Assembly (NCBI GenBank): GCA_964019135.1
Contig: OZ025265.1
Coordinates: forward strand, 2,294,496 to 2,358,495
Reading direction: 5' to 3'
Source of the DNA: Arenicola marina
Taxonomy: Eukaryota > Annelida > Polychaeta > Arenicolidae
DNA: 64,000 bases
The notes beneath the pieces were generated by a model. The model was not told the DNA's origin, searched no databases, and saw only the letters and a program-made list of their open reading frames with translations. The translations under genes and the position numbers were made by a program. Below, piece by piece: positions 1 through 64,000 of the stretch (its first letter is position 1; each line of letters starts with the position of its first letter).

Positions 1-215
1 GTGACGTCATTTCCGGCTTCTCTGTTGACGTTTTCCTTATTGCCCTGGCTTGCCGCGCCGGGTTTGGTCCGCTTCCCCCTGCCCCCGCCCTCCTGACCCC
101 CCCGCGGGGTCTTGGCCTTGGGGGTGAGGCGCGTGCCCTGCACCTCCAGCGTGGTCTCCTGGACCTGAACTACCCGGATGCTGGTGTGGTTGCCTTTACT
201 ACTGAAGGAACCCAT
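1..215 (-). CDS. First coding exon of a putative N-myristoylated protein (partial, runs off the left edge)
   Basis: Read on the minus strand from the ATG at 215-213, the frame stays open for 71 codons to the window edge, so exon end and protein end are not seen. An in-frame TGA at 233-231 lies six codons upstream and supports this start; the start context is only fair (T at -3, G at +4). The protein begins MGSFSSKGN, which fits the N-myristoyltransferase signal (Gly2, small residues, Ser6, Lys7), so membrane attachment through a myristoyl group is likely. It continues with a Thr/Val/Gln-rich stretch (VVQVQETTLEVQG, residues 15-27) and then a basic, Gly/Pro-rich, probably disordered part (residues 31-55) ending in KENVNREAGNDV. 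Third codon positions are strongly G or C through the first 40 codons, as expected of real coding DNA. No domain is recognisable and I cannot name the family. Confidence 0.7.
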   Translation of the reverse strand, partial: MGSFSSKGNHTSIRVVQVQETTLEVQGTRLTPKAKTPRGGQEGGGRGKRTKPGAASQGNKENVNREAGNDV

Positions 216-419
216 GGAGACTGTCGGCGGTCACAAGTCAGAGCCGTGCATACGGTTGTTGTGCTCCTATATCCACTCACCAACTCCTCGATGCCTAACA
301 CAGCAAGGGGAGTAGCTGCCAACACTGCACTGACCTCGCCGTTCTAAGGTGGATTCCTATCAATATGTTAATTCGCAAGTCTGTTGAGGGGTAGTGAAAA
401 ATACCCCATGTAGCAGCTG

Positions 420-761
420 TTATGCTTGGCAACACAGAAAAAGACCAAAGTGCAGTACGGAAGAGTAAAAACCTCTTTCGAATGGTATCATGCGGTTGGT
501 GGTTTCTACATTATTAGCAATCAATAAATTAGTGAATTTCAATTTATCACTTTGGAGTCTCGTGATTATTGTAACAATAAAAGCGGGTCGTTCGTCATCC
601 AATTTGTGAGTGTAGAAATGCGATGTCAGAGACCCGTTATTTTCAGCCAATCTGCACTCGTGAAACGCGATAACGGGCTGATCATCATACAGATGTGATG
701 CTGTTATAGCTTGAAGTTCTCCGGGATGCTGCGCGGATTTACAGACGGATCGTCGAAGAAG
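420..761 (-). CDS. Open frame without a proper start, possible exon remnant
   Basis: The minus-strand frame is open for 114 codons between a TAG at 764-762 and a TAA at 422-420. It contains one internal Met and no usable ATG near its beginning, so if coding it would be a terminal exon. The residues are non-repetitive and of ordinary composition (for example HKLDDERPAFIVTIITRLQS, then FERGFYSSVLHFGLFL with a hydrophobic C-terminus). An overlapping minus-strand frame ending near 702 (FFDDPSVNPRSIPENFKL then stop) looks equally protein-like, which shows how weak this kind of evidence is. No family is recognised and chance is a good explanation. Confidence 0.12.
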   Translation of the reverse strand, partial: LLRRSVCKSAQHPGELQAITASHLYDDQPVIAFHECRLAENNGSLTSHFYTHKLDDERPAFIVTIITRLQSDKLKFTNLLIANNVETTNRMIPFERGFYSSVLHFGLFLCCQA

Positions 762-1100
762 CTACTTGATATAGGTGAATAGCATTGACGTTTGATATTA
801 TGCCGTGCGTCGATGACAGAGTTATGTAACTACTGTATCAATAACGCCACTTTCGACTTTGCGATTTTTGTTATTATTTATCTTCCGGGGTGAGACAATA
901 TGGTGTCAGCTAGAACAGTTCGCGCTGACTGTTATCTGCGGACGTGACACCCCGACTTGAGAGCCAAGTCGCGCGGCGCGGGCAGCCGTATCGCCAATCT
1001 GGGAATCGGAGTAGTCAGTCCACGTCACGCGTCCCCATCGACTTATGTTGCCATAGTAACTGACCACATTTCGCCGTGTATATATTTAGCGCCGGTCGCT

Positions 1101-1116
1101 GCCACCAGAGGGAGAG
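1101..1116 (+). promoter_or_regulatory. CTCF-like motif
   Basis: GCCACCAGAGGGAGAG matches the CTCF core (CCACNAGRKGGC) except that the last C is A. It lies about 0.9 kb upstream of the edge gene. Single motif matches are common by chance. Confidence 0.2.
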
Positions 1117-1679
1117 CCCCGTACGTGAGCACCCTGCGTTGGGTCTCAGCAGATTAATGTACCTGTCAAATCTGCCCGCTAGAGCCTACGGGAGTGGCTC
1201 GGCTCGTACTGTAAGAAGGGGACGGGTTCTCGAGGGCACCTGCCGGCGCCCAGTCGAGCGAAGTAACCGCTATATAACCCAGGCACGCCTCCCACAGATT
1301 CGGGATAAGTTACTTCTTTGATCTTAGCTTGACACGTGCGAAGCTCCAGAGGGTTATGAGGTATTACACGCTATGACAATCCCTGGAAATCCATGTCAAC
1401 TGTTTTCTGCTATCGTGTTGGCAAGTTGGCTTCCGCAGTGTTCGTGTACGTAGGTTGTTTTCGGTGTTTAGTCTCTCTGGTTGTCACGTGACGCGACCAG
1501 GTTTTCACCACGCGAGGCGTCAGGATGTTGAAAGGCAAGGCTCCTGCAATGAGTCAAATAGAACAATGGCTTTAAAACTACCGATAATATTAACAAAGGA
1601 ACTAGATGAATACCAGTAGTCATGGCGTTCTGCTTTCCGAGAATAACCACACGTTCTTCGCACGACAACATTAGAGCTA

Positions 1680-2058
1680 TACCACCAGTATATACCACCA
1701 GATAGATAACATCAGATAGACGCCATCAGATAGATACCATCAGATAGATACCATCCGATAGATACCATCAGATATATACCATCAGATAGATACCATCAGA
1801 TATATACCACCAGATAGATAACATCAGATAGATACCATCAGATAGATAACATCAGATAGATACCATCGGATAGATACCATCAGATATATACCGCCAGATA
1901 GATACCATCAGATATATACCACCAGATAGATAACATCAGATAAATACCATCAGATAGATGCCATCAGATAGATGCCACCAGATAGATGCCGCCAGATAGA
2001 TACCATCGGATAGACACCATCAGATAGATACCATCAGACAGATACTATCAGATATATG
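1680..2058. repeat. 14-bp A/T-rich minisatellite
   Basis: About 27 imperfect head-to-tail copies of ATACCATCAGATAG. The usual variants are ACC/ATC, AACATC for ACCATC, and ATATAT replacing ATAGAT. The array ends in the degenerate copy ACTATCAGATATATG. It has no coding content. Confidence 0.9.
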
Positions 2059-2316
2059 TAGATACAAGTCTAAATATTCATAATTCATAATCGTAGTTCG
2101 TACTTGTCAGGTGTAAAGGGTCGACGTTGCCATATAATTTGCCCACCTAACAGGTGTATTCTTAGCAACGGTTACCATGGCTCCGCATCCTAGTTACGTT
2201 TATACGTCTTCAACCACAATAGACAAAATCTCGCCACGAAGCCACGTGTCTGTCCCGAGTCTTCATAATGAGCTATAAGGCTATTGCCTGCTTTAAGACG
2301 TAAAGAAAGGGTGAAT

Positions 2317-2333
2317 GGGGGGGGGGGGGGGGG
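2317..2333 (+). repeat. G17 homopolymer
   Basis: Seventeen consecutive G residues. Length may vary between reads or individuals. It can form a G-quadruplex. Confidence 0.9.
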
Positions 2334-2660
2334 TTACAGAGACGGGCAGGTGGTGTCCGTTAGACCACGTGGGGATGATGCGAAACTAAATCGATAAGAT
2401 CTGGCCGTGACTCTGCCTACCTGGAGATACCCTGGAGCGTGGCGATGGGATAAAGTCCGACGCGAGCGCCACCACGCGGCGGGGTTGAGCAGCGAATGGA
2501 CGTGGGAGGTGATCAGAGAGCGCCGGGGCTGTAGCCTTAAGGAGCAGGTCGTACAATGAGGGAGAGTCAAGGAAAAAAACCCACGCCAGGAGGTCGGCCA
2601 GGCCCCGCGCTGTCTGAGGACGGGTAGCAGGTGTGAAAACCCGAGAACGGTAGCCTGCTC

Positions 2661-2840
2661 GAGGCTGAGGGAGAGCGAGAGAGAGGGGGGGGGGGAGACA
2701 GAGGGAGGGGGAGGAGGAGAGAAACATAGGGAGAGGGAGAGCGAGAGAGGGGGAGGAGGGAGAGCGAGAGAAAGGGGGGGGGAGGGAGACAGAGGGAGGG
2801 GGAGGGGGAGGAAGAGAGGGAGAGGGAGAGAGACAGAGAG
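2661..2840 (+). repeat. Purine-only (GA) tract, 180 bp
   Basis: Nearly every base on the plus strand is G or A, as mixed GAGAGG and GGGGG runs with occasional ACAGAG. A polypurine tract of this length and near-mirror symmetry can form intramolecular triplex DNA. The same type of sequence recurs at 8323-8414. Confidence 0.85.
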
Positions 2841-3040
2841 TCGGAAGCAGGTACCACATTTGATAAGAGGATAAAAGGGAGCGTATATGATACCCCCGTA
2901 CCTGTACCTGTCCCCCTCCCCCGTCCGCGCTCCCGCCCCCTGGCCCCTGGCCTCTAAACCCTCCTCCCTTCACCCCACCTACGCCAACAAAGGCGTGGAG
3001 GATCGTAAAACAGCTCAGCCACGTAACGCCACACCCCACT

Positions 3041-3128
3041 TCCTCGCCCACCCCCTATCCTCTCGCCCACCCCCTGCCCTCTCGCCCACCCCCTCACCCA
3101 TCCTCCCCCACCCCCATCCCCCATTCCC
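3041..3128 (+). repeat. C-rich minisatellite, ~19-bp unit
   Basis: About four copies of a unit containing TCTCGCCCACCCCCT, decaying into plain CCCCCACCCCCAT. The minus strand has closely spaced G runs, so G-quadruplex formation is possible. Confidence 0.75.
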
Positions 3129-3509
3129 ATCTCGCGACGAGAAGTCGATGTCCCTCTCCTCCACATACCCAGGCACCAGGTGAGGGGTCGTGGGAAGTAC
3201 CAGCTGCAACCCCCCCCCACGCCGTACAGCCACCCGCCACAACCACTATATAAGTGTCAAGGGGGAACGGGCATCTGTTCCCCATGCCTGGTGGTCACAC
3301 CGTCACACCCTAGGGCCGTTGACCCATTAACCCCCAATGTCCGCTGCAATGACCCTTCCCTCAGTTCCACTAAAAGCCATCCTGCATGCGTTCCTTGGTA
3401 TAAATACCAAAGGCCAACGGTCCTGTCACTGGCCTAGCTTCCTACTCGGCACGGGTTATTACAAGTAATCGGGTCGCTGCAGGTATGACATTCCAAGCCC
3501 AGTGCGGGC

Positions 3510-6500
3510 CCGCTTCCCTGTGTAGTGGTTAACGCACTAGACCACAGGTCAATGGGCACTAGGGGCCTCCCTGGTGTAGTGGTGAAGGTCTAAGACCGCA
3601 GATCATGAGGTAGAGGGGGCCTCCCTGGTGTAGTGGTAAGGCTTCAGTCCCTAGATCAATAGGTCCTGGGGCCTCCCTGGTGTAGTGGTGAAGACCTAAG
3701 ACCGCAGATCTTGAGGTACAAGAGGCCTACCTGGTGTAGTGGTAAGGCTTCAGTCCCTAGATCAATAGGTCCTGGGGCCTCCCTGGTGTAGTGGTGAAGA
3801 CCTAAGACCGCAGATCTTGAGGTACAGGAGGCCTCCCTGGTGTAGTGGTAAGGCTTCAGTCCCTAGATCAATAGGTCCTGGGGCCTCCCTGGTGTAGTGG
3901 TGAAGACCTAAGACCGCAGATCTTGAGGTACAGGAGGCCTCCCTGGTGTAGTGGTAAGGCTTCAGTCCCTAGATCAATAGGTCCTGGGGCCTCCCTGGTG
4001 TAGTGGTGAAGACCTAAGACCGCAGATCTTGAGGTACAGGAGGCCTCCCTGGTGTAGTGGTAAGGCTTCAGTCCCTAGATCAATAGGTCCTGGGGCCTCC
4101 CTGGTGTAGTGGTGAAGACCTAAGACCGCAGATCTTGAGGTACAGGAGGCCTCCCTGGTGTAGTGGTAAGGCTTCAGTCCCTAGATCAATAGGTCCTGGG
4201 GCCTCCCTGGTGTAGTGGTGAAGACCTAAGACCGCAGATCTTGAGGTACAGGAGGCCTCCCTGGTGTAGTGGTAAGGCTTCAGTCCCTAGATCATCAGGT
4301 CCTGGGGCCTCCCTGGTGTAGTGGTGAAGACCTAAGACCGCAGATCTTGAGGTACAAGAGGCCTCCCTGGTGTAGTGGTAAGGCTTCAGTCCCTAGATCA
4401 ATAGGTCCTGGGGCCTCCCTGGTGTAGTGGTGAAGACCTAAGACCGCAGATCATGAGGTAGAGGGGGCCTCCCTGGTGTAGTGGTAAGGCTTCAGTCCCT
4501 AGATCAATAGGTCCTGGGGCCTCCCTGGTGTAGTGGTGAAGACCTAAGACCGCAGATCTTGAGGTACAGGAGGCCTCCCTGGTGTAGTGGTAAGGCTTCA
4601 GTCCCTAGATCAATAGGTCCTGGGGCCTCCCTGGTGTAGTGGTGAAGACCTAAGACCGCAGATCTTGAGGTACAGGAGGCCTCCCTGGTGTAGTGGTAAG
4701 GCTTCAGTCCCTAGATCAATAGGTCCTGGGGCCTCCCTGGTGTAGTGGTGAAGACCTAAGACCGCAGATCTTGAGGTACAGGAGGCCTCCCTGGTGTAGT
4801 GGTAAGGCTTCAGTCCCTAGATCAATAGGTCCTGGGGCCTCCCTGGTGTAGTGGTGAAGACCTAAGACCGCAGATCATGAGGTAGAGGGGGCCTCCCTGG
4901 TGTAGTGGTAAGGCTTCAGTCCCTAGATCAATAGGTCCTGGGGCCTCCCTGGTGTAGTGGTGAAGACCTAAGACCGCAGATCTTGAGGTACAGAAGGCCT
5001 CCCTGGTGTAGTGGTATAGCTTCAGTCCCTAGATCAATAGGTCCTGGGGCCTCCCTGGTGTAGTGGTGAAGACCTAAGACCGCAGATCTTGAGGTACAGG
5101 AGGCCTCCCTGGTGTAGTGGTAAGGCTTCAGTCCCCAGATCAATAGGTCCTGGGGCCTCCCTGGTGTAGTGGTGAAGACCTAAGACCGCAGATCTTGAGG
5201 TACAGGAGGCCTCCCTGGTGTAGTGGTAAGGCTTCAGTCCCTAGATCAATAGGTCCTGGGGCCTCCCTGGTGTAGTGGTGAAGACCTAAGACCGCAGATC
5301 TTGAGGTACAGGAGGCCTCCCTGGTGTAGTGGTAAGGCTTCAGTCCCTAGATCAATAGGTCCTGGGGCCTCCCTGGTGTAGTGGTGAAGACCTAAGACCG
5401 CAGATCTTGAGGTACAGGAGGCCTCCCTGGTGTAGTGGTAAGGCTTCAGTCCCTAGATCAATAGGTCCTGGGGCCTCCCTGGTGTAGTGGTGAAGACCTA
5501 AGACCGCAGATCATGAGGTAGAGGGGGCCTCCCTGGTGTAGTGGTAAGGCTTCAGTCCCTAGATCAATAGGTCCTGGGGCCTCCCTGGTGTAGTGGTGAA
5601 GACCTAAGACCGCAGATCTTGAGGTACAAGAGGCCTCCCTGGTGTAGTGGTAAGGCTTCAGTCCCTAGATCAATAGGTCCTGGGGCCTCCCTGGTGTAGT
5701 GGTGAAGACCTAAGACCGCAGATCATGAGGTAGAGGGGGCCTCCCTGGTGTAGTGGTAAGGCTTCAGTCCCTCGATCAATAGGTCCTGGGGCCTCCCTGG
5801 TGTAGTGGTGAAGACCTAAGACCGCAGATCTTGAGGTACAAGAGGCCTCCCTGGTGTAGTGGTAAGGCTTCAGTCCCTAGATCAATAGGTCCTGGGGCCT
5901 CCCTGGTGTAGTGGTAAGGCATAAGATTCCAGATCATGAGGTACAGGAGGCCTCCCTGGTGTAGTGGTAAGGCTTCAGTCCCTAGATCAATAGGTCCTGG
6001 GGCCTCCCTGGTGTAGTGGTGAAGACCTAAGACCGCAGATCATGAGGTACAGGAGGCCTCCCTGGTGTAGTGGTAAGGCTTCAGTCCCTAGATCAATAGG
6101 TCCTGGGGCCTCCCTGGTGTAGTGGTGAAGACCTAAGACCGCAGATCTTGAGGTACAGGAGGCCTCCCTGGTGTAGTGGTAAGGCTTCAGTCCCTAGATG
6201 AATAGGTCCTGGGGCCTCCCTGGTGTAGTGGTGAAGACCTAAGACCGCAGATCTTGAGGTACAGGAGGCCTCCCTGGTGTAGTGGTAAGGCTTCAGTCCC
6301 TAGATCAATAGGTCCTGGGGCCTCCCTGGTGTAGTGGTGAAGACCTAAGACCGCAGATCATGAGGTAGAGGGGGCCTCCCTGGTGTAGTGGTAAGGCTTC
6401 AGTCCCTAGATCAATAGGTCCTGGGGCCTCCCTGGTGTAGTGGTGAAGACCTAAGACCGCAGATCATGAGGTAGAGGGGGCCTCCCTGGTGTAGTGGTAA

Positions 6501-8322
6501 GGCTTCAGTCCCTAGATCAATAGGTCCTGGGGCCTCCCTGGTGTAGTGGTAAGGCATAAGATTCCAGATCATGAGGTACAGGAGGCCTCCCTGGTGTAGT
6601 GGTAAGGCTTCAGTCCCTAGATCAATAGGTCCTGGGGCCTCCCTGGTGTAGTGGTGAAGACCTAAGACCGCAGATCATGAGGTAGAGGGGGCCTCCCTGG
6701 TGTAGTGGTAAGGCTTCAGTCCCTAGATCAATAGGTCCTGGGGCCTCCCTGGTGTAGTGGTGAAGACCTAAGACCGCAGATCTTGAGGTACAGGAGGCCT
6801 CCCTGGTGTAGTGGTAAGGCTTCAGTCCCTAGATCAATAGGTCCTGGGGCCTCCCTGGTGTAGTGGTGAAGACCTAAGACCGCAGATCATGAGGTACAGG
6901 AGGCCTCCCTGGTGTAGTGGTAAGGCTTCAGTCCCTAGATCAATAGGTCCTGGGGCCTCCCTGGTGTAGTGGTGAAGACCTAAGACCGCAGATCATGAGG
7001 TAGAGGGGGCCTCCCTGGTGTAGTGGTAAGGCTTCAGTCCCTAGATCAATAGGTCCTGGGGCCTCCCTGGTGTAGTGGTGAAGACCTAAGACCGCAGATC
7101 TTGAGGTACAGGAGGCCTCCCTGGTGTAGTGGTAAGGCTTCAGTCCCTAGATCAATAGGTCCTGGGGCCTCCCTGGTGTAGTGGTGAAGACCTAAGACCG
7201 CAGATCTTGAGGTACAGGAGGCCTCCCTGGTGTAGTGGTAAGGCTTCAGTCCCTAGATCAATAGGTCCTGGGGCCTCCCTGGTGTAGTGGTGAAGACCTA
7301 AGACCGCAGATCTTGAGGTACAGGAGGCCTCCCTGGTGTAGTGGTAAGGCTTCAGTCCCCAGATCAATAGGTCCTGGGGCCTCCCTGGTGTAGTGGTGAA
7401 GACCTAAGACCGCAGATCTTGAGGTACAGGAGGCCTCCCTGGTGTAGTGGTAAGGCTTCAGTCCCTAGATCAATAGGTCCTGGGGCCTCCCTGGTGTAGT
7501 GGTGAAGACCTAAGACCGCAGATCTTGAGGTACAGGAGGCCTCCCTGGTGTAGTGGTAAGGCTTCAGTCTCTAGATCAATAGGTCCTGGGGCCTCCCTGG
7601 TGTAGTGGTGAAGACCTAAGACCGCAGATCTTGAGGTACAGGAGGCCTCCCTGGTGTAGTGGTAAGGCTTCAGTCCCTAGATCAATAGGTCCTGGGGCCT
7701 CCCTGGTGTAGTGGTGAAGACCTAAGACCGCAGATCTTGAGGTACAAGAGGCCTCCCTGGTGTAGTGGTAAGGCTTCAGTCCCTAGATCAATAGGTCCTG
7801 GGGCCTCCCTGGTGTAGTGGTAAGGCTTCAGTCCCTAGATCAATAGGTCCTGGGGCCTCCCTGGTGTAGTGGTGAAGACCTAAGACCGCAGATCTTGAGG
7901 TACAGGAGGCCTCCCTGGTGTAGTGGTAAGGCTTCAGTCCCTAGATCAATAGGTCCTGGGGCCTCCCTGGTGTAGTGGTGAAGACCTAAGACCGCAGATC
8001 TTGAGGTACAGGAGGCCTCCCTGGTGTAGTGGTAAGGCTTCAGTCCCTAGATCAATAGGTCCTGGGGCCTCCCTGGTGTAGTGGTAAGGCTTCAGTCCCT
8101 AGATCAATAGGTCTTGGGGCCTCCCTGGTGTAGTGGTGAAGACCTAAGACCGCAGATCTTGAGGTACAGGAGGCCTCCCTGGTGTAGTGGTAAGGCTTCA
8201 GTCCCTAGATCAATAGGTCCTGGGGCCTCCCTGGTGTAGTGGTGAAGACCTAAGACCGCAGATCTTGAGGTACAGGAGGCCTCCCTGGTGTAGTGGTAAG
8301 GCATAAGATTCCAGATCATGAG
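3510..8322 (+). repeat. 106-bp dimeric satellite made of two tRNA-5'-half-like monomers
   Basis: About 45 tandem dimers. Both ~53-bp half-units start with GGCCTCCCTGGTGTAGTGGT. Half A continues with AAGACCTAAGACCGCAGATC and half B with AAGGCTTCAGTCCCTAGATC. Each carries TGGTGTAGTGG, a perfect match to the Pol III A-box consensus (TRGYNNARNNGG), set as in tRNA-Val/Glu D-arms. The unit ends at AGGTCCTGGG, where a tRNA T-stem would begin, so the B box is missing. The first, most diverged unit (3510-3560, GTGTAGTGGTTAACGC) looks most like a tRNA D-arm. Regular variants are GATCTTGAGGTACAG versus GATCATGAGGTAGAG, and a rare GGCATAAGATTCCAG form near 5908, 6551 and 8299. I infer that the head of a tRNA-derived SINE was amplified in tandem. 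Confidence 0.85.
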
Positions 8323-8414
8323 GTACAGGGAGGGAGACAGAGGGAGGGGAGGGGGAGGGGGAGAGACATATAGGGAGAGGAAGAGGGAGAGAGGGGGGAA
8401 GAGGGAGAGCGAGA
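8323..8414 (+). repeat. GA-rich insertion inside the tRNA-like satellite
   Basis: A purine-only stretch of about 92 bp (mixed GGGAGGGAGACAGAGGGAGG type) separates the last satellite unit from the rest of the array. Its composition resembles the tract at 2661-2840. Confidence 0.8.
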
Positions 8415-8462
8415 GGTACAGGGGGCCTCCCTGGTGTAGTGGTAAGGCCTAAGACCCCAGAT
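8415..8462 (+). repeat. Detached last unit of the tRNA-like satellite
   Basis: GGCCTCCCTGGTGTAGTGGT followed by AAGGCCTAAGACCCCAGATT; a single monomer beyond the GA insertion, keeping the A-box match. Confidence 0.8.
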
Positions 8463-8619
8463 TCATCGTCCCTGGACTTTAACCATCGTATGCACAACAG
8501 TGGCATGATACACTTGCTTTCCTTTCATTTCCTCGCACGGTGGCAGTCGCTACATGTAGCCGCGGGCTGTCGGCGACCCATGCTCATGAGCCACCAGGAG
8601 TGGAAGCCCCATGCTGCAA
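8463..8619. other. Short single-copy linker
   Basis: About 157 bp of non-repetitive DNA between the tRNA-like satellite and the 13-bp-module array. No gene or recognisable element. Confidence 0.6.
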
Positions 8620-8639
8620 CTCCCCGCCGATGTTTGCGC

Positions 8640-11600
8640 CATGCTGTCCACCCATGCTATCCCCGCCAATGGTCGCGCCATGCTATCCCCGGCGATGGTC
8701 GCGCCATGCTATCCCCGCCGATGGTCGTGCCATGCCATCCCCGCCGATGGTCGCGCCATGCTATCCCCGCCGATGGTCGCGCCATGCCATCCCCGCCGAT
8801 GGTCACGCCATGCTATCCCCGCCGATGGTCGCGCCATGCCATCCCCGCCGATGGTCGCGCCATGCTATCCCCGCCGATGGTCGCGCCATGCCATCCCCGC
8901 CGATGGTCGCGCCATGCTATCCCCGCCGATGGTCGCGCCATGCCATCCCCGCCGATGGTCGCGCCATGCTATCCACCCATGCTATCCCCGCCGATGGTCG
9001 TGCCATGCTATCCCCGCCGATGGTCGCGCCATGCTATCCACCCATGCTATCCCCGCCGATGGTCGCGCCATGCTATCCCCGCCGATGGTCGCGCCATGCT
9101 ATCCACCCATGCTATCCCCGCCGATGGTCGTGCCAGGCTATCCCCGCCGATGGTCGCGCCATGCTATCCACCCATGCTATCCCCGCCGATGGTCGCGCCA
9201 TGCTATCCCCGCCGATGGTCGCGCCATGCTATCCACCCATGCCATCCCCGCCGATGGTCGCGCCATGCTATCCCCGCCGATGGTCGCGCCATGCTATCCA
9301 CCCATGCTATCCCCGCCGATGGTCGCGCCATGCTATCCCCGCCGATGGTCGCGCCATGCTATCCACCCATGCTATCCTCGCCGATGGTCGTGCCAGGCTA
9401 TCCCCGCCGATGGTCGCGCCATGCTATCCCCGCCGATGGTCGCGCTATGCTATCCCCGCCGATGGTCGCGCCATGCTATCCACCCATGCTATTCCCGCCG
9501 ATGGTCGCGCCATGCTATCCCCGCCGATGGTCGCGCCATGCTATCCCCGCCGATGGTCGTGCCAGGCTGTCCACCCATGCTATCCCCGCCGATGGTCGTG
9601 CCATGCTATCCCCGCCGATGGTCGCGCCATGCTATCCCCGCCGATGGTCGCGCTATGCTATCCCCGCCGATGGTCGCGCCATGCTATCCACCTATGTTAT
9701 CCCCGCCGATGGTCGCGCCATGCTATCCACCCATGCTATCCCCGCCGATGGTCGCGCCATGCTATCCCCGCCGATGGTCGCGCCATGCTATCCACCCATG
9801 CTATCCCCGCCAATGGTCGCGCCATGCTATCCCCGTCGATGGTCGTGCCATGCTATCCCCGCCGATGGTCGCGCCATGCTATCCCCGCCGATGGTCGCGC
9901 TATGCTATCCCCGCCGATGGTCGCGCCATGCTATCCACCTATGTTATCCCCGCCGATGGTCGCGCCATGCTATCCATCCATGCTATCCCCGCCGATGGTC
10001 GCGCCATGCTATCCCCGCCGATGGTCGCGCCATGCTATCCCCGCCGATGGTCGCGCCATGCTATCCCCGCCGATGGTCGCGCCATGCTTTCCACCCATGC
10101 CATCCCCGCCGATGGTCGTGCCATGCTACCCCCGCCGATGGTCTCGCCATGCTATCCCCGCCGATGGTCGCGCCATGCTATCCCCGCCGATGGTCGTGCC
10201 ATGCTATCCCCGCCGGTGGTCGTGCCATGCTATCCCCGCCGATGGTCGTGCCATGCTATCCCCGCCGATGGTCGCGCCATGCTATCCCCGCCGATGGTCG
10301 TGCCATGCTGTCCACCCATGCTATCCCCGCCGATGGTCGCGCCATGCTATCCCCGCCGATGGTCGCGCCATGCTATCCCCGCCGATGGTCGTGCCATGCT
10401 GTCCACCCATGCTATCCCCGCCGATGTTCGCGCCATGCTATCCCCGCCGATGGTCGCGCCATGCTATCCCCGCCGATGGTCGTGCTATGCTGTCCACCCA
10501 TGCTATCCCCGCCGATGGTCGCGCCATGCTATCCACGCCGATGGTCGCGCCATGCTATCCCCGCCGATGGTCGTGCCATGCTATCCCCCCCGATGGTCGC
10601 GCCATGCTATCCCCGCCGATGGTCGCGCCATGCTATCCACCCATGCTATCCCCGCCGATGGTCGTGCCATGCTATCCCCGCCGATGGTCGCGCCATGCTA
10701 TCCCCGCCGATAGTCGCGCCATGCTATCCCCGCCGATGGTCGCGCCATGCTATCCACCCATGCTATCCCCGCCGATGGTCGCGCCATGCTATTCCCGCCG
10801 ATGGTCGCGCCATGCTATCCCCGCCGATGGTCGTGCCATGCTGTCCACCCATGCTATCCCCGCCGATGGTCGTGCCATGCTATCCCCACCGATGGTCCTG
10901 CCATGCTATCCCCGCCGATGGTCGTGCCATGCTATCACCGCCGATGGTCGTGCCATGCTATCCATCCATTCTATCCCCGCCGATGGTCGCGCCATGCTAT
11001 CCCCGCCGATGGTTGCGCCATGCTATCCACCCATGCTATCCCCGCCGATGGTCGCGCCATGCTATCCACCCATGCTATCCCCGCGGTCGGTCGCGCCATG
11101 CTATCCCCGCCGATGGTCGTGCCATGCTATCCCCGCCGATGGTCGTGCCATGCTATCCCTGCCGATGGTCGTGCCATGCTATCCCCGCCGATGGTCGTGC
11201 CATGCTATCCCTGCCGATGGTCGTGCCATGCTATCCCCGCCGATGGTCGTGCCATGCTATCCCCGCCGATGGTCGCGCCATGCTATCCACCCATGCTATC
11301 CCCGCCGATGGTCGCGCCATGCTATTCCCGCCGATGCTCGCGCCATGCTATCCACCCATGCTATCCCCGCCGATGGTCACGCCATGCTATCCACCCATGC
11401 TATCCCCGCCGATGGTCGTGCCGTGCTATCCCCGCCGATGGTCGCGCCACGCTATCCCCGCCGATGGTCGTGCCATGCTATCCCCGCCGATGGTCGCGCC
11501 ATGCTATCCCCGCCGATGGTCGCGCCATGCTATCCACCCATGCTATCCCCGCCGATGGTCGCGCCACGCTATCCCCGCCGATGGTCGTGCCATGCTATCC

Positions 11601-14600
11601 CCGCCGATGGTCGCGCCACGCTATCCCCGCCGATGGTCGTGCCATGCTATCCCCGCCGATGGTCGCGCCATGCTATCCCCGCCGATGGTCGCGCCATGCT
11701 ATCCACCCATGCTATGCCAACCCATGGTCGCGCCCTGCTATCCACCCATGCTATCCCCGCCGATGGTCGCGTCATGCTATCCCCGCCGATGGTCGCGCCA
11801 TGCTATCCACCCATGCTATCCCCGCCGATGGTCGCGCCATGCTATCCACGCCGATGGTCGCGCCATGCTATCCCCGCCGATGGTCGCGCCATGCTATCCC
11901 CCCCGATGGTCGCGCCATGCTATCCCCGCCGATGGTCGCGCCATGCTATCCACCCATGCTATCCCCGCCGATGGTCGTGCCATGCTATCCCCGCCGATGG
12001 TCGCGCCATGCTATCCCCGCCGATAGTCGCGCCATGCTATCCCCGCCGATGGTCGCGCCATGCTATCCACCCATGCTATCCCCGCCGATGGTCGCGCCAT
12101 GCTATTCCCGCCGATGGTCGCGCCATGCTATCCCCGCCGATGGTCGTGCCATGCTGTCCACCCATGCTATCCCCGCCGATGGTCGTGCCATGCTATCCCC
12201 ACCGATGGTCCTGCCATGCTATCCCCGCCGCTGGTCGTGCCATGCTATCACCGCCGATGGTCGTGCCATGCTATCCATCCATTCTATCCCCGCCGATGGT
12301 CGCGCCATGCTATCCCCGCCGATGGTTGCGCCATGCTATCCACCCATGCTATCCCCGCCGATGGTCGCGCCATGCTATCCACCCATGCTATCCCCGCGGT
12401 CGGTCGCGCCATGCTATCCCCGCCGATGGTCGTGCCATGCTATCCCCGCCGATGGTCGTGCCATGCTATCCCTGCCGATGGTCGTGCCATGCTATCCCCG
12501 CCGATGGTCGTGCCATGCTATCCCCGCCGATGGTCGCGCCATGCTATCCACCCATGCTATCCCCGCCGATGGTCGCGCCATGCTATTCCCGCCGATGCTC
12601 GCGCCATGCTATCCACCCATGCTATCCCCGCCGATGGTCACGCCATGCTATCCACCCATGCTATCCCCGCCGATGGTCGTGCCGTGCTATCCCCGCCGAT
12701 GGTCGCGCCACGCTATCCCCGCCGATGGTCGTGCCATGCTATCCCCGCCGATGGTCGCGCCATGCTATCCCCGCCGATGGTCGCGCCATGCTATCCACCC
12801 ATGCTATCCCCGCCGATGGTCGCGCCACGCTATCCCCGCCGATGGTCGTGCCATGCTATCCCCGCCGATGGTCGCGCCACGCTATCCCCGCCGATGGTCG
12901 TGCCATGCTATCCCCGCCGATGGTCGCGCCATGCTATCCCCGCCGATGGTCGCGCCATGCTATCCACCCATGCTATGCCAACCCATGGTCGCGCCCTGCT
13001 ATCCACCCATGCTATCCCCGCCGATGGTCGCGTCATGCTATCCCCGCCGATGGTCGCGCCATGCTATCCACCCATGCTATCCCCGCCGATGGTCGCGCCA
13101 TGCTATCCCCGCCGGTGGTCGTGCCATGCTATCCCCGCCGATGGTCGCGCCACGCTATCCCCGCCGATGGTCGTGCCATGCTAACCCCGCCGATGGTCGC
13201 GCCATGCTATCCCCGCCGATGGACGCGCCATGCTGTCCACCCATGCTATCCCCGCCGATGGTCGCGCCATGCTGTCCACCCATGCTATCCCCGCCGATGG
13301 TCGTGCCATGCTATCCCCGCCGATGGTCGCGCCATGCTATCCCCGCCGATGGTCGCGCCACGCTATCCCCGCCGATGGTCGTGCCATGCTATCTCAGCCG
13401 ATGGTCGCGCCATGCTATCCCCGCCGATGGTCGCACCATGATATCCACCCATGCTATCCCCGCCGATGGTCGCGCCATGCTGTCCACCCATGCTATCCCC
13501 GCCGATGGTCGCGCCATGCTGTCCACCCATGCTATCCCCGCCGATGGTCGCGCCATGCTGTCCACCCATGCTATCCCCGCCGATGGTCGCGCCATGCTGT
13601 CCACCCATGCTATCCCCGCCGATGGTCGCGCCATGCTGTCCACCCATGCTATCCCCGCCGATGGTCGCGCCATGCTGTCCACCCATGCTATCCCCGCCGA
13701 TGGTCGCGCCATGCTGTCCTCCCATGCTATCCCCGCCGATGGTCGTTCCATGCTATCCCCGCCGATGATCGTGCCATGCTATCCCCGCCGATGGTCGCGC
13801 CACGCTATCCCAGCCGATGGTCGTGCCATGCTATACCCGCCGATGGTCGCGCCATGCTATCCCCGCCGATGGTCGCGCCATGCTGTCCACCCATGTTATC
13901 CCCGCCGATGGTCGCGCCATGCTGTCCACCCATGCTATCCCCGCCGATGGTCGTGCCATGCTATCCCCGCCGATGGTCGCGCCATGCTGTCCACCCATGC
14001 TATCCCCGCCGATGGTCGCACCATGATATCCACCCATGCTATCCCCGCCGATGGTCGCGCCATGCTGTCCACCCATGCTATCCCCGCCGATGGTCGCGCC
14101 ATGCTGTCCACCCATGCTATCCCCGCCGATGGTCGCGCCATGCTATCCCCGCCAATGGTCGCGCCATGCTATCCCCGCCGATGGTCGCGCCATGCTGTCC
14201 ACCCATGCTATTCCCGCCGATGGTCGCGCCATGCTGTCCACCCATGCTATCCCCGCCGATGGTCGCGCCATGCTGTCCACCCATGCTATTCCCGCCGATG
14301 GTCGCGCCATGCTGTCCACCCATGCTATCCCCGCCGATGGTCGCGCCATGCTGTCCACCCATGCTATCCCCGCCGATGGTCGCGCCATGCTGTCCACCCA
14401 TGCTATCCCCGCCGATGGTCGCGCCATGCTATCCCCGCCAATGGTCGCGCCATGCTATCCCCGCCGATGGTCGCGCCATGCTGTCCACCCATGCTATCCC
14501 CGCCGATGGTCGCACCATGATATCCACCCATGCTATCCCCGCCGATGGTCGCGCCATGCTGTCCACCCATGCTATCCCCGCCGATGGTCGCGCCATGCTG

Positions 14601-16575
14601 TCCACCCATGCTATCCCCGCCGATGGTCGCGCCATGCTATCCCCGCCAATGGTCGCGCCATGCTATCCCCGCCGATGGTCGCGCCATGCTGTCCACCCAT
14701 GCTATTCCCGCCGATGGTCGCGCCATGCTGTCCACCCATGCTATCCCCGCCGATGGTCGCGCCATGCTGTCCACCCATGCTATCCCCGCCGATGGTCGCG
14801 CCATGCTGTCCACCCATGCTATCCCCGCCGATGGTCGCGCCATGCTGTCCACCCATGCTATCCCCGCCGATGGTCGCGCCATGCTGTCCACCCATGCTAT
14901 CCCCGCCGATGGTCGCGCCATGCTGTCCACCCATGCTATTCCCGCCGATGGTCGCGCCATGCTGTCCACCCATGCTATCCCCGCCGATGGTCGCGCCATG
15001 CTGTCCACCCATGCTATCCCCGCCGATGGTCGCGCCATGCTGTCCACCCATGCTATCCCCGCCGATGGTCGCGCCATGCTATCCCCGCCAATGGTCGCGC
15101 CATGCTATCCCCGCCGATGGTCGCGCCATGCTGTCCACCCATGCTATCCCCGCCGATGGTCGCACCATGATATCCACCCATGCTATCCCCGCCGATGGTC
15201 GCGCCATGCTGTCCACCCATGCTATCCCCGCCGATGGTCGCGCCATGCTGTCCACTCATGCTATCCCCGCCGATGGTCGCGCCATGCTATCCCCGCCGAT
15301 GGTCGCGCCATGCTATCCCCGCCGATGGTCGCGCCATGCTATCCCCGCCGATGGTCGCGCCATGCTGTCCACCCATGCTATTCCCGCCGATGGTCGCGCC
15401 ATGCTGTCCACCCATGCTATCCCCGCCGATGGTCGCGCCATGCTGTCCACCCATGCTATCCCCGCCGATGGTCGCGCCATGCTGTCCCCCCATGCTATCC
15501 CCGCCGATGGTCGCGCCATGCTGTCCACCCATGCTATCCCCGCCGATGGTCGCGCCATGCTGTCCACCCATGCTATCCCCGCCGATGGTCGCGCCATGCT
15601 GTCCACCCATGCTATCCCCGCCGATGGTCGCGCCATGCTATCCACCCATGCTATCCCCGCCGATGGTCGCGCCATGCTATCCCCGCCGATGGTCGCGCCA
15701 TGCTATCCCCGCCGATGGTCGCGCCATGCTATCCCCGCCGATGGTCGCGCCATGCTGTCCACCCATGCTATTCCCGCCGATGGTCGCGCCATGCTGTCCA
15801 CCCATGCTATCCCCGCCGATGGTCGCGCCATGCTGTCCACCTATGCTATCCCCGCCGATGGTCGCGCCATGCTGTCCCCCCATGCTATCCCCGCCGATGG
15901 TCGCGCCATGCTGTCCACCCATGCTATCCCCGCCGATGGTCGCGCCATGCTGTCCACCCATGCTATCCCCGCCGATGGTCGCGCCATGCTGTCCACCCAT
16001 GCTATCCCCCGCCGATGGTCGCGCCATGCTGTCCACCCATGCTATCCCCCGCCGATGGTCGCGCCATGCTGTCCACCCATGCTATCCCCGCCGATGGTCG
16101 CGCCATGCTGTCCACCCATGCTATCCCCCGCCGATGGTCGCGCCATGCTGTCCACCCATGCTATCCCCGCCGATGGTCGCGCCATGCTGTCCACCCATGC
16201 TATCCCCGCCGATGGTCGCGCCATGCTGTCCACCCATGCTATCCCCGCCGATGGTCGCGCCATGCTGTCCACCCATGCTATCCCCCGCCGATGGTCGCGC
16301 CATGCTGTCCACCCATGCTATCCCCGCCGATGGTCGCGCCATGCTGTCCACCCATGCTATCCCCGCCGATGGTCGCGCCATGCTGTCCACCCATGCTATC
16401 CCCCGCCGATGGTCGCGCCATGCTGTCCACCCATGCTATCCCCGCCGATGGTCGCGCCATGCTGTCCACCCATGCTATCCCCCGCCGATGGTCGCGCCAT
16501 GCTGTCCACCCATGCTATCCCCGCCGATGGTCGCGCCATGCTGTCCACCCATGCTATCCCCGCCGATGGTCGCGC
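8640..16575 (+). repeat. Copy 1 of a ~7.9-kb tandem duplication inside the 13-bp-module array
   Basis: Rare variants here reappear in the same order 7,936 bp downstream (for example GGCGATGG at 8691 and 16627) and, beyond about 10.6 kb, 7,585 bp downstream (for example GCTATGCCAACCCATGG at 11711 and 19296). The change of spacing by 351 bp (27 modules of 13 bp) marks a deletion in copy 2 lying between the equivalents of 10591 and 11011. Confidence 0.85.
10504..13100 (+). repeat. Nested ~1.3-kb tandem duplication within copy 1
   Basis: The block starting near 10504 repeats from about 11817 at a spacing of 1,313 bp (101 modules of 13 bp): GATAGTCGCGCC at 10710 and 12023, GGTTGCGCC at 11011 and 12324. 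Beyond about 11.2 kb the spacing drops to 1,261 bp because one sub-copy lacks 52 bp. The same nested pair lies in copy 2 (for example 18596 and 19909), so it is older than the 7.9-kb event. Confidence 0.8.
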
Positions 16576-19500
16576 CATGCTGTCCACCCATGCTATCCCC
16601 GCCAATGGTCGCGCCATGCTATCCCCGGCGATGGTCGCGCCATGCTATCCCCGCCGATGGTCGTGCCATGCCATCCCCGCCGATGGTCGCGCCATGCTAT
16701 CCCCGCCGATGGTCGCGCCATGCCATCCCCGCCGATGGTCACGCCATGCTATCCCCGCCGATGGTCGCGCCATGCCATCCCCGCCGATGGTCGCGCCATG
16801 CTATCCCCGCTGATGGTCGCGCCATGCCATCCCCGCCGATGGTCGCGCCATGCTATCCCCGCCGATGGTCGCGCCATGCCATCCCCGCCGATGGTCGCGC
16901 CATGCTATCCACCCATGCTATCCCCGCCGATGGTCGTGCCATGCTATCCCCGCCGATGGTCGCGCCATGCTATCCACCCATGCTATCCCCGCCGATGGTC
17001 GCGCCATGCTATCCCCGCCGATGGTCGCGCCATGCTATCCACCCATGCTATCCCCGCCGATGGTCGTGCCAGGCTATCCCCGCCGATGGTCGCGCCATGC
17101 TATCCACCCATGCTATCCCCGCCGATGGTCGCGCCATGCTATCCCCGCCGATGGTCGCGCCATGCTATCCACCCATGCCATCCCCGCCGATGGTCGCGCC
17201 ATGCTATCCCCGCCGATGGTCGCGCCATGCTATCCACCCATGCTATCCCCGCCGATGGTCGCGCCATGCTATCCCCGCCGATGGTCGCGCCATGCTATCC
17301 ACCCATGCTATCCTCGCCGATGGTCGTGCCAGGCTATCCCCGCCGATGGTCGCGCCATGCTATCCCCGCCGATGGTCGCGCTATGCTATCCCCGCCGATG
17401 GTCGCGCCATGCTATCCACCCATGCTATTCCCGCCGATGGTCGCGCCATGCTATCCCCGCCGATGGTCGCGCCATGCTATCCCCGCCGATGGTCGTGCCA
17501 GGCTGTCCACCCATGCTATCCCCGCCGATGGTCGTGCCATGCTATCCCCGCCGATGGTCGCGCCATGCTATCCCCGCCGATGGTCGCGCTATGCTATCCC
17601 CGCCGATGGTCGCGCCATGCTATCCACCTATGTTATCCCCGCCGATGGTCGCGCCATGCTATCCACCCATGCTATCCCCGCCGATGGTCGCGCCATGCTA
17701 TCCCCGCCGATGGTCGCGCCATGCTATCCACCCATGCTATCCCCGCCAATGGTCGCGCCATGCTATCCCCGTCGATGGTCGTGCCATGCTATCCCCGCCG
17801 ATGGTCGCGCCATGCTATCCCCGCCGATGGTCGCGCTATGCTATCCCCGCCGATGGTCGCGCCATGCTATCCACCTATGTTATCCCCGCCGATGGTCGCG
17901 CCATGCTATCCATCCATGCTATCCCCGCCGATGGTCGCGCCATGCTATCCCCGCCGATGGTCGCGCCATGCTATCCCCGCCGATGGTCGCGCCATGCTAT
18001 CCCCGCCGATGGTCGCGCCATGCTTTCCACCCATGCCATCCCCGCCGATGGTCGTGCCATGCTACCCCCGCCGATGGTCTCGCCATGCTATCCCCGCCGA
18101 TGGTCGCGCCATGCTATCCCCGCCGATGGTCGTGCCATGCTATCCCCGCCGGTGGTCGTGCCATGCTATCCCCGCCGATGGTCGTGCCATGCTATCCCCG
18201 CCGATGGTCGCGCCATGCTATCCCCGCCGATGGTCGTGCCATGCTGTCCACCCATGCTATCCCCGCCGATGGTCGCGCCATGCTATCCCCGCCGATGGTC
18301 GCGCCATGCTATCCCCGCCGATGGTCGTGCCATGCTGTCCACCCATGCTATCCCCGCCGATGTTCGCGCCATGCTATCCCCGCCGATGGTCGCGCCATGC
18401 TATCCCCGCCGATGGTCGTGCTATGCTGTCCACCCATGCTATCCCCGCCGATGGTCGCGCCATGCTATCCACGCCGATGGTCGCGCCATGCTATCCCCGC
18501 CGATGGTCGTGCCATGCTATCCCCCCCGATGGTCGCGCCATGCTATCCCCGCCGATGGTCGCGCCATGCTATCCACCCATGCTATCCCCGCCGATGGTTG
18601 CGCCATGCTATCCACCCATGCTATCCCCGCCGATGGTCGCGCCATGCTATCCACCCATGCTATCCCCGCGGTCGGTCGCGCCATGCTATCCCCGCCGATG
18701 GTCGTGCCATGCTATCCCCGCCGATGGTCGTGCCATGCTATCCCTGCCGATGGTCGTGCCATGCTATCCCCGCCGATGGTCGTGCCATGCTATCCCTGCC
18801 GATGGTCGTGCCATGCTATCCCCGCCGATGGTCGTGCCATGCTATCCCCGCCGATGGTCGCGCCATGCTATCCACCCATGCTATCCCCGCCGATGGTCGC
18901 GCCATGCTATTCCCGCCGATGCTCGCGCCATGCTATCCACCCATGCTATCCCCGCCGATGGTCACGCCATGCTATCCACCCATGCTATCCCCGCCGATGG
19001 TCGTGCCGTGCTATCCCCGCCGATGGTCGCGCCACGCTATCCCCGCCGATGGTCGTGCCATGCTATCCCCGCCGATGGTCGCGCCATGCTATCCCCGCCG
19101 ATGGTCGCGCCATGCTATCCACCCATGCTATCCCCGCCGATGGTCGCGCCACGCTATCCCCGCCGATGGTCGTGCCATGCTATCCCCGCCGATGGTCGCG
19201 CCACGCTATCCCCGCCGATGGTCGTGCCATGCTATCCCCGCCGATGGTCGCGCCATGCTATCCCCGCCGATGGTCGCGCCATGCTATCCACCCATGCTAT
19301 GCCAACCCATGGTCGCGCCCTGCTATCCACCCATGCTATCCCCGCCGATGGTCGCGTCATGCTATCCCCGCCGATGGTCGCGCCATGCTATCCACCCATG
19401 CTATCCCCGCCGATGGTCGCGCCATGCTATCCACGCCGATGGTCGCGCCATGCTATCCCCGCCGATGGTCGCGCCATGCTATCCCCCCCGATGGTCGCGC

Positions 19501-22500
19501 CATGCTATCCCCGCCGATGGTCGCGCCATGCTATCCACCCATGCTATCCCCGCCGATGGTCGTGCCATGCTATCCCCGCCGATGGTCGCGCCATGCTATC
19601 CCCGCCGATAGTCGCGCCATGCTATCCCCGCCGATGGTCGCGCCATGCTATCCACCCATGCTATCCCCGCCGATGGTCGCGCCATGCTATTCCCGCCGAT
19701 GGTCGCGCCATGCTATCCCCGCCGATGGTCGTGCCATGCTGTCCACCCATGCTATCCCCGCCGATGGTCGTGCCATGCTATCCCCACCGATGGTCCTGCC
19801 ATGCTATCCCCGCCGCTGGTCGTGCCATGCTATCACCGCCGATGGTCGTGCCATGCTATCCATCCATTCTATCCCCGCCGATGGTCGCGCCATGCTATCC
19901 CCGCCGATGGTTGCGCCATGCTATCCACCCATGCTATCCCCGCCGATGGTCGCGCCATGCTATCCACCCATGCTATCCCCGCGGTCGGTCGCGCCATGCT
20001 ATCCCCGCCGATGGTCGTGCCATGCTATCCCCGCCGATGGTCGTGCCATGCTATCCCTGCCGATGGTCGTGCCATGCTATCCCCGCCGATGGTCGTGCCA
20101 TGCTATCCCCGCCGATGGTCGCGCCATGCTATCCACCCATGCTATCCCCGCCGATGGTCGCGCCATGCTATTCCCGCCGATGCTCGCGCCATGCTATCCA
20201 CCCATGCTATCCCCGCCGATGGTCACGCCATGCTATCCACCCATGCTATCCCCGCCGATGGTCGTGCCGTGCTATCCCCGCCGATGGTCGCGCCACGCTA
20301 TCCCCGCCGATGGTCGTGCCATGCTATCCCCGCCGATGGTCGCGCCATGCTATCCCCGCCGATGGTCGCGCCATGCTATCCACCCATGCTATCCCCGCCG
20401 ATGGTCGCGCCACGCTATCCCCGCCGATGGTCGTGCCATGCTATCCCCGCCGATGGTCGCGCCACGCTATCCCCGCCGATGGTCGTGCCATGCTATCCCC
20501 GCCGATGGTCGCGCCATGCTATCCCCGCCGATGGTCGCGCCATGCTATCCACCCATGCTATGCCAACCCATGGTCGCGCCCTGCTATCCACCCATGCTAT
20601 CCCCGCCGATGGTCGCGTCATGCTATCCCCGCCGATGGTCGCGCCATGCTATCCACCCATGCTATCCCCGCCGATGGTCGCGCCATGCTATCCCCGCCGG
20701 TGGTCGTGCCATGCTATCCCCGCCGATGGTCGCGCCACGCTATCCCCGCCGATGGTCGTGCCATGCTAACCCCGCCGATGGTCGCGCCATGCTATCCCCG
20801 CCGATGGACGCGCCATGCTGTCCACCCATGCTATCCCCGCCGATGGTCGCGCCATGCTGTCCACCCATGCTATCCCCGCCGATGGTCGTGCCATGCTATC
20901 CCCGCCGATGGTCGCGCCATGCTATCCCCGCCGATGGTCGCGCCACGCTATCCCCGCCGATGGTCGTGCCATGCTATCTCAGCCGATGGTCGCGCCATGC
21001 TATCCCCGCCGATGGTCGCACCATGATATCCACCCATGCTATCCCCGCCGATGGTCGCGCCATGCTGTCCACCCATGCTATCCCCGCCGATGGTCGCGCC
21101 ATGCTGTCCACCCATGCTATCCCCGCCGATGGTCGCGCCATGCTGTCCACCCATGCTATCCCCGCCGATGGTCGCGCCATGCTGTCCACCCATGCTATCC
21201 CCGCCGATGGTCGCGCCATGCTGTCCACCCATGCTATCCCCGCCGATGGTCGCGCCATGCTGTCCACCCATGCTATCCCCGCCGATGGTCGCGCCATGCT
21301 GTCCTCCCATGCTATCCCCGCCGATGGTCGTTCCATGCTATCCCCGCCGATGATCGTGCCATGCTATCCCCGCCGATGGTCGCGCCACGCTATCCCAGCC
21401 GATGGTCGTGCCATGCTATACCCGCCGATGGTCGCGCCATGCTATCCCCGCCGATGGTCGCGCCATGCTGTCCACCCATGTTATCCCCGCCGATGGTCGC
21501 GCCATGCTGTCCACCCATGCTATCCCCGCCGATGGTCGTGCCATGCTATCCCCGCCGATGGTCGCGCCATGCTGTCCACCCATGCTATCCCCGCCGATGG
21601 TCGCACCATGATATCCACCCATGCTATCCCCGCCGATGGTCGCGCCATGCTGTCCACCCATGCTATCCCCGCCGATGGTCGCGCCATGCTGTCCACCCAT
21701 GCTATCCCCGCCGATGGTCGCGCCATGCTATCCCCGCCAATGGTCGCGCCATGCTATCCCCGCCGATGGTCGCGCCATGCTGTCCACCCATGCTATTCCC
21801 GCCGATGGTCGCGCCATGCTGTCCACCCATGCTATCCCCGCCGATGGTCGCGCCATGCTGTCCACCCATGCTATTCCCGCCGATGGTCGCGCCATGCTGT
21901 CCACCCATGCTATCCCCGCCGATGGTCGCGCCATGCTGTCCACCCATGCTATCCCCGCCGATGGTCGCGCCATGCTGTCCACCCATGCTATCCCCGCCGA
22001 TGGTCGCGCCATGCTATCCCCGCCAATGGTCGCGCCATGCTATCCCCGCCGATGGTCGCGCCATGCTGTCCACCCATGCTATCCCCGCCGATGGTCGCAC
22101 CATGATATCCACCCATGCTATCCCCGCCGATGGTCGCGCCATGCTGTCCACCCATGCTATCCCCGCCGATGGTCGCGCCATGCTGTCCACCCATGCTATC
22201 CCCGCCGATGGTCGCGCCATGCTATCCCCGCCAATGGTCGCGCCATGCTATCCCCGCCGATGGTCGCGCCATGCTGTCCACCCATGCTATTCCCGCCGAT
22301 GGTCGCGCCATGCTGTCCACCCATGCTATCCCCGCCGATGGTCGCGCCATGCTGTCCACCCATGCTATCCCCGCCGATGGTCGCGCCATGCTGTCCACCC
22401 ATGCTATCCCCGCCGATGGTCGCGCCATGCTGTCCACCCATGCTATCCCCGCCGATGGTCGCGCCATGCTGTCCACCCATGCTATCCCCGCCGATGGTCG

Positions 22501-24150
22501 CGCCATGCTGTCCACCCATGCTATTCCCGCCGATGGTCGCGCCATGCTGTCCACCCATGCTATCCCCGCCGATGGTCGCGCCATGCTGTCCACCCATGCT
22601 ATCCCCGCCGATGGTCGCGCCATGCTGTCCACCCATGCTATCCCCGCCGATGGTCGCGCCATGCTATCCCCGCCAATGGTCGCGCCATGCTATCCCCGCC
22701 GATGGTCGCGCCATGCTGTCCACCCATGCTATCCCCGCCGATGGTCGCACCATGATATCCACCCATGCTATCCCCGCCGATGGTCGCGCCATGCTGTCCA
22801 CCCATGCTATCCCCGCCGATGGTCGCGCCATGCTGTCCACTCATGCTATCCCCGCCGATGGTCGCGCCATGCTATCCCCGCCGATGGTCGCGCCATGCTA
22901 TCCCCGCCGATGGTCGCGCCATGCTATCCCCGCCGATGGTCGCGCCATGCTGTCCACCCATGCTATTCCCGCCGATGGTCGCGCCATGCTGTCCACCCAT
23001 GCTATCCCCGCCGATGGTCGCGCCATGCTGTCCACCCATGCTATCCCCGCCGATGGTCGCGCCATGCTGTCCCCCCATGCTATCCCCGCCGATGGTCGCG
23101 CCATGCTGTCCACCCATGCTATCCCCGCCGATGGTCGCGCCATGCTGTCCACCCATGCTATCCCCGCCGATGGTCGCGCCATGCTGTCCACCCATGCTAT
23201 CCCCGCCGATGGTCGCGCCATGCTATCCACCCATGCTATCCCCGCCGATGGTCGCGCCATGCTATCCCCGCCGATGGTCGCGCCATGCTATCCCCGCCGA
23301 TGGTCGCGCCATGCTATCCCCGCCGATGGTCGCGCCATGCTGTCCACCCATGCTATTCCCGCCGATGGTCGCGCCATGCTGTCCACCCATGCTATCCCCG
23401 CCGATGGTCGCGCCATGCTGTCCACCTATGCTATCCCCGCCGATGGTCGCGCCATGCTGTCCCCCCATGCTATCCCCGCCGATGGTCGCGCCATGCTGTC
23501 CACCCATGCTATCCCCGCCGATGGTCGCGCCATGCTGTCCACCCATGCTATCCCCGCCGATGGTCGCGCCATGCTGTCCACCCATGCTATCCCCCGCCGA
23601 TGGTCGCGCCATGCTGTCCACCCATGCTATCCCCCGCCGATGGTCGCGCCATGCTGTCCACCCATGCTATCCCCGCCGATGGTCGCGCCATGCTGTCCAC
23701 CCATGCTATCCCCCGCCGATGGTCGCGCCATGCTGTCCACCCATGCTATCCCCGCCGATGGTCGCGCCATGCTGTCCACCCATGCTATCCCCGCCGATGG
23801 TCGCGCCATGCTGTCCACCCATGCTATCCCCGCCGATGGTCGCACCATGCTGTCCACCCATGCTATCCCCCGCCGATGGTCGCGCCATGCTGTCCACCCA
23901 TGCTATCCCCGCCGATGGTCGCGCCATGCTGTCCACCCATGCTATCCCCCGCCGATGGTCGCGCCATGCTGTCCACCCATGCTATCCCCGCCGATGGTCG
24001 CGCCATGCTGTCCACCCATGCTATCCCCGCCGATGGTCGCGCCATGCTGTCCACCCATGCTATCCCCGCCGATGGTCGCGCCATGCTGTCCACCCATGCT
24101 ATCCCCGCCGATGGTCGTGCCATGCTATCCCCGCCGATGGTCGCGCCATG
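16576..24150 (+). repeat. Copy 2 of the ~7.9-kb tandem duplication
   Basis: Head-to-tail repeat of 8640-16575, carrying the same marker variants in order and lacking 351 bp. The right limit is approximate: correspondence with copy 1 is clear to about 23.9 kb and fades near 24.1 kb. Confidence 0.8.
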
Positions 24151-24912
24151 CTGTCCACCCATGCTATCCCCGCCGATGTTCGCGCCATGCTGTCCACCCA
24201 TGCTATCCCCGCCGATGGTCGCGCCATGCTGTCCACCCATGCTATCCCCGCCGATGGTCGCGCCATGCTGTCCACCCATGCTATCCCCGCCGATGGTCGC
24301 GCCATGCTGTCCACCCATGCTATCCCCGCCGATGGTCGCGCCATGCTATCCACCCATGCTATCCCCGCCGATGGTCGCGCCATGCTATCCCCGCCGATGG
24401 TCGCGCCATGCTATCCCCGCCGATGGTCGCGCCATGCTATCCCCGCCGATGGTCGCGCCATGCTATCCCCGCCGATGGTCGCGCCATGCTATCCCCGCCG
24501 ATGGTCGCGCCATGCTATCCCCGCCGATGGTCGCGCCATGCTATCCCCGCCGATGGTCGCGCCATGCTATCCCCGCCGATGGTCGCGCCGTGCTATCCCC
24601 GCCGATGGTCGCGCCATGCTATCCCCGCCGATGGTCGCGCCGTGCTATCCCCGCCGATGGTCGCGCCATGCTGTCCCCGCCGATGGTCGCGCCATGCTAT
24701 CCCCGCCGATGGTCGCGCCATGCTGTCCCCGCCGATGGTCGCGCCATGCTATCCCCGCCGATGGTCGCGCCATGCTGTCCCCGCCGATGGTCGTGCCATG
24801 CTGTCCCCGCCGATGGTCGCGCCATGCTATCCCCGCCGATGGTCGCGCCATGCTATCCCCGCCGATGGTCGCGCCATGCTATCCCCGCCGATGGTCGCGC
24901 CGTGCTATACGA

Positions 24913-26433
24913 TGGCCCTCCCACGACTTACCTCAGGGCGGCTCCTCGATTCACTAAGATGACTCCGTGCTTGGCGCTGTCATAGCGCTCTCACTGTACC
25001 TACTTCCGGTTCATGTTCGGTCGCCGCCTCCTGATCTCGCTATCAACGAGGCTTGGGAGGATACCCACCCACCGAGGAGCCAGCGACCCTGCGGTCAGCA
25101 TGTAGTCCGCTACGGTGAGGGTCAGCGGTGTCACCCCTCGCCCCCCCCCTCCCTCGCCCTCGCCCCCCCACCCCACCCCGCCCCCCAGGGCATGTGCCGC
25201 TGGGGATTGTCTCCCCTGACGAAGGCAATGAGGGACACCTTGCAGCAGATCGATGAGGGGTCATCTTCAAATCATCAACGAGGGTATCAGCACAGATCTA
25301 TACCTCGTTATCTGTGGCCGTGAGACGGGGCGGGGCGGGGGGGGGGCGAGGGCGGGCGGGGAGAGGGGGTGGACACTGGTGGACAGTGATTTATCGTGTT
25401 GCATCCCATTAACAGAATACTTTCCCTTGTCGGGGACGGGAGTGGGTGGGGGCACTTATTGAGGGGTTTGATCATGTTTCAGAGTGACACTAAGGACCGC
25501 GACAGACACTGACCAGTGGGAAGTATACAAAATATACAAAACCATGCCGCGTCTGCGAACTGTACAAGGTCACGACCTCTGCTACCTGTTCGTACCTCAA
25601 CACGATTCGGTGATTTAGGTGTTGCGTCGACAGAGTAGGCATTTGGTATGGTTCTTACAGCACTGACACTCTCAAAACTCCTTCAAATCGATAACATAAT
25701 ATTATGTGTTATATGCAGGACCCCGGGCAACAATTGGGCTTTTATAACACGACGTCCAGTTAAACGTGCACGACTCCTTGACTTCTTTTACAAATGAGAA
25801 AAGCAATACGGCGCCACAATATAGGATACACATGCGCGGCTAGAGATGTATGTTGCATGTTGTTGACACAGGAACATGTCTTTTAGCCTGGGCCGCCGGT
25901 TTTGATGTATGTCGCACTATACTTCTAGTATAGGCTCCCCCTGCGCCCCCCCCCCCCCTACCTACATCCACCCCCCTCCACCCTTTGTTGTGGACAGACA
26001 CACCCTCCGCCCTTTGTTGGGGACAGAAACACCCTCCACCCTCCCATCGGAAGTAGATTTAACGGGAAGCTCGCCCCACCCAAACCCAAAAGGGTGCACA
26101 CCTATAAGTGAAAGGGTGCACACCTATAAGTGTTCTCCTGTGCTATGCATCATTCATGTGCCCAACGTATATAGCTGTCTCACCTTTAACGACAATGCTA
26201 AGGTCGTTAACGTTGAAGCATGGATTGTATGTCTGCCGACACCTATATGACTCCCTTCATCGAAGCCTCATTCAGAGACTGGTTTATTTCCCCTGCGGCG
26301 TCCACGGCGGTCAGAGCGTAGCCTGAAACAGGGAAAACACACAATGTAAATAGTCATACTACCAATAAGGAAGCACTTGTCAAAGCATTTCATAGTTTGT
26401 AATCGCCACACAGTGGTTATGACAGGATAAAGA
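24913..26433. other. Single-copy region after the 13-bp-module array
   Basis: Non-repetitive apart from C-rich tracts at 25137-25190, a G-rich stretch at 25324-25372, and C runs near 25948-26045. A 20-bp sequence (AGGGTGCACACCTATAAGTG) occurs twice in a row at 26090-26131. Open frames here are short and follow the biased tracts. No gene recognised. Confidence 0.5.
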
Positions 26434-26763
26434 TTGGCTGGTTGTATATTCAAGACGTTTTAAGGTCGGCAGGCGGGTGGCGCCTGGCGGAGTTTTTCTA
26501 AACTAAATACATTTTTGTTCGTTGGTATTTTTAGGTTTCAATGGTCATATCGCGTCAATAGGAGAAGGAAGGGCAGAGTGGAGCCATGTCCCCGAGGGTA
26601 ACCCCCATTCTCTACGCGAAGAAGGACATGGGATCTTTATCCTGCGACCACACAGACATGGCCACAGCGGAGTGCGTACCATCGATCCACGTGCCGTTAG
26701 GCTCTCAGGTGACCAGAGCGCTCGATGCGAGCGCTCTAAGCCACTGAGCTATCGGGGCGGCCC
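26434..26763 (-). mobile_element. tRNA-derived SINE, near full length
   Basis: On the minus strand the element starts GGGCCGCCCCGATAGCTCAG near 26763. The Pol III A box (plus-strand complement at 26741-26752) follows, and the 3' end is CTTGAATATACAACCAGCC near 26434. It shares its head, its middle (AGGATAAAGATC, then GTTACC and GGGACATGGCTCCACTCT), TGACGCGATATG and its 3' end with the copy at 56906-57166. This copy is about 70 bp longer, carrying an A/T-rich segment (near 26480-26540) that the other lacks. I see no clear target-site duplication. SINEs carry no genes and depend on a partner LINE, which is not present in this window. Confidence 0.8.
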
Positions 26764-27513
26764 AGACTGGGTAAAGAAGCCAAGTATGAAATGGTGGACC
26801 TCGCACAAGCTAAAGATTTAGATAATAAATACATCTGCAGAACATTTGCCGAAGACTTTTCCATATTCATACCAAGACAGTACAAAGCCAGGTGGCCAAT
26901 CAACGCAGAAATAAATGCTGTTTAAACTAAGAAAAATAAAACCGATCTTCAAACAATACACCTTTTGCCCCAGCCAACGCATTATACACATAGAAGTGGT
27001 TTGGTAATGTCTTGTAATCCCCCTCAAGATGGTTAACGCCGAGATCCAGTCACCCCACAGAAACGGAAAGGCAACTTCGAAGAAAGCGAAGATGCCAAAG
27101 CCTTGCAGTCACGTGACCACTGAAGAGAACGAAGAGACGAAAGGCTAGCGGACTCGGCAGCGGGGAGGACAACTGTCAAAGAAAAAAACTTGCTGGTCTA
27201 TCGGATAACAATATATGTGTCCGAAAAGACACGCTACTTTGTTGACCAGGACGCGTGCCGTCTCAACTCCGATTGCCACATGAACCATGGCACCCCATCA
27301 CTCTCCCCATGCTTGCCACCCGACCCCACCCGATCCCTGGCACCCCGCCCCCCCCCCCCCCTCACCCGATCCCTTCCCGGGCCAGGTGGGCAGTCATTAA
27401 GACACCATCTCTTGCCCTCCAGCTAATTGTGACACTAACAGAGCCGTGGAGCCACCCAGTCGAAAGGATCACTCCGGGCTGAACCCCCGCCCCCCCCCCC
27501 TTCCGCCCCCTCA
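26764..27513. other. Single-copy region between the SINE and a GC-rich minisatellite
   Basis: Mostly A/T-rich to 27020, then a purine-rich GC stretch at 27029-27180 holding a short open frame, then C-rich tracts at 27286-27375 and 27486-27513. No firm gene. Confidence 0.5.
27029..27148 (+). CDS. 39-codon open frame with strong start context (uncertain)
   Basis: The ATG at 27029 has an ideal Kozak context (CAAGATGG, A at -3 and G at +4) and an in-frame TAA upstream. The frame ends at TAG 27146-27148. The product would begin MVNAEIQSPHRNGKATSKKA and is Lys/Glu-rich, hydrophilic and non-repetitive. The two other plus frames are also open just downstream (27123-27240 and from about 27125 past 27250), as a purine-rich sequence can be by chance. 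No splice donor within the frame is convincing. It might be a first exon, an upstream ORF or nothing; no family is recognised. Confidence 0.12.
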   Translation: MVNAEIQSPHRNGKATSKKAKMPKPCSHVTTEENEETKG

Positions 27514-27871
27514 CTCCCTGGGAGCCCTGACCGCCCTATTTTGTGTGGTGTCGGCACCCCCACCCCCACCCCCTCCCTGGGAGCCCTGACCGCCCTGTGT
27601 TGTGGCGGCACCCTCACCCCCACCCCCCACCCCCTCCCTGGGTGCCCTGACCGCCCTGTGTTGTGGCGGCAACCCCACCCCCCACCCCCACTCCCTCCCT
27701 GGGAGCCCTGACCGCCCTGTGTTGTGGCGGCACCCCCACCCCCACCCCCCACCCCCTCCCTGGGTGCCCTGACCGCCCTGTGTTGTGGCGGCACCCCCAC
27801 CCCCACCCCGTCCCTGGGAGCCCTGACCGCCCTGTGTTGTGTGGTGGCGGCACCCCCCACCCCCCCCCCCC
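27514..27871 (+). repeat. 54-62-bp GC-rich minisatellite, about 6 copies
   Basis: Each unit contains CTGGGAGCCCTGACCGCCCT (or CTGGGTG), then GTGTTGTGGCGGCA and a run of CCCCCA. Unit starts are at 27518, 27577, 27639, 27699, 27760 and 27814. Length differs by the number of C-run repeats. The G runs on the minus strand could form quadruplexes. Confidence 0.9.
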
Positions 27872-28545
27872 ACCATCGCTCCCCCTGCCTTGGCTGTATG
27901 GTTGTGCGAACTGCACATATTCTATATAGCTACGTAGGTCTTCCCCGATTATTCTCTTTGTGTTTCTTACATATATTGTATATATATTTATGTATAAGAT
28001 ATATGTTGGCTATTGACTTATGTCACCGGTTCCTGTGGCCATGGTATATGCCGCTTATAACTCCCTCAAGGCCGTCCATTAGAGGCTGCAAACATGGGAA
28101 TGATCAGCCGCGCTAACAATGGGAGTGAGCGCCACCTAGCGGTGGGCAGTGGGGGGGGGGGGGGGGCTAATCTCAGCATTTGTTTGTTTCTATTTCTGCG
28201 ACATTTTAATCTTTTATATATACAGTGATTTCCTACCTTTCTCTCGCCCAAACATTAGGGAATTGTGTACCCGGTGTGTTGTGTGACACCTGCCTGTGGT
28301 ATATAACGATCAAATAACAGACCGGTTCTCTCTATATAGCTAACCATATCATAATCAGAGCCGGTGGCCTAGGGCCGAATATCGATGATTGGCTTCCATT
28401 ACTTTCTCGCCCGCCTGAGGCCGTTGGCATTAGCGTGCACCGCCACATATGGCATGTCCCCCGCCCCGCCCTCTCCCCCGCCGGGGAGAGGGGGGTGGGG
28501 GGGTCTGTTTGCCTTAAGATTCCTTGGGCCCTTGGGAAAAAACAA
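27872..28545. other. Single-copy region with a CTCF-like site and a G run
   Basis: Non-repetitive except for a G tract at about 28151-28167 and GC-rich sequence at 28455-28505. No gene seen. It directly abuts the 49-bp satellite. Confidence 0.5.
28127..28145 (-). promoter_or_regulatory. Good CTCF-like motif
   Basis: GAGCGCCACCTAGCGGTGG closely matches the conserved animal CTCF core read on the minus strand (reverse form of CCGCTAGGTGGCGC). It is the best of several such matches in the window and lies 400 bp before the start of the 49-bp satellite. Whether the host uses it is unknown. Confidence 0.35.
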
Positions 28546-30489
28546 CACACTGCACTAAGGGGATGGGCCGACTCGTTCTACAAGAACAAACCACTGACTG
28601 CACAATGGGGGATGGGCCGACTCGTTCTACAAGAACAAACCACAGACTGCACTATGGGGGATGGGCCGACTCGTTCTACAAGAACAAACTACAGACTGCA
28701 CTATGGGGGATGGGCCGACTCGTTCTACAAGAACAAATCACAGACTGCACTATGGGGGATGGGCAGACTCGTTCTACAAGAACAAACCACAGACTGCACA
28801 ATGGGGGATGGGCCGACTCGTTCTACAAAAACAAACCACAGACTGCACAATGGGGGATGGGCAGACTCGTTCTACAAGAACAAACCACAGACTGCACAAT
28901 GGGGGATGGGCAGACTCGTTCTACAAAAACAAACCACTGACTGCACTATGGGGGATGGGAAGACTCGTTCTACAAGAACAAACCACTGACTGCACAATGG
29001 GGGATGGGCCGACTCGTTCTACAAGAACAAACCACAGACTGCACTATGGGGGATGGGCCGACTCGTTCTACAAGAACAAACTACAGACTGCACTATGGGG
29101 GATGGGCCGACTCGTTCTACAAGAACAAACCACAGACTGCACTATGGGGGATGGGCAGACTCGTTCTACAAGAACAAACCACAGACTGCACAATGGGGGA
29201 TGGGCCGACTCGTTCTACAAAAACAAACTACAGACTGCACAATGGGGGATGGGCAGACTCGTTCTACAAGAACAAACCACAGACTGCACAATGGGGGATG
29301 GGCAGACTCGTTCTACAAAAACAAACCACTGACTGCACTATGGGGGATGGGAAGACTCGTTCTACAAGAACAAACCACAGACTGCACAATGGGGGATGGG
29401 CCGACTCGTTCTACAAGAACAAACCACAGACTGCACTATGGGGGATGGGCCGACTCGTTCTACAAGAACAAACCACAGACTGCAATATGGGGGATGGGCC
29501 GACTCGTTCCACAAGAACAAACCACAGACTGCACTATGGGGGATGGGCAGACTCGTTCTACAAGAACAAACTACAGACTGCACTATGGGGGATGGGCAGA
29601 CTCGTTCTACAAGAGCAAACCACAGACTGCACAATGGGGGATGGGCAGACTCGTTCTACAAGAACAAACCACAGACTGCACAATGGGGGATGGGAAGACT
29701 CGTTCTACAAGAACAAACCACAGACTGCACTATGGGGGATGGGCCGACTCGTTCTACAAGAGCAAACCACAGACTGCACAATGGGGGATGGGCCGACTCG
29801 TTCTACAAGAGCAAACCACAGACTGCACAATGGGGGATGGGCAGGCTCGTTCTACAAGAACAAACCACAGACTGCACAATGGGGGATGGGACGACTCGTT
29901 CTACAAGAGCAAACCACAGACTGCACAATGGGGGATGGGCCGACTCGTTCTACAAGAACAAACCACTGACTGCACAATGGGGGATGGGCCGACTCGTTCT
30001 ACAAGAACAAACCACTGACTGCACAATGGGGGATGGGCCGACTCGTTCTACAAGAACAAACCACAGACTGCACTATGGGGGATGGGCCGACTCGTTCTAC
30101 AAGAACAAACCACTGACTGCACAATGGGGGATGGGCCGACTCGTTCCACAAGAACAAACCACTGACTGCACTATGGGGGATGGGCCGACTCGTTCTACAA
30201 GAACAAACCACAGACTGCACAATGGGGGATGGGCAGACTCGTTCTACAAGAACAAACCACAGACTGCACTATGGGGGATGGGCAGACTCGTTCTACAAGA
30301 ACAAACCACAGACTGCACAATGGGGGATGGGCAGACTCGTTCTACAAGAACAAACCACTGACTGCACTATGGGGGATGGGCCGACTCGTTCTACAAGAAC
30401 AAACCACAGACTGCACAATGGGGGATGGGCAGACTCGTTCTACAAGAACAAACCACAGACTGCACTATGGGGGATGGGCCGACTCGTTC

Positions 30490-33334
30490 TACAAGAACAA
30501 ACCACAGACTGCACTATGGGGGATGGGCAGACTCGTTCTACAAGAACAAACCACTGACTGCACTATGGGGGATGGGCCGACTCGTTCTACAAGAACAAAC
30601 CACAGACTGCACAATGGGAGATGGGCCGACTCGTTCTACAAGAACAAACCACAGACTGCACAATGGGGGATGGGCCGACTCGTTCCACAAGAACAAACCA
30701 CAGACTGCACAATGGGGGATGGGCAGACTCGTTCCACAAGAACAAACCACAGACTGCACAATGGGGGATGGGCAGACTCGTTCTACAAGAACAAACCACA
30801 GACTGCACTATGGGGGATGGGCCGACTCGTTCTACAAGAACAAACCACAGACTGCACAATGGGGGATGGGAAGACTCGTTCTACAAGAGCAAACCACAGA
30901 CTGCACAATGGGGGATGGGCCGACTCGTTCTACAAGAGCAAACCACAGACTGCACAATGGGGGATGGGCAGACTCGTTCTACAAGAACAAACCACAGACT
31001 GCACAATGGGGGATGGGACGACTCGTTCTACAAGAGCAAACCACAGACTGCACAATGGGGGATGGGACGACTCGTTCTACAAGAACAAACCACAGACTGC
31101 ACTATGGGGGATGGAAAGACTCGTTCTACAAGAGCAAACCACAGACTGCACAATGGGGGATGGGACGACTCGTTCTACAAGAGCAAACCACGGACTGCAC
31201 AATGGGGGATGGGAAGACTCGTTCTACAAGAACAAACCACAGACTGCACTATGGGGGATGGGCCGACTCGTTCTACAAGAACAAACCACAGACTGCACTA
31301 TGGGGGATGGGAAGACTCGTTCTACAAGAACAAACCACGGACTGCACAATGGGGGATGGGCCGACTCGTTCTACAAGAACAAACCACGGACTGCACTATG
31401 GGGGATGGGAAGACTCGTTCTACAAGAGCAAACCACGGACTGCACTATGGGGGATGGGACGAATCGTTCTACAAGAACAAACCACAGACTGCACTATGGG
31501 GGATGGGACGACTCGTTCTACAAGAACAAACCACAGACTGCACAATGGGGGATGGGAAGACTCGTTCTACAAGAACAAACCACAGACTGCACTATGGGGG
31601 ATGGGAAGACTCGTTCTACAAGAGCAAACCACGGACTGCACTATGGGGGATGGGAAGACTCGTTCTACAAGAGCAAACCACGGACTGCACTATGGGGGAT
31701 GGGAAGACTCGTTCTACAAGAGCAAACCACAGACTGCACAATGGGGGATGGGCCGACTCGTTCTACAAGAACAAACCACAGACTGCACAATGGGGGATGG
31801 GCCGACTCGTTCTACAAGAACAAACCACAGACTGCACTATGGGGGATGGGAAGACTCGTTCTACAAGAACAAACCACAGACTGCACAATGGGGGATGGGA
31901 CGACTCGTTCTAAACGAACAAACCACAGACTGCACTATGGGGGATGGGCAGACTCGTTCTACAAGAACAAACCACAGACTGCACAATGGGGGATGGGCCG
32001 ACTCGTTCTACAAGAACAAACCACAGACTGCACTATGGGGGATGGGAAGACTCGTTCTACAAGAGCAAACCACAGACTGCACAATGGGGGATGGGACGAC
32101 TCGTTCTACAAGAACAAACCACAGACTGCACTATGGGGGATGGGCAGACTCGTTCTACAAGAACAAACCACAGACTGCACAATGGGGGATGGGACGACTC
32201 GTTCTACAAGAACAAACCACAGACTGCACTATGGGGGATGGGCAGACTCGTTCTACAAGAACAAACCACTGACTGCACAATGGGGGATGGGCCGACTCGT
32301 TCTACAAGAACAAACTACAGACTGCACAATGGGGGATGGGCCGACTCGTTCTACAAGAGCAAACCACAGACTGCACAATGGGGGATGGGCAGACTCGTTC
32401 TACAAGAACAAACCACAGACTGCACAATGGGGGATGGGACGACTCGTTCTACAAGAGCAAACCACAGACTGCACAATGGGGGATGGGACGACTCGTTCTA
32501 CAAGAACAAACCACAGACTGCACTATGGGGGATGGAAAGACTCGTTCTACAAGAGCAAACCACAGACTGCACAATGGGGGATGGGACGACTCGTTCTACA
32601 AGAGCAAACCACGGACTGCACAATGGGGGATGGGAAGACTCGTTCTACAAGAACAAACCACAGACTGCACTATGGGGGATGGGCCGACTCGTTCTACAAG
32701 AACAAACCACAGACTGCACTATGGGGGATGGGAAGACTCGTTCTACAAGAACAAACCACGGACTGCACAATGGGGGATGGGCCGACTCGTTCTACAAGAA
32801 CAAACCACGGACTGCACTATGGGGGATGGGAAGACTCGTTCTACAAGAGCAAACCACGGACTGCACTATGGGGGATGGGACGAATCGTTCTACAAGAACA
32901 AACCACAGACTGCACTATGGGGGATGGGACGACTCGTTCTACAAGAACAAACCACAGACTGCACTATGGGGGATGGGAAGACTCGTTCTACAAGAACAAA
33001 CCACAGACTGCACTATGGGGGATGGGAAGACTCGTTCTACAAGAGCAAACCACGGACTGCACTATGGGGGATGGGAAGACTCGTTCTACAAGAGCAAACC
33101 ACGGACTGCACTATGGGGGATGGGAAGACTCGTTCTACAAGAGCAAACCACAGACTGCACAATGGGGGATGGGCCGACTCGTTCTACAAGAACAAACCAC
33201 AGACTGCACAATGGGGGATGGGCCGACTCGTTCTACAAGAACAAACCACAGACTGCACTATGGGGGATGGGAAGACTCGTTCTACAAGAACAAACCACAG
33301 ACTGCACAATGGGGGATGGGACGACTCGTTCTAA
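30490..33334 (+). repeat. Higher-order duplication of 29 monomers (1,421 bp) in the 49-bp satellite
   Basis: A block of variants ending in the rare form CTAAACGAAC at 31911 recurs 1,421 bp later (CTAAACGAAC near 33332), exactly 29 x 49 bp. The same variant order before the marker shows a tandem segment duplication; the left limit is approximate. Confidence 0.8.
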
Positions 33335-34984
33335 ACGAACAAACCACAGACTGCACTATGGGGGATGGGCAGACTCGTTCTACAAGAACAAACCACAGAC
33401 TGCACAATGGGGGATGGGCCGACTCGTTCTACAAGAACAAACCACAGACTGCACTATGGGGGATGGGAAGACTCGTTCTACAAGAGCAAACCACAGACTG
33501 CACAATGGGGGATGGGACGACTCGTTCTACAAGAACAAACCACAGACTGCACTATGGGGGATGGGCAGACTCGTTCTACAAGAACAAACCACAGACTGCA
33601 CAATGGGGGATGGGACGACTCGTTCTACAAGAACAAACCACAGACTGCACTATGGGGGATGGGCAGACTCGTTCTACAAGAACAAACCACTGACTGCACA
33701 ATGGGGGATGGGCCGACTCGTTCTACAAGAACAAACTACAGACTGCACAATGGGGGATGGGCAGACTCGTTCTACAAGAACAAACCACAGACTGCACTAT
33801 GGGGGATGGGAAGACTCGTTCTACAAGAACAAACCACGGACTGCACAATGGGGGATGGGCCGACTCGTTCTACAAGAACAAACCACGGACTGCACTATGG
33901 GGGATGGGAAGACTCGTTCTACAAGAGCAAACCACGGACTGCACTATGGGGGATGGGCAGACTCGTTCTACAAGAACAAACCACAGACTGCACAATGGGG
34001 GATGGGCCGACTCGTTCCACAAGAACAAACCACAGACTGCACTATGGGGGATGGGCCGACTCGTTCTACAAGAACAAACCACAGACTGCACAATGGGGGA
34101 TGGGCCGACTCGTTCTACAAGAACAAAGCACTGACTGCACAATGGGGCATGGGCCGACTCGTTCTACAAGAACAAACCACAGACTGCACTATGGGGGATG
34201 GGAAGACTCGTTCTACAAGAACAAACCACAGACTGCACTATGGGGGATGGGCCGACTCGTTCTACAAGAGCAAACCACTGACTGCACTATGGGGGATGGG
34301 ACGACTCGTTCTACAAGAACAAACCACAGACTGCACAATGGGGGATGGGCCGACTCGTTCGACAAGAACATACCACAGACTGCACGGTGGGGGATGGGCC
34401 GACTCGTTCAACAAGAACAAAGCCCAGACTGCACAATGGGGGATGGGCAGACTCGTTCTACAAGAACAAACCACAGACTGCACTATGGGGGATGGGACGA
34501 CTCGTTCTACAAAAACAAACCACTGACTGCACTATGGGGGATGGGCCGACTCGTTCCACAAGAACAAACCACAGACTGCACAATGGGGGATGGGCCGACT
34601 CGTTCTACAAGAACAAACCACAGACTGCACTATGGGGGATGGGCCGACTCGTTCTACAAGAACAAACCACAGACTGCACTATGGGGGATGGGCCGACTCG
34701 TTCCACAAGAACAAACCACAGACTGCACAATGGGGGATGGGCAGACTCGTTCTACAAGAACAAACCACTGACTGCACTATGGGGGATGGGCCGACTCGTT
34801 CTACAAGAACAAACCACAGACTGCACTATGGGGGATGGGCCGACTCGTTCCACAAGAACAAACCACAGACTGCACAATGGGGGATGGGCAGACTCGTTCT
34901 ACAAAAACAAACCACTGACTGCACTATGGGGGATGGGCCGACTCGTTCTACAAAAACAAACCACTGACTGCACTATGGGGGATG

Positions 34985-36370
34985 GGCCGACTCGTTCCAC
35001 AAGAACAAACCACAGACTGCACAATGGGGGATGGGCCGACTCGTTCCACAAGAACAAACCACAGACTGCACAATGGGGGATGGGCCGACTCGTTCTACAA
35101 GAACAAACCACAGACTGCACTATGGGGGATGGGCCGACTCGTTCCACAAGAACAAACCACAGACTGCACAATGGGGGATGGGCAGACTCGTTCTACAAGA
35201 ACAAACCACAGACTGCACAATGGGGGATGGGCCGACTCGTTCCACAAGAACAAACCACAGACTGCACAATGGGGGATGGGCCGACTCGTTCCACAAGAAC
35301 AAACCACAGACTGCACAATGGGGGATGGGCAGACTCGTTCTACAAGAACAAACCACAGACTGCACTATGGGGGATGGGCCGACTCGTTCCACAAGAACAA
35401 ACCACAGACTGCACAATGGGGGATGGGCAGACTCGTTCTACAAGAACAAACCACTGACTGCACTATGGGGGATGGGCCGACTCGTTCTACAAGAACAAAC
35501 CACAGACTGCACAATGGGGGATGGGCCGACTCGTTCTACAAGAACAAACCACTGACTGCACTACGGGGGATGGGCCGACTCGTTCTACAAGAACATACGC
35601 CAGAGTGCACAATGGGGGGTGGGCCGACTCGTTCTACAAGAACAAACCACAGACTGCAATATGGGGGGTGGGCCGACTCGTTCTACAAGAACAAACCACA
35701 GACTGCACAATGGGGGATGGGCCGACTCGTTCCACAAGAACAAACCACAGACTGCACAATGGGGGATGGGCCGACTCGTTCTACAAGAACAAACCACAGA
35801 CTGCACTATGGGGGATGGGCCGACTCGTTCCACAAGAACAAACCACAGACTGCACAATGGGGGATGGGCAGACTCGTTCTACAAGAACAAACCACAGACT
35901 GCACAATGGGGGATGGGCCGACTCGTTCCACAAGAACAAACCACAGACTGCACAATGGGGGATGGGCCGACTCGTTCCACAAGAACAAACCACAGACTGC
36001 ACAATGGGGGATGGGCAGACTCGTTCTACAAGAACAAACCACAGACTGCACTATGGGGGATGGGCCGACTCGTTCCACAAGAACAAACCACAGACTGCAC
36101 AATGGGGGATGGGCAGACTCGTTCTACAAGAACAAACCACTGACTGCACTATGGGGGATGGGCCGACTCGTTCTACAAGAACAAACCACAGACTGCACAA
36201 TGGGGGATGGGCCGACTCGTTCTACAAGAACAAACCACTGACTGCACTACGGGGGATGGGCCGACTCGTTCTACAAGAACATACGCCAGAGTGCACAATG
36301 GGGGGTGGGCCGACTCGTTCTACAAGAACAAACCACAGACTGCAATATGGGGGGTGGGCCGACTCGTTCT
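34985..36370 (+). repeat. Higher-order duplication of 14 monomers (686 bp) in the 49-bp satellite
   Basis: The rare variant CATACGCCAGAG at 35594 recurs at 36280, a spacing of 686 = 14 x 49 bp, with matching neighbours on both sides. Confidence 0.8.
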
Positions 36371-36979
36371 ACAAGAACAAACCACAGACTGCACAATGGG
36401 GGATGGGCCGACTCGTTCTACAAGAACAAACCACAGACTGCACTATGGGGGATGGGCCGACTCGTTCTACAAGAACAAACCACAGACTGCACAATGGGGG
36501 ATGGGCCGACTCGTTCCACAAGAACAAACCACAGACTGCACAATGGGGGATGGGCCGACTCGTTCTACAAGAACAAACCACTGACTTTACTATGGGGAAT
36601 GGGCCGACTCGTTCTACAAAAACAAACCACTGACTGCTCTATGGGGGATGGGACGACTCGTTCTACAAGAGCAAACCACTGACTGCACTATGGGGGATGG
36701 GACCAATCGTTCTACAAGAGCAAACCACTGACTGCACAATGGGGGATGGGCCGACTCTTTCTACAAGAACAAACCACAGACTGTACAATGGGGGATGGGC
36801 CGACTCGTTCTACAAGAACAAACCACTGACTGCACTATGGGGTGTGGGCCGACTCGTTCTACAAGAACAAATCACAGACTGCACAACGGGGGATGGGACG
36901 ACTCGTTCTACAAGAGCAAACCACTGACTGCACAATGGGGGATGGGCCGACTCGTTCTACAAGAACAAACCACAGACTG

Positions 36980-39900
36980 CACTAATGGGTTGGGCCGACT
37001 CGTTCTACAAGAACAAACCCCAGACTGCACAATGGGAAATTGGCCGACTCGTTCTACAAGAACAAACCACAGACTGCACTAAAGAGTTGGGCCGACTCGT
37101 TCTACAAGAACAAACCACTGACTGCACTATGGGGGGTGGGCCGACTCGTTCTACAAGAACAAACCACAGACTGCACAATGGGGGATGGGCCGACTCGTTC
37201 TACAAGAACAAACCACAGACTGCACAGTGGGGGATGGGCCGACTCGTTCTACAAGAACAAACCACAGACTGCAAAGTGGGGGATGGGCCCACTCGTTCTA
37301 CAAGAACAAACCACTGACCGCACAATGGGGGATGGGCCGACTCGTTCTACAAGAACAAACCACAGACTGCACTAAGGGGGTGGGCCGACTCGTTCTACAA
37401 AAACAAAACCACAGACTGCACAATGGGAGATGGGCCGACTCGTTCTACAAGAACATAGCACTGACTGCACAATGGGGGATGGGCCGACTCGTTCTACAAG
37501 AACAAACCACAGACTGCACTATGGGGGATGGGCCGACTCGTTCTACAAGAACAAACCACTGACTGCACAATGGGGGATGGGCCGACTCGATCTACAAGAA
37601 CAAAGCACTGACTGCACAATGGGGGATGGGCCGACTCGTGCTACAAGAACAAACCACAGACTGCACAATGGGGGATGGGCCGACTCGTTCTACAAGAACA
37701 AACCACAGACTGCAAAGTGGGGGATGGGCCGACTCGTTCTACAAGAACAAACCACTGACTGCACAATGGGGGATGGGCCGACTCGTTCTACAAGAACAAA
37801 CAACAGACTGCACTATGGGGGATGGGCCGACTCGTTCTACAAGAACAAACCACTGACTGCACTATGGGGGATGGGCCGACTCGTTCTGCAAGAACAAACC
37901 ACTGACTGCACAATGGGAGATGGGCCGACTCGTTCTACAAGAACAAACCACAGACTGCACTAAGGGGGTGGGCCGACTCGTTCTACAAGAACAAAGCACT
38001 GACTGCACAATGGGAGATGGGCCGACTCGTTCTACAAGAACAAACCACAGACTGCACTAAAGGGTTGGGCCGACTCGTTCTACAAGAACAAACCACTGAC
38101 TGCACTATGGGGGGTGGGCCGACTCGTTCTACAAGAACAAACCACAGACTGCACAATGGGGGATGGGCCGACTCGTTCTACAAGAACAAACCACAGACTG
38201 CACAGTGGGGGATGGGCCGACTCGTTCTACAAGAACAAACCACAGACTGCAAAGTGGGGGATGGGCCCACTCGTTCTACAAGAACAAACCACTGACCGCA
38301 CAATGGGGGATGGGCCGACTCGTTCTACAAGAACAAACCACAGACTGCAAAGTGGGGGATGGGCCCACTCGTTCTACAAGAACAAACCACTGACCGCACA
38401 ATGGGGGATGGGCCGACTCGTTCTACAAGAACAAACCACAGACTGCACTAAGGGGGTGGGCCGACTCGTTCTACAAAAACAAAACCACAGACTGCACAAT
38501 GGGAGATGGGCCGACTCGTTCTACAAGAACATAGCACTGACTGCACAATGGGGGATGGGCCGACTCGTTCTACAAGAACAAACCACAGACTGCACTATGG
38601 GGGATGGGCCGACTCGTTCTACAAGAACAAACCACTGACTGCACAATGGGGGATGGGCCGACTCGATCTACAAGAACAAAGCACTGACTGCACAATGGGG
38701 GATGGGCCGACTCGTGCTACAAGAACAAACCACAGACTGCACAATGGGGGATGGGCCGACTCGTTCTACAAGAACAAACCACAGACTGCAAAGTGGGGGA
38801 TGGGCCGACTCGTTCTACAAGAACAAACCACTGACTGCACAATGGGGGATGGGCCGACTCGTTCTACAAGAACAAACAACAGACTGCACTATGGGGGATG
38901 GGCCGACTCGTTCTACAAGAACAAACCACTGACTGCACTATGGGGGATGGGCCGACTCGTTCTGCAAGAACAAACCACTGACTGCACAATGGGAGATGGG
39001 CCGACTCGTTCTACAAGAACAAACCACAGACTGCACTAAGGGGGTGGGCCGACTCGTTCTACAAGAACAAAGCACTGACTGCACAATGGGAGATGGGCCG
39101 ACTCGTTCTACAAGAACAAACCACAGACTGCACTAAAGGGTTGGGCCGACTCGTTCTACAAGAACAAACCACTGACTGCACTATGGGGGGTGGGCCGACT
39201 CGTTCTACAAGAACAAACCACAGACTGCACAATGGGGGATGGGCCGACTCGTTCTACAAGAACAAACCACAGACTGCACAGTGGGGGATGGGCCGACTCG
39301 TTCTACAAGAACAAACCACAGACTGCAAAGTGGGGGATGGGCCCACTCGTTCTACAAGAACAAACCACTGACCGCACAATGGGGGATGGGCCGACTCGTT
39401 CTACAAGAACAAACCACAGACTGCACTAAGGGGGTGGGCCGACTCGTTCTACAAAAACAAAACCACAGACTGCACAATGGGAGATGGGCCGACTCGTTCT
39501 ACAAGAACATAGCACTGACTGCACAATGGGGGATGGGCCGACTCGTTCTACAAGAACAAACCACAGACTGCACTATGGGGGATGGGCCGACTCGTTCTAC
39601 AAGAACAAACCACTGACTGCACAATGGGGGATGGGCCGACTCGATCTACAAGAACAAAGCACTGACTGCACAATGGGGGATGGGCCGACTCGTGCTACAA
39701 GAACAAACCACAGACTGCACAATGGGGGATGGGCCGACTCGTTCTACAAGAACACACCACAGACTGCAAAGTGGGGGATGGGCCGACTCGTTCTACAAGA
39801 ACAAACCACTGACTGCACAATGGGAGATTGGCCGACTCTTTCTACAAGAACAAAGCACTGACTGCACAATGGGAGATGGGCCGACTCGTTCTACAAGAAC
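36980..39900 (+). repeat. Three-copy higher-order repeat (about 1,076 and 978 bp) in the 49-bp satellite
   Basis: The rare variant ACTCGATCTACA occurs at 37588, 38664 and 39642, spacings of 1,076 and 978 bp. The 98-bp difference equals two monomers, duplicated in the middle copy around 38258-38400. Monomer lengths of 48-50 bp explain the departure from exact multiples of 49. Confidence 0.8.
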
Positions 39901-40849
39901 AAACCACTGACTGCACTATGGGGGATGGGCCGACTCGTTCTGCAAGAACAAACCACTGACTGCACAATGGGAGATGGGCCGACTCGTTCTACAAGAACAA
40001 ACCACAGACTGCACTAAGGGGGTGGGCCGACTCGTTCTACAAGAACAAAGCACTGACTGCACAATGGGAGATGGGCCGACTCGTTCTACAAGAACAAAGC
40101 ACTGACTGCACAATGGGGCATGGGCCGACTCGTTCTACAAGAACAAACCACTGACCGCACAATGGGAGATGAGCAGACTCTTTCTACAAGAACAAACCAC
40201 AGACTGCACAATGGGGGATGGGCCGACTCGTTCTACAAGAACAAACCACAGACTGCACTAAGGGGGTGGGCCGACTCGTTCTACAAGAACAAACCACAGA
40301 CTGCACAATGGGAGATGGGCCGACTCGTTCTACAAGAACAAAGCACTGACTGCACAATGGGGCATGGGCCGTCTCGTCCTACAAGAACAAACCACAGACT
40401 GCACTAAGGGGGGGTGAGCCGACTCGTTCTACAAGAACAAATCATTGACTGCACAATGGGGGATGAGCCGACTCGTTCTACAAGAACAAACCACTGACTG
40501 CACAATGGGGGATGGGCCGACTCGTTCCACAAGAACAAACCACAGACTGCACTAAGGGGGTGGGCCGACTCGTTCTACAAGAACAAACCACAGACTGCAC
40601 AATGGGAGATTGGCCGACTCTTTCTACAAGAACAAAGCACTGACTGCACAATGGGGGATGGGCCGACTCGTTCTACAAGAACAAACCACAGACTGCACTA
40701 TGGGGGATGGGCCGACTCGTTCTACAAGAACAAACCACTGACTGCACAATGGGGGATGGGCAGACTCGCTCTACAAGAACAAACCACTGACTGCACAATG
40801 GGGGATGGGCCGACTCGTTCTACAAGAACAAACCACAGACTGCACTAAG

Positions 40850-43800
40850 GGGGTGGGCCGACTCGTTCTACAAGAACAAACCACAGACTGCACAATGGGA
40901 GATTGGCCGACTCTTTCTACAAGAACAAAGCACTGACTGCACAATGGGAGATGGGCCGACTCGTTCTACAAGAACAAACCACAGACTGCACTATGGGGGA
41001 TGGGCCGACTCGTTCTACAAGAACAAACCACTGACTGCACAATGGGGGATGGGCAGACTCGCTCTACAAGAACAAACCACTGACTGCACAATGGGGGATG
41101 GGCCGACTCGTTCTACAAGAACAAACCACAGACTGCACTAAGGGGGTGGGCCGACTCGTTCTACAAGAACAAACCACAGACTGCACAATGGGAGATGGGC
41201 CGACTCGTTCTACAAGAACAAAGCACTGACTGCACAATGGGGGATGGGCCGACTCGTTCTACAAGAACAAACCACAGACTGCACAATGGGGGATGGGCCG
41301 ACTCGTTCTACAAGAACAAACCACAGACTTCCAAGTTGGGGATGGGCCGACTCGTTCCACAAGAACAAACCACTGACTGCACAATAGGGGATGGGCCGAC
41401 TCGTTCTACAAGAACAAACCACAGACTGCACTAAGGGGGTGGGCCGACTCGTTCTGCAAGAACAAAACCACAGACTGCACAATGGGAGATGGGCCGACTC
41501 GTTCTACAAGAACAAAGCACTGACTGCACAATGGGGGATGGGCCGACTCGTTCTACAAGAACAAACCACAGACTGCACAATGGGGGATGGGCAGACTCGT
41601 TCTACAAGAACAAACCACAGACTGCACAATGGGAGATGGGCCGACTCGTTCTGCAAGAACAAACCACAGACTGCACAATGGGAGATGGGCCGACTCGTTC
41701 TACAAGAACAAAGCACTGACTGTACAATGGGAGATGGGCCGACTCGTTCTACAAGAACAAACCACAGACTGCACTATGGGGGATGGGCCGACTCGTTCTA
41801 CAAGAACAAACCACTGACTGCACAATGGGGGATGGGCCGACTCGTTCTACAAGAACAAACCACAGACTGCACTATTGGGGATGAGCCGACTCGTTCTACA
41901 TGAACAAACCACAGACTGCACTATGGGGGATGGGCCGACTCGTTCTACAAGAACAAACCACTGACTGCACAATGGGGGATGGGCCGACTCGTTTTACAAG
42001 AACAAACCACAGACTGCACTATGGGGGATGGACCGACTAGTTCTACAAGAGCAATCCACTGACTGCACTATGGGGGATGGGCCGACTCGTTCTACAAGAA
42101 CAAACCACTGACTGCACAATGGGAGATGGGCCGACTCGTTCTACAAGAACAAACCACAGACTGCACTAAGGGGGTGGGCCGACTCGTTCTACAAGAACAA
42201 AGCACTGACTGCACAATGGGAGATGGGCCGACTCGTTCTACAAGAACAAAGCACTGACTGCACAATGGGGCATGGGCCGACTCGTTCTACAAGAACAAAC
42301 CACTGACTGCACAATGGGAGATGAGCCGACTCGTTCTACAAGAACAAACCACAGTCTGCACAATGGGGGATGGGCCGACTCGTTCTACAAGAACAAACCA
42401 CAGACTGCACAAAGGGGGTGGGCCGACTCGTTCTACAAGAACAAACCACAGACTGCACAATGGGAGATGGGCCGACTCGTTCTACAAGAACAAAGCACTG
42501 ACTGCACAATGGGGCATGGACCGTCTCGTCCTACAAGAACAAACCACAGACTGCAAAGTGGGGGATGGGCCGACTCGTTCTACAAGAACAAACCACTGAC
42601 TGCACAATGGGGGATGGGCCGACTCGTTCCACAAGAACAAACCACAGACTGCACTAAGGGGGTGGGCCGACTCGTTCTACAAGAACAAACCACAGACTGC
42701 ACAATGGGAGATTGGCCGACTCTTTCTACAGGAACAAAGCACTGACTGCACAATGGGAGATGGGCCGACTCGTTCTACAAGAACAAACCACTGACTGCAC
42801 AATGGGGGATGGGCAGACTCGCTCTACAAGAACAAACCACTGACTGCACTATGGGGGATGGGCCGACTCGTTCTACAAGAACAAACCACAGACTGCACTA
42901 AGGGGGTGGGCCGACTCGTTCTACAAGAACAAACCACAGACTGCACAATGGGAGATGGGCCGACTCGTTCTACAAGAACAAAGCACTGACTGCACAATGG
43001 GGGATGGGCCGACTCGTTCTACAAGAACAAACCACAGACTGCACAATGGGGGATGGGCCGACTCGTTCTACAAGCACAAACCACAGACTGCAAAGTGGGG
43101 GATGGGCCGACTCGTTCTACAAGAACAAACCACTGACTGCACAATAGGGGATGGGCCGACTCGTTCTACAAGAACAAACCACAGACTGCACTAAGGGGGT
43201 GGGCCGACTCGTTCTGCAAGAACAAAACCACAGACTGCACAATGGGAGATGGGCCGACTCGTTCGACAAGAACAAAGCACTGACTGCACAATGGGGGATG
43301 GGCCGACTCGTTCTACAAGAACAAACCACAGACTGCACAATGGGGGATGGGCCGACTCGTTCTACAAGAACAAACCACAGACTGCACAATGGGAGATGGG
43401 CCGACTCGTTCTGCAAGAACAAACCAGAGACTGCACAATGGGAGATGGGCCGACTCGTTCTACAAGAACAAAGCACTGACTGCACAATGGGAGATGGGCC
43501 GACTCGTTCTACAAGAACAAACCACAGACTGCACTATGGGGGATGGGCCGACTCGTTCTACAAGAACAAACCACTGACTGCACAATGGGGGATGGGCCGA
43601 CTCGTTCTACAAGAACAAACCACAGACTGCACTATTGGGGATGAGCCGACTCGTTCTACATGAACAAACCACAGACTGCACTATGGGGGATGGGCCGACT
43701 CGTTCTACAAGAACAAACCACTGACTGCACAATGGGGGATGGGCCGACTCGTTCTACAAGAACAAACCACAGACTGCACTATGGGGGATGGGCCGACTCG

Positions 43801-44372
43801 TTCTACAAGAGCAAACCACTGACTGCACTATGGGAGATGGGCCGACTCGTTCTACAAGAACAAACCACTGACTGCACAATGGGAGATGGGCCGACTCGTT
43901 CTACAAGAACAAACCAGAGACTGCACTAAGGGGGTGGGCCGACTCGTTCTACAAGAACAAAGCATTGACTGCACAATGGGAGATGGGCCGACTCGTTCTA
44001 CAAGAACAAAGCACTGACTGCACAATGGGGCATGGGCCGACTCGTTCTACAAGAACAAACCACTGACTGCACAATGGGAGATGAGCCGACTCGTTCTACA
44101 AGAACAAACCACAGACTGCACAATGGGGGATGGGCCGACTCGTTCTACAAGAACAAACCACAGACTGCACAAAGGGGGTGGGCCGACTCGTTCTACAAGA
44201 ACAAACCACAGACTGCACAATGGGAGATGGGCCGACTCGTTCTACAAGAACAAAGCACTGACTGCACAATGGGGCATGGACCGTCTCGTCCTACAAGAAC
44301 AAACCACAGACTGCACTAAGGGGGGGTGAGCCGACTCGTTCTACAAGAACAAATCACAGACTGCATTATTAC
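40850..44372 (+). repeat. Higher-order duplication with 1,760-bp period in the 49-bp satellite
   Basis: The variant TTCTACATGAAC at 41895 recurs at 43655 and the surrounding variant order matches over at least 1.5 kb. 1,760 bp equals 36 monomers less 4 bp of small deletions. Confidence 0.8.
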
Positions 44373-45065
44373 CTCATTATTATGGGAATTGCCTTTACTG
44401 CACCGCCACAAAGAGTAGAATGCAATAACTGCAGCCCCCCCCCCCCCCGCATGCAAGCCAAGCCAGGCTCCAGAGATAAAGACATCATGTTATGTATATG
44501 AGGATAATTCATGTAGTCATCAATGGTGAAAGCTAGCTCAGGGAGTTCCGCTCCCTACTCTCGACACACGGCGCTAGGGGCAACAGTTTATCTCTAATAG
44601 ACGAATTCGCAATGTCATAGTTCAGCATATTTCATTGTGAGGCGCCACTGCATGTGCCATTCATTCTGGATATTATTTTGGTCTTGGCGAGATGTCAATA
44701 TGGCGTCATCGTATCGGATATTCTGTAGACAATTAAACATAATATCTCATCTATGTAAAGGAAAAATTATAACATTTGAAGATAATGTAGCCATGCTCAT
44801 TAATTTTATACATGAGATGCCATTAATCTGCAAATATGGTATTAATCTCCGTAGAAAAATTCAAGATAACACCAATATGTTTTCGAGAACTCTTTGCAGC
44901 AGTCATGCCTTTTCCAAGATGGCGGATATTTGTGAAGTCATGTACACCGGCTACACCCCCGATACCTCATCGGTCTGAGACAAATGGGACCCATGCACCG
45001 TGAACTTCTATACAGGAGTGCATCGGGACCTAGCTTGCGCATACTAAGACACATGCCACGTGACC

Positions 45066-45195
45066 AAATGAAAATGTTGGTTCTTAATTATCGCTATTTC
45101 AAAATATAAGCATAATTTTAAGCTACGAAAGTCACATGAAAAAATGAAAATGTTGGTTTTTAATTATAGTTATTTCAAAATAAAAGCATAATTTA
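45066..45195 (+). repeat. Two-copy A/T-rich direct repeat, ~77-bp period
   Basis: AAATGAAAATGTTGGTT, then TTAATTAT and ATTTCAAAATA with AAGCATAATTT, occurs twice about 77 bp apart with few differences. A simple local duplication. Confidence 0.8.
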
Positions 45196-46290
45196 AAATC
45201 ATGTCAATATCAGGTTTTATTATTCCAACATATGATTCATTTAATACAAACTATGGATAAAATATGGTAGTGGTCTGAACGTTCTTCATCAACCTTGAAA
45301 TCCCCACCCCCACCCCACGCGGTCGACATCGACATCTGCTTTGGTCTTCAGGCCGCCATCTTGGAAAGATCTCGACACGGAGCCCGCGGCTATCCAGTTA
45401 GATCTCAGAATTTAAAAAAAAGCTTGTTGTTTTCTAGTGTGAAATGGAAGTCTCGTCGTGGAGAGTCACGTCTGGACTTGTATGAGACCGACATTATCGT
45501 GTTTGTTCATACATCGAGTTAAAAGCGTTGCGCCTAACGCCGTTTGTTGCCCTGACGTAAGAAAACTTCCAGCCTCTACCACCGCTGATCTGGTTTAGGG
45601 AATTGTTTTATCTGTGCGGGAGGCCAGTCCGATGAGGGCTGCGATGCCACATCAGATCTCTAGTCCCCAGCGGACAATTTTAACCACTTCCATTGTTTTA
45701 TAGCGAAGAGTGGCGTAAAATGGTGTCTTATCCAGGAAATGCGCCAGCGCCTCCTGTATATATTTACTTCATGTCCTTCATTCCGCCCAGTTCGATTGAC
45801 GCAAGAAATATTTTTGCTAATGAACACATCCTTTGTAATATTTGTTATTACAAAATACTCTTTCAAAAATTCAAAGATGATGATATAATAGAAAGAATAC
45901 ATAGCTAAGCCATTTTATCTAAATATGAACCTTTATATGAACTGAGTGTGGCTAGTTCCGCCGCAGTTAAAAAATGGAATCATCTGATACCATGATCATA
46001 AAGGGGCATTTTGTAACATATTACAACGCAGCGTTTTATCAAAATCCACTGCCACTCGTAATAATGAATTGCAAGCAGTTTTAATGAACAAACCTTATTC
46101 AAGCCTTGCATGGAGACATGATGGAAGCAGCCAAAGGTCAGAGGTCTCGTGGGTCTCCGGGGATTGTCTCGTCGTGCATGTGGCTCTCGTTAACCTCTCG
46201 TTAAATCGCCCCTAAATCTATCAAACTGCGTTTAATGGATCCGAGATTTGTGCGACATGGACCCTTTCCCAGGAGGCATTGCGCCAGTAA

Positions 46291-47079
46291 TCAACGTTCC
46301 AAGGCATAATGTAATCGCACCCTGGGTATCACATTGAGCTGCGCCTCGTCGTAAATGATCGATATAGCAGCCGCCCCCCTGCCACCCCCCCCCCTCAGGC
46401 CCACCCCCCACTTCCCCCCCCCCCTGCCCCTTCTCCTCCCTCCATTCCCCGAGCCCCTGCCCCGCCTCCTCACACCCCCTTCTTGCAGGCCACCCGAGCC
46501 CCTGCCCCGCCTCCTCACACACCCCCCTCCCCACCCTCGCAGGCCACCCGAACCACGAGGCCTCACGATCCGGGTGTCTGCATGCTGATCGATTGAGGTA
46601 TTTTGCATAAGATCGGAAAGTAGCCTTTGTATGGAGAGCTGTAAATTGTCTTTCGGATCTGTCCTTACATTTGAAGATGCGCCGCGATATGGGACCAATA
46701 GATAAACCTTAACGAGAGGTAGGGCGATAATAGGCGTTTTGGGCCAAAATAGTCCACACATGTTGCAATGGATGGAGTAGTGGATGGAGCTCGTTGGCGT
46801 TGTGTGACCCCTCGCCCTCCCCTCCCCCCCCCCCCCTGGATTGTTTATTGCTAGTTGTTTCGTTGCGCTGTGGAAAATGTAGAATGCATCACATAACTGG
46901 ATCCTGTAGGAGATGACGTCATCACAACCGAGTGACGTCACCACCTGGAGGCCGTGCATGTCGCCGTAATGTGACTTCTCTGTCGTGGGCATTGTTGTGG
47001 TGGCCCTCGCAATCCCTGCGATCACCCTCGCCAGGAGCTTAGTTAACAAAACCAGGCCGCCACATGCGTGCATTTCCAT
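46291..47079 (-). CDS. 262-codon open frame, hypothetical
   Basis: This is the longest open frame not caused by a satellite. It starts at ATG 47079-47077 (T at -3, G at +4) and ends with TAG at 46293-46291. Residues 1-85 are non-repetitive, with a hydrophobic stretch (GLVLLTKLLARVIAGIA, about residues 8-24) that could be a signal or membrane segment. Residues 86-175 are also non-repetitive, crossing a short Gly-rich piece. Residues 176-240 are a Gly/Arg-rich translation of the C-rich tract (GGVRRRGRGSG-like, two copies). The C-rich tract helps keep the frame open and paired CREs fall inside it, which argues against coding. No domain is recognised. Confidence 0.15.
   Translation of the reverse strand: MEMHACGGLVLLTKLLARVIAGIARATTTMPTTEKSHYGDMHGLQVVTSLGCDDVISYRIQLCDAFYIFHSATKQLAINNPGGGGEGRARGHTTPTSSIHYSIHCNMCGLFWPKTPIIALPLVKVYLLVPYRGASSNVRTDPKDNLQLSIQRLLSDLMQNTSIDQHADTRIVRPRGSGGLRGWGGGCVRRRGRGSGGLQEGGVRRRGRGSGNGGRRRGRGGGKWGVGLRGGGGRGAAAISIIYDEAQLNVIPRVRLHYALER
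46370..46555 (+). repeat. C-rich tract with a two-copy ~57-bp repeat
   Basis: Runs of C are followed by two copies of a unit holding CCCGAGCCCCTGCCCCGCCT and CCTCACAC, starting near 46457 and 46495. G-quadruplex potential lies on the minus strand. Confidence 0.75.
46914..46940. promoter_or_regulatory. Two perfect CREs (TGACGTCA) 19 bp apart
   Basis: The palindrome TGACGTCA is at 46914-46921 and 46933-46940, with a third ACGTCA-type half at 47083-47089 (GACGTCAC). The full 8-mer binds CREB/ATF-family bZIP proteins in animals. Two perfect copies so close together in single-copy DNA suggest a promoter or enhancer, but no gene start is evident beside them. Confidence 0.35.
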
Positions 47080-47360
47080 TTAGACGTCACAAAAAGGAAG
47101 GCATGAAAAACATTCTGAGGAAGCTGCAAGGGGGTTCGCCATTGAGTAGTCGCTTAGAAGGTGAGAATGGGACTGTCATGGTGAGTTTGCTGTCCATCCT
47201 GGTTCGCCATTAACCCTTTATGACCCAGATCGGACAGTGGGCTTTGGCCCGCGGCGCCGGATTACGCAGTCAGCGTGGTACTGATCACCGCCGAGGGCTG
47301 GGCGAGGCGTCCACCCCTGTGGCACAGTAAACACGTGGTACGTATCAGATTAGCACATGA

Positions 47361-47974
47361 TCCACGTGTCCACGTGTTCCCCACGTGCTATCTACGTGTT
47401 CTACACGTGCCATCCAGGTGTTCCCCAAGTGCCATTTACGTGTTCTACACGTGCCATCTATGGGGTTCTCCACGTGCCATCCACGTGTTTTCCATGTGCC
47501 ATCCACGTGTTTTCCCCGTGCCATCCACGTGTTTTCCACGTGCCATCCACGCGTTTTCCCCGTGCCATCCACGTCTTTTCCACCTGCCATCCACGTCTTT
47601 TCCACGTGCCATGCACGTGTTTTCCACGTGCCATCCACGCGTTTTCCACGTGCCATCCACGCGTTTTCCCCGTGCCATCCACGTGTTTTCCACCTGCCAT
47701 CCACGTGTTTTCCACCTGCCATCCACGTGTTTTTTCCGTGCCATCCACGTGTTTTTCCCGTGCCATCCACGTGTTTTCCACCTGCCATCCACGTGTTTTC
47801 CACCTGCCATCCACGTGTTTTTTCCGTGCCATCCACGTGTTTTTCCCGTGCCATCCACGTGTTTTCCCCGTGCCATCCACGTGTTTTCCCCGTGCCATCC
47901 ACGTTTTTTCCACGTGCCATCCACGTTTTTTCCACCTGCCATCCACGTGGTTTCCATGTAATATGCACGTGGTA
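47361..47974 (+). repeat. 20-bp minisatellite carrying an E-box (CACGTG) per unit
   Basis: About 30 copies of GTGCCATCCACGTGTTTTCC. The central CACGTG is intact in most copies; the other half varies between CACGTGCC, CCCGTGCC and CACCTGCC. The T run is 3-6 long. Open frames on both strands only reflect the repeat. CACGTG is the site of Myc/Max, USF and CLOCK-type bHLH factors. Confidence 0.92.
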
Positions 47975-48494
47975 CGTAAGCGCTGAATGATCGTTAAACA
48001 CATCTGTAACACACGTGGCACGTAGCCTCGAACACTACATTAGAGGGGGGTGGGGGGGGGTATCTTCTACGATCTCCGCGATTGGCATCCAGGAATTCTT
48101 GGAGATTCGCGATTAGCTGTTGGCAATTTTGGGGATCGTTATCTGTACAATTCCTGGTTCAACGCGAAGACTCTATTTATAGCGATCCTTTACAGCAGTC
48201 CGCGAATTGCTCGATATTCGCGATATCACCAGTAATTAAGGCGTTTTTTTTTCCGGTGGAATTTACACCGTCAATGCTAGGATCAAGACGCCGGCCATTT
48301 GGTCAAGAGAGACCAATTTGTTGAATAGGTGGCGACCATTTGCATGATTGTGGTAATTTTTCAAGATGGAGGCCATTTATCTATATACATAATAGTTTCC
48401 AAGTGGGTCATATTAGCGAGAGAGAAGTTCAGCTGGTTGACCCCAATACGTCAGGTACCGTATGGTCTGGTGGCTACCAGGCTGTATCAAGCAA
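47975..48494. other. Single-copy linker
   Basis: Contains a G run at about 48043-48060, several CGCGAT-type words at 48070-48230, and AAGATGGAGGCCAT near 48363 (YY1-like). No gene recognised. Confidence 0.5.
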
Positions 48495-49872
48495 GCTCTG
48501 CCAGGCCAGCCATCGTGCCGGAGTTCGGGGCGTTCACTCTGCTAGGCCAGCCATCGTGCCGGAGTTCGGGGCTTCACTCTGCCAGGCCAGCCTTCGTGCC
48601 GGTGTTCGGGGGTTTACTCTGCCAGGCCAGCCATCGTGCCGGAGTTCGGGGCTACACTCTGCCAGGCCAGCCATCGTGCCGGAGTTCGGGGGGTTCACTC
48701 TGCCAGGCCAGCCATCGTGCCGGAGTTCGGGGCTTCACTCTGCCAGGCCAGCCATCGTGCCGGACTTCGGGGGGTTCACTCTGCCAGGCCAGCCATCGTG
48801 CCGGAGTTCGGGACTTCACTCTGCCAGGCCAGCCATCGTGCCGGACTTCGGGGGGTTCACTCTGCCAGGCCAGCCATCGTGCCGGACTTCGGGGGGTTCA
48901 CTCTGCCAGGCCAGCCATCGTGCCGGAGTTCGGGGGGTTCACTCTGCCAGGCCAGTCATCGTGCGGGAGTTCGGGGGGTTCACTCTGCCAGGCCAGCCAT
49001 CGCGCCGGGAGTTTGGGGGGTTCACTCTGCCAGGCCAGTCATCGTGCGGGAGTTCGGGGGGTTCACTCTGCCAGGCCAGTCATCGTGCGGGAGTTCGGGG
49101 GGTTCACTCTGCCAGGCCAGTCATCGCGCCGGGAGTTCGGGGGGTTCACTCTGCCAGGCCAGTCATCGTGCGGGAGTTCGGGGGGTTCACTCTGCCAGGC
49201 CAGTCATCGCGCCGGGAGTTCGGGGGGTTCACTCTACCAGGCCAGCCATCGTGCCGGAGTTCGGGGGGTTCACTCTGCCAGGCCAGCCATCGTGCCGGAG
49301 TTCGGGGCTTCACTCTGCCAGGCCAGCCATCGTGCCGGAGTTCGGGGCTTCACTCTGCCAGGCCAGCCATCGTGCCGGAGTTCGGGGGGTTCACTCTGCC
49401 AGGCCAGCCATCGTGCCGGAGTTCGGGGCTTCACTCTGCCAGGCCAGCCATCGTGCCGGAGTTCGGGGGGTTCACTCTGCCAGGCCAGCCATCGTGCCGG
49501 AGTTCGGGGTGTTCACTCTGCCAGGCCAGCCATCGTGCCGGACTTCGGGGCTTCACTCTGCCAGGCCAGCCATCGTGCCGGAGTTCGGGGCTTCACTCTG
49601 CCAGGCCAGTCATCGTGCCGGAGTTCGGGGCTTCACTCTGCCAGGCCAGCCATCGTGCCGGAGTTCGGGGCTTCACTCTGCCAGGCCAGTCATCGTGCCG
49701 GAGTTCGGGGCTTCACTCTGCCAGGCCAGCCATCGTGCCGGAGTTCGGGGCTTCACTCTGCCAGGCCAGCCATCGTGCCGGAGTTCGGGGGGTTCACTCT
49801 GCCAGGCCAGCCATCGTGCCGGAGTTCGGGGCTTCACTCTGCCAGGCCAGCCATCGTGCCGGAGTTCGGGGT
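48495..49872 (+). repeat. 40/41-bp minisatellite, about 34 copies
   Basis: Each unit contains GGCCAGCCATCGTGCCGGAG, TTCGGGGCTTCACTCTGCCA, or the one-base-longer form with TTCGGGGGGTTCACT. A sub-block at 48950-49230 carries GTCATCGTGCGGG alternating with CATCGCGCCGGGA. All three plus frames are open because the unit has no plus-strand stops, giving frames of 443-538 codons that I do not regard as genes. Confidence 0.93.
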
Positions 49873-50067
49873 GGCTCTATACTGTACGAATTTCTTTGTA
49901 TGATGAACATTCAAACCTTCTTAGACAAGAGCATGTGGTTACCCTCGGCGACATGACTCCGCTCTAACCCCGAGCCTCTAATGTCGACGCTATATGACAC
50001 TGATAGTAGGTCAAAGTGTCCTTGTTACCCTAGCCAGTCAGTCAGGCCAGCGAGTGGTCCTTAACCA
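49873..50067. other. Short single-copy stretch with a SINE-tail fragment
   Basis: Between two minisatellites. The only recognisable part is the SINE-like fragment at about 49930-50000. Confidence 0.4.
49930..50000 (+). mobile_element. Fragment of the SINE 3' half
   Basis: GGTTACCCTCGGCGACATGA, CTCCGCTCT and then TGTCGACGCTATATGAC align in order with the interior of the SINE at 57066-57125 (GGTTACCCCCGGGGACATGG, CTCCACTCT, TGACGCGATATGGC). The head and the 3' end are absent. Confidence 0.45.
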
Positions 50068-50178
50068 GCCACGTGGTCCACGCCACGTGATCCACGCCAC
50101 GGGGTCCTCGCCACGTGGGCCACGCCACGTGGTCCTCGCCACGTGGGCCACGCCACGTGGTCCTCGCCACGTGGTCTA
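50068..50178 (+). repeat. 14-bp minisatellite of CCACGTGG palindromes, 8 copies
   Basis: Eight tandem copies of GCCACGTGGTCCAC. Variants are GTCCTC and GGCCAC in the second half, and one CACGGGG. Nearly every copy keeps the palindrome CCACGTGG, an extended E-box. Confidence 0.92.
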
Positions 50179-51219
50179 TGTGTACTGTGTGCCCTCCAGA
50201 GCTTTTACCGCCTGTCTCGGTTATTGCTTGACTGGCTAATTCCGTCTCCGTGCAGCCTGCCTTTATAGCAATGAATCGACCATAGAGATCCTTGCCTTAT
50301 CACATCTGTACCGACGCCCCCCTCCTCCCCCACCCCTCCTGCCCTCAATCTTTCCACCCCCACCCCTCCTGACCAACCCCCCCCCCCACCCATCCTGACC
50401 CTACGTGCTGTCTATTGTATCAGCTCAGCCACTGGGAGACGCAGACCGCTCTCCACGTGCGATAAACTGTATCCGCCCCATACCACTCTCGGCAGCAGCG
50501 TGCTCCCGATTGGTGGCGCTGCCGTAATGGCTTTCTTTCTCTTCGCTTAACGCAATGACCGTATCCGTTCCGTACCCGGCGCCTAACATCCTGTACCCCG
50601 GATGTGGCTGAAGAGATTGGGCAGCTGATAGGGGATACCTCATTGGCTGAGACGTTTCCAAGGTAACCATGCCGTTGGAGATGATTCCGGTGGGGCCCCT
50701 GGTTGGCAACGACATTACCCTATCCCCCCCACCCCGCCTCCATCCCATCCCACACACATCCCCACCCCCAAACCCCACCCCACCCCGTAACCTGCCTGGG
50801 CCAGGCCACGGACACACTCTCGGGTCCCCGTATGTCGGCAGCAATCTGTTACCAGGTAGCATCTATCTGTTTCACGCACAAAGGGAGGCGATTCAATTAG
50901 TATTTTGCATTGCTGATTCATACCAACCTAAACACCTACTGACTGTCGCGTCGGCGTTGCTATGCTTGGAGTCCGTCTACGTGAGGCCAGTTATTTCATT
51001 TGCCCACGATATACTTTCATGTGATACCCTTTAATGCGTGTCAAATAATACCTGAATCTGCGGCTGGACTTTCGTGTTTTGGGACATTATATATTACGGA
51101 AAGCCAATACACATTAAGCGAGGTCTCGACCATTGAATATATAACCCTAGCCCGATTATTCTATTGGTAGATTATACGCTGATTGTCCAAACCAATTGTA
51201 AATATATGTAACAGCAACG
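50179..51219. other. Single-copy region with C-rich tracts
   Basis: C-rich tracts lie at 50317-50400 and 50725-50795. A 145-codon minus-strand frame (50425-50862) is listed separately. The DNA at 51000-51210 is A/T-rich and leads to the 37-bp minisatellite. No other gene-like signal. Confidence 0.5.
50425..50862 (-). CDS. 145-codon open frame, hypothetical
   Basis: The frame runs from ATG 50862-50860 to TGA at 50427-50425. Residues 1-28 (MLPGNRLLPTYGDPRVCPWP and on) and 50-145 are non-repetitive; residues 29-48 translate the G-rich tract as a Gly/Arg stretch. The last 95 codons (from a possible internal ATG at 50715) have balanced composition, including PMRYPLSAAQSLQPHPGYRM and GYGTDTVIALSEEKESHYGS. 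The start context is weak (T at -3). No domain, splice site or homologue is recognised. It may be an exon or chance. Confidence 0.17.
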   Translation of the reverse strand: MLPGNRLLPTYGDPRVCPWPGPGRLRGGVGFGGGDVCGMGWRRGGGDRVMSLPTRGPTGIISNGMVTLETSQPMRYPLSAAQSLQPHPGYRMLGAGYGTDTVIALSEEKESHYGSATNREHAAAESGMGRIQFIARGERSASPSG

Positions 51220-51512
51220 GGAGAGCGGTCCAGAGGTACTCTAGGGAGTACTCTAGGGAGAGCGGTCCAGAGCTACTCTAGGGAGTACTCTAGGGAGAGC
51301 GGTCCAGAGCTACTCTAGGGAGTACTCTAGGGAGAGCGGTCCAGAGCTACTCTAGGGAGTACTCTAGGGAGAGCGGTCCAGAGCTACTCTAGGGAGTACT
51401 CTAGGGAGAGCGGTCCAGAGCTACTCTAGGGAGTACTCTAGGGAGAGCGGTCCAGAGCTACTCCAGGGAGTACTCTAGGGAGAGCGGTCCAGAGCTACTC
51501 TAGGGAGTACCG
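51220..51512 (+). repeat. 37-bp minisatellite, 8 copies
   Basis: Near-identical copies containing GAGAGCGGTCCAGAGCTACT, then CTAGGGAGTACTCTAGG. Each has two CTCTAGGGAG words, so the unit has internal near-duplication. It stops abruptly at ACCGCGGG. Confidence 0.93.
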
Positions 51513-51784
51513 CGGGTTAAAACCATTTCATAGTTTCATGGCACTCTCCATGTTTAGCCCTTGTGAGCACAAATGTGGCGTAAAACACAGATCCATACAT
51601 GCTCACACCTCCGTCTCATAAGAACTACTTTGGAGATACATTTAGTTCGATTGTGTTGAGCGATCTCGTGTTCCATACCATGACAAACCCAACCTGCCCT
51701 GCACTCCGAATGACGTCAATATTCATGTTATATTTATAGACACCCGCCCCCCACCCACTGCCACCACTTTGAACCCTAAGATGC
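51513..51784. other. Single-copy stretch whose right part is duplicated downstream
   Basis: 51684-51784 (CAAACCCAACCTGCCCTGCA onward, with a TGACGTCA at 51711) recurs at 52701. No gene. Confidence 0.6.
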
Positions 51785-53326
51785 ACTGTTAAAGTAGAAA
51801 TTCATGAGAAAGATGCACTATTAAATTCGAGATTCGTAGGAAAGATACAATGTTAAAGTCGAGATCCGTAGGGAAGATACACTGGTAAAGGTTAGATCCA
51901 CAGGAAAGATACACTGGTAAGATCTAGATATGTGAGAAAGATACATTGTTAAAGTCGAGATCCGTGAGAAAGATACACTGTTAAAGTCGAAATCCGTCAG
52001 AAACATACACTGTTAAAGTCGAGATCCGTGAGAAAGTTACACTGTTAAAGTCGAGATCCGTGAGAATTATACACTGTTAAAACCGAGATCTGTGAGAAAG
52101 TTACACTGTTAAAGTCGAGATCCGTGAGAAAGTTACACTGTTAAAGTCGAGATCCGTGAGAAAGATACATTGTCAAAATAGAGATCTATGAGAAAGTTAC
52201 ACTGTTGATTCAGAAGTCGAATCCGTCAGAAACATACACTGTTAAAGTCGAGATTCGTAGGAAAGATACAATGTCAAAGTCTAGATCCGTAGGGAAGATA
52301 CACTGGTAAAGGTTAGATCCACAGGAAAGATACACTGATAAAGTCTAGATATGTGAGAAAGATACATTGTTAAAGTCGAGATCCGTGAGAAAGATACACT
52401 GTTAAAGTCGAAATCCGTCAGAAACATACACTGTTAAAGTCGAGATCCGTGAGAAAGTTACACTGTTAAAGTCGAGATCCCTGAGAAAGATACACTGTTA
52501 AAGTCGAGATCCCTGAGAAAGATACACTGTTAAAGTCGAGATCCGTGAGAAAGACGTACACTGTCAAAATAGAGATCTGTGAGAAAGTTACACTGGTAAA
52601 GTCTAGATCCGTGAGAAAGATACACTATTAAAAGTCGAATCCGTCAGAAACATACACTGTTAAAGTCGAGATCCATGGGAAAGATACACTGTTAAAAGCA
52701 CAAACCCAACCTGCCCTGCACTCCGAATGACGTCAATATTCATGTTATATTTATAGACACCCGCCCCCCACCCACTGCCACCACTTTGAACCCTAAGATG
52801 CACTGTTAAAGTAGAAATTCATGAGAAAGATGCACTATTAAATTCGAGATTCGTAGGAAAGATACAATGTTAAAGTCGAGATCCGTAGGGAAGATACACT
52901 GGTAAAGGTTAGATCCACAGGAAAGATACACTGTTAAAGTCGAGATCCATGGGAAAGATACACTGTTAAAGTCGAGATCCGTGAGGAAGATACACTGTTA
53001 AAATCGAGATCCGTGAGAAAGATACACTATTAAAAGTCGAAATCCGTGAGAAAGATACACTGTTGAAGTAGAAATCTGTCAGAAAGATACACTGTTAAAA
53101 TCGAGATGCGTGAGACAGATACACTGTTAAAGTCGAGATCCGTGAGGAAGATACACTGTTAAAGTCGAGATCCGTGAGAAAGATATACTGTTAAAGTCGA
53201 GATCCGTGAGAAAGATACACTATTAAAAGTCGAATCCGTCAGAAACATACACTGTTAAAGTCGAGATCCGTGAGAAAGATACACTATTAAAAGTAGAAAT
53301 CCGTGAGAAAGATACACTGTTAAATC
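51785..53326 (+). repeat. 32-bp minisatellite in two blocks with a captured unique segment
   Basis: The monomer holds GTTAAAGTCGAGATCCGTGA and GAAAGATACACT. The first block is 51785-52700, the second 52800-53326. Between them, 52701-52800 is a near-identical copy of the unique DNA at 51684-51784, so array plus flank was duplicated with a 1,017-bp offset. The diverged run (GATTCGTAGGAAAGATACAA then AGGTTAGATCCACAGG) occurs near 51829, 52242 and 52846. Confidence 0.9.
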
Positions 53327-54211
53327 TGTTTGTCGTACATGTGTACATGAAGCTGGCGTAAAACATCCATTCACTCCATCCAATATCCCTGAACTAATAT
53401 ATTACAAGCCGGACAAGGCATGACCAGAAACAAGGCTATCATTCCTAAAAAATATTTTATACAAAAGTTGGCTCATAACAGTTATCAGCGGTGTTCCACC
53501 AAGGACAGAGAGACGCACACTATCTCGCAGTCTGTTTATTCTGGTCCGAGATGTAGTCAGTTGTTTACATACACCAATGGCCGCTGTGGAAAATTTACGG
53601 TAGCTTGTGTGAAAGATAGGGACACCAACTGGTAACTCTTAATGAACTATTGGTGACCCCTTACGCCAGCATTGCATGGTTGGGGTGGCAGCTAGACGTA
53701 CACCGAGATAATTGGGCGACTCGGGTTTTTAGCGGGGCACCATATGCAAGCGGATGGGCCCGGCGGGGGAGTCCGCAGCGCCACCTGGACAACGATTTTG
53801 AATTACCGCCAGCCGGAACTTCCAAACACGCCGATTAAATTAACATTATGGGGCAAACTTAGCGGCTGTTCGTTGAAAACGCCATGCATGCATTATGGAA
53901 AGCTGCCTTTCCCTTTGTTAACCTGATAGCGGCTGTACTGATCATGTCAGCAATGTCAGCAATGTAAGGTGGGCTTGGACTAGCGGCAAGGTGGTCCAGG
54001 CAAGCACAGGTACCCGGCCATAACCAAATGGAGATCTTGCATGAGTTTCGGACCGTCAGAAATTGACTGTTTCATACAGCAGGTGTCCTAGATGATGAAT
54101 AGCCTGGCCAAGGAGCTTCTTGTGGACATGGAGATGTCAAACCAGAGGGGAGTCTTTGTACCAGTTTTGTCTGGCATATGTTTCTATAATCAAAAAGGTA
54201 GCTGTTATTTG
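53327..54211. other. Single-copy region
   Basis: No repeats apart from GTCAGCAAT twice at 53944-53962. A CTCF-like site is at 53775-53790. Short open frames at 53420-53635, 53650-53838 and 53744-53926 have no recognisable similarity. 54092-54196 looks exon-like in several frames on both strands, so I do not call it. Confidence 0.5.
53775..53790 (-). promoter_or_regulatory. CTCF-like motif
   Basis: GCAGCGCCACCTGGAC fits the reverse form of the CTCF core (CCAGGTGGCGCTGC). It is one of four such matches in single-copy DNA of the window. Confidence 0.25.
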
Positions 54212-55504
54212 AGTTTCTCGTCTCTCTCCGCACTCTCACCCCCCCCCCCTGTTTCTATCCGCCCCCCAGTCTCTCTCCACCCCCAGTCTCTCTCCACCCC
54301 GTCTCTCTTCACCCCCCCCCCAATCTCTCTCCACCCCGTCTCTCTCCACCCCCAGTCTCTCTCCACCCCCGTCTCTCTCCGCCCCGTCTCTCTCCACCCC
54401 CCCCCCCAATCTCTCTCCACCCCGTCTCTCTCCACCCCCAGTCTCTCTCCACCCCCGTCTCTCTCCGCCCTCTCATCTCCACTCCGCCCCCTCGTCTCTC
54501 CACCCCCCGCCTCTCCACCCCCCGTCTCCCCCCTCGTCCCTCCACCCCGTCTCTCTCCGCCCCCCCGTCTCTCCACTCACCGTCTCTCTCCACCCCCGTC
54601 ACTCTCCACTCCCTCGTCTTTCTCCACCCTCTGTCACTCTCCACCCCCGTCTCTCTCCACCCCCCCCCCACCCCCAATCTCTCTCCACCCCCGTCACTCT
54701 CCACCCCTTGGTCTTTCTACGCCCCCGTCTCTCTCCACCCCCCGTCACTCTCCACCCACTCGTCTTTCCCCACCCGCCCCCCCGTCACTCTCCACCCCCG
54801 TCACTCCCCCCCGTCACTCTCCACCCCCCGTCACTCTCCACCCCGTCACTCTCCACCCCCCGTCACTCTCCATCCCCCGTCACTCTCCACCCCCTCGTCT
54901 TTCTCCACCCCCCCCCGTCACTCTCCACCCCCCGTCTTTCTCCACCTCCTCGTCTCTCTCCACCCCCTCGTCTCTCCACCCCCGTCACTCTCCACCCCCC
55001 GTCACTCTCCACCCCCTCGTCTTTCTCCACCCCCCCCCGTCACTCTCCACCCCCCGTCACTCTCCACCCCCGTCACTCTCCACCCCCTCGTCTTTCTCCA
55101 CCCCCCGTCACTCTCCACCCCCCGTCTCTCTCCACCCCCCGTCACTCTCCGCCCCTTCGTCTTTCTCCACCCCCCCCGTCACTCTCCACCCCCCGTCTCT
55201 CTCCACCCCCCGTCTCTCTCCACCCCCTCGTCTTTCTCCACCCCCCCCCGTCACTCTCCACCCCCCGTCTCTCTCCACCCCCCGTTACTCTCCGCCCCCT
55301 CGTCTTTCTCCACCCACCCCTCACGTCACTCTCCACCCCGGTCTCTCTCCACCCCCTCGTCTCTCTGCGCCCCCTCGTCTTTCTCCCCCCCCCGTCACTC
55401 TCCACCCCCCGTCTCTCTTCACCCCCCGTCACTCTCCACCCCCTGGTCTCCCCCCCCCCGTCTCTCTCCACCCCCTTGTCTCTCTCAACCTCTCTCTCCC
55501 CTTC
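54212..55504 (+). repeat. 1.3-kb pyrimidine-rich minisatellite (CTCTCCACCCCCCGT type)
   Basis: Dozens of degenerate 14-20-bp units such as GTCACTCTCCACCCCC and GTCTCTCTCCACCCC, with larger units ending in CTCGTCTTTCTCCACC. The plus strand is almost wholly pyrimidine. Two plus frames (535 and 266 codons, Pro/Ser/Leu-rich) are open as a consequence and are not credible genes. The minus strand is G-rich and suited to triplex and quadruplex formation. Confidence 0.92.
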
Positions 55505-55819
55505 GTAAGTCTCAGCAGTTTACGTTGCTCGGCTCCCTTCACATGGTTTCGTCCCCTTCGCCCCCCCCCCCTCCCCCCCCGCTCTCCGTACATTTCTCTC
55601 ACCTCCGTGGCGTGCCGCCGCCCCCACTACGGTGTCGCCCATACACCCAGTGTTGGACAGCGGGCTCACCTCTTAGCATGGCATCCTGTCAACCTGTAGT
55701 CCCATACAACTTGGCTTTGCCTAACGAGAGGCCAACAAAGCCTGTCTGGTGCTAATGGCAGCTCATTAGTGATAGACATGGGTGGGGAGGGGGGGGGGGG
55801 CGGGGGTAGCATGATCGGG
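55505..55819. other. Single-copy linker
   Basis: C runs lie at 55560-55580 and a G run at 55786-55805. No gene recognised. Confidence 0.5.
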
Positions 55820-56091
55820 TTAGTGGACTGGAGGGGGATGGGGGACGTGAAGGGGTTAATAGACTGGAGGGGGATGGGGGACGTGAAGGGGTTAATAGAC
55901 TGGAGGGGGATGGGGGACGTGAAGGGGTTAATAGACTGGAGGGGGATGGGGGACGTGAAGGGGTTAATAGACTGGAGGGGGATGGGGGACGTGAAGGGGT
56001 TAATAGACTGGAGGGGGATGGGGGACGTGAAGGGGTTAATAGACTGGAGGGGGATGGGGGACGTAAAGGGGTTAATGGACTTGAGATGGAT
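55820..56091 (+). repeat. 36-bp G-rich minisatellite, about 7.5 copies
   Basis: Almost perfect copies containing GGGGGATGGGGGACGTGAAG then GGGTTAATAGACTGGA. Because 36 is a multiple of three, one plus frame reads a 12-residue cycle (DWRGMGDVKGLI) for 109 codons. Four G runs per unit give strong quadruplex potential on the plus strand. Confidence 0.93.
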
Positions 56092-56466
56092 TCGCTGATG
56101 CTTACGGGATTATTGCCGCACACACGGGTTGTGCGGCGAGGGTGGGGTGGATAGGGATGGGGGCGGGTAGTTGGGGGTGTATGGGGTTGGGTCGAGGTGG
56201 GTCGAGGTGGGTGAGGGATGAGTGGGGATCCGATGGGTGGTGGGTAGGTGGGTGAGATGGGGATGGGTGGGGGCGGGTTCCCATGGGCACTGTCACCAAG
56301 AGGCCAGTTGAGCCGCCCTGATTAGCACGTGGTCAGCTACTGCCACAGGGTGACAACATCCTCAAATCGTCAACACGCCATCAAGTAGGTGATCCTCTCA
56401 CCCAGCGGGTTACCCCCAACCGCCATCCCTTGACATGGCAGCCAACACTTCATAACAAGTGAACCA

Positions 56467-56562
56467 AGGGCCGCCCCGATAGCTAACGGCACGTGGATCG
56501 GTGGTTCGCGCCCCGCTGTGGTCATGTATGTGTGGTGGCAGGATAAACATCCCTGGTATAAA
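56467..56562 (+). mobile_element. Truncated tRNA-derived SINE
   Basis: It begins GGGCCGCCCCGATAGCT, then jumps directly to AACGGCACGTGGATCGGTGG, missing about 55 bp that includes most of the A box. The B box is GGTTCGCGCC at 56503-56512. Similarity ends after AGGATAAACATCCC. Same family as the copies at 26434-26763 and 56906-57166. Confidence 0.7.
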
Positions 56563-56905
56563 CCTGCCCCTGTCTCCCTCCCCCTGGAATGTCGTATACC
56601 CGCCCCCCCCCCCCCCCCAACCCTATTTGGCGCAAGGTATTCTCTCCCTGCTACTGCAATTATCTCCCAAATATCCTTTTTTTCTTTTTCTCGGCGTCAC
56701 ACAGGCGGCCACTCCTCGTTCCCTTGGCGACACTCGGAACGTGTCCGAGTGGTACCCGGGATATTCACAACGCCTTCCCTGCGCTGGTCTGCATCAAGGT
56801 CATTTGTAGGACATCACAAGGACCAAGCGCGAGTCATCATGAGCAGGACCAAAAATAAGCTGCTTGCTGCAGACCTACAGGAGAATACGGGCCATGTCAC
56901 ATGGG

Positions 56906-57166
56906 GGCCGGCCCGATAGCTCAGTGGGTGAGAGCGCTCGCATTGAGTGCTCTGGCCACCTGAGAGCCTAACGTCACGTGGCTCGATGGTTCAAACCACA
57001 CTGTGGCTATCTCTGGGTGGTTGCAGGATAAAGATCTCCCATGTCCTTCTTCGCAAAGCGTAGGAGGTTACCCCCGGGGACATGGCTCCACTCTCCCTTC
57101 CTTCTCCCAATGACGCGATATGGCCAAAAGTGGTCAACACGTCCTGAATATACAACCAACCATGGG
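56906..57166 (+). mobile_element. tRNA-derived SINE with A and B boxes
   Basis: The A box is TAGCTCAGTGGG at 56917-56928 and the B box GGTTCAAACC at 56988-56997; the 71-bp spacing is longer than in a plain tRNA. The body (AGGATAAAGATCTCCCATGT, GGTTACCCCCGGGGACATGG) and 3' end (CCTGAATATACAACCAACC) match the minus-strand copy at 26434-26763, but this one lacks an A/T-rich inner segment of about 70 bp. CATGGG occurs at both edges and could be a short target-site duplication. Confidence 0.85.
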
Positions 57167-57415
57167 ACATGTCGGCTGATCTAGTTCACTGATTGCCGTA
57201 ATTTAGTGACATATAAAGGTATGTTGTGATCTAATGTGACTTGTGAATTAACTTGTCCGTGCTGTCTTGTTTCAGATAGAAATACTGAGAATCTAGATGA
57301 CGTGAAGTCGTTTAATTGGAATTAACCTTTTAAAGTTAACCAATGGGAGCATACCAGCTACGTGTAGTAGAGGTCTGTCAGATTATTGAATAGTCACCAT
57401 TTAATTATTTCGCTC

Positions 57416-60400
57416 CTTCCCAAATAACCACACTGGTCATATATAACCTTTTGCCACCTTGAGCACGACAATAGACGGAAACCTTCCCAAATAACCACAC
57501 TGGTCATATATAACATTTCGCCACCTTGAGCACGACAATAGATGGAAGCCTTCCCAAATAACCACACTGGTCATATATAACCTTTTGCCACCTTGAGCAC
57601 GACAATAGATGGAAGCCTTCCCAAATAACCACACTGGTCATATATAACCTTTTGCCACCTTGAGCACGACAATAGATAGAAGCCTTCCCAAATAACCACA
57701 CTGGTCATATATAACCTTGTGCCACCTTGAGCACGACAATAGATGGAGGCCTTCCCAAATAACCACACTGGTCATATATAACCTTTTGCCACCTTGAGCA
57801 CGACAATAGATGGAGGCCTTCCCAAATAACCACACTGGTCATATATAACCTTTTGCCACCTTGAGCACGACAATAGATGGAGGCCTTCCCAAATAACCAC
57901 ACTGGTCATATATAACCTTTTACCACCTTGAGCACGACAATAGATGGAAGCCTTCCCAAATAACCACACTGGTCATATATAACCTTTTGCCACCTTGAGC
58001 ACGACAATAGATGGAAGCCTTCCCAAATAACCACACTGGTCATATATAACCTTTTGCCACCTTGAGCACGACAATAGATGGAGGCCTTCCCAAATAACCA
58101 CACTGGTCATATATAACCTTTTGCCACCTTGAGCACGACAATAGATGGAAGCCTTCCCAAATAACCACACTGGTCATATATAACCTTTTGCCACCTTGAG
58201 CACGACAATAGATGGAGGCCTTCCCAAATAACCACACTGGTCATATATAACCTTTTGCCACCTTGAGCACGACAATAGATGGAAGCCTTCCCAAATAACC
58301 ACACTGGTCATATATAACCTTGTGCCACCTTGAGCACGACAATAGATGGAAGCCTTCCCAAATAACCACACTGGTCATATATAACCTTTTGCCACCTTGA
58401 GCACGACAATAGATGGAGGCCTTCCCAAATAACCACACTGGTCATATATAACCTTTTGCCACCTTGAGCACGACAATAGATGGAAGCCTTCCCAAATAAC
58501 CACACTGGTCATATATAACCTTTTGCCACCTTGAGCACGACAATAGATGGAGGCCTTCCCAAATAACCACACTGGTCATATATAACCTTTTGCCACCTTG
58601 AGCACGACAATAGATGGAAGCCTTCCCAAATAACCACACTGGTCATATATAACCTTTTGCCACCTTGAGCACGACAATAGATGGAAGCCTTCCCAAATAA
58701 CCACACTGGTCATATATAACCTTTTGCCACCTTGAGCACGACAATAGATGGAAGCCTTCCCAAATAACCACACTGGTCATATATAACCTTTTGCCACCTT
58801 GAGCACGACAATAGATGGAAGCCTTCCCAAATAACCACACTGGTCATATATAACCTTTTGCCACCTTGAGCACGACAATAGATGGAAGCCTTCCCAAATA
58901 ACCACACTGGTCATATATAAACTTTTGCCACCTTGAGCACGACAATAGATGGAAGCCTTCCCAAATAACCACACTGGTCATATATAACCTTTTGCCACCT
59001 TGAGCACGACAATAGATGGAGGCCTTCCCAAATAACCACACTGGTCATATATAACCTTTTGCCACCTTGAGCACGACAATAGATGGAAGCCTTCCCAAAT
59101 AACCACACTGGTCATATATAACCTTTTGCCACCTTGAGCACGACAATAGATGGAGGCCTTCCCAAATAACCACACTGGTCATATATAACCTTTTGCCACC
59201 TTGAGCACGACAATAGATGGAAGCCTTCCCAAATAACCACACTGGTCATATATAACCTTGTGCCACCTTGAGCACGACAATAGATGGAAGCCTTCCCAAA
59301 TAACCACACTGGTCATATATAACCTTTTGCCACCTTGAGCACGACAATAGATGGAGGCCTTCCCAAATAACCACACTGGTCATATATAACCTTTTGCCAC
59401 CTTGAGCACGACAATAGATGGAAGCCTTCCCAAATAACCACACTGGTCATATATAACCTTTTGCCACCTTGAGCACGACAATAGATGGAGGCCTTCCCAA
59501 ATAACCACACTGGTCATATATAACCTTTTGCCACCTTGAGCACGACAATAGATGGAAGCCTTCCCAAATAACCACACTGGTCATATATAACCTTTTGCCA
59601 CCTTGAGCACGACAATAGATGGAAGCCTTCCCAAATAACCACACTGGTCATATATAACCTTTTGCCACCTTGAGCACGACAATAGATGGAAGCCTTCCCA
59701 AATAACCACACTGGTCATATATAACCTTTTGCCACCTTGAGCACGACAATAGATGGAAGCCTTCCCAAATAACCACACTGGTCATATATAAACTTTTGCC
59801 ACCTTGAGCACGACAATAGATGGAAGCCTTCCCAAATAACCACACTGGTCATATATAACCTTTTGCCACCTGGAGCACGACAATAGATGGAAGCCTTCCC
59901 AAATAACCACACTGGTCATATATAACCTTTTGCCACCTTGACTTTGACAATAGATGGAAGCTTCCCAAATAACCACACTGGTCATATATAACCTTTTGCC
60001 ACCTTGACCTTGACAATAGATGGAAGCTTCCCAAATAACCACACTGGTCATATATAACCTTTTGCCACCTTGAGCACGACAATAGATGGAAGCCTTCCCA
60101 AATAACCACACTGGTCATATATAACCTTTTGCCACCTTGAGCACGACAATAGATGGAGGCCTTCCCAAATAACCACACTGGTCATATATAACCTTTTGCC
60201 ACCTTGAGCACGACAATAGATGGAAGCCTTCCCAAATAACCACACTGGTCATATATAACCTTTTGCCACCTTGAGCACGACAATAGATGGAAGCCTTCCC
60301 AAATAACCACACTGGTCATATATAACCTTTTGCCACCTTGAGCACGACAATAGATGGAAGCCTTCCCAAATAACCACACTGGTCATATATAAACTTTTGC

Positions 60401-60756
60401 CACCTTGAGCACGACAATAGATGGAAGCCTTCCCAAATAACCACACTGGTCATATATAACCTTTTGCCACCTGGAGCACGACAATAGATGGAAGCCTTCC
60501 CAAATAACCACACTGGTCATATATAACCTTTTGCCACCTTGACTTTGACAATAGATGGAAGCTTCCCAAATAACCACACTGGTCATATATAACCTTTTGC
60601 CACCTTGACCTTGACAATAGATGGAAGCTTCCCAAATAACCACACTGGTCACATTTATCCTTTTGCCACCTTGACCTTGACAATAGATGGAAGCTTCCCA
60701 AATAACCACACTGGTCATATATAACCTGTTGCCACCTTGACCTTAGATGGAAGCTT
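57416..60756. repeat. 67-bp satellite, about 50 copies, one TATA-like element per unit
   Basis: The unit contains CTTCCCAAATAACCACACTG, GTCATATATAACC and TTGCCACCTTGAGCACGACA. Copies are nearly identical, with GATGGAAGC/GATGGAGGC as the main variant. Marker variants show segment duplication: CTTGTGCC at 58322 and 59260 (938 = 14 x 67) and TATAAACTTTTGCC at 58919 and 59790 (871 = 13 x 67). The last units (59935-60756) change to TTGACCTTGACAAT and lose one base (GAAGCTTCCC). The minus strand gives a chain of overlapping 65-codon frames that are repeat artefacts. Confidence 0.95.
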
Positions 60757-60885
60757 CGTCAGATATAGATATGGGCAATGGTCCTCGTCAGCCATGACCT
60801 TGACCTTAAAGATAAGCCTCGTCAGCAACAACCTCGGGGTTTCAGGACTAATCACCAACGATCCTGGTAAACCATACAGCCAAAC
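60757..60885. other. Short linker between two arrays
   Basis: Contains TGACCTTGACCTTAAAG at 60789-60805, which matches the extended nuclear-receptor half-site TGACCTTGA (ERR/SF-1 type). No gene. Confidence 0.4.
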
Positions 60886-61543
60886 GACCCAGCCAGTGAA
60901 TATTAGCCTGTCAACCATGACCCAGACAGTAGATATCAGACTGTCAACAATGACCCAGACAGTGAATATCAGCCTGTCAACCATGACCCACACAGTGAAT
61001 ATCAGCCTGTCAACCATGACCCACACAGTGAATATCAGCCTGTCAACCATGACCCAGACACTAGATATCAGCCTCTCAACCATGACCCAGACAGTGAATA
61101 TCAGTCTGTCAACCATGACCCACACAGTGAATATCAGCCTCTCAACCATGACCCACACAGTGAATATTAGCCTGTCAACCATGACCCACACAGTGAATAT
61201 CAGCCTGTCAACCATGACCCAGACACTAGATATCAGCCTCTCAACCATGATCCAGACAGTGAATATCAGCCTGTCAACCATGACCCACACAGTGAATATC
61301 AGCCTCTCAACCATGACCCAGACAGTGTATATCAGCCTGTCAACCATGACCCACACACTAGATATCAGCCTCTCAACCATGACCCAGACAGTAGATATCA
61401 GCCTGTCAACCATCAGCCGCACAGTAGATATCAGCCTGTCAACCATGACCCAGACAGTGGATATCAGCCTGTCAACAATGACCCACACAGTGAATATCAG
61501 CCTCTCAACCATGACCCACACAGTATATATCAGCCTGTCAAAA
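60886..61543 (+). repeat. 33-bp minisatellite, about 20 copies
   Basis: The unit holds ATGACCCACACAGTGAATAT and CAGCCTGTCAACC. Main variants are CAGACAGT, CACACAGT and CAGACACT, and GCCTGTC/GCCTCTC. The period is a multiple of three and neither strand has stops in one frame, so both give long frames (278 and 268 codons) with 11-residue cycles. I read these as non-coding. Confidence 0.93.
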
Positions 61544-62174
61544 AGTGAACCAGTCCGATCAACCCCCCACTAATCGTCTGCTCACCTCTCTTACCGACAA
61601 TACTCGTATCGCCGACCATGACCTCGGTAATGGTTGGAATGGTTTTGGCGGTATACCGACCAACAAACCTGGGAAGGTAGTACTACATATCACTTACCTC
61701 ACTGCCCCACGTCGACCCGGTGAGGAATACATGCACAGCCCCTTGGCCTAGAACACCATCCCGTGGCTCATTCCATCAGCCACGTGGCGTATCTTTAACC
61801 CCCAGTCTACCCACCTCTGGATAAACACTCACCCCCCCCCCACCCCACCCCCCCACAAGTCCCTTCCTGTTCGAGCCCCCAACCCCTCCCCTCCAAAAGT
61901 CTCCAAAAGGACCACCCACCAAATTTGGTTGCTGTGATCCCTGACCTGCCCACAGTGGGAGACCGAGTGTCCCCACTCCCACCCACCTCACCACCCCCTC
62001 ACACCCCACCCCCCTCGCTCCCCGCTGACGCGACATGCTCATGCAATAAACAGGAGGGTCGGGGTGGGCGACGTCACCAGAGACCTTGTCCTTACATACA
62101 CCGGAATCACATCAGAGAGAGCATCGGGCGACACCTAGCGGAGATCTAGCCACATTCAGGACGACACCGGCGAT
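61544..62174. other. Single-copy region with a C-rich tract
   Basis: C-rich DNA lies at 61829-61900 and 61973-62020. A CTCF-like match GGGCGACACCTAGCGG is at 62126-62141. Open frames at 61776-62042 and 61925-62149 follow the biased tract. No gene recognised. Confidence 0.5.
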
Positions 62175-63633
62175 CTGGCGACCTGACCTATTTAATGGCG
62201 TTTAATTGCGTCAATGGTAAAGTAGGATGACCTGAACCACGTAATTGCGTCAACGGTAGAGTAGGGTGACCGGACCCATTTATTGGCGTCAATGGTGAAG
62301 TAAGGCGACCTGACCCAGTTAATGACGTCAATGATGAAATAGGGTGACCCGACCCACTTAATGACGTCATTGGTGAAGTAGGGTGACTTAACCCATTTAA
62401 TAGTGTCAATGGTAAATTATGGCGACCTGACCCATTTAATGGTGAAGTGGGGTGACCTGACACAATTAATGGCGTCACTGGTAAAGTAGGGTGATTTGAC
62501 CCACTTAATGACGCCAATAGTGAAGTAGGGTGACCTGACCCACTTAATGGCGTCAATGGATGCAGTAGTGCGACCTGACCCATTTAATGGCGTCAATGGT
62601 GAAGTAGGGCGACCTGACCCATTTAATGTCGTCAATGGTGAAGTAGAGCGACCTGATCCATTTATGGTGAAGTGGGGTGACCTGACACAATTAATGGCGT
62701 CAATGGTAAAGTAGGGTGATTTGGCCCACTTAATGACGCCAATGGTGAAGTAGGGTGACCTGACCCACCTAATGGCGTCAATGGTGAAGTAGTGCGACCT
62801 GACCCATTTAATGGCGTCAATGGTGAAGTAGGGCGACCTGACCCATTTAATGGCGTCAATGGTGAAGTAGGGCGACCTGATCCATTTATGGTGAAGTGGG
62901 GTGACCTGACACAATTAATGGCGTCAATGGTAAAGTAGGGTGATTTGGCCCACTTAATGACGTCAATGGTGAAGTAGGGTGACCTGACCCACTTAATGGC
63001 GTCAATGGTAAAATAGGGTGACCTGACCCATTTAATGGCGTCAATGGTGAAGTAGGGCGACCTGACCCATTTAATGGCGTCAATGGTGAAGTAGGGCGAC
63101 CTGACCCATTTAATGGCGTCAATGGTGAAGTAGGGCGACCTGACCCATTTAATGGCGTCAATGGTGAAGTAGGGCGACCTGACCCATTTAATGGCGTCAA
63201 TGGTGAAGTAGGGCGACCTGACCCATTTAATGGCGTCAATGGTGAAGTAGGGCGACCTGACCCATTTAATGGCGTCAATGGTGAAGTGGGGCGACCTGAC
63301 CCATTTAATGGCGTCAATGGTGAAGTAGGGCGACCTGACCCATTTAATGGCGTCAATGGTGAAGTGGGGTGACCTGACCCACTTAATGACGCCAATGGTG
63401 AAGTAGGGTGACCTGACCCACTTAATGGCGTCAATGGTGAAGTAGGGCGACCTGACCCGCTTAATGGCGTCAATGGTGAAGTAGGGTGACCTGTCCCATT
63501 TATTGGGCTCAATGTTGAGCTGAGACGACCTTGCCAACTTAATGGGGTCAATGACAATCTACAGCGACCTGACCCTTTTAATAGGTTCAAAGGGGAGCTA
63601 GAGCGACGTGACCATTTTAATGGTTCATCAGTA
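62175..63633. repeat. 39-bp minisatellite, about 36 copies
   Basis: The unit contains GACCTGACCCATTTAATGG, then CGTCAATGGTGAAGTAGGG. The centre (63005-63360) is nearly perfect; both ends are degenerate, the last units (63540-63633) hardly recognisable. A shortened unit lacking GGCGTCAAT occurs at 62438, 62662 and 62888, spaced about 225 bp, showing local segment duplication. The 39-bp period gives minus-strand frames of 131-291 codons with 13-residue cycles; I regard them as artefacts. Confidence 0.93.
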
Positions 63634-64000
63634 AAGGTTCGAAGCTTTTAGTGACACGACCCTTTTAGCCCCTGTTAATGACATAAGGCAGCGATGTGAG
63701 CCCCCTGACTGAGCTCCTCATTGCGTGGCCTCGTTATCCCGTGACAGTCTTGGCTCGTGCTAAGGCCGCGGGGGAGGGGGGGTGGGGGGTACTATTATAC
63801 AGATATAATGGTGGCGGTGGGGAGCAGGTCCCGGGGCGCGCAATACTGCCTGACAGAGGGGGCATTTGTATGTAAAATATACCCCCAAAGAGCGGATATT
63901 TTAGGTGAAAATAGCTACCCATTCCGAACTAAAAAATAATATTCATCAAGTCACTCACATTACTGATATTACGCTAAATGTGTGGAGGACGGCTGTGGTG
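63634..64000. other. Single-copy right edge
   Basis: Non-repetitive apart from a G-rich run at 63768-63788. No gene, SINE or RNA gene recognised. Confidence 0.5.

Follow-up and report, generated by a model that had tools for sequence, protein, structure and literature searches.

A satellite of tandem tRNA-like heads in Arenicola marina, very probably derived from a resident SINE

How satellites begin is an open question, and an array near the start of a 64,000-nucleotide stretch of Arenicola marina DNA (the window) raises it in a concrete form: from what did its tRNA-like units arise, how were they multiplied, and do the A boxes they carry serve any function? We counted 92 tandem heads between positions 3510 and 8475, all on the plus strand and all containing GTGTAGTGGT. 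Head-to-head spacings are 52 bp (45 cases), 54 bp (43), 53 bp (2) and 146 bp (1), reflecting units of type A (52 bp) and type B (54 bp) that mostly alternate, together with a few of type C. TRF reports a 106-bp unit over 3562-8302 with 96% matches, and the tandem 106-bp dimers of tRNA-type heads given in the preliminary description are thus confirmed. A perfect A box (TRGYNNARNGG) had been attributed to each monomer; this is true of 91 of the 92 heads, compared with a mean of 1.2 and a maximum of 4 in 200 mononucleotide shuffles of the array, the one exception being the first head (3510-3563, plus strand). The next 90 heads (3564-8328, plus strand) form the body of the array, with A and B mostly alternating as 106-bp dimers, a few C units, perfect A boxes and no B box. 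They are followed by a GA-rich insert (approximately 8329-8416, no strand assigned), which aligns with a score of 117 to the GA-rich tandem repeats near 2689-2778, where 100 shuffles reached at most 74, and which sets off the last head (8421-8475, plus strand) from all the others. The array first placed at 3510-8462 is therefore real and has a longer 3' side, where the last head, behind the insert, runs to 8475 and into a SINE-tail remnant that extends to about 8531.

The window unit is one part of a SINE with copies scattered through this genome. A pattern combining A box and B box had 2571 exact genome matches, whereas the reversed pattern had 1, and the ten copies fetched represent one common tRNA-type SINE whose head matches the window monomer and then passes into a B box; a genome check for just such an element had been suggested at the outset. 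The SINE is about 184 bp long and consists of an A box, a B box, a body and a tail (ACACCAACATTCC) with ATTCC repeats, both Pol III boxes lying in its tRNA-like head. Under a strict rule (a duplication of at least 8 bp, at most 3 bases from the 5' G run), target-site duplications flank 25 of 28 SINE elements, compared with 4 of 756 mismatched pairs, and measure 10-19 bp in the copies passing the test. In a full-length alignment at three loci, the SINE head reaches 22.6 bits with the general tRNA model RF00005, under the gathering score of 29, which leaves the original assignment to a Val/Glu type unsupported. The window unit extends from the 5' G run of the SINE head to the GGG of the T stem; since this limit, in the alignment to RF00005, is the 5' strand of the T stem and lies beyond the anticodon arm, "tRNA 5' half" is an inexact name for it. 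We also rejected a functional tRNA or tRNA half, as the unit passes the anticodon arm to end in the T stem and ARAGORN finds no tRNA gene in the window or in ten SINE loci. Rfam returned for 3000-9000 a single weak miRNA match, far under its gathering score.

At the 3' end of the array, the last head continues into what an old SINE has left of its diverged 3' tail (8463-8531, end approximate, plus strand), with the B box and mid-body missing; this tail aligns to five SINE tails with scores of 41.5-58, the shuffled maxima being 30-32.5. The terminal unit (8421-8531) thus reaches the SINE end with an internal deletion, and an array that ends in such a tail points to amplification of a SINE's head at the site where the SINE lay. 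At the 5' end, the first head is, among the units compared, the nearest to the intact SINE head 3' of the A box and retains TTAACGCACTAGACCACAGGTCAAT. By eye, no target-site duplication of the array's own was recognised in its flanks. At least four tandem units are one mark of a SINE-derived satellite, and the array has 92 heads; we conclude that it very probably belongs to this class.

Tandem amplification of a head is not without precedent: PMC10702118 describes sSat1-3 of squamate reptiles as SINE-derived satellites. As in the present arrays, these are tandem repeats of part of a resident tRNA-SINE, from a few up to hundreds of units long, with subvariants that alternate and are specific to the locus, a longer terminal unit continuing to the SINE end, and origins thought to be independent. 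According to the same paper, the main snake unit is 67 nt long and contains box B together with a stretch of the body, whereas the unit described here is cut directly before the B box; the gecko variants sSat3Gja2 and sSat3Ppi2 include a 5' or tRNA part, so that a unit taken from the head is in itself no novelty. Two further comparisons come from PMC10702118: OAX/satellite I of Xenopus and other tRNA-like tandem repeats likewise contain tRNA-like sequence in tandem but have longer units and a relation to a resident SINE that is called unconfirmed, while multimeric SINEs such as Dip of the jerboa place SINE sequence in tandem at one locus but join full-length SINEs, where the present arrays repeat the head only.

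The preliminary description also raised the possibility that this field of orphan A boxes binds and titrates TFIIIC or yields tRNA-half-like RNA. Beyond the 91 perfect copies, the A box in the window array differs from the SINE unit by only 1.0%, compared with 23.9% at other positions, and it is better kept in 13 of 14 arrays of a first set, although that set is biased toward kept A boxes because it was found with a window-derived query. In a second set of 17 arrays, chosen regardless of inner A boxes, delimited by the unit's 3' part and with the last unit dropped, A-box divergence was lower than that of the unit's 3' part in 13 (p = 0.19), and these arrays are not fully independent since L042-L044 are near relatives. 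Selection on the A box was rejected on the strength of this bias and this p value, and some arrays (L034, L044) carry altered A boxes. The B box provides most of the affinity for TFIIIC. None is present in the window array, where the best 11-mer has 3 mismatches, and we accordingly discarded a TFIIIC-binding (ETC-like) locus as an interpretation; TTTT is likewise absent from the plus strand between 3510 and 25740. With neither B box nor TTTT, and with an A box that is not significantly better kept, TFIIIC titration is unlikely, and we give a functional A-box field of either kind very little credence. Lacking a B box and a terminator, the array is probably silent for Pol III, and it would seem to be without current function.

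Elsewhere, the genome appears to show the steps in the birth of satellites side by side, with 1-head SINEs, SINEs of 2-3 heads that target-site duplications still flank, and arrays in which the head number is 13, 73 or above 100; the multi-head copies offer a view of how satellites may arise. Among 20 other fetched arrays, 19 consist mainly of 53/54-bp units of the same SINE head, and several continue on their 3' side through a B box and a body, more completely than the window array in L020, L024, L029 and L036. Target-site duplications enclose SINEs carrying 2, 3, 7, 13 and 73 heads, including five 2-head and three 3-head copies, a configuration that the excerpts of PMC10702118 do not describe for squamates. 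The strict rule was passed by 15 of 15 single-head and 10 of 13 multi-head elements, the duplications of the others measuring 7 bp (L024), 5 bp (L068) and 3 bp (L036); these counts exclude elements whose array extends beyond the fetched stretch or whose tail is too diverged to find, as well as L047 (the same place as L036) and L010-L013.

Extra heads may be seeded where the SINE begins, on its 5' side, when it inserts or shortly afterwards, through a join at the common GGG. Exact duplicates number 5441 pairs for the head, 1 for the tail and 0 for the mid-body (2426 copies); with exact body duplicates almost absent and the commonest unit starting at the SINE 5' end, seeding becomes directly testable. 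The commonest join in multi-head SINEs is CCT followed by GGGGGCCTCCC. Five-G joins account for 11 of 11 in eight 2-3-head elements (found by a pattern admitting only 4 or 5 G, and excluding L080 and the 59-bp arrays). With a gap of 2-7 letters allowed, the 26 matches listed of 66 comprise 25 joins of five letters, one of four, and none of three or six. Joins with only four G are present in L020, L024 and L029, as well as in 6 rows of a 76-row genome match list (42 of these rows were fetched, and a few of the other 34 places lie in loci fetched before), and units of 37 and 59 bp indicate that other joins exist.

Ordinary DNA duplication after insertion, through microhomology between the 5' GGGGG and the T-stem GGG and followed by unequal crossing-over, comes close to an even chance as the explanation. 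The 3-base homology exists, four-G joins do occur, long arrays rearrange locally (array-specific variants; a repeated block within L049 that represents a later local duplication), and squamate arrays are attributed preferentially to unequal recombination in PMC10702118. However, GGG on GGGGG has three alignments and should yield 3-, 4- and 5-G joins about equally, whereas five-letter joins dominate both counts above, and the near absence of exact body duplicates of similar period also argues against it.

We tentatively consider another possibility, in which the reverse transcriptase of the partner LINE adds heads singly during insertion, in a telomerase-like manner. Once copying arrives at the GGGGG with which the SINE RNA begins, the cDNA has the 3' end CCCCC; this would anneal again, either to the GGG in the T stem of that RNA or to the 3' terminus of a 57-nt fragment from its 5' side, and the head would then be copied once more. 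If this is true, arrays should lie between target-site duplications from the outset, have an intact first head and show joins of 4-5 G, and the retrotransposition machinery would write satellite DNA directly. The pattern in L020, with 13 near-identical heads that differ mainly at the joins and spacings of 53 (6 of 12) and 54 (6 of 12) in irregular order, looks like what such re-priming would produce. Among the papers listed in literature searches, titles and abstract openings yielded no report of template switching as the maker of SINE head repeats.

A multi-head master SINE, transcribed with several heads that its copies inherit, is an unlikely source. The eight 2- and 3-head copies between target-site duplications speak for it, and an A box 54 bp farther from the B box might remain functional. 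Yet head number ranges from 2 to 73, the first head is untruncated in all 11 multi-head elements that a duplication flanks, and multi-head copies share two or three body types with single-head copies, no private body change being found in the 28 elements compared. The body types are counted as two or three because L050 lacks one of its type's three marks and because a 7-bp deletion sits in a short direct repeat, of which it removes one copy and may therefore recur; their number is only a minimum for the number of origins. Mouse L1 also carries tandem promoter monomers at its 5' end. There, as in the multi-head SINEs, a 5' unit that contains the promoter recurs head-to-tail where the retrotransposon begins; L1, however, is a LINE, its promoter is of the Pol II type and its units are longer than the SINE heads.

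Once seeded by whichever route, some heads could be extended by unequal exchange or slippage into arrays of tens to more than 100, and in the window two diverged neighbouring heads may have been amplified jointly to give the 106-bp dimer. L028 was at first a candidate for a young body behind an old array; by eye, it is a young SINE that sits within an older SINE carrying the array (duplication TAATCTGGGG). With regard to a subtelomeric preference such as SINE-derived satellites may show, 20 array loci were compared (the window and 19 fetched arrays, the one on short contig C130 being excluded): 5 of them lie in the outer 10% at one or other end of their contig, where 20% is expected, most loci having been picked by similarity to the window array. 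L010-L013 are four near-identical copies inside one minisatellite.

The tandem array of heads (tRNA-like 5' promoter units), its dimer and its A boxes, all put forward in the preliminary description, are real: 92 heads, all on the + strand, were counted at 3510-8475, and TRF returns a 106-bp dimer with 96% matches. GTGTAGTGGT is present in all 92 heads, and an exact A box in 91 of the 92, against 1.2 expected from shuffles. The units are chiefly 52-bp type A and 54-bp type B in alternation, and a few belong to type C; the corresponding alternation of 52- and 54-bp spacings gives the 106-bp dimer, which is most simply two diverged neighbouring heads that were amplified jointly. A GA-rich insert at 8329-8416, immediately before the last head, is similar to a GA-rich block at about 2689-2778, ~5.6 kb away.

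We found a dispersed SINE that matches the head and carries a B box. The A box and B box separated by a 20-50 bp gap occur 2571 times in the 867-Mb genome (the window lies at G000:C20:2294496-2358495), and the reversed pattern occurs once. Ten fetched places have in common a single SINE of ~184 bp, which starts with GGGGGCCTCCCTGGTGTAGTGG, contains GGTCCTGGG followed directly by TTCGAATCC, and ends in ACACCAACATTCC plus ATTCC repeats; the satellite unit is the SINE head up to the boundary between GGTCCTGGG and TTCGAATCC. The head aligns to the tRNA model over the model's full length, scoring 22.6 bits, short of the gathering score (29). The unit ends within the T stem, on its 5' strand, and its initial naming as a tRNA 5' half is therefore inexact. 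Compared with the SINE unit, window-array heads differ at 1.0% of A-box positions and 23.9% of the remaining positions, with at most 4% differing at each of unit positions 1-20. Elsewhere, at G000:C3:29958398-30002839, the tRNA model matches 29 times with almost the same score, and many of the matches are ~1.34 kb apart; this looks like a tandem array of units that carry a tRNA.

Judged by its sequence, the window array is itself a SINE. Its first head retains TTAACGCACTAGACCACAGGTCAAT and resembles the SINE more than the inner unit types do. The last head runs on into 8463-8531, a stretch that can be aligned with the tails of the young SINE and of four old copies (scores 41.5-58; shuffled maxima 30-32.5). 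The B box and mid-body are absent from this terminal SINE. Within the array there is neither a B box nor TTTT, the first downstream TTTT on the + strand being at 25740. TFIIIC titration would depend on the B box more than on the A box; the suggestion that the field of A boxes might titrate TFIIIC is thus unsupported, and we found no function for the array. A-box conservation in 17 arrays picked regardless of inner A boxes gave no significant result (A-box divergence lower in 13 of the 17; Wilcoxon p = 0.19). Beyond the array, BLAST reported just one more SINE fragment in the window, a short tail remnant at 51553-51588 (SINE positions 140-175, 83% identity).

Heads joined to a B-box-bearing last head gave 76 exact matches with a pattern of 4 or 5 join letters (4 in six of them). 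We fetched 42 of these, 30 first and 12 more picked for a common-sequence last head; nine were single-headed SINEs whose 5' flank ends in CCT by chance. Recognisable target-site duplications flank SINEs with two heads (L050, L057, L069, L077, L079), three (L048, L055, L056), seven (L024), 13 (L020) and 73 (L029). A strict rule required an exact match of at least 8 bp ending no more than 3 bases from the G run. It was passed by all 15 single-head SINEs and by 10 of 13 multi-head ones, versus 4 of 756 pairs taken from different elements; L024 (7 bp), L068 (5) and L036 (3) failed.

Three body types were seen: the common one, one with T14C, T62C and C126T (L050 lacks T14C), and one with a 7-bp deletion at 43-49. 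Every body type mixes single- and multi-head members, and in the 28 elements compared no body change is confined to multi-head copies. Both observations argue against descent of all multi-head copies from a single multi-head master SINE. The deletion takes out one of the copies of a short direct repeat and could have arisen more than once, so the body types point to at least two or three origins.

Duplication is strongly biased to the head. The mid-body 16-mer GGGCATGTTTCATTCC has 2426 copies, none paired at a 41-71 bp period; a tail 16-mer, its copy number uncounted, gives one such pair in the whole genome, and a head 16-mer gives 5441. Array growth inflates the last figure, which makes loci the fairer unit: the full listing for contig C1 alone has 7 head loci, against 0 or 1 genome-wide for mid-body and tail. 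The joins favour one form, five G, found at 11 of 11 joins in eight elements of two or three heads under a pattern that allowed only 4 or 5. With a pattern of 2-7 letters, 26 of 66 rows show the letters, and these comprise 25 five-letter joins, one of four and none of three or six. Joins of four G are frequent in L020 and also present in L024 and L029. The 13 heads of L020 are near-identical; what variation they show lies chiefly at the joins, with spacings split evenly between 53 and 54 bp (six each), and may reflect homopolymer sequencing error.

Two seeding models lead. Arrays could have been seeded by DNA duplication through GGG after insertion, to which we give close to an even chance. 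The local rearrangement of long arrays shows such a DNA-level process, acting later; however, the 3-base microhomology of GGG on GGGGG allows three, four or five G equally, whereas five G predominates. More tentatively, and somewhat short of an even chance, the reverse transcriptase of a putative partner LINE would re-prime or jump on reaching the 5' end of the SINE RNA, and DNA-level duplication and rearrangement would act on the seeded arrays afterwards. The head bias, the preferred join and the place inside target-site duplications fit reverse-transcriptase seeding better than DNA duplication. According to the part of the source available, LINE-1 ORF2p forms concatemers in vitro through template jumping and adds bases past the template end (PMC10830420).

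An exact 18-mer from the head start occurs 10,243 times, ~4x the A box plus B box matches. Among 20 fetched array places (19 from the similarity list, one from the A box plus B box list), 19 consist mainly of 53/54-bp SINE-head units and L037 of 59-bp units, which recur in L045 and L080. L040 and L063 have 36/37-bp head units, in which the anticodon-arm region is joined to the SINE 5' end; the left end is the same and the join differs from the usual one. Several arrays continue 3' into a B box and body, others into diverged or unrelated sequence. Long arrays are rearranged locally, a five-head pattern being repeated in L049, and the commonest unit differs among many arrays. In L028, judged by eye, a young SINE is nested in the body of an older, array-bearing SINE, with the duplication TAATCTGGGG.

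SINE-derived satellites are already known: the available portion of a survey of 56 squamate genomes describes them, with some gecko variants deriving from the SINE 5' or tRNA part (PMC10702118), and a 2025 review, in the portion available, names SINEs as one of the sources of satellites, with reference to that survey (PMC12692304). The window array resembles the snake satellites in its alternating subvariants. Relative to what those portions describe, new here are the unit, a 5' head cut just upstream of the B box, and the multi-head intermediates visible between target-site duplications.

Much of the window (1679-63623) is minisatellite, including a 26-bp family (8652-18028), 323 copies of 49-bp units (28536-44365), 41-bp units (48496-49871) and 67-bp units (57415-60740). 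At ~0.64 Mb on contig C1, four near-identical SINE copies (L010-L013) lie 0.7-0.95 kb apart in one minisatellite, and this SINE seems to have multiplied along with the minisatellite duplication.
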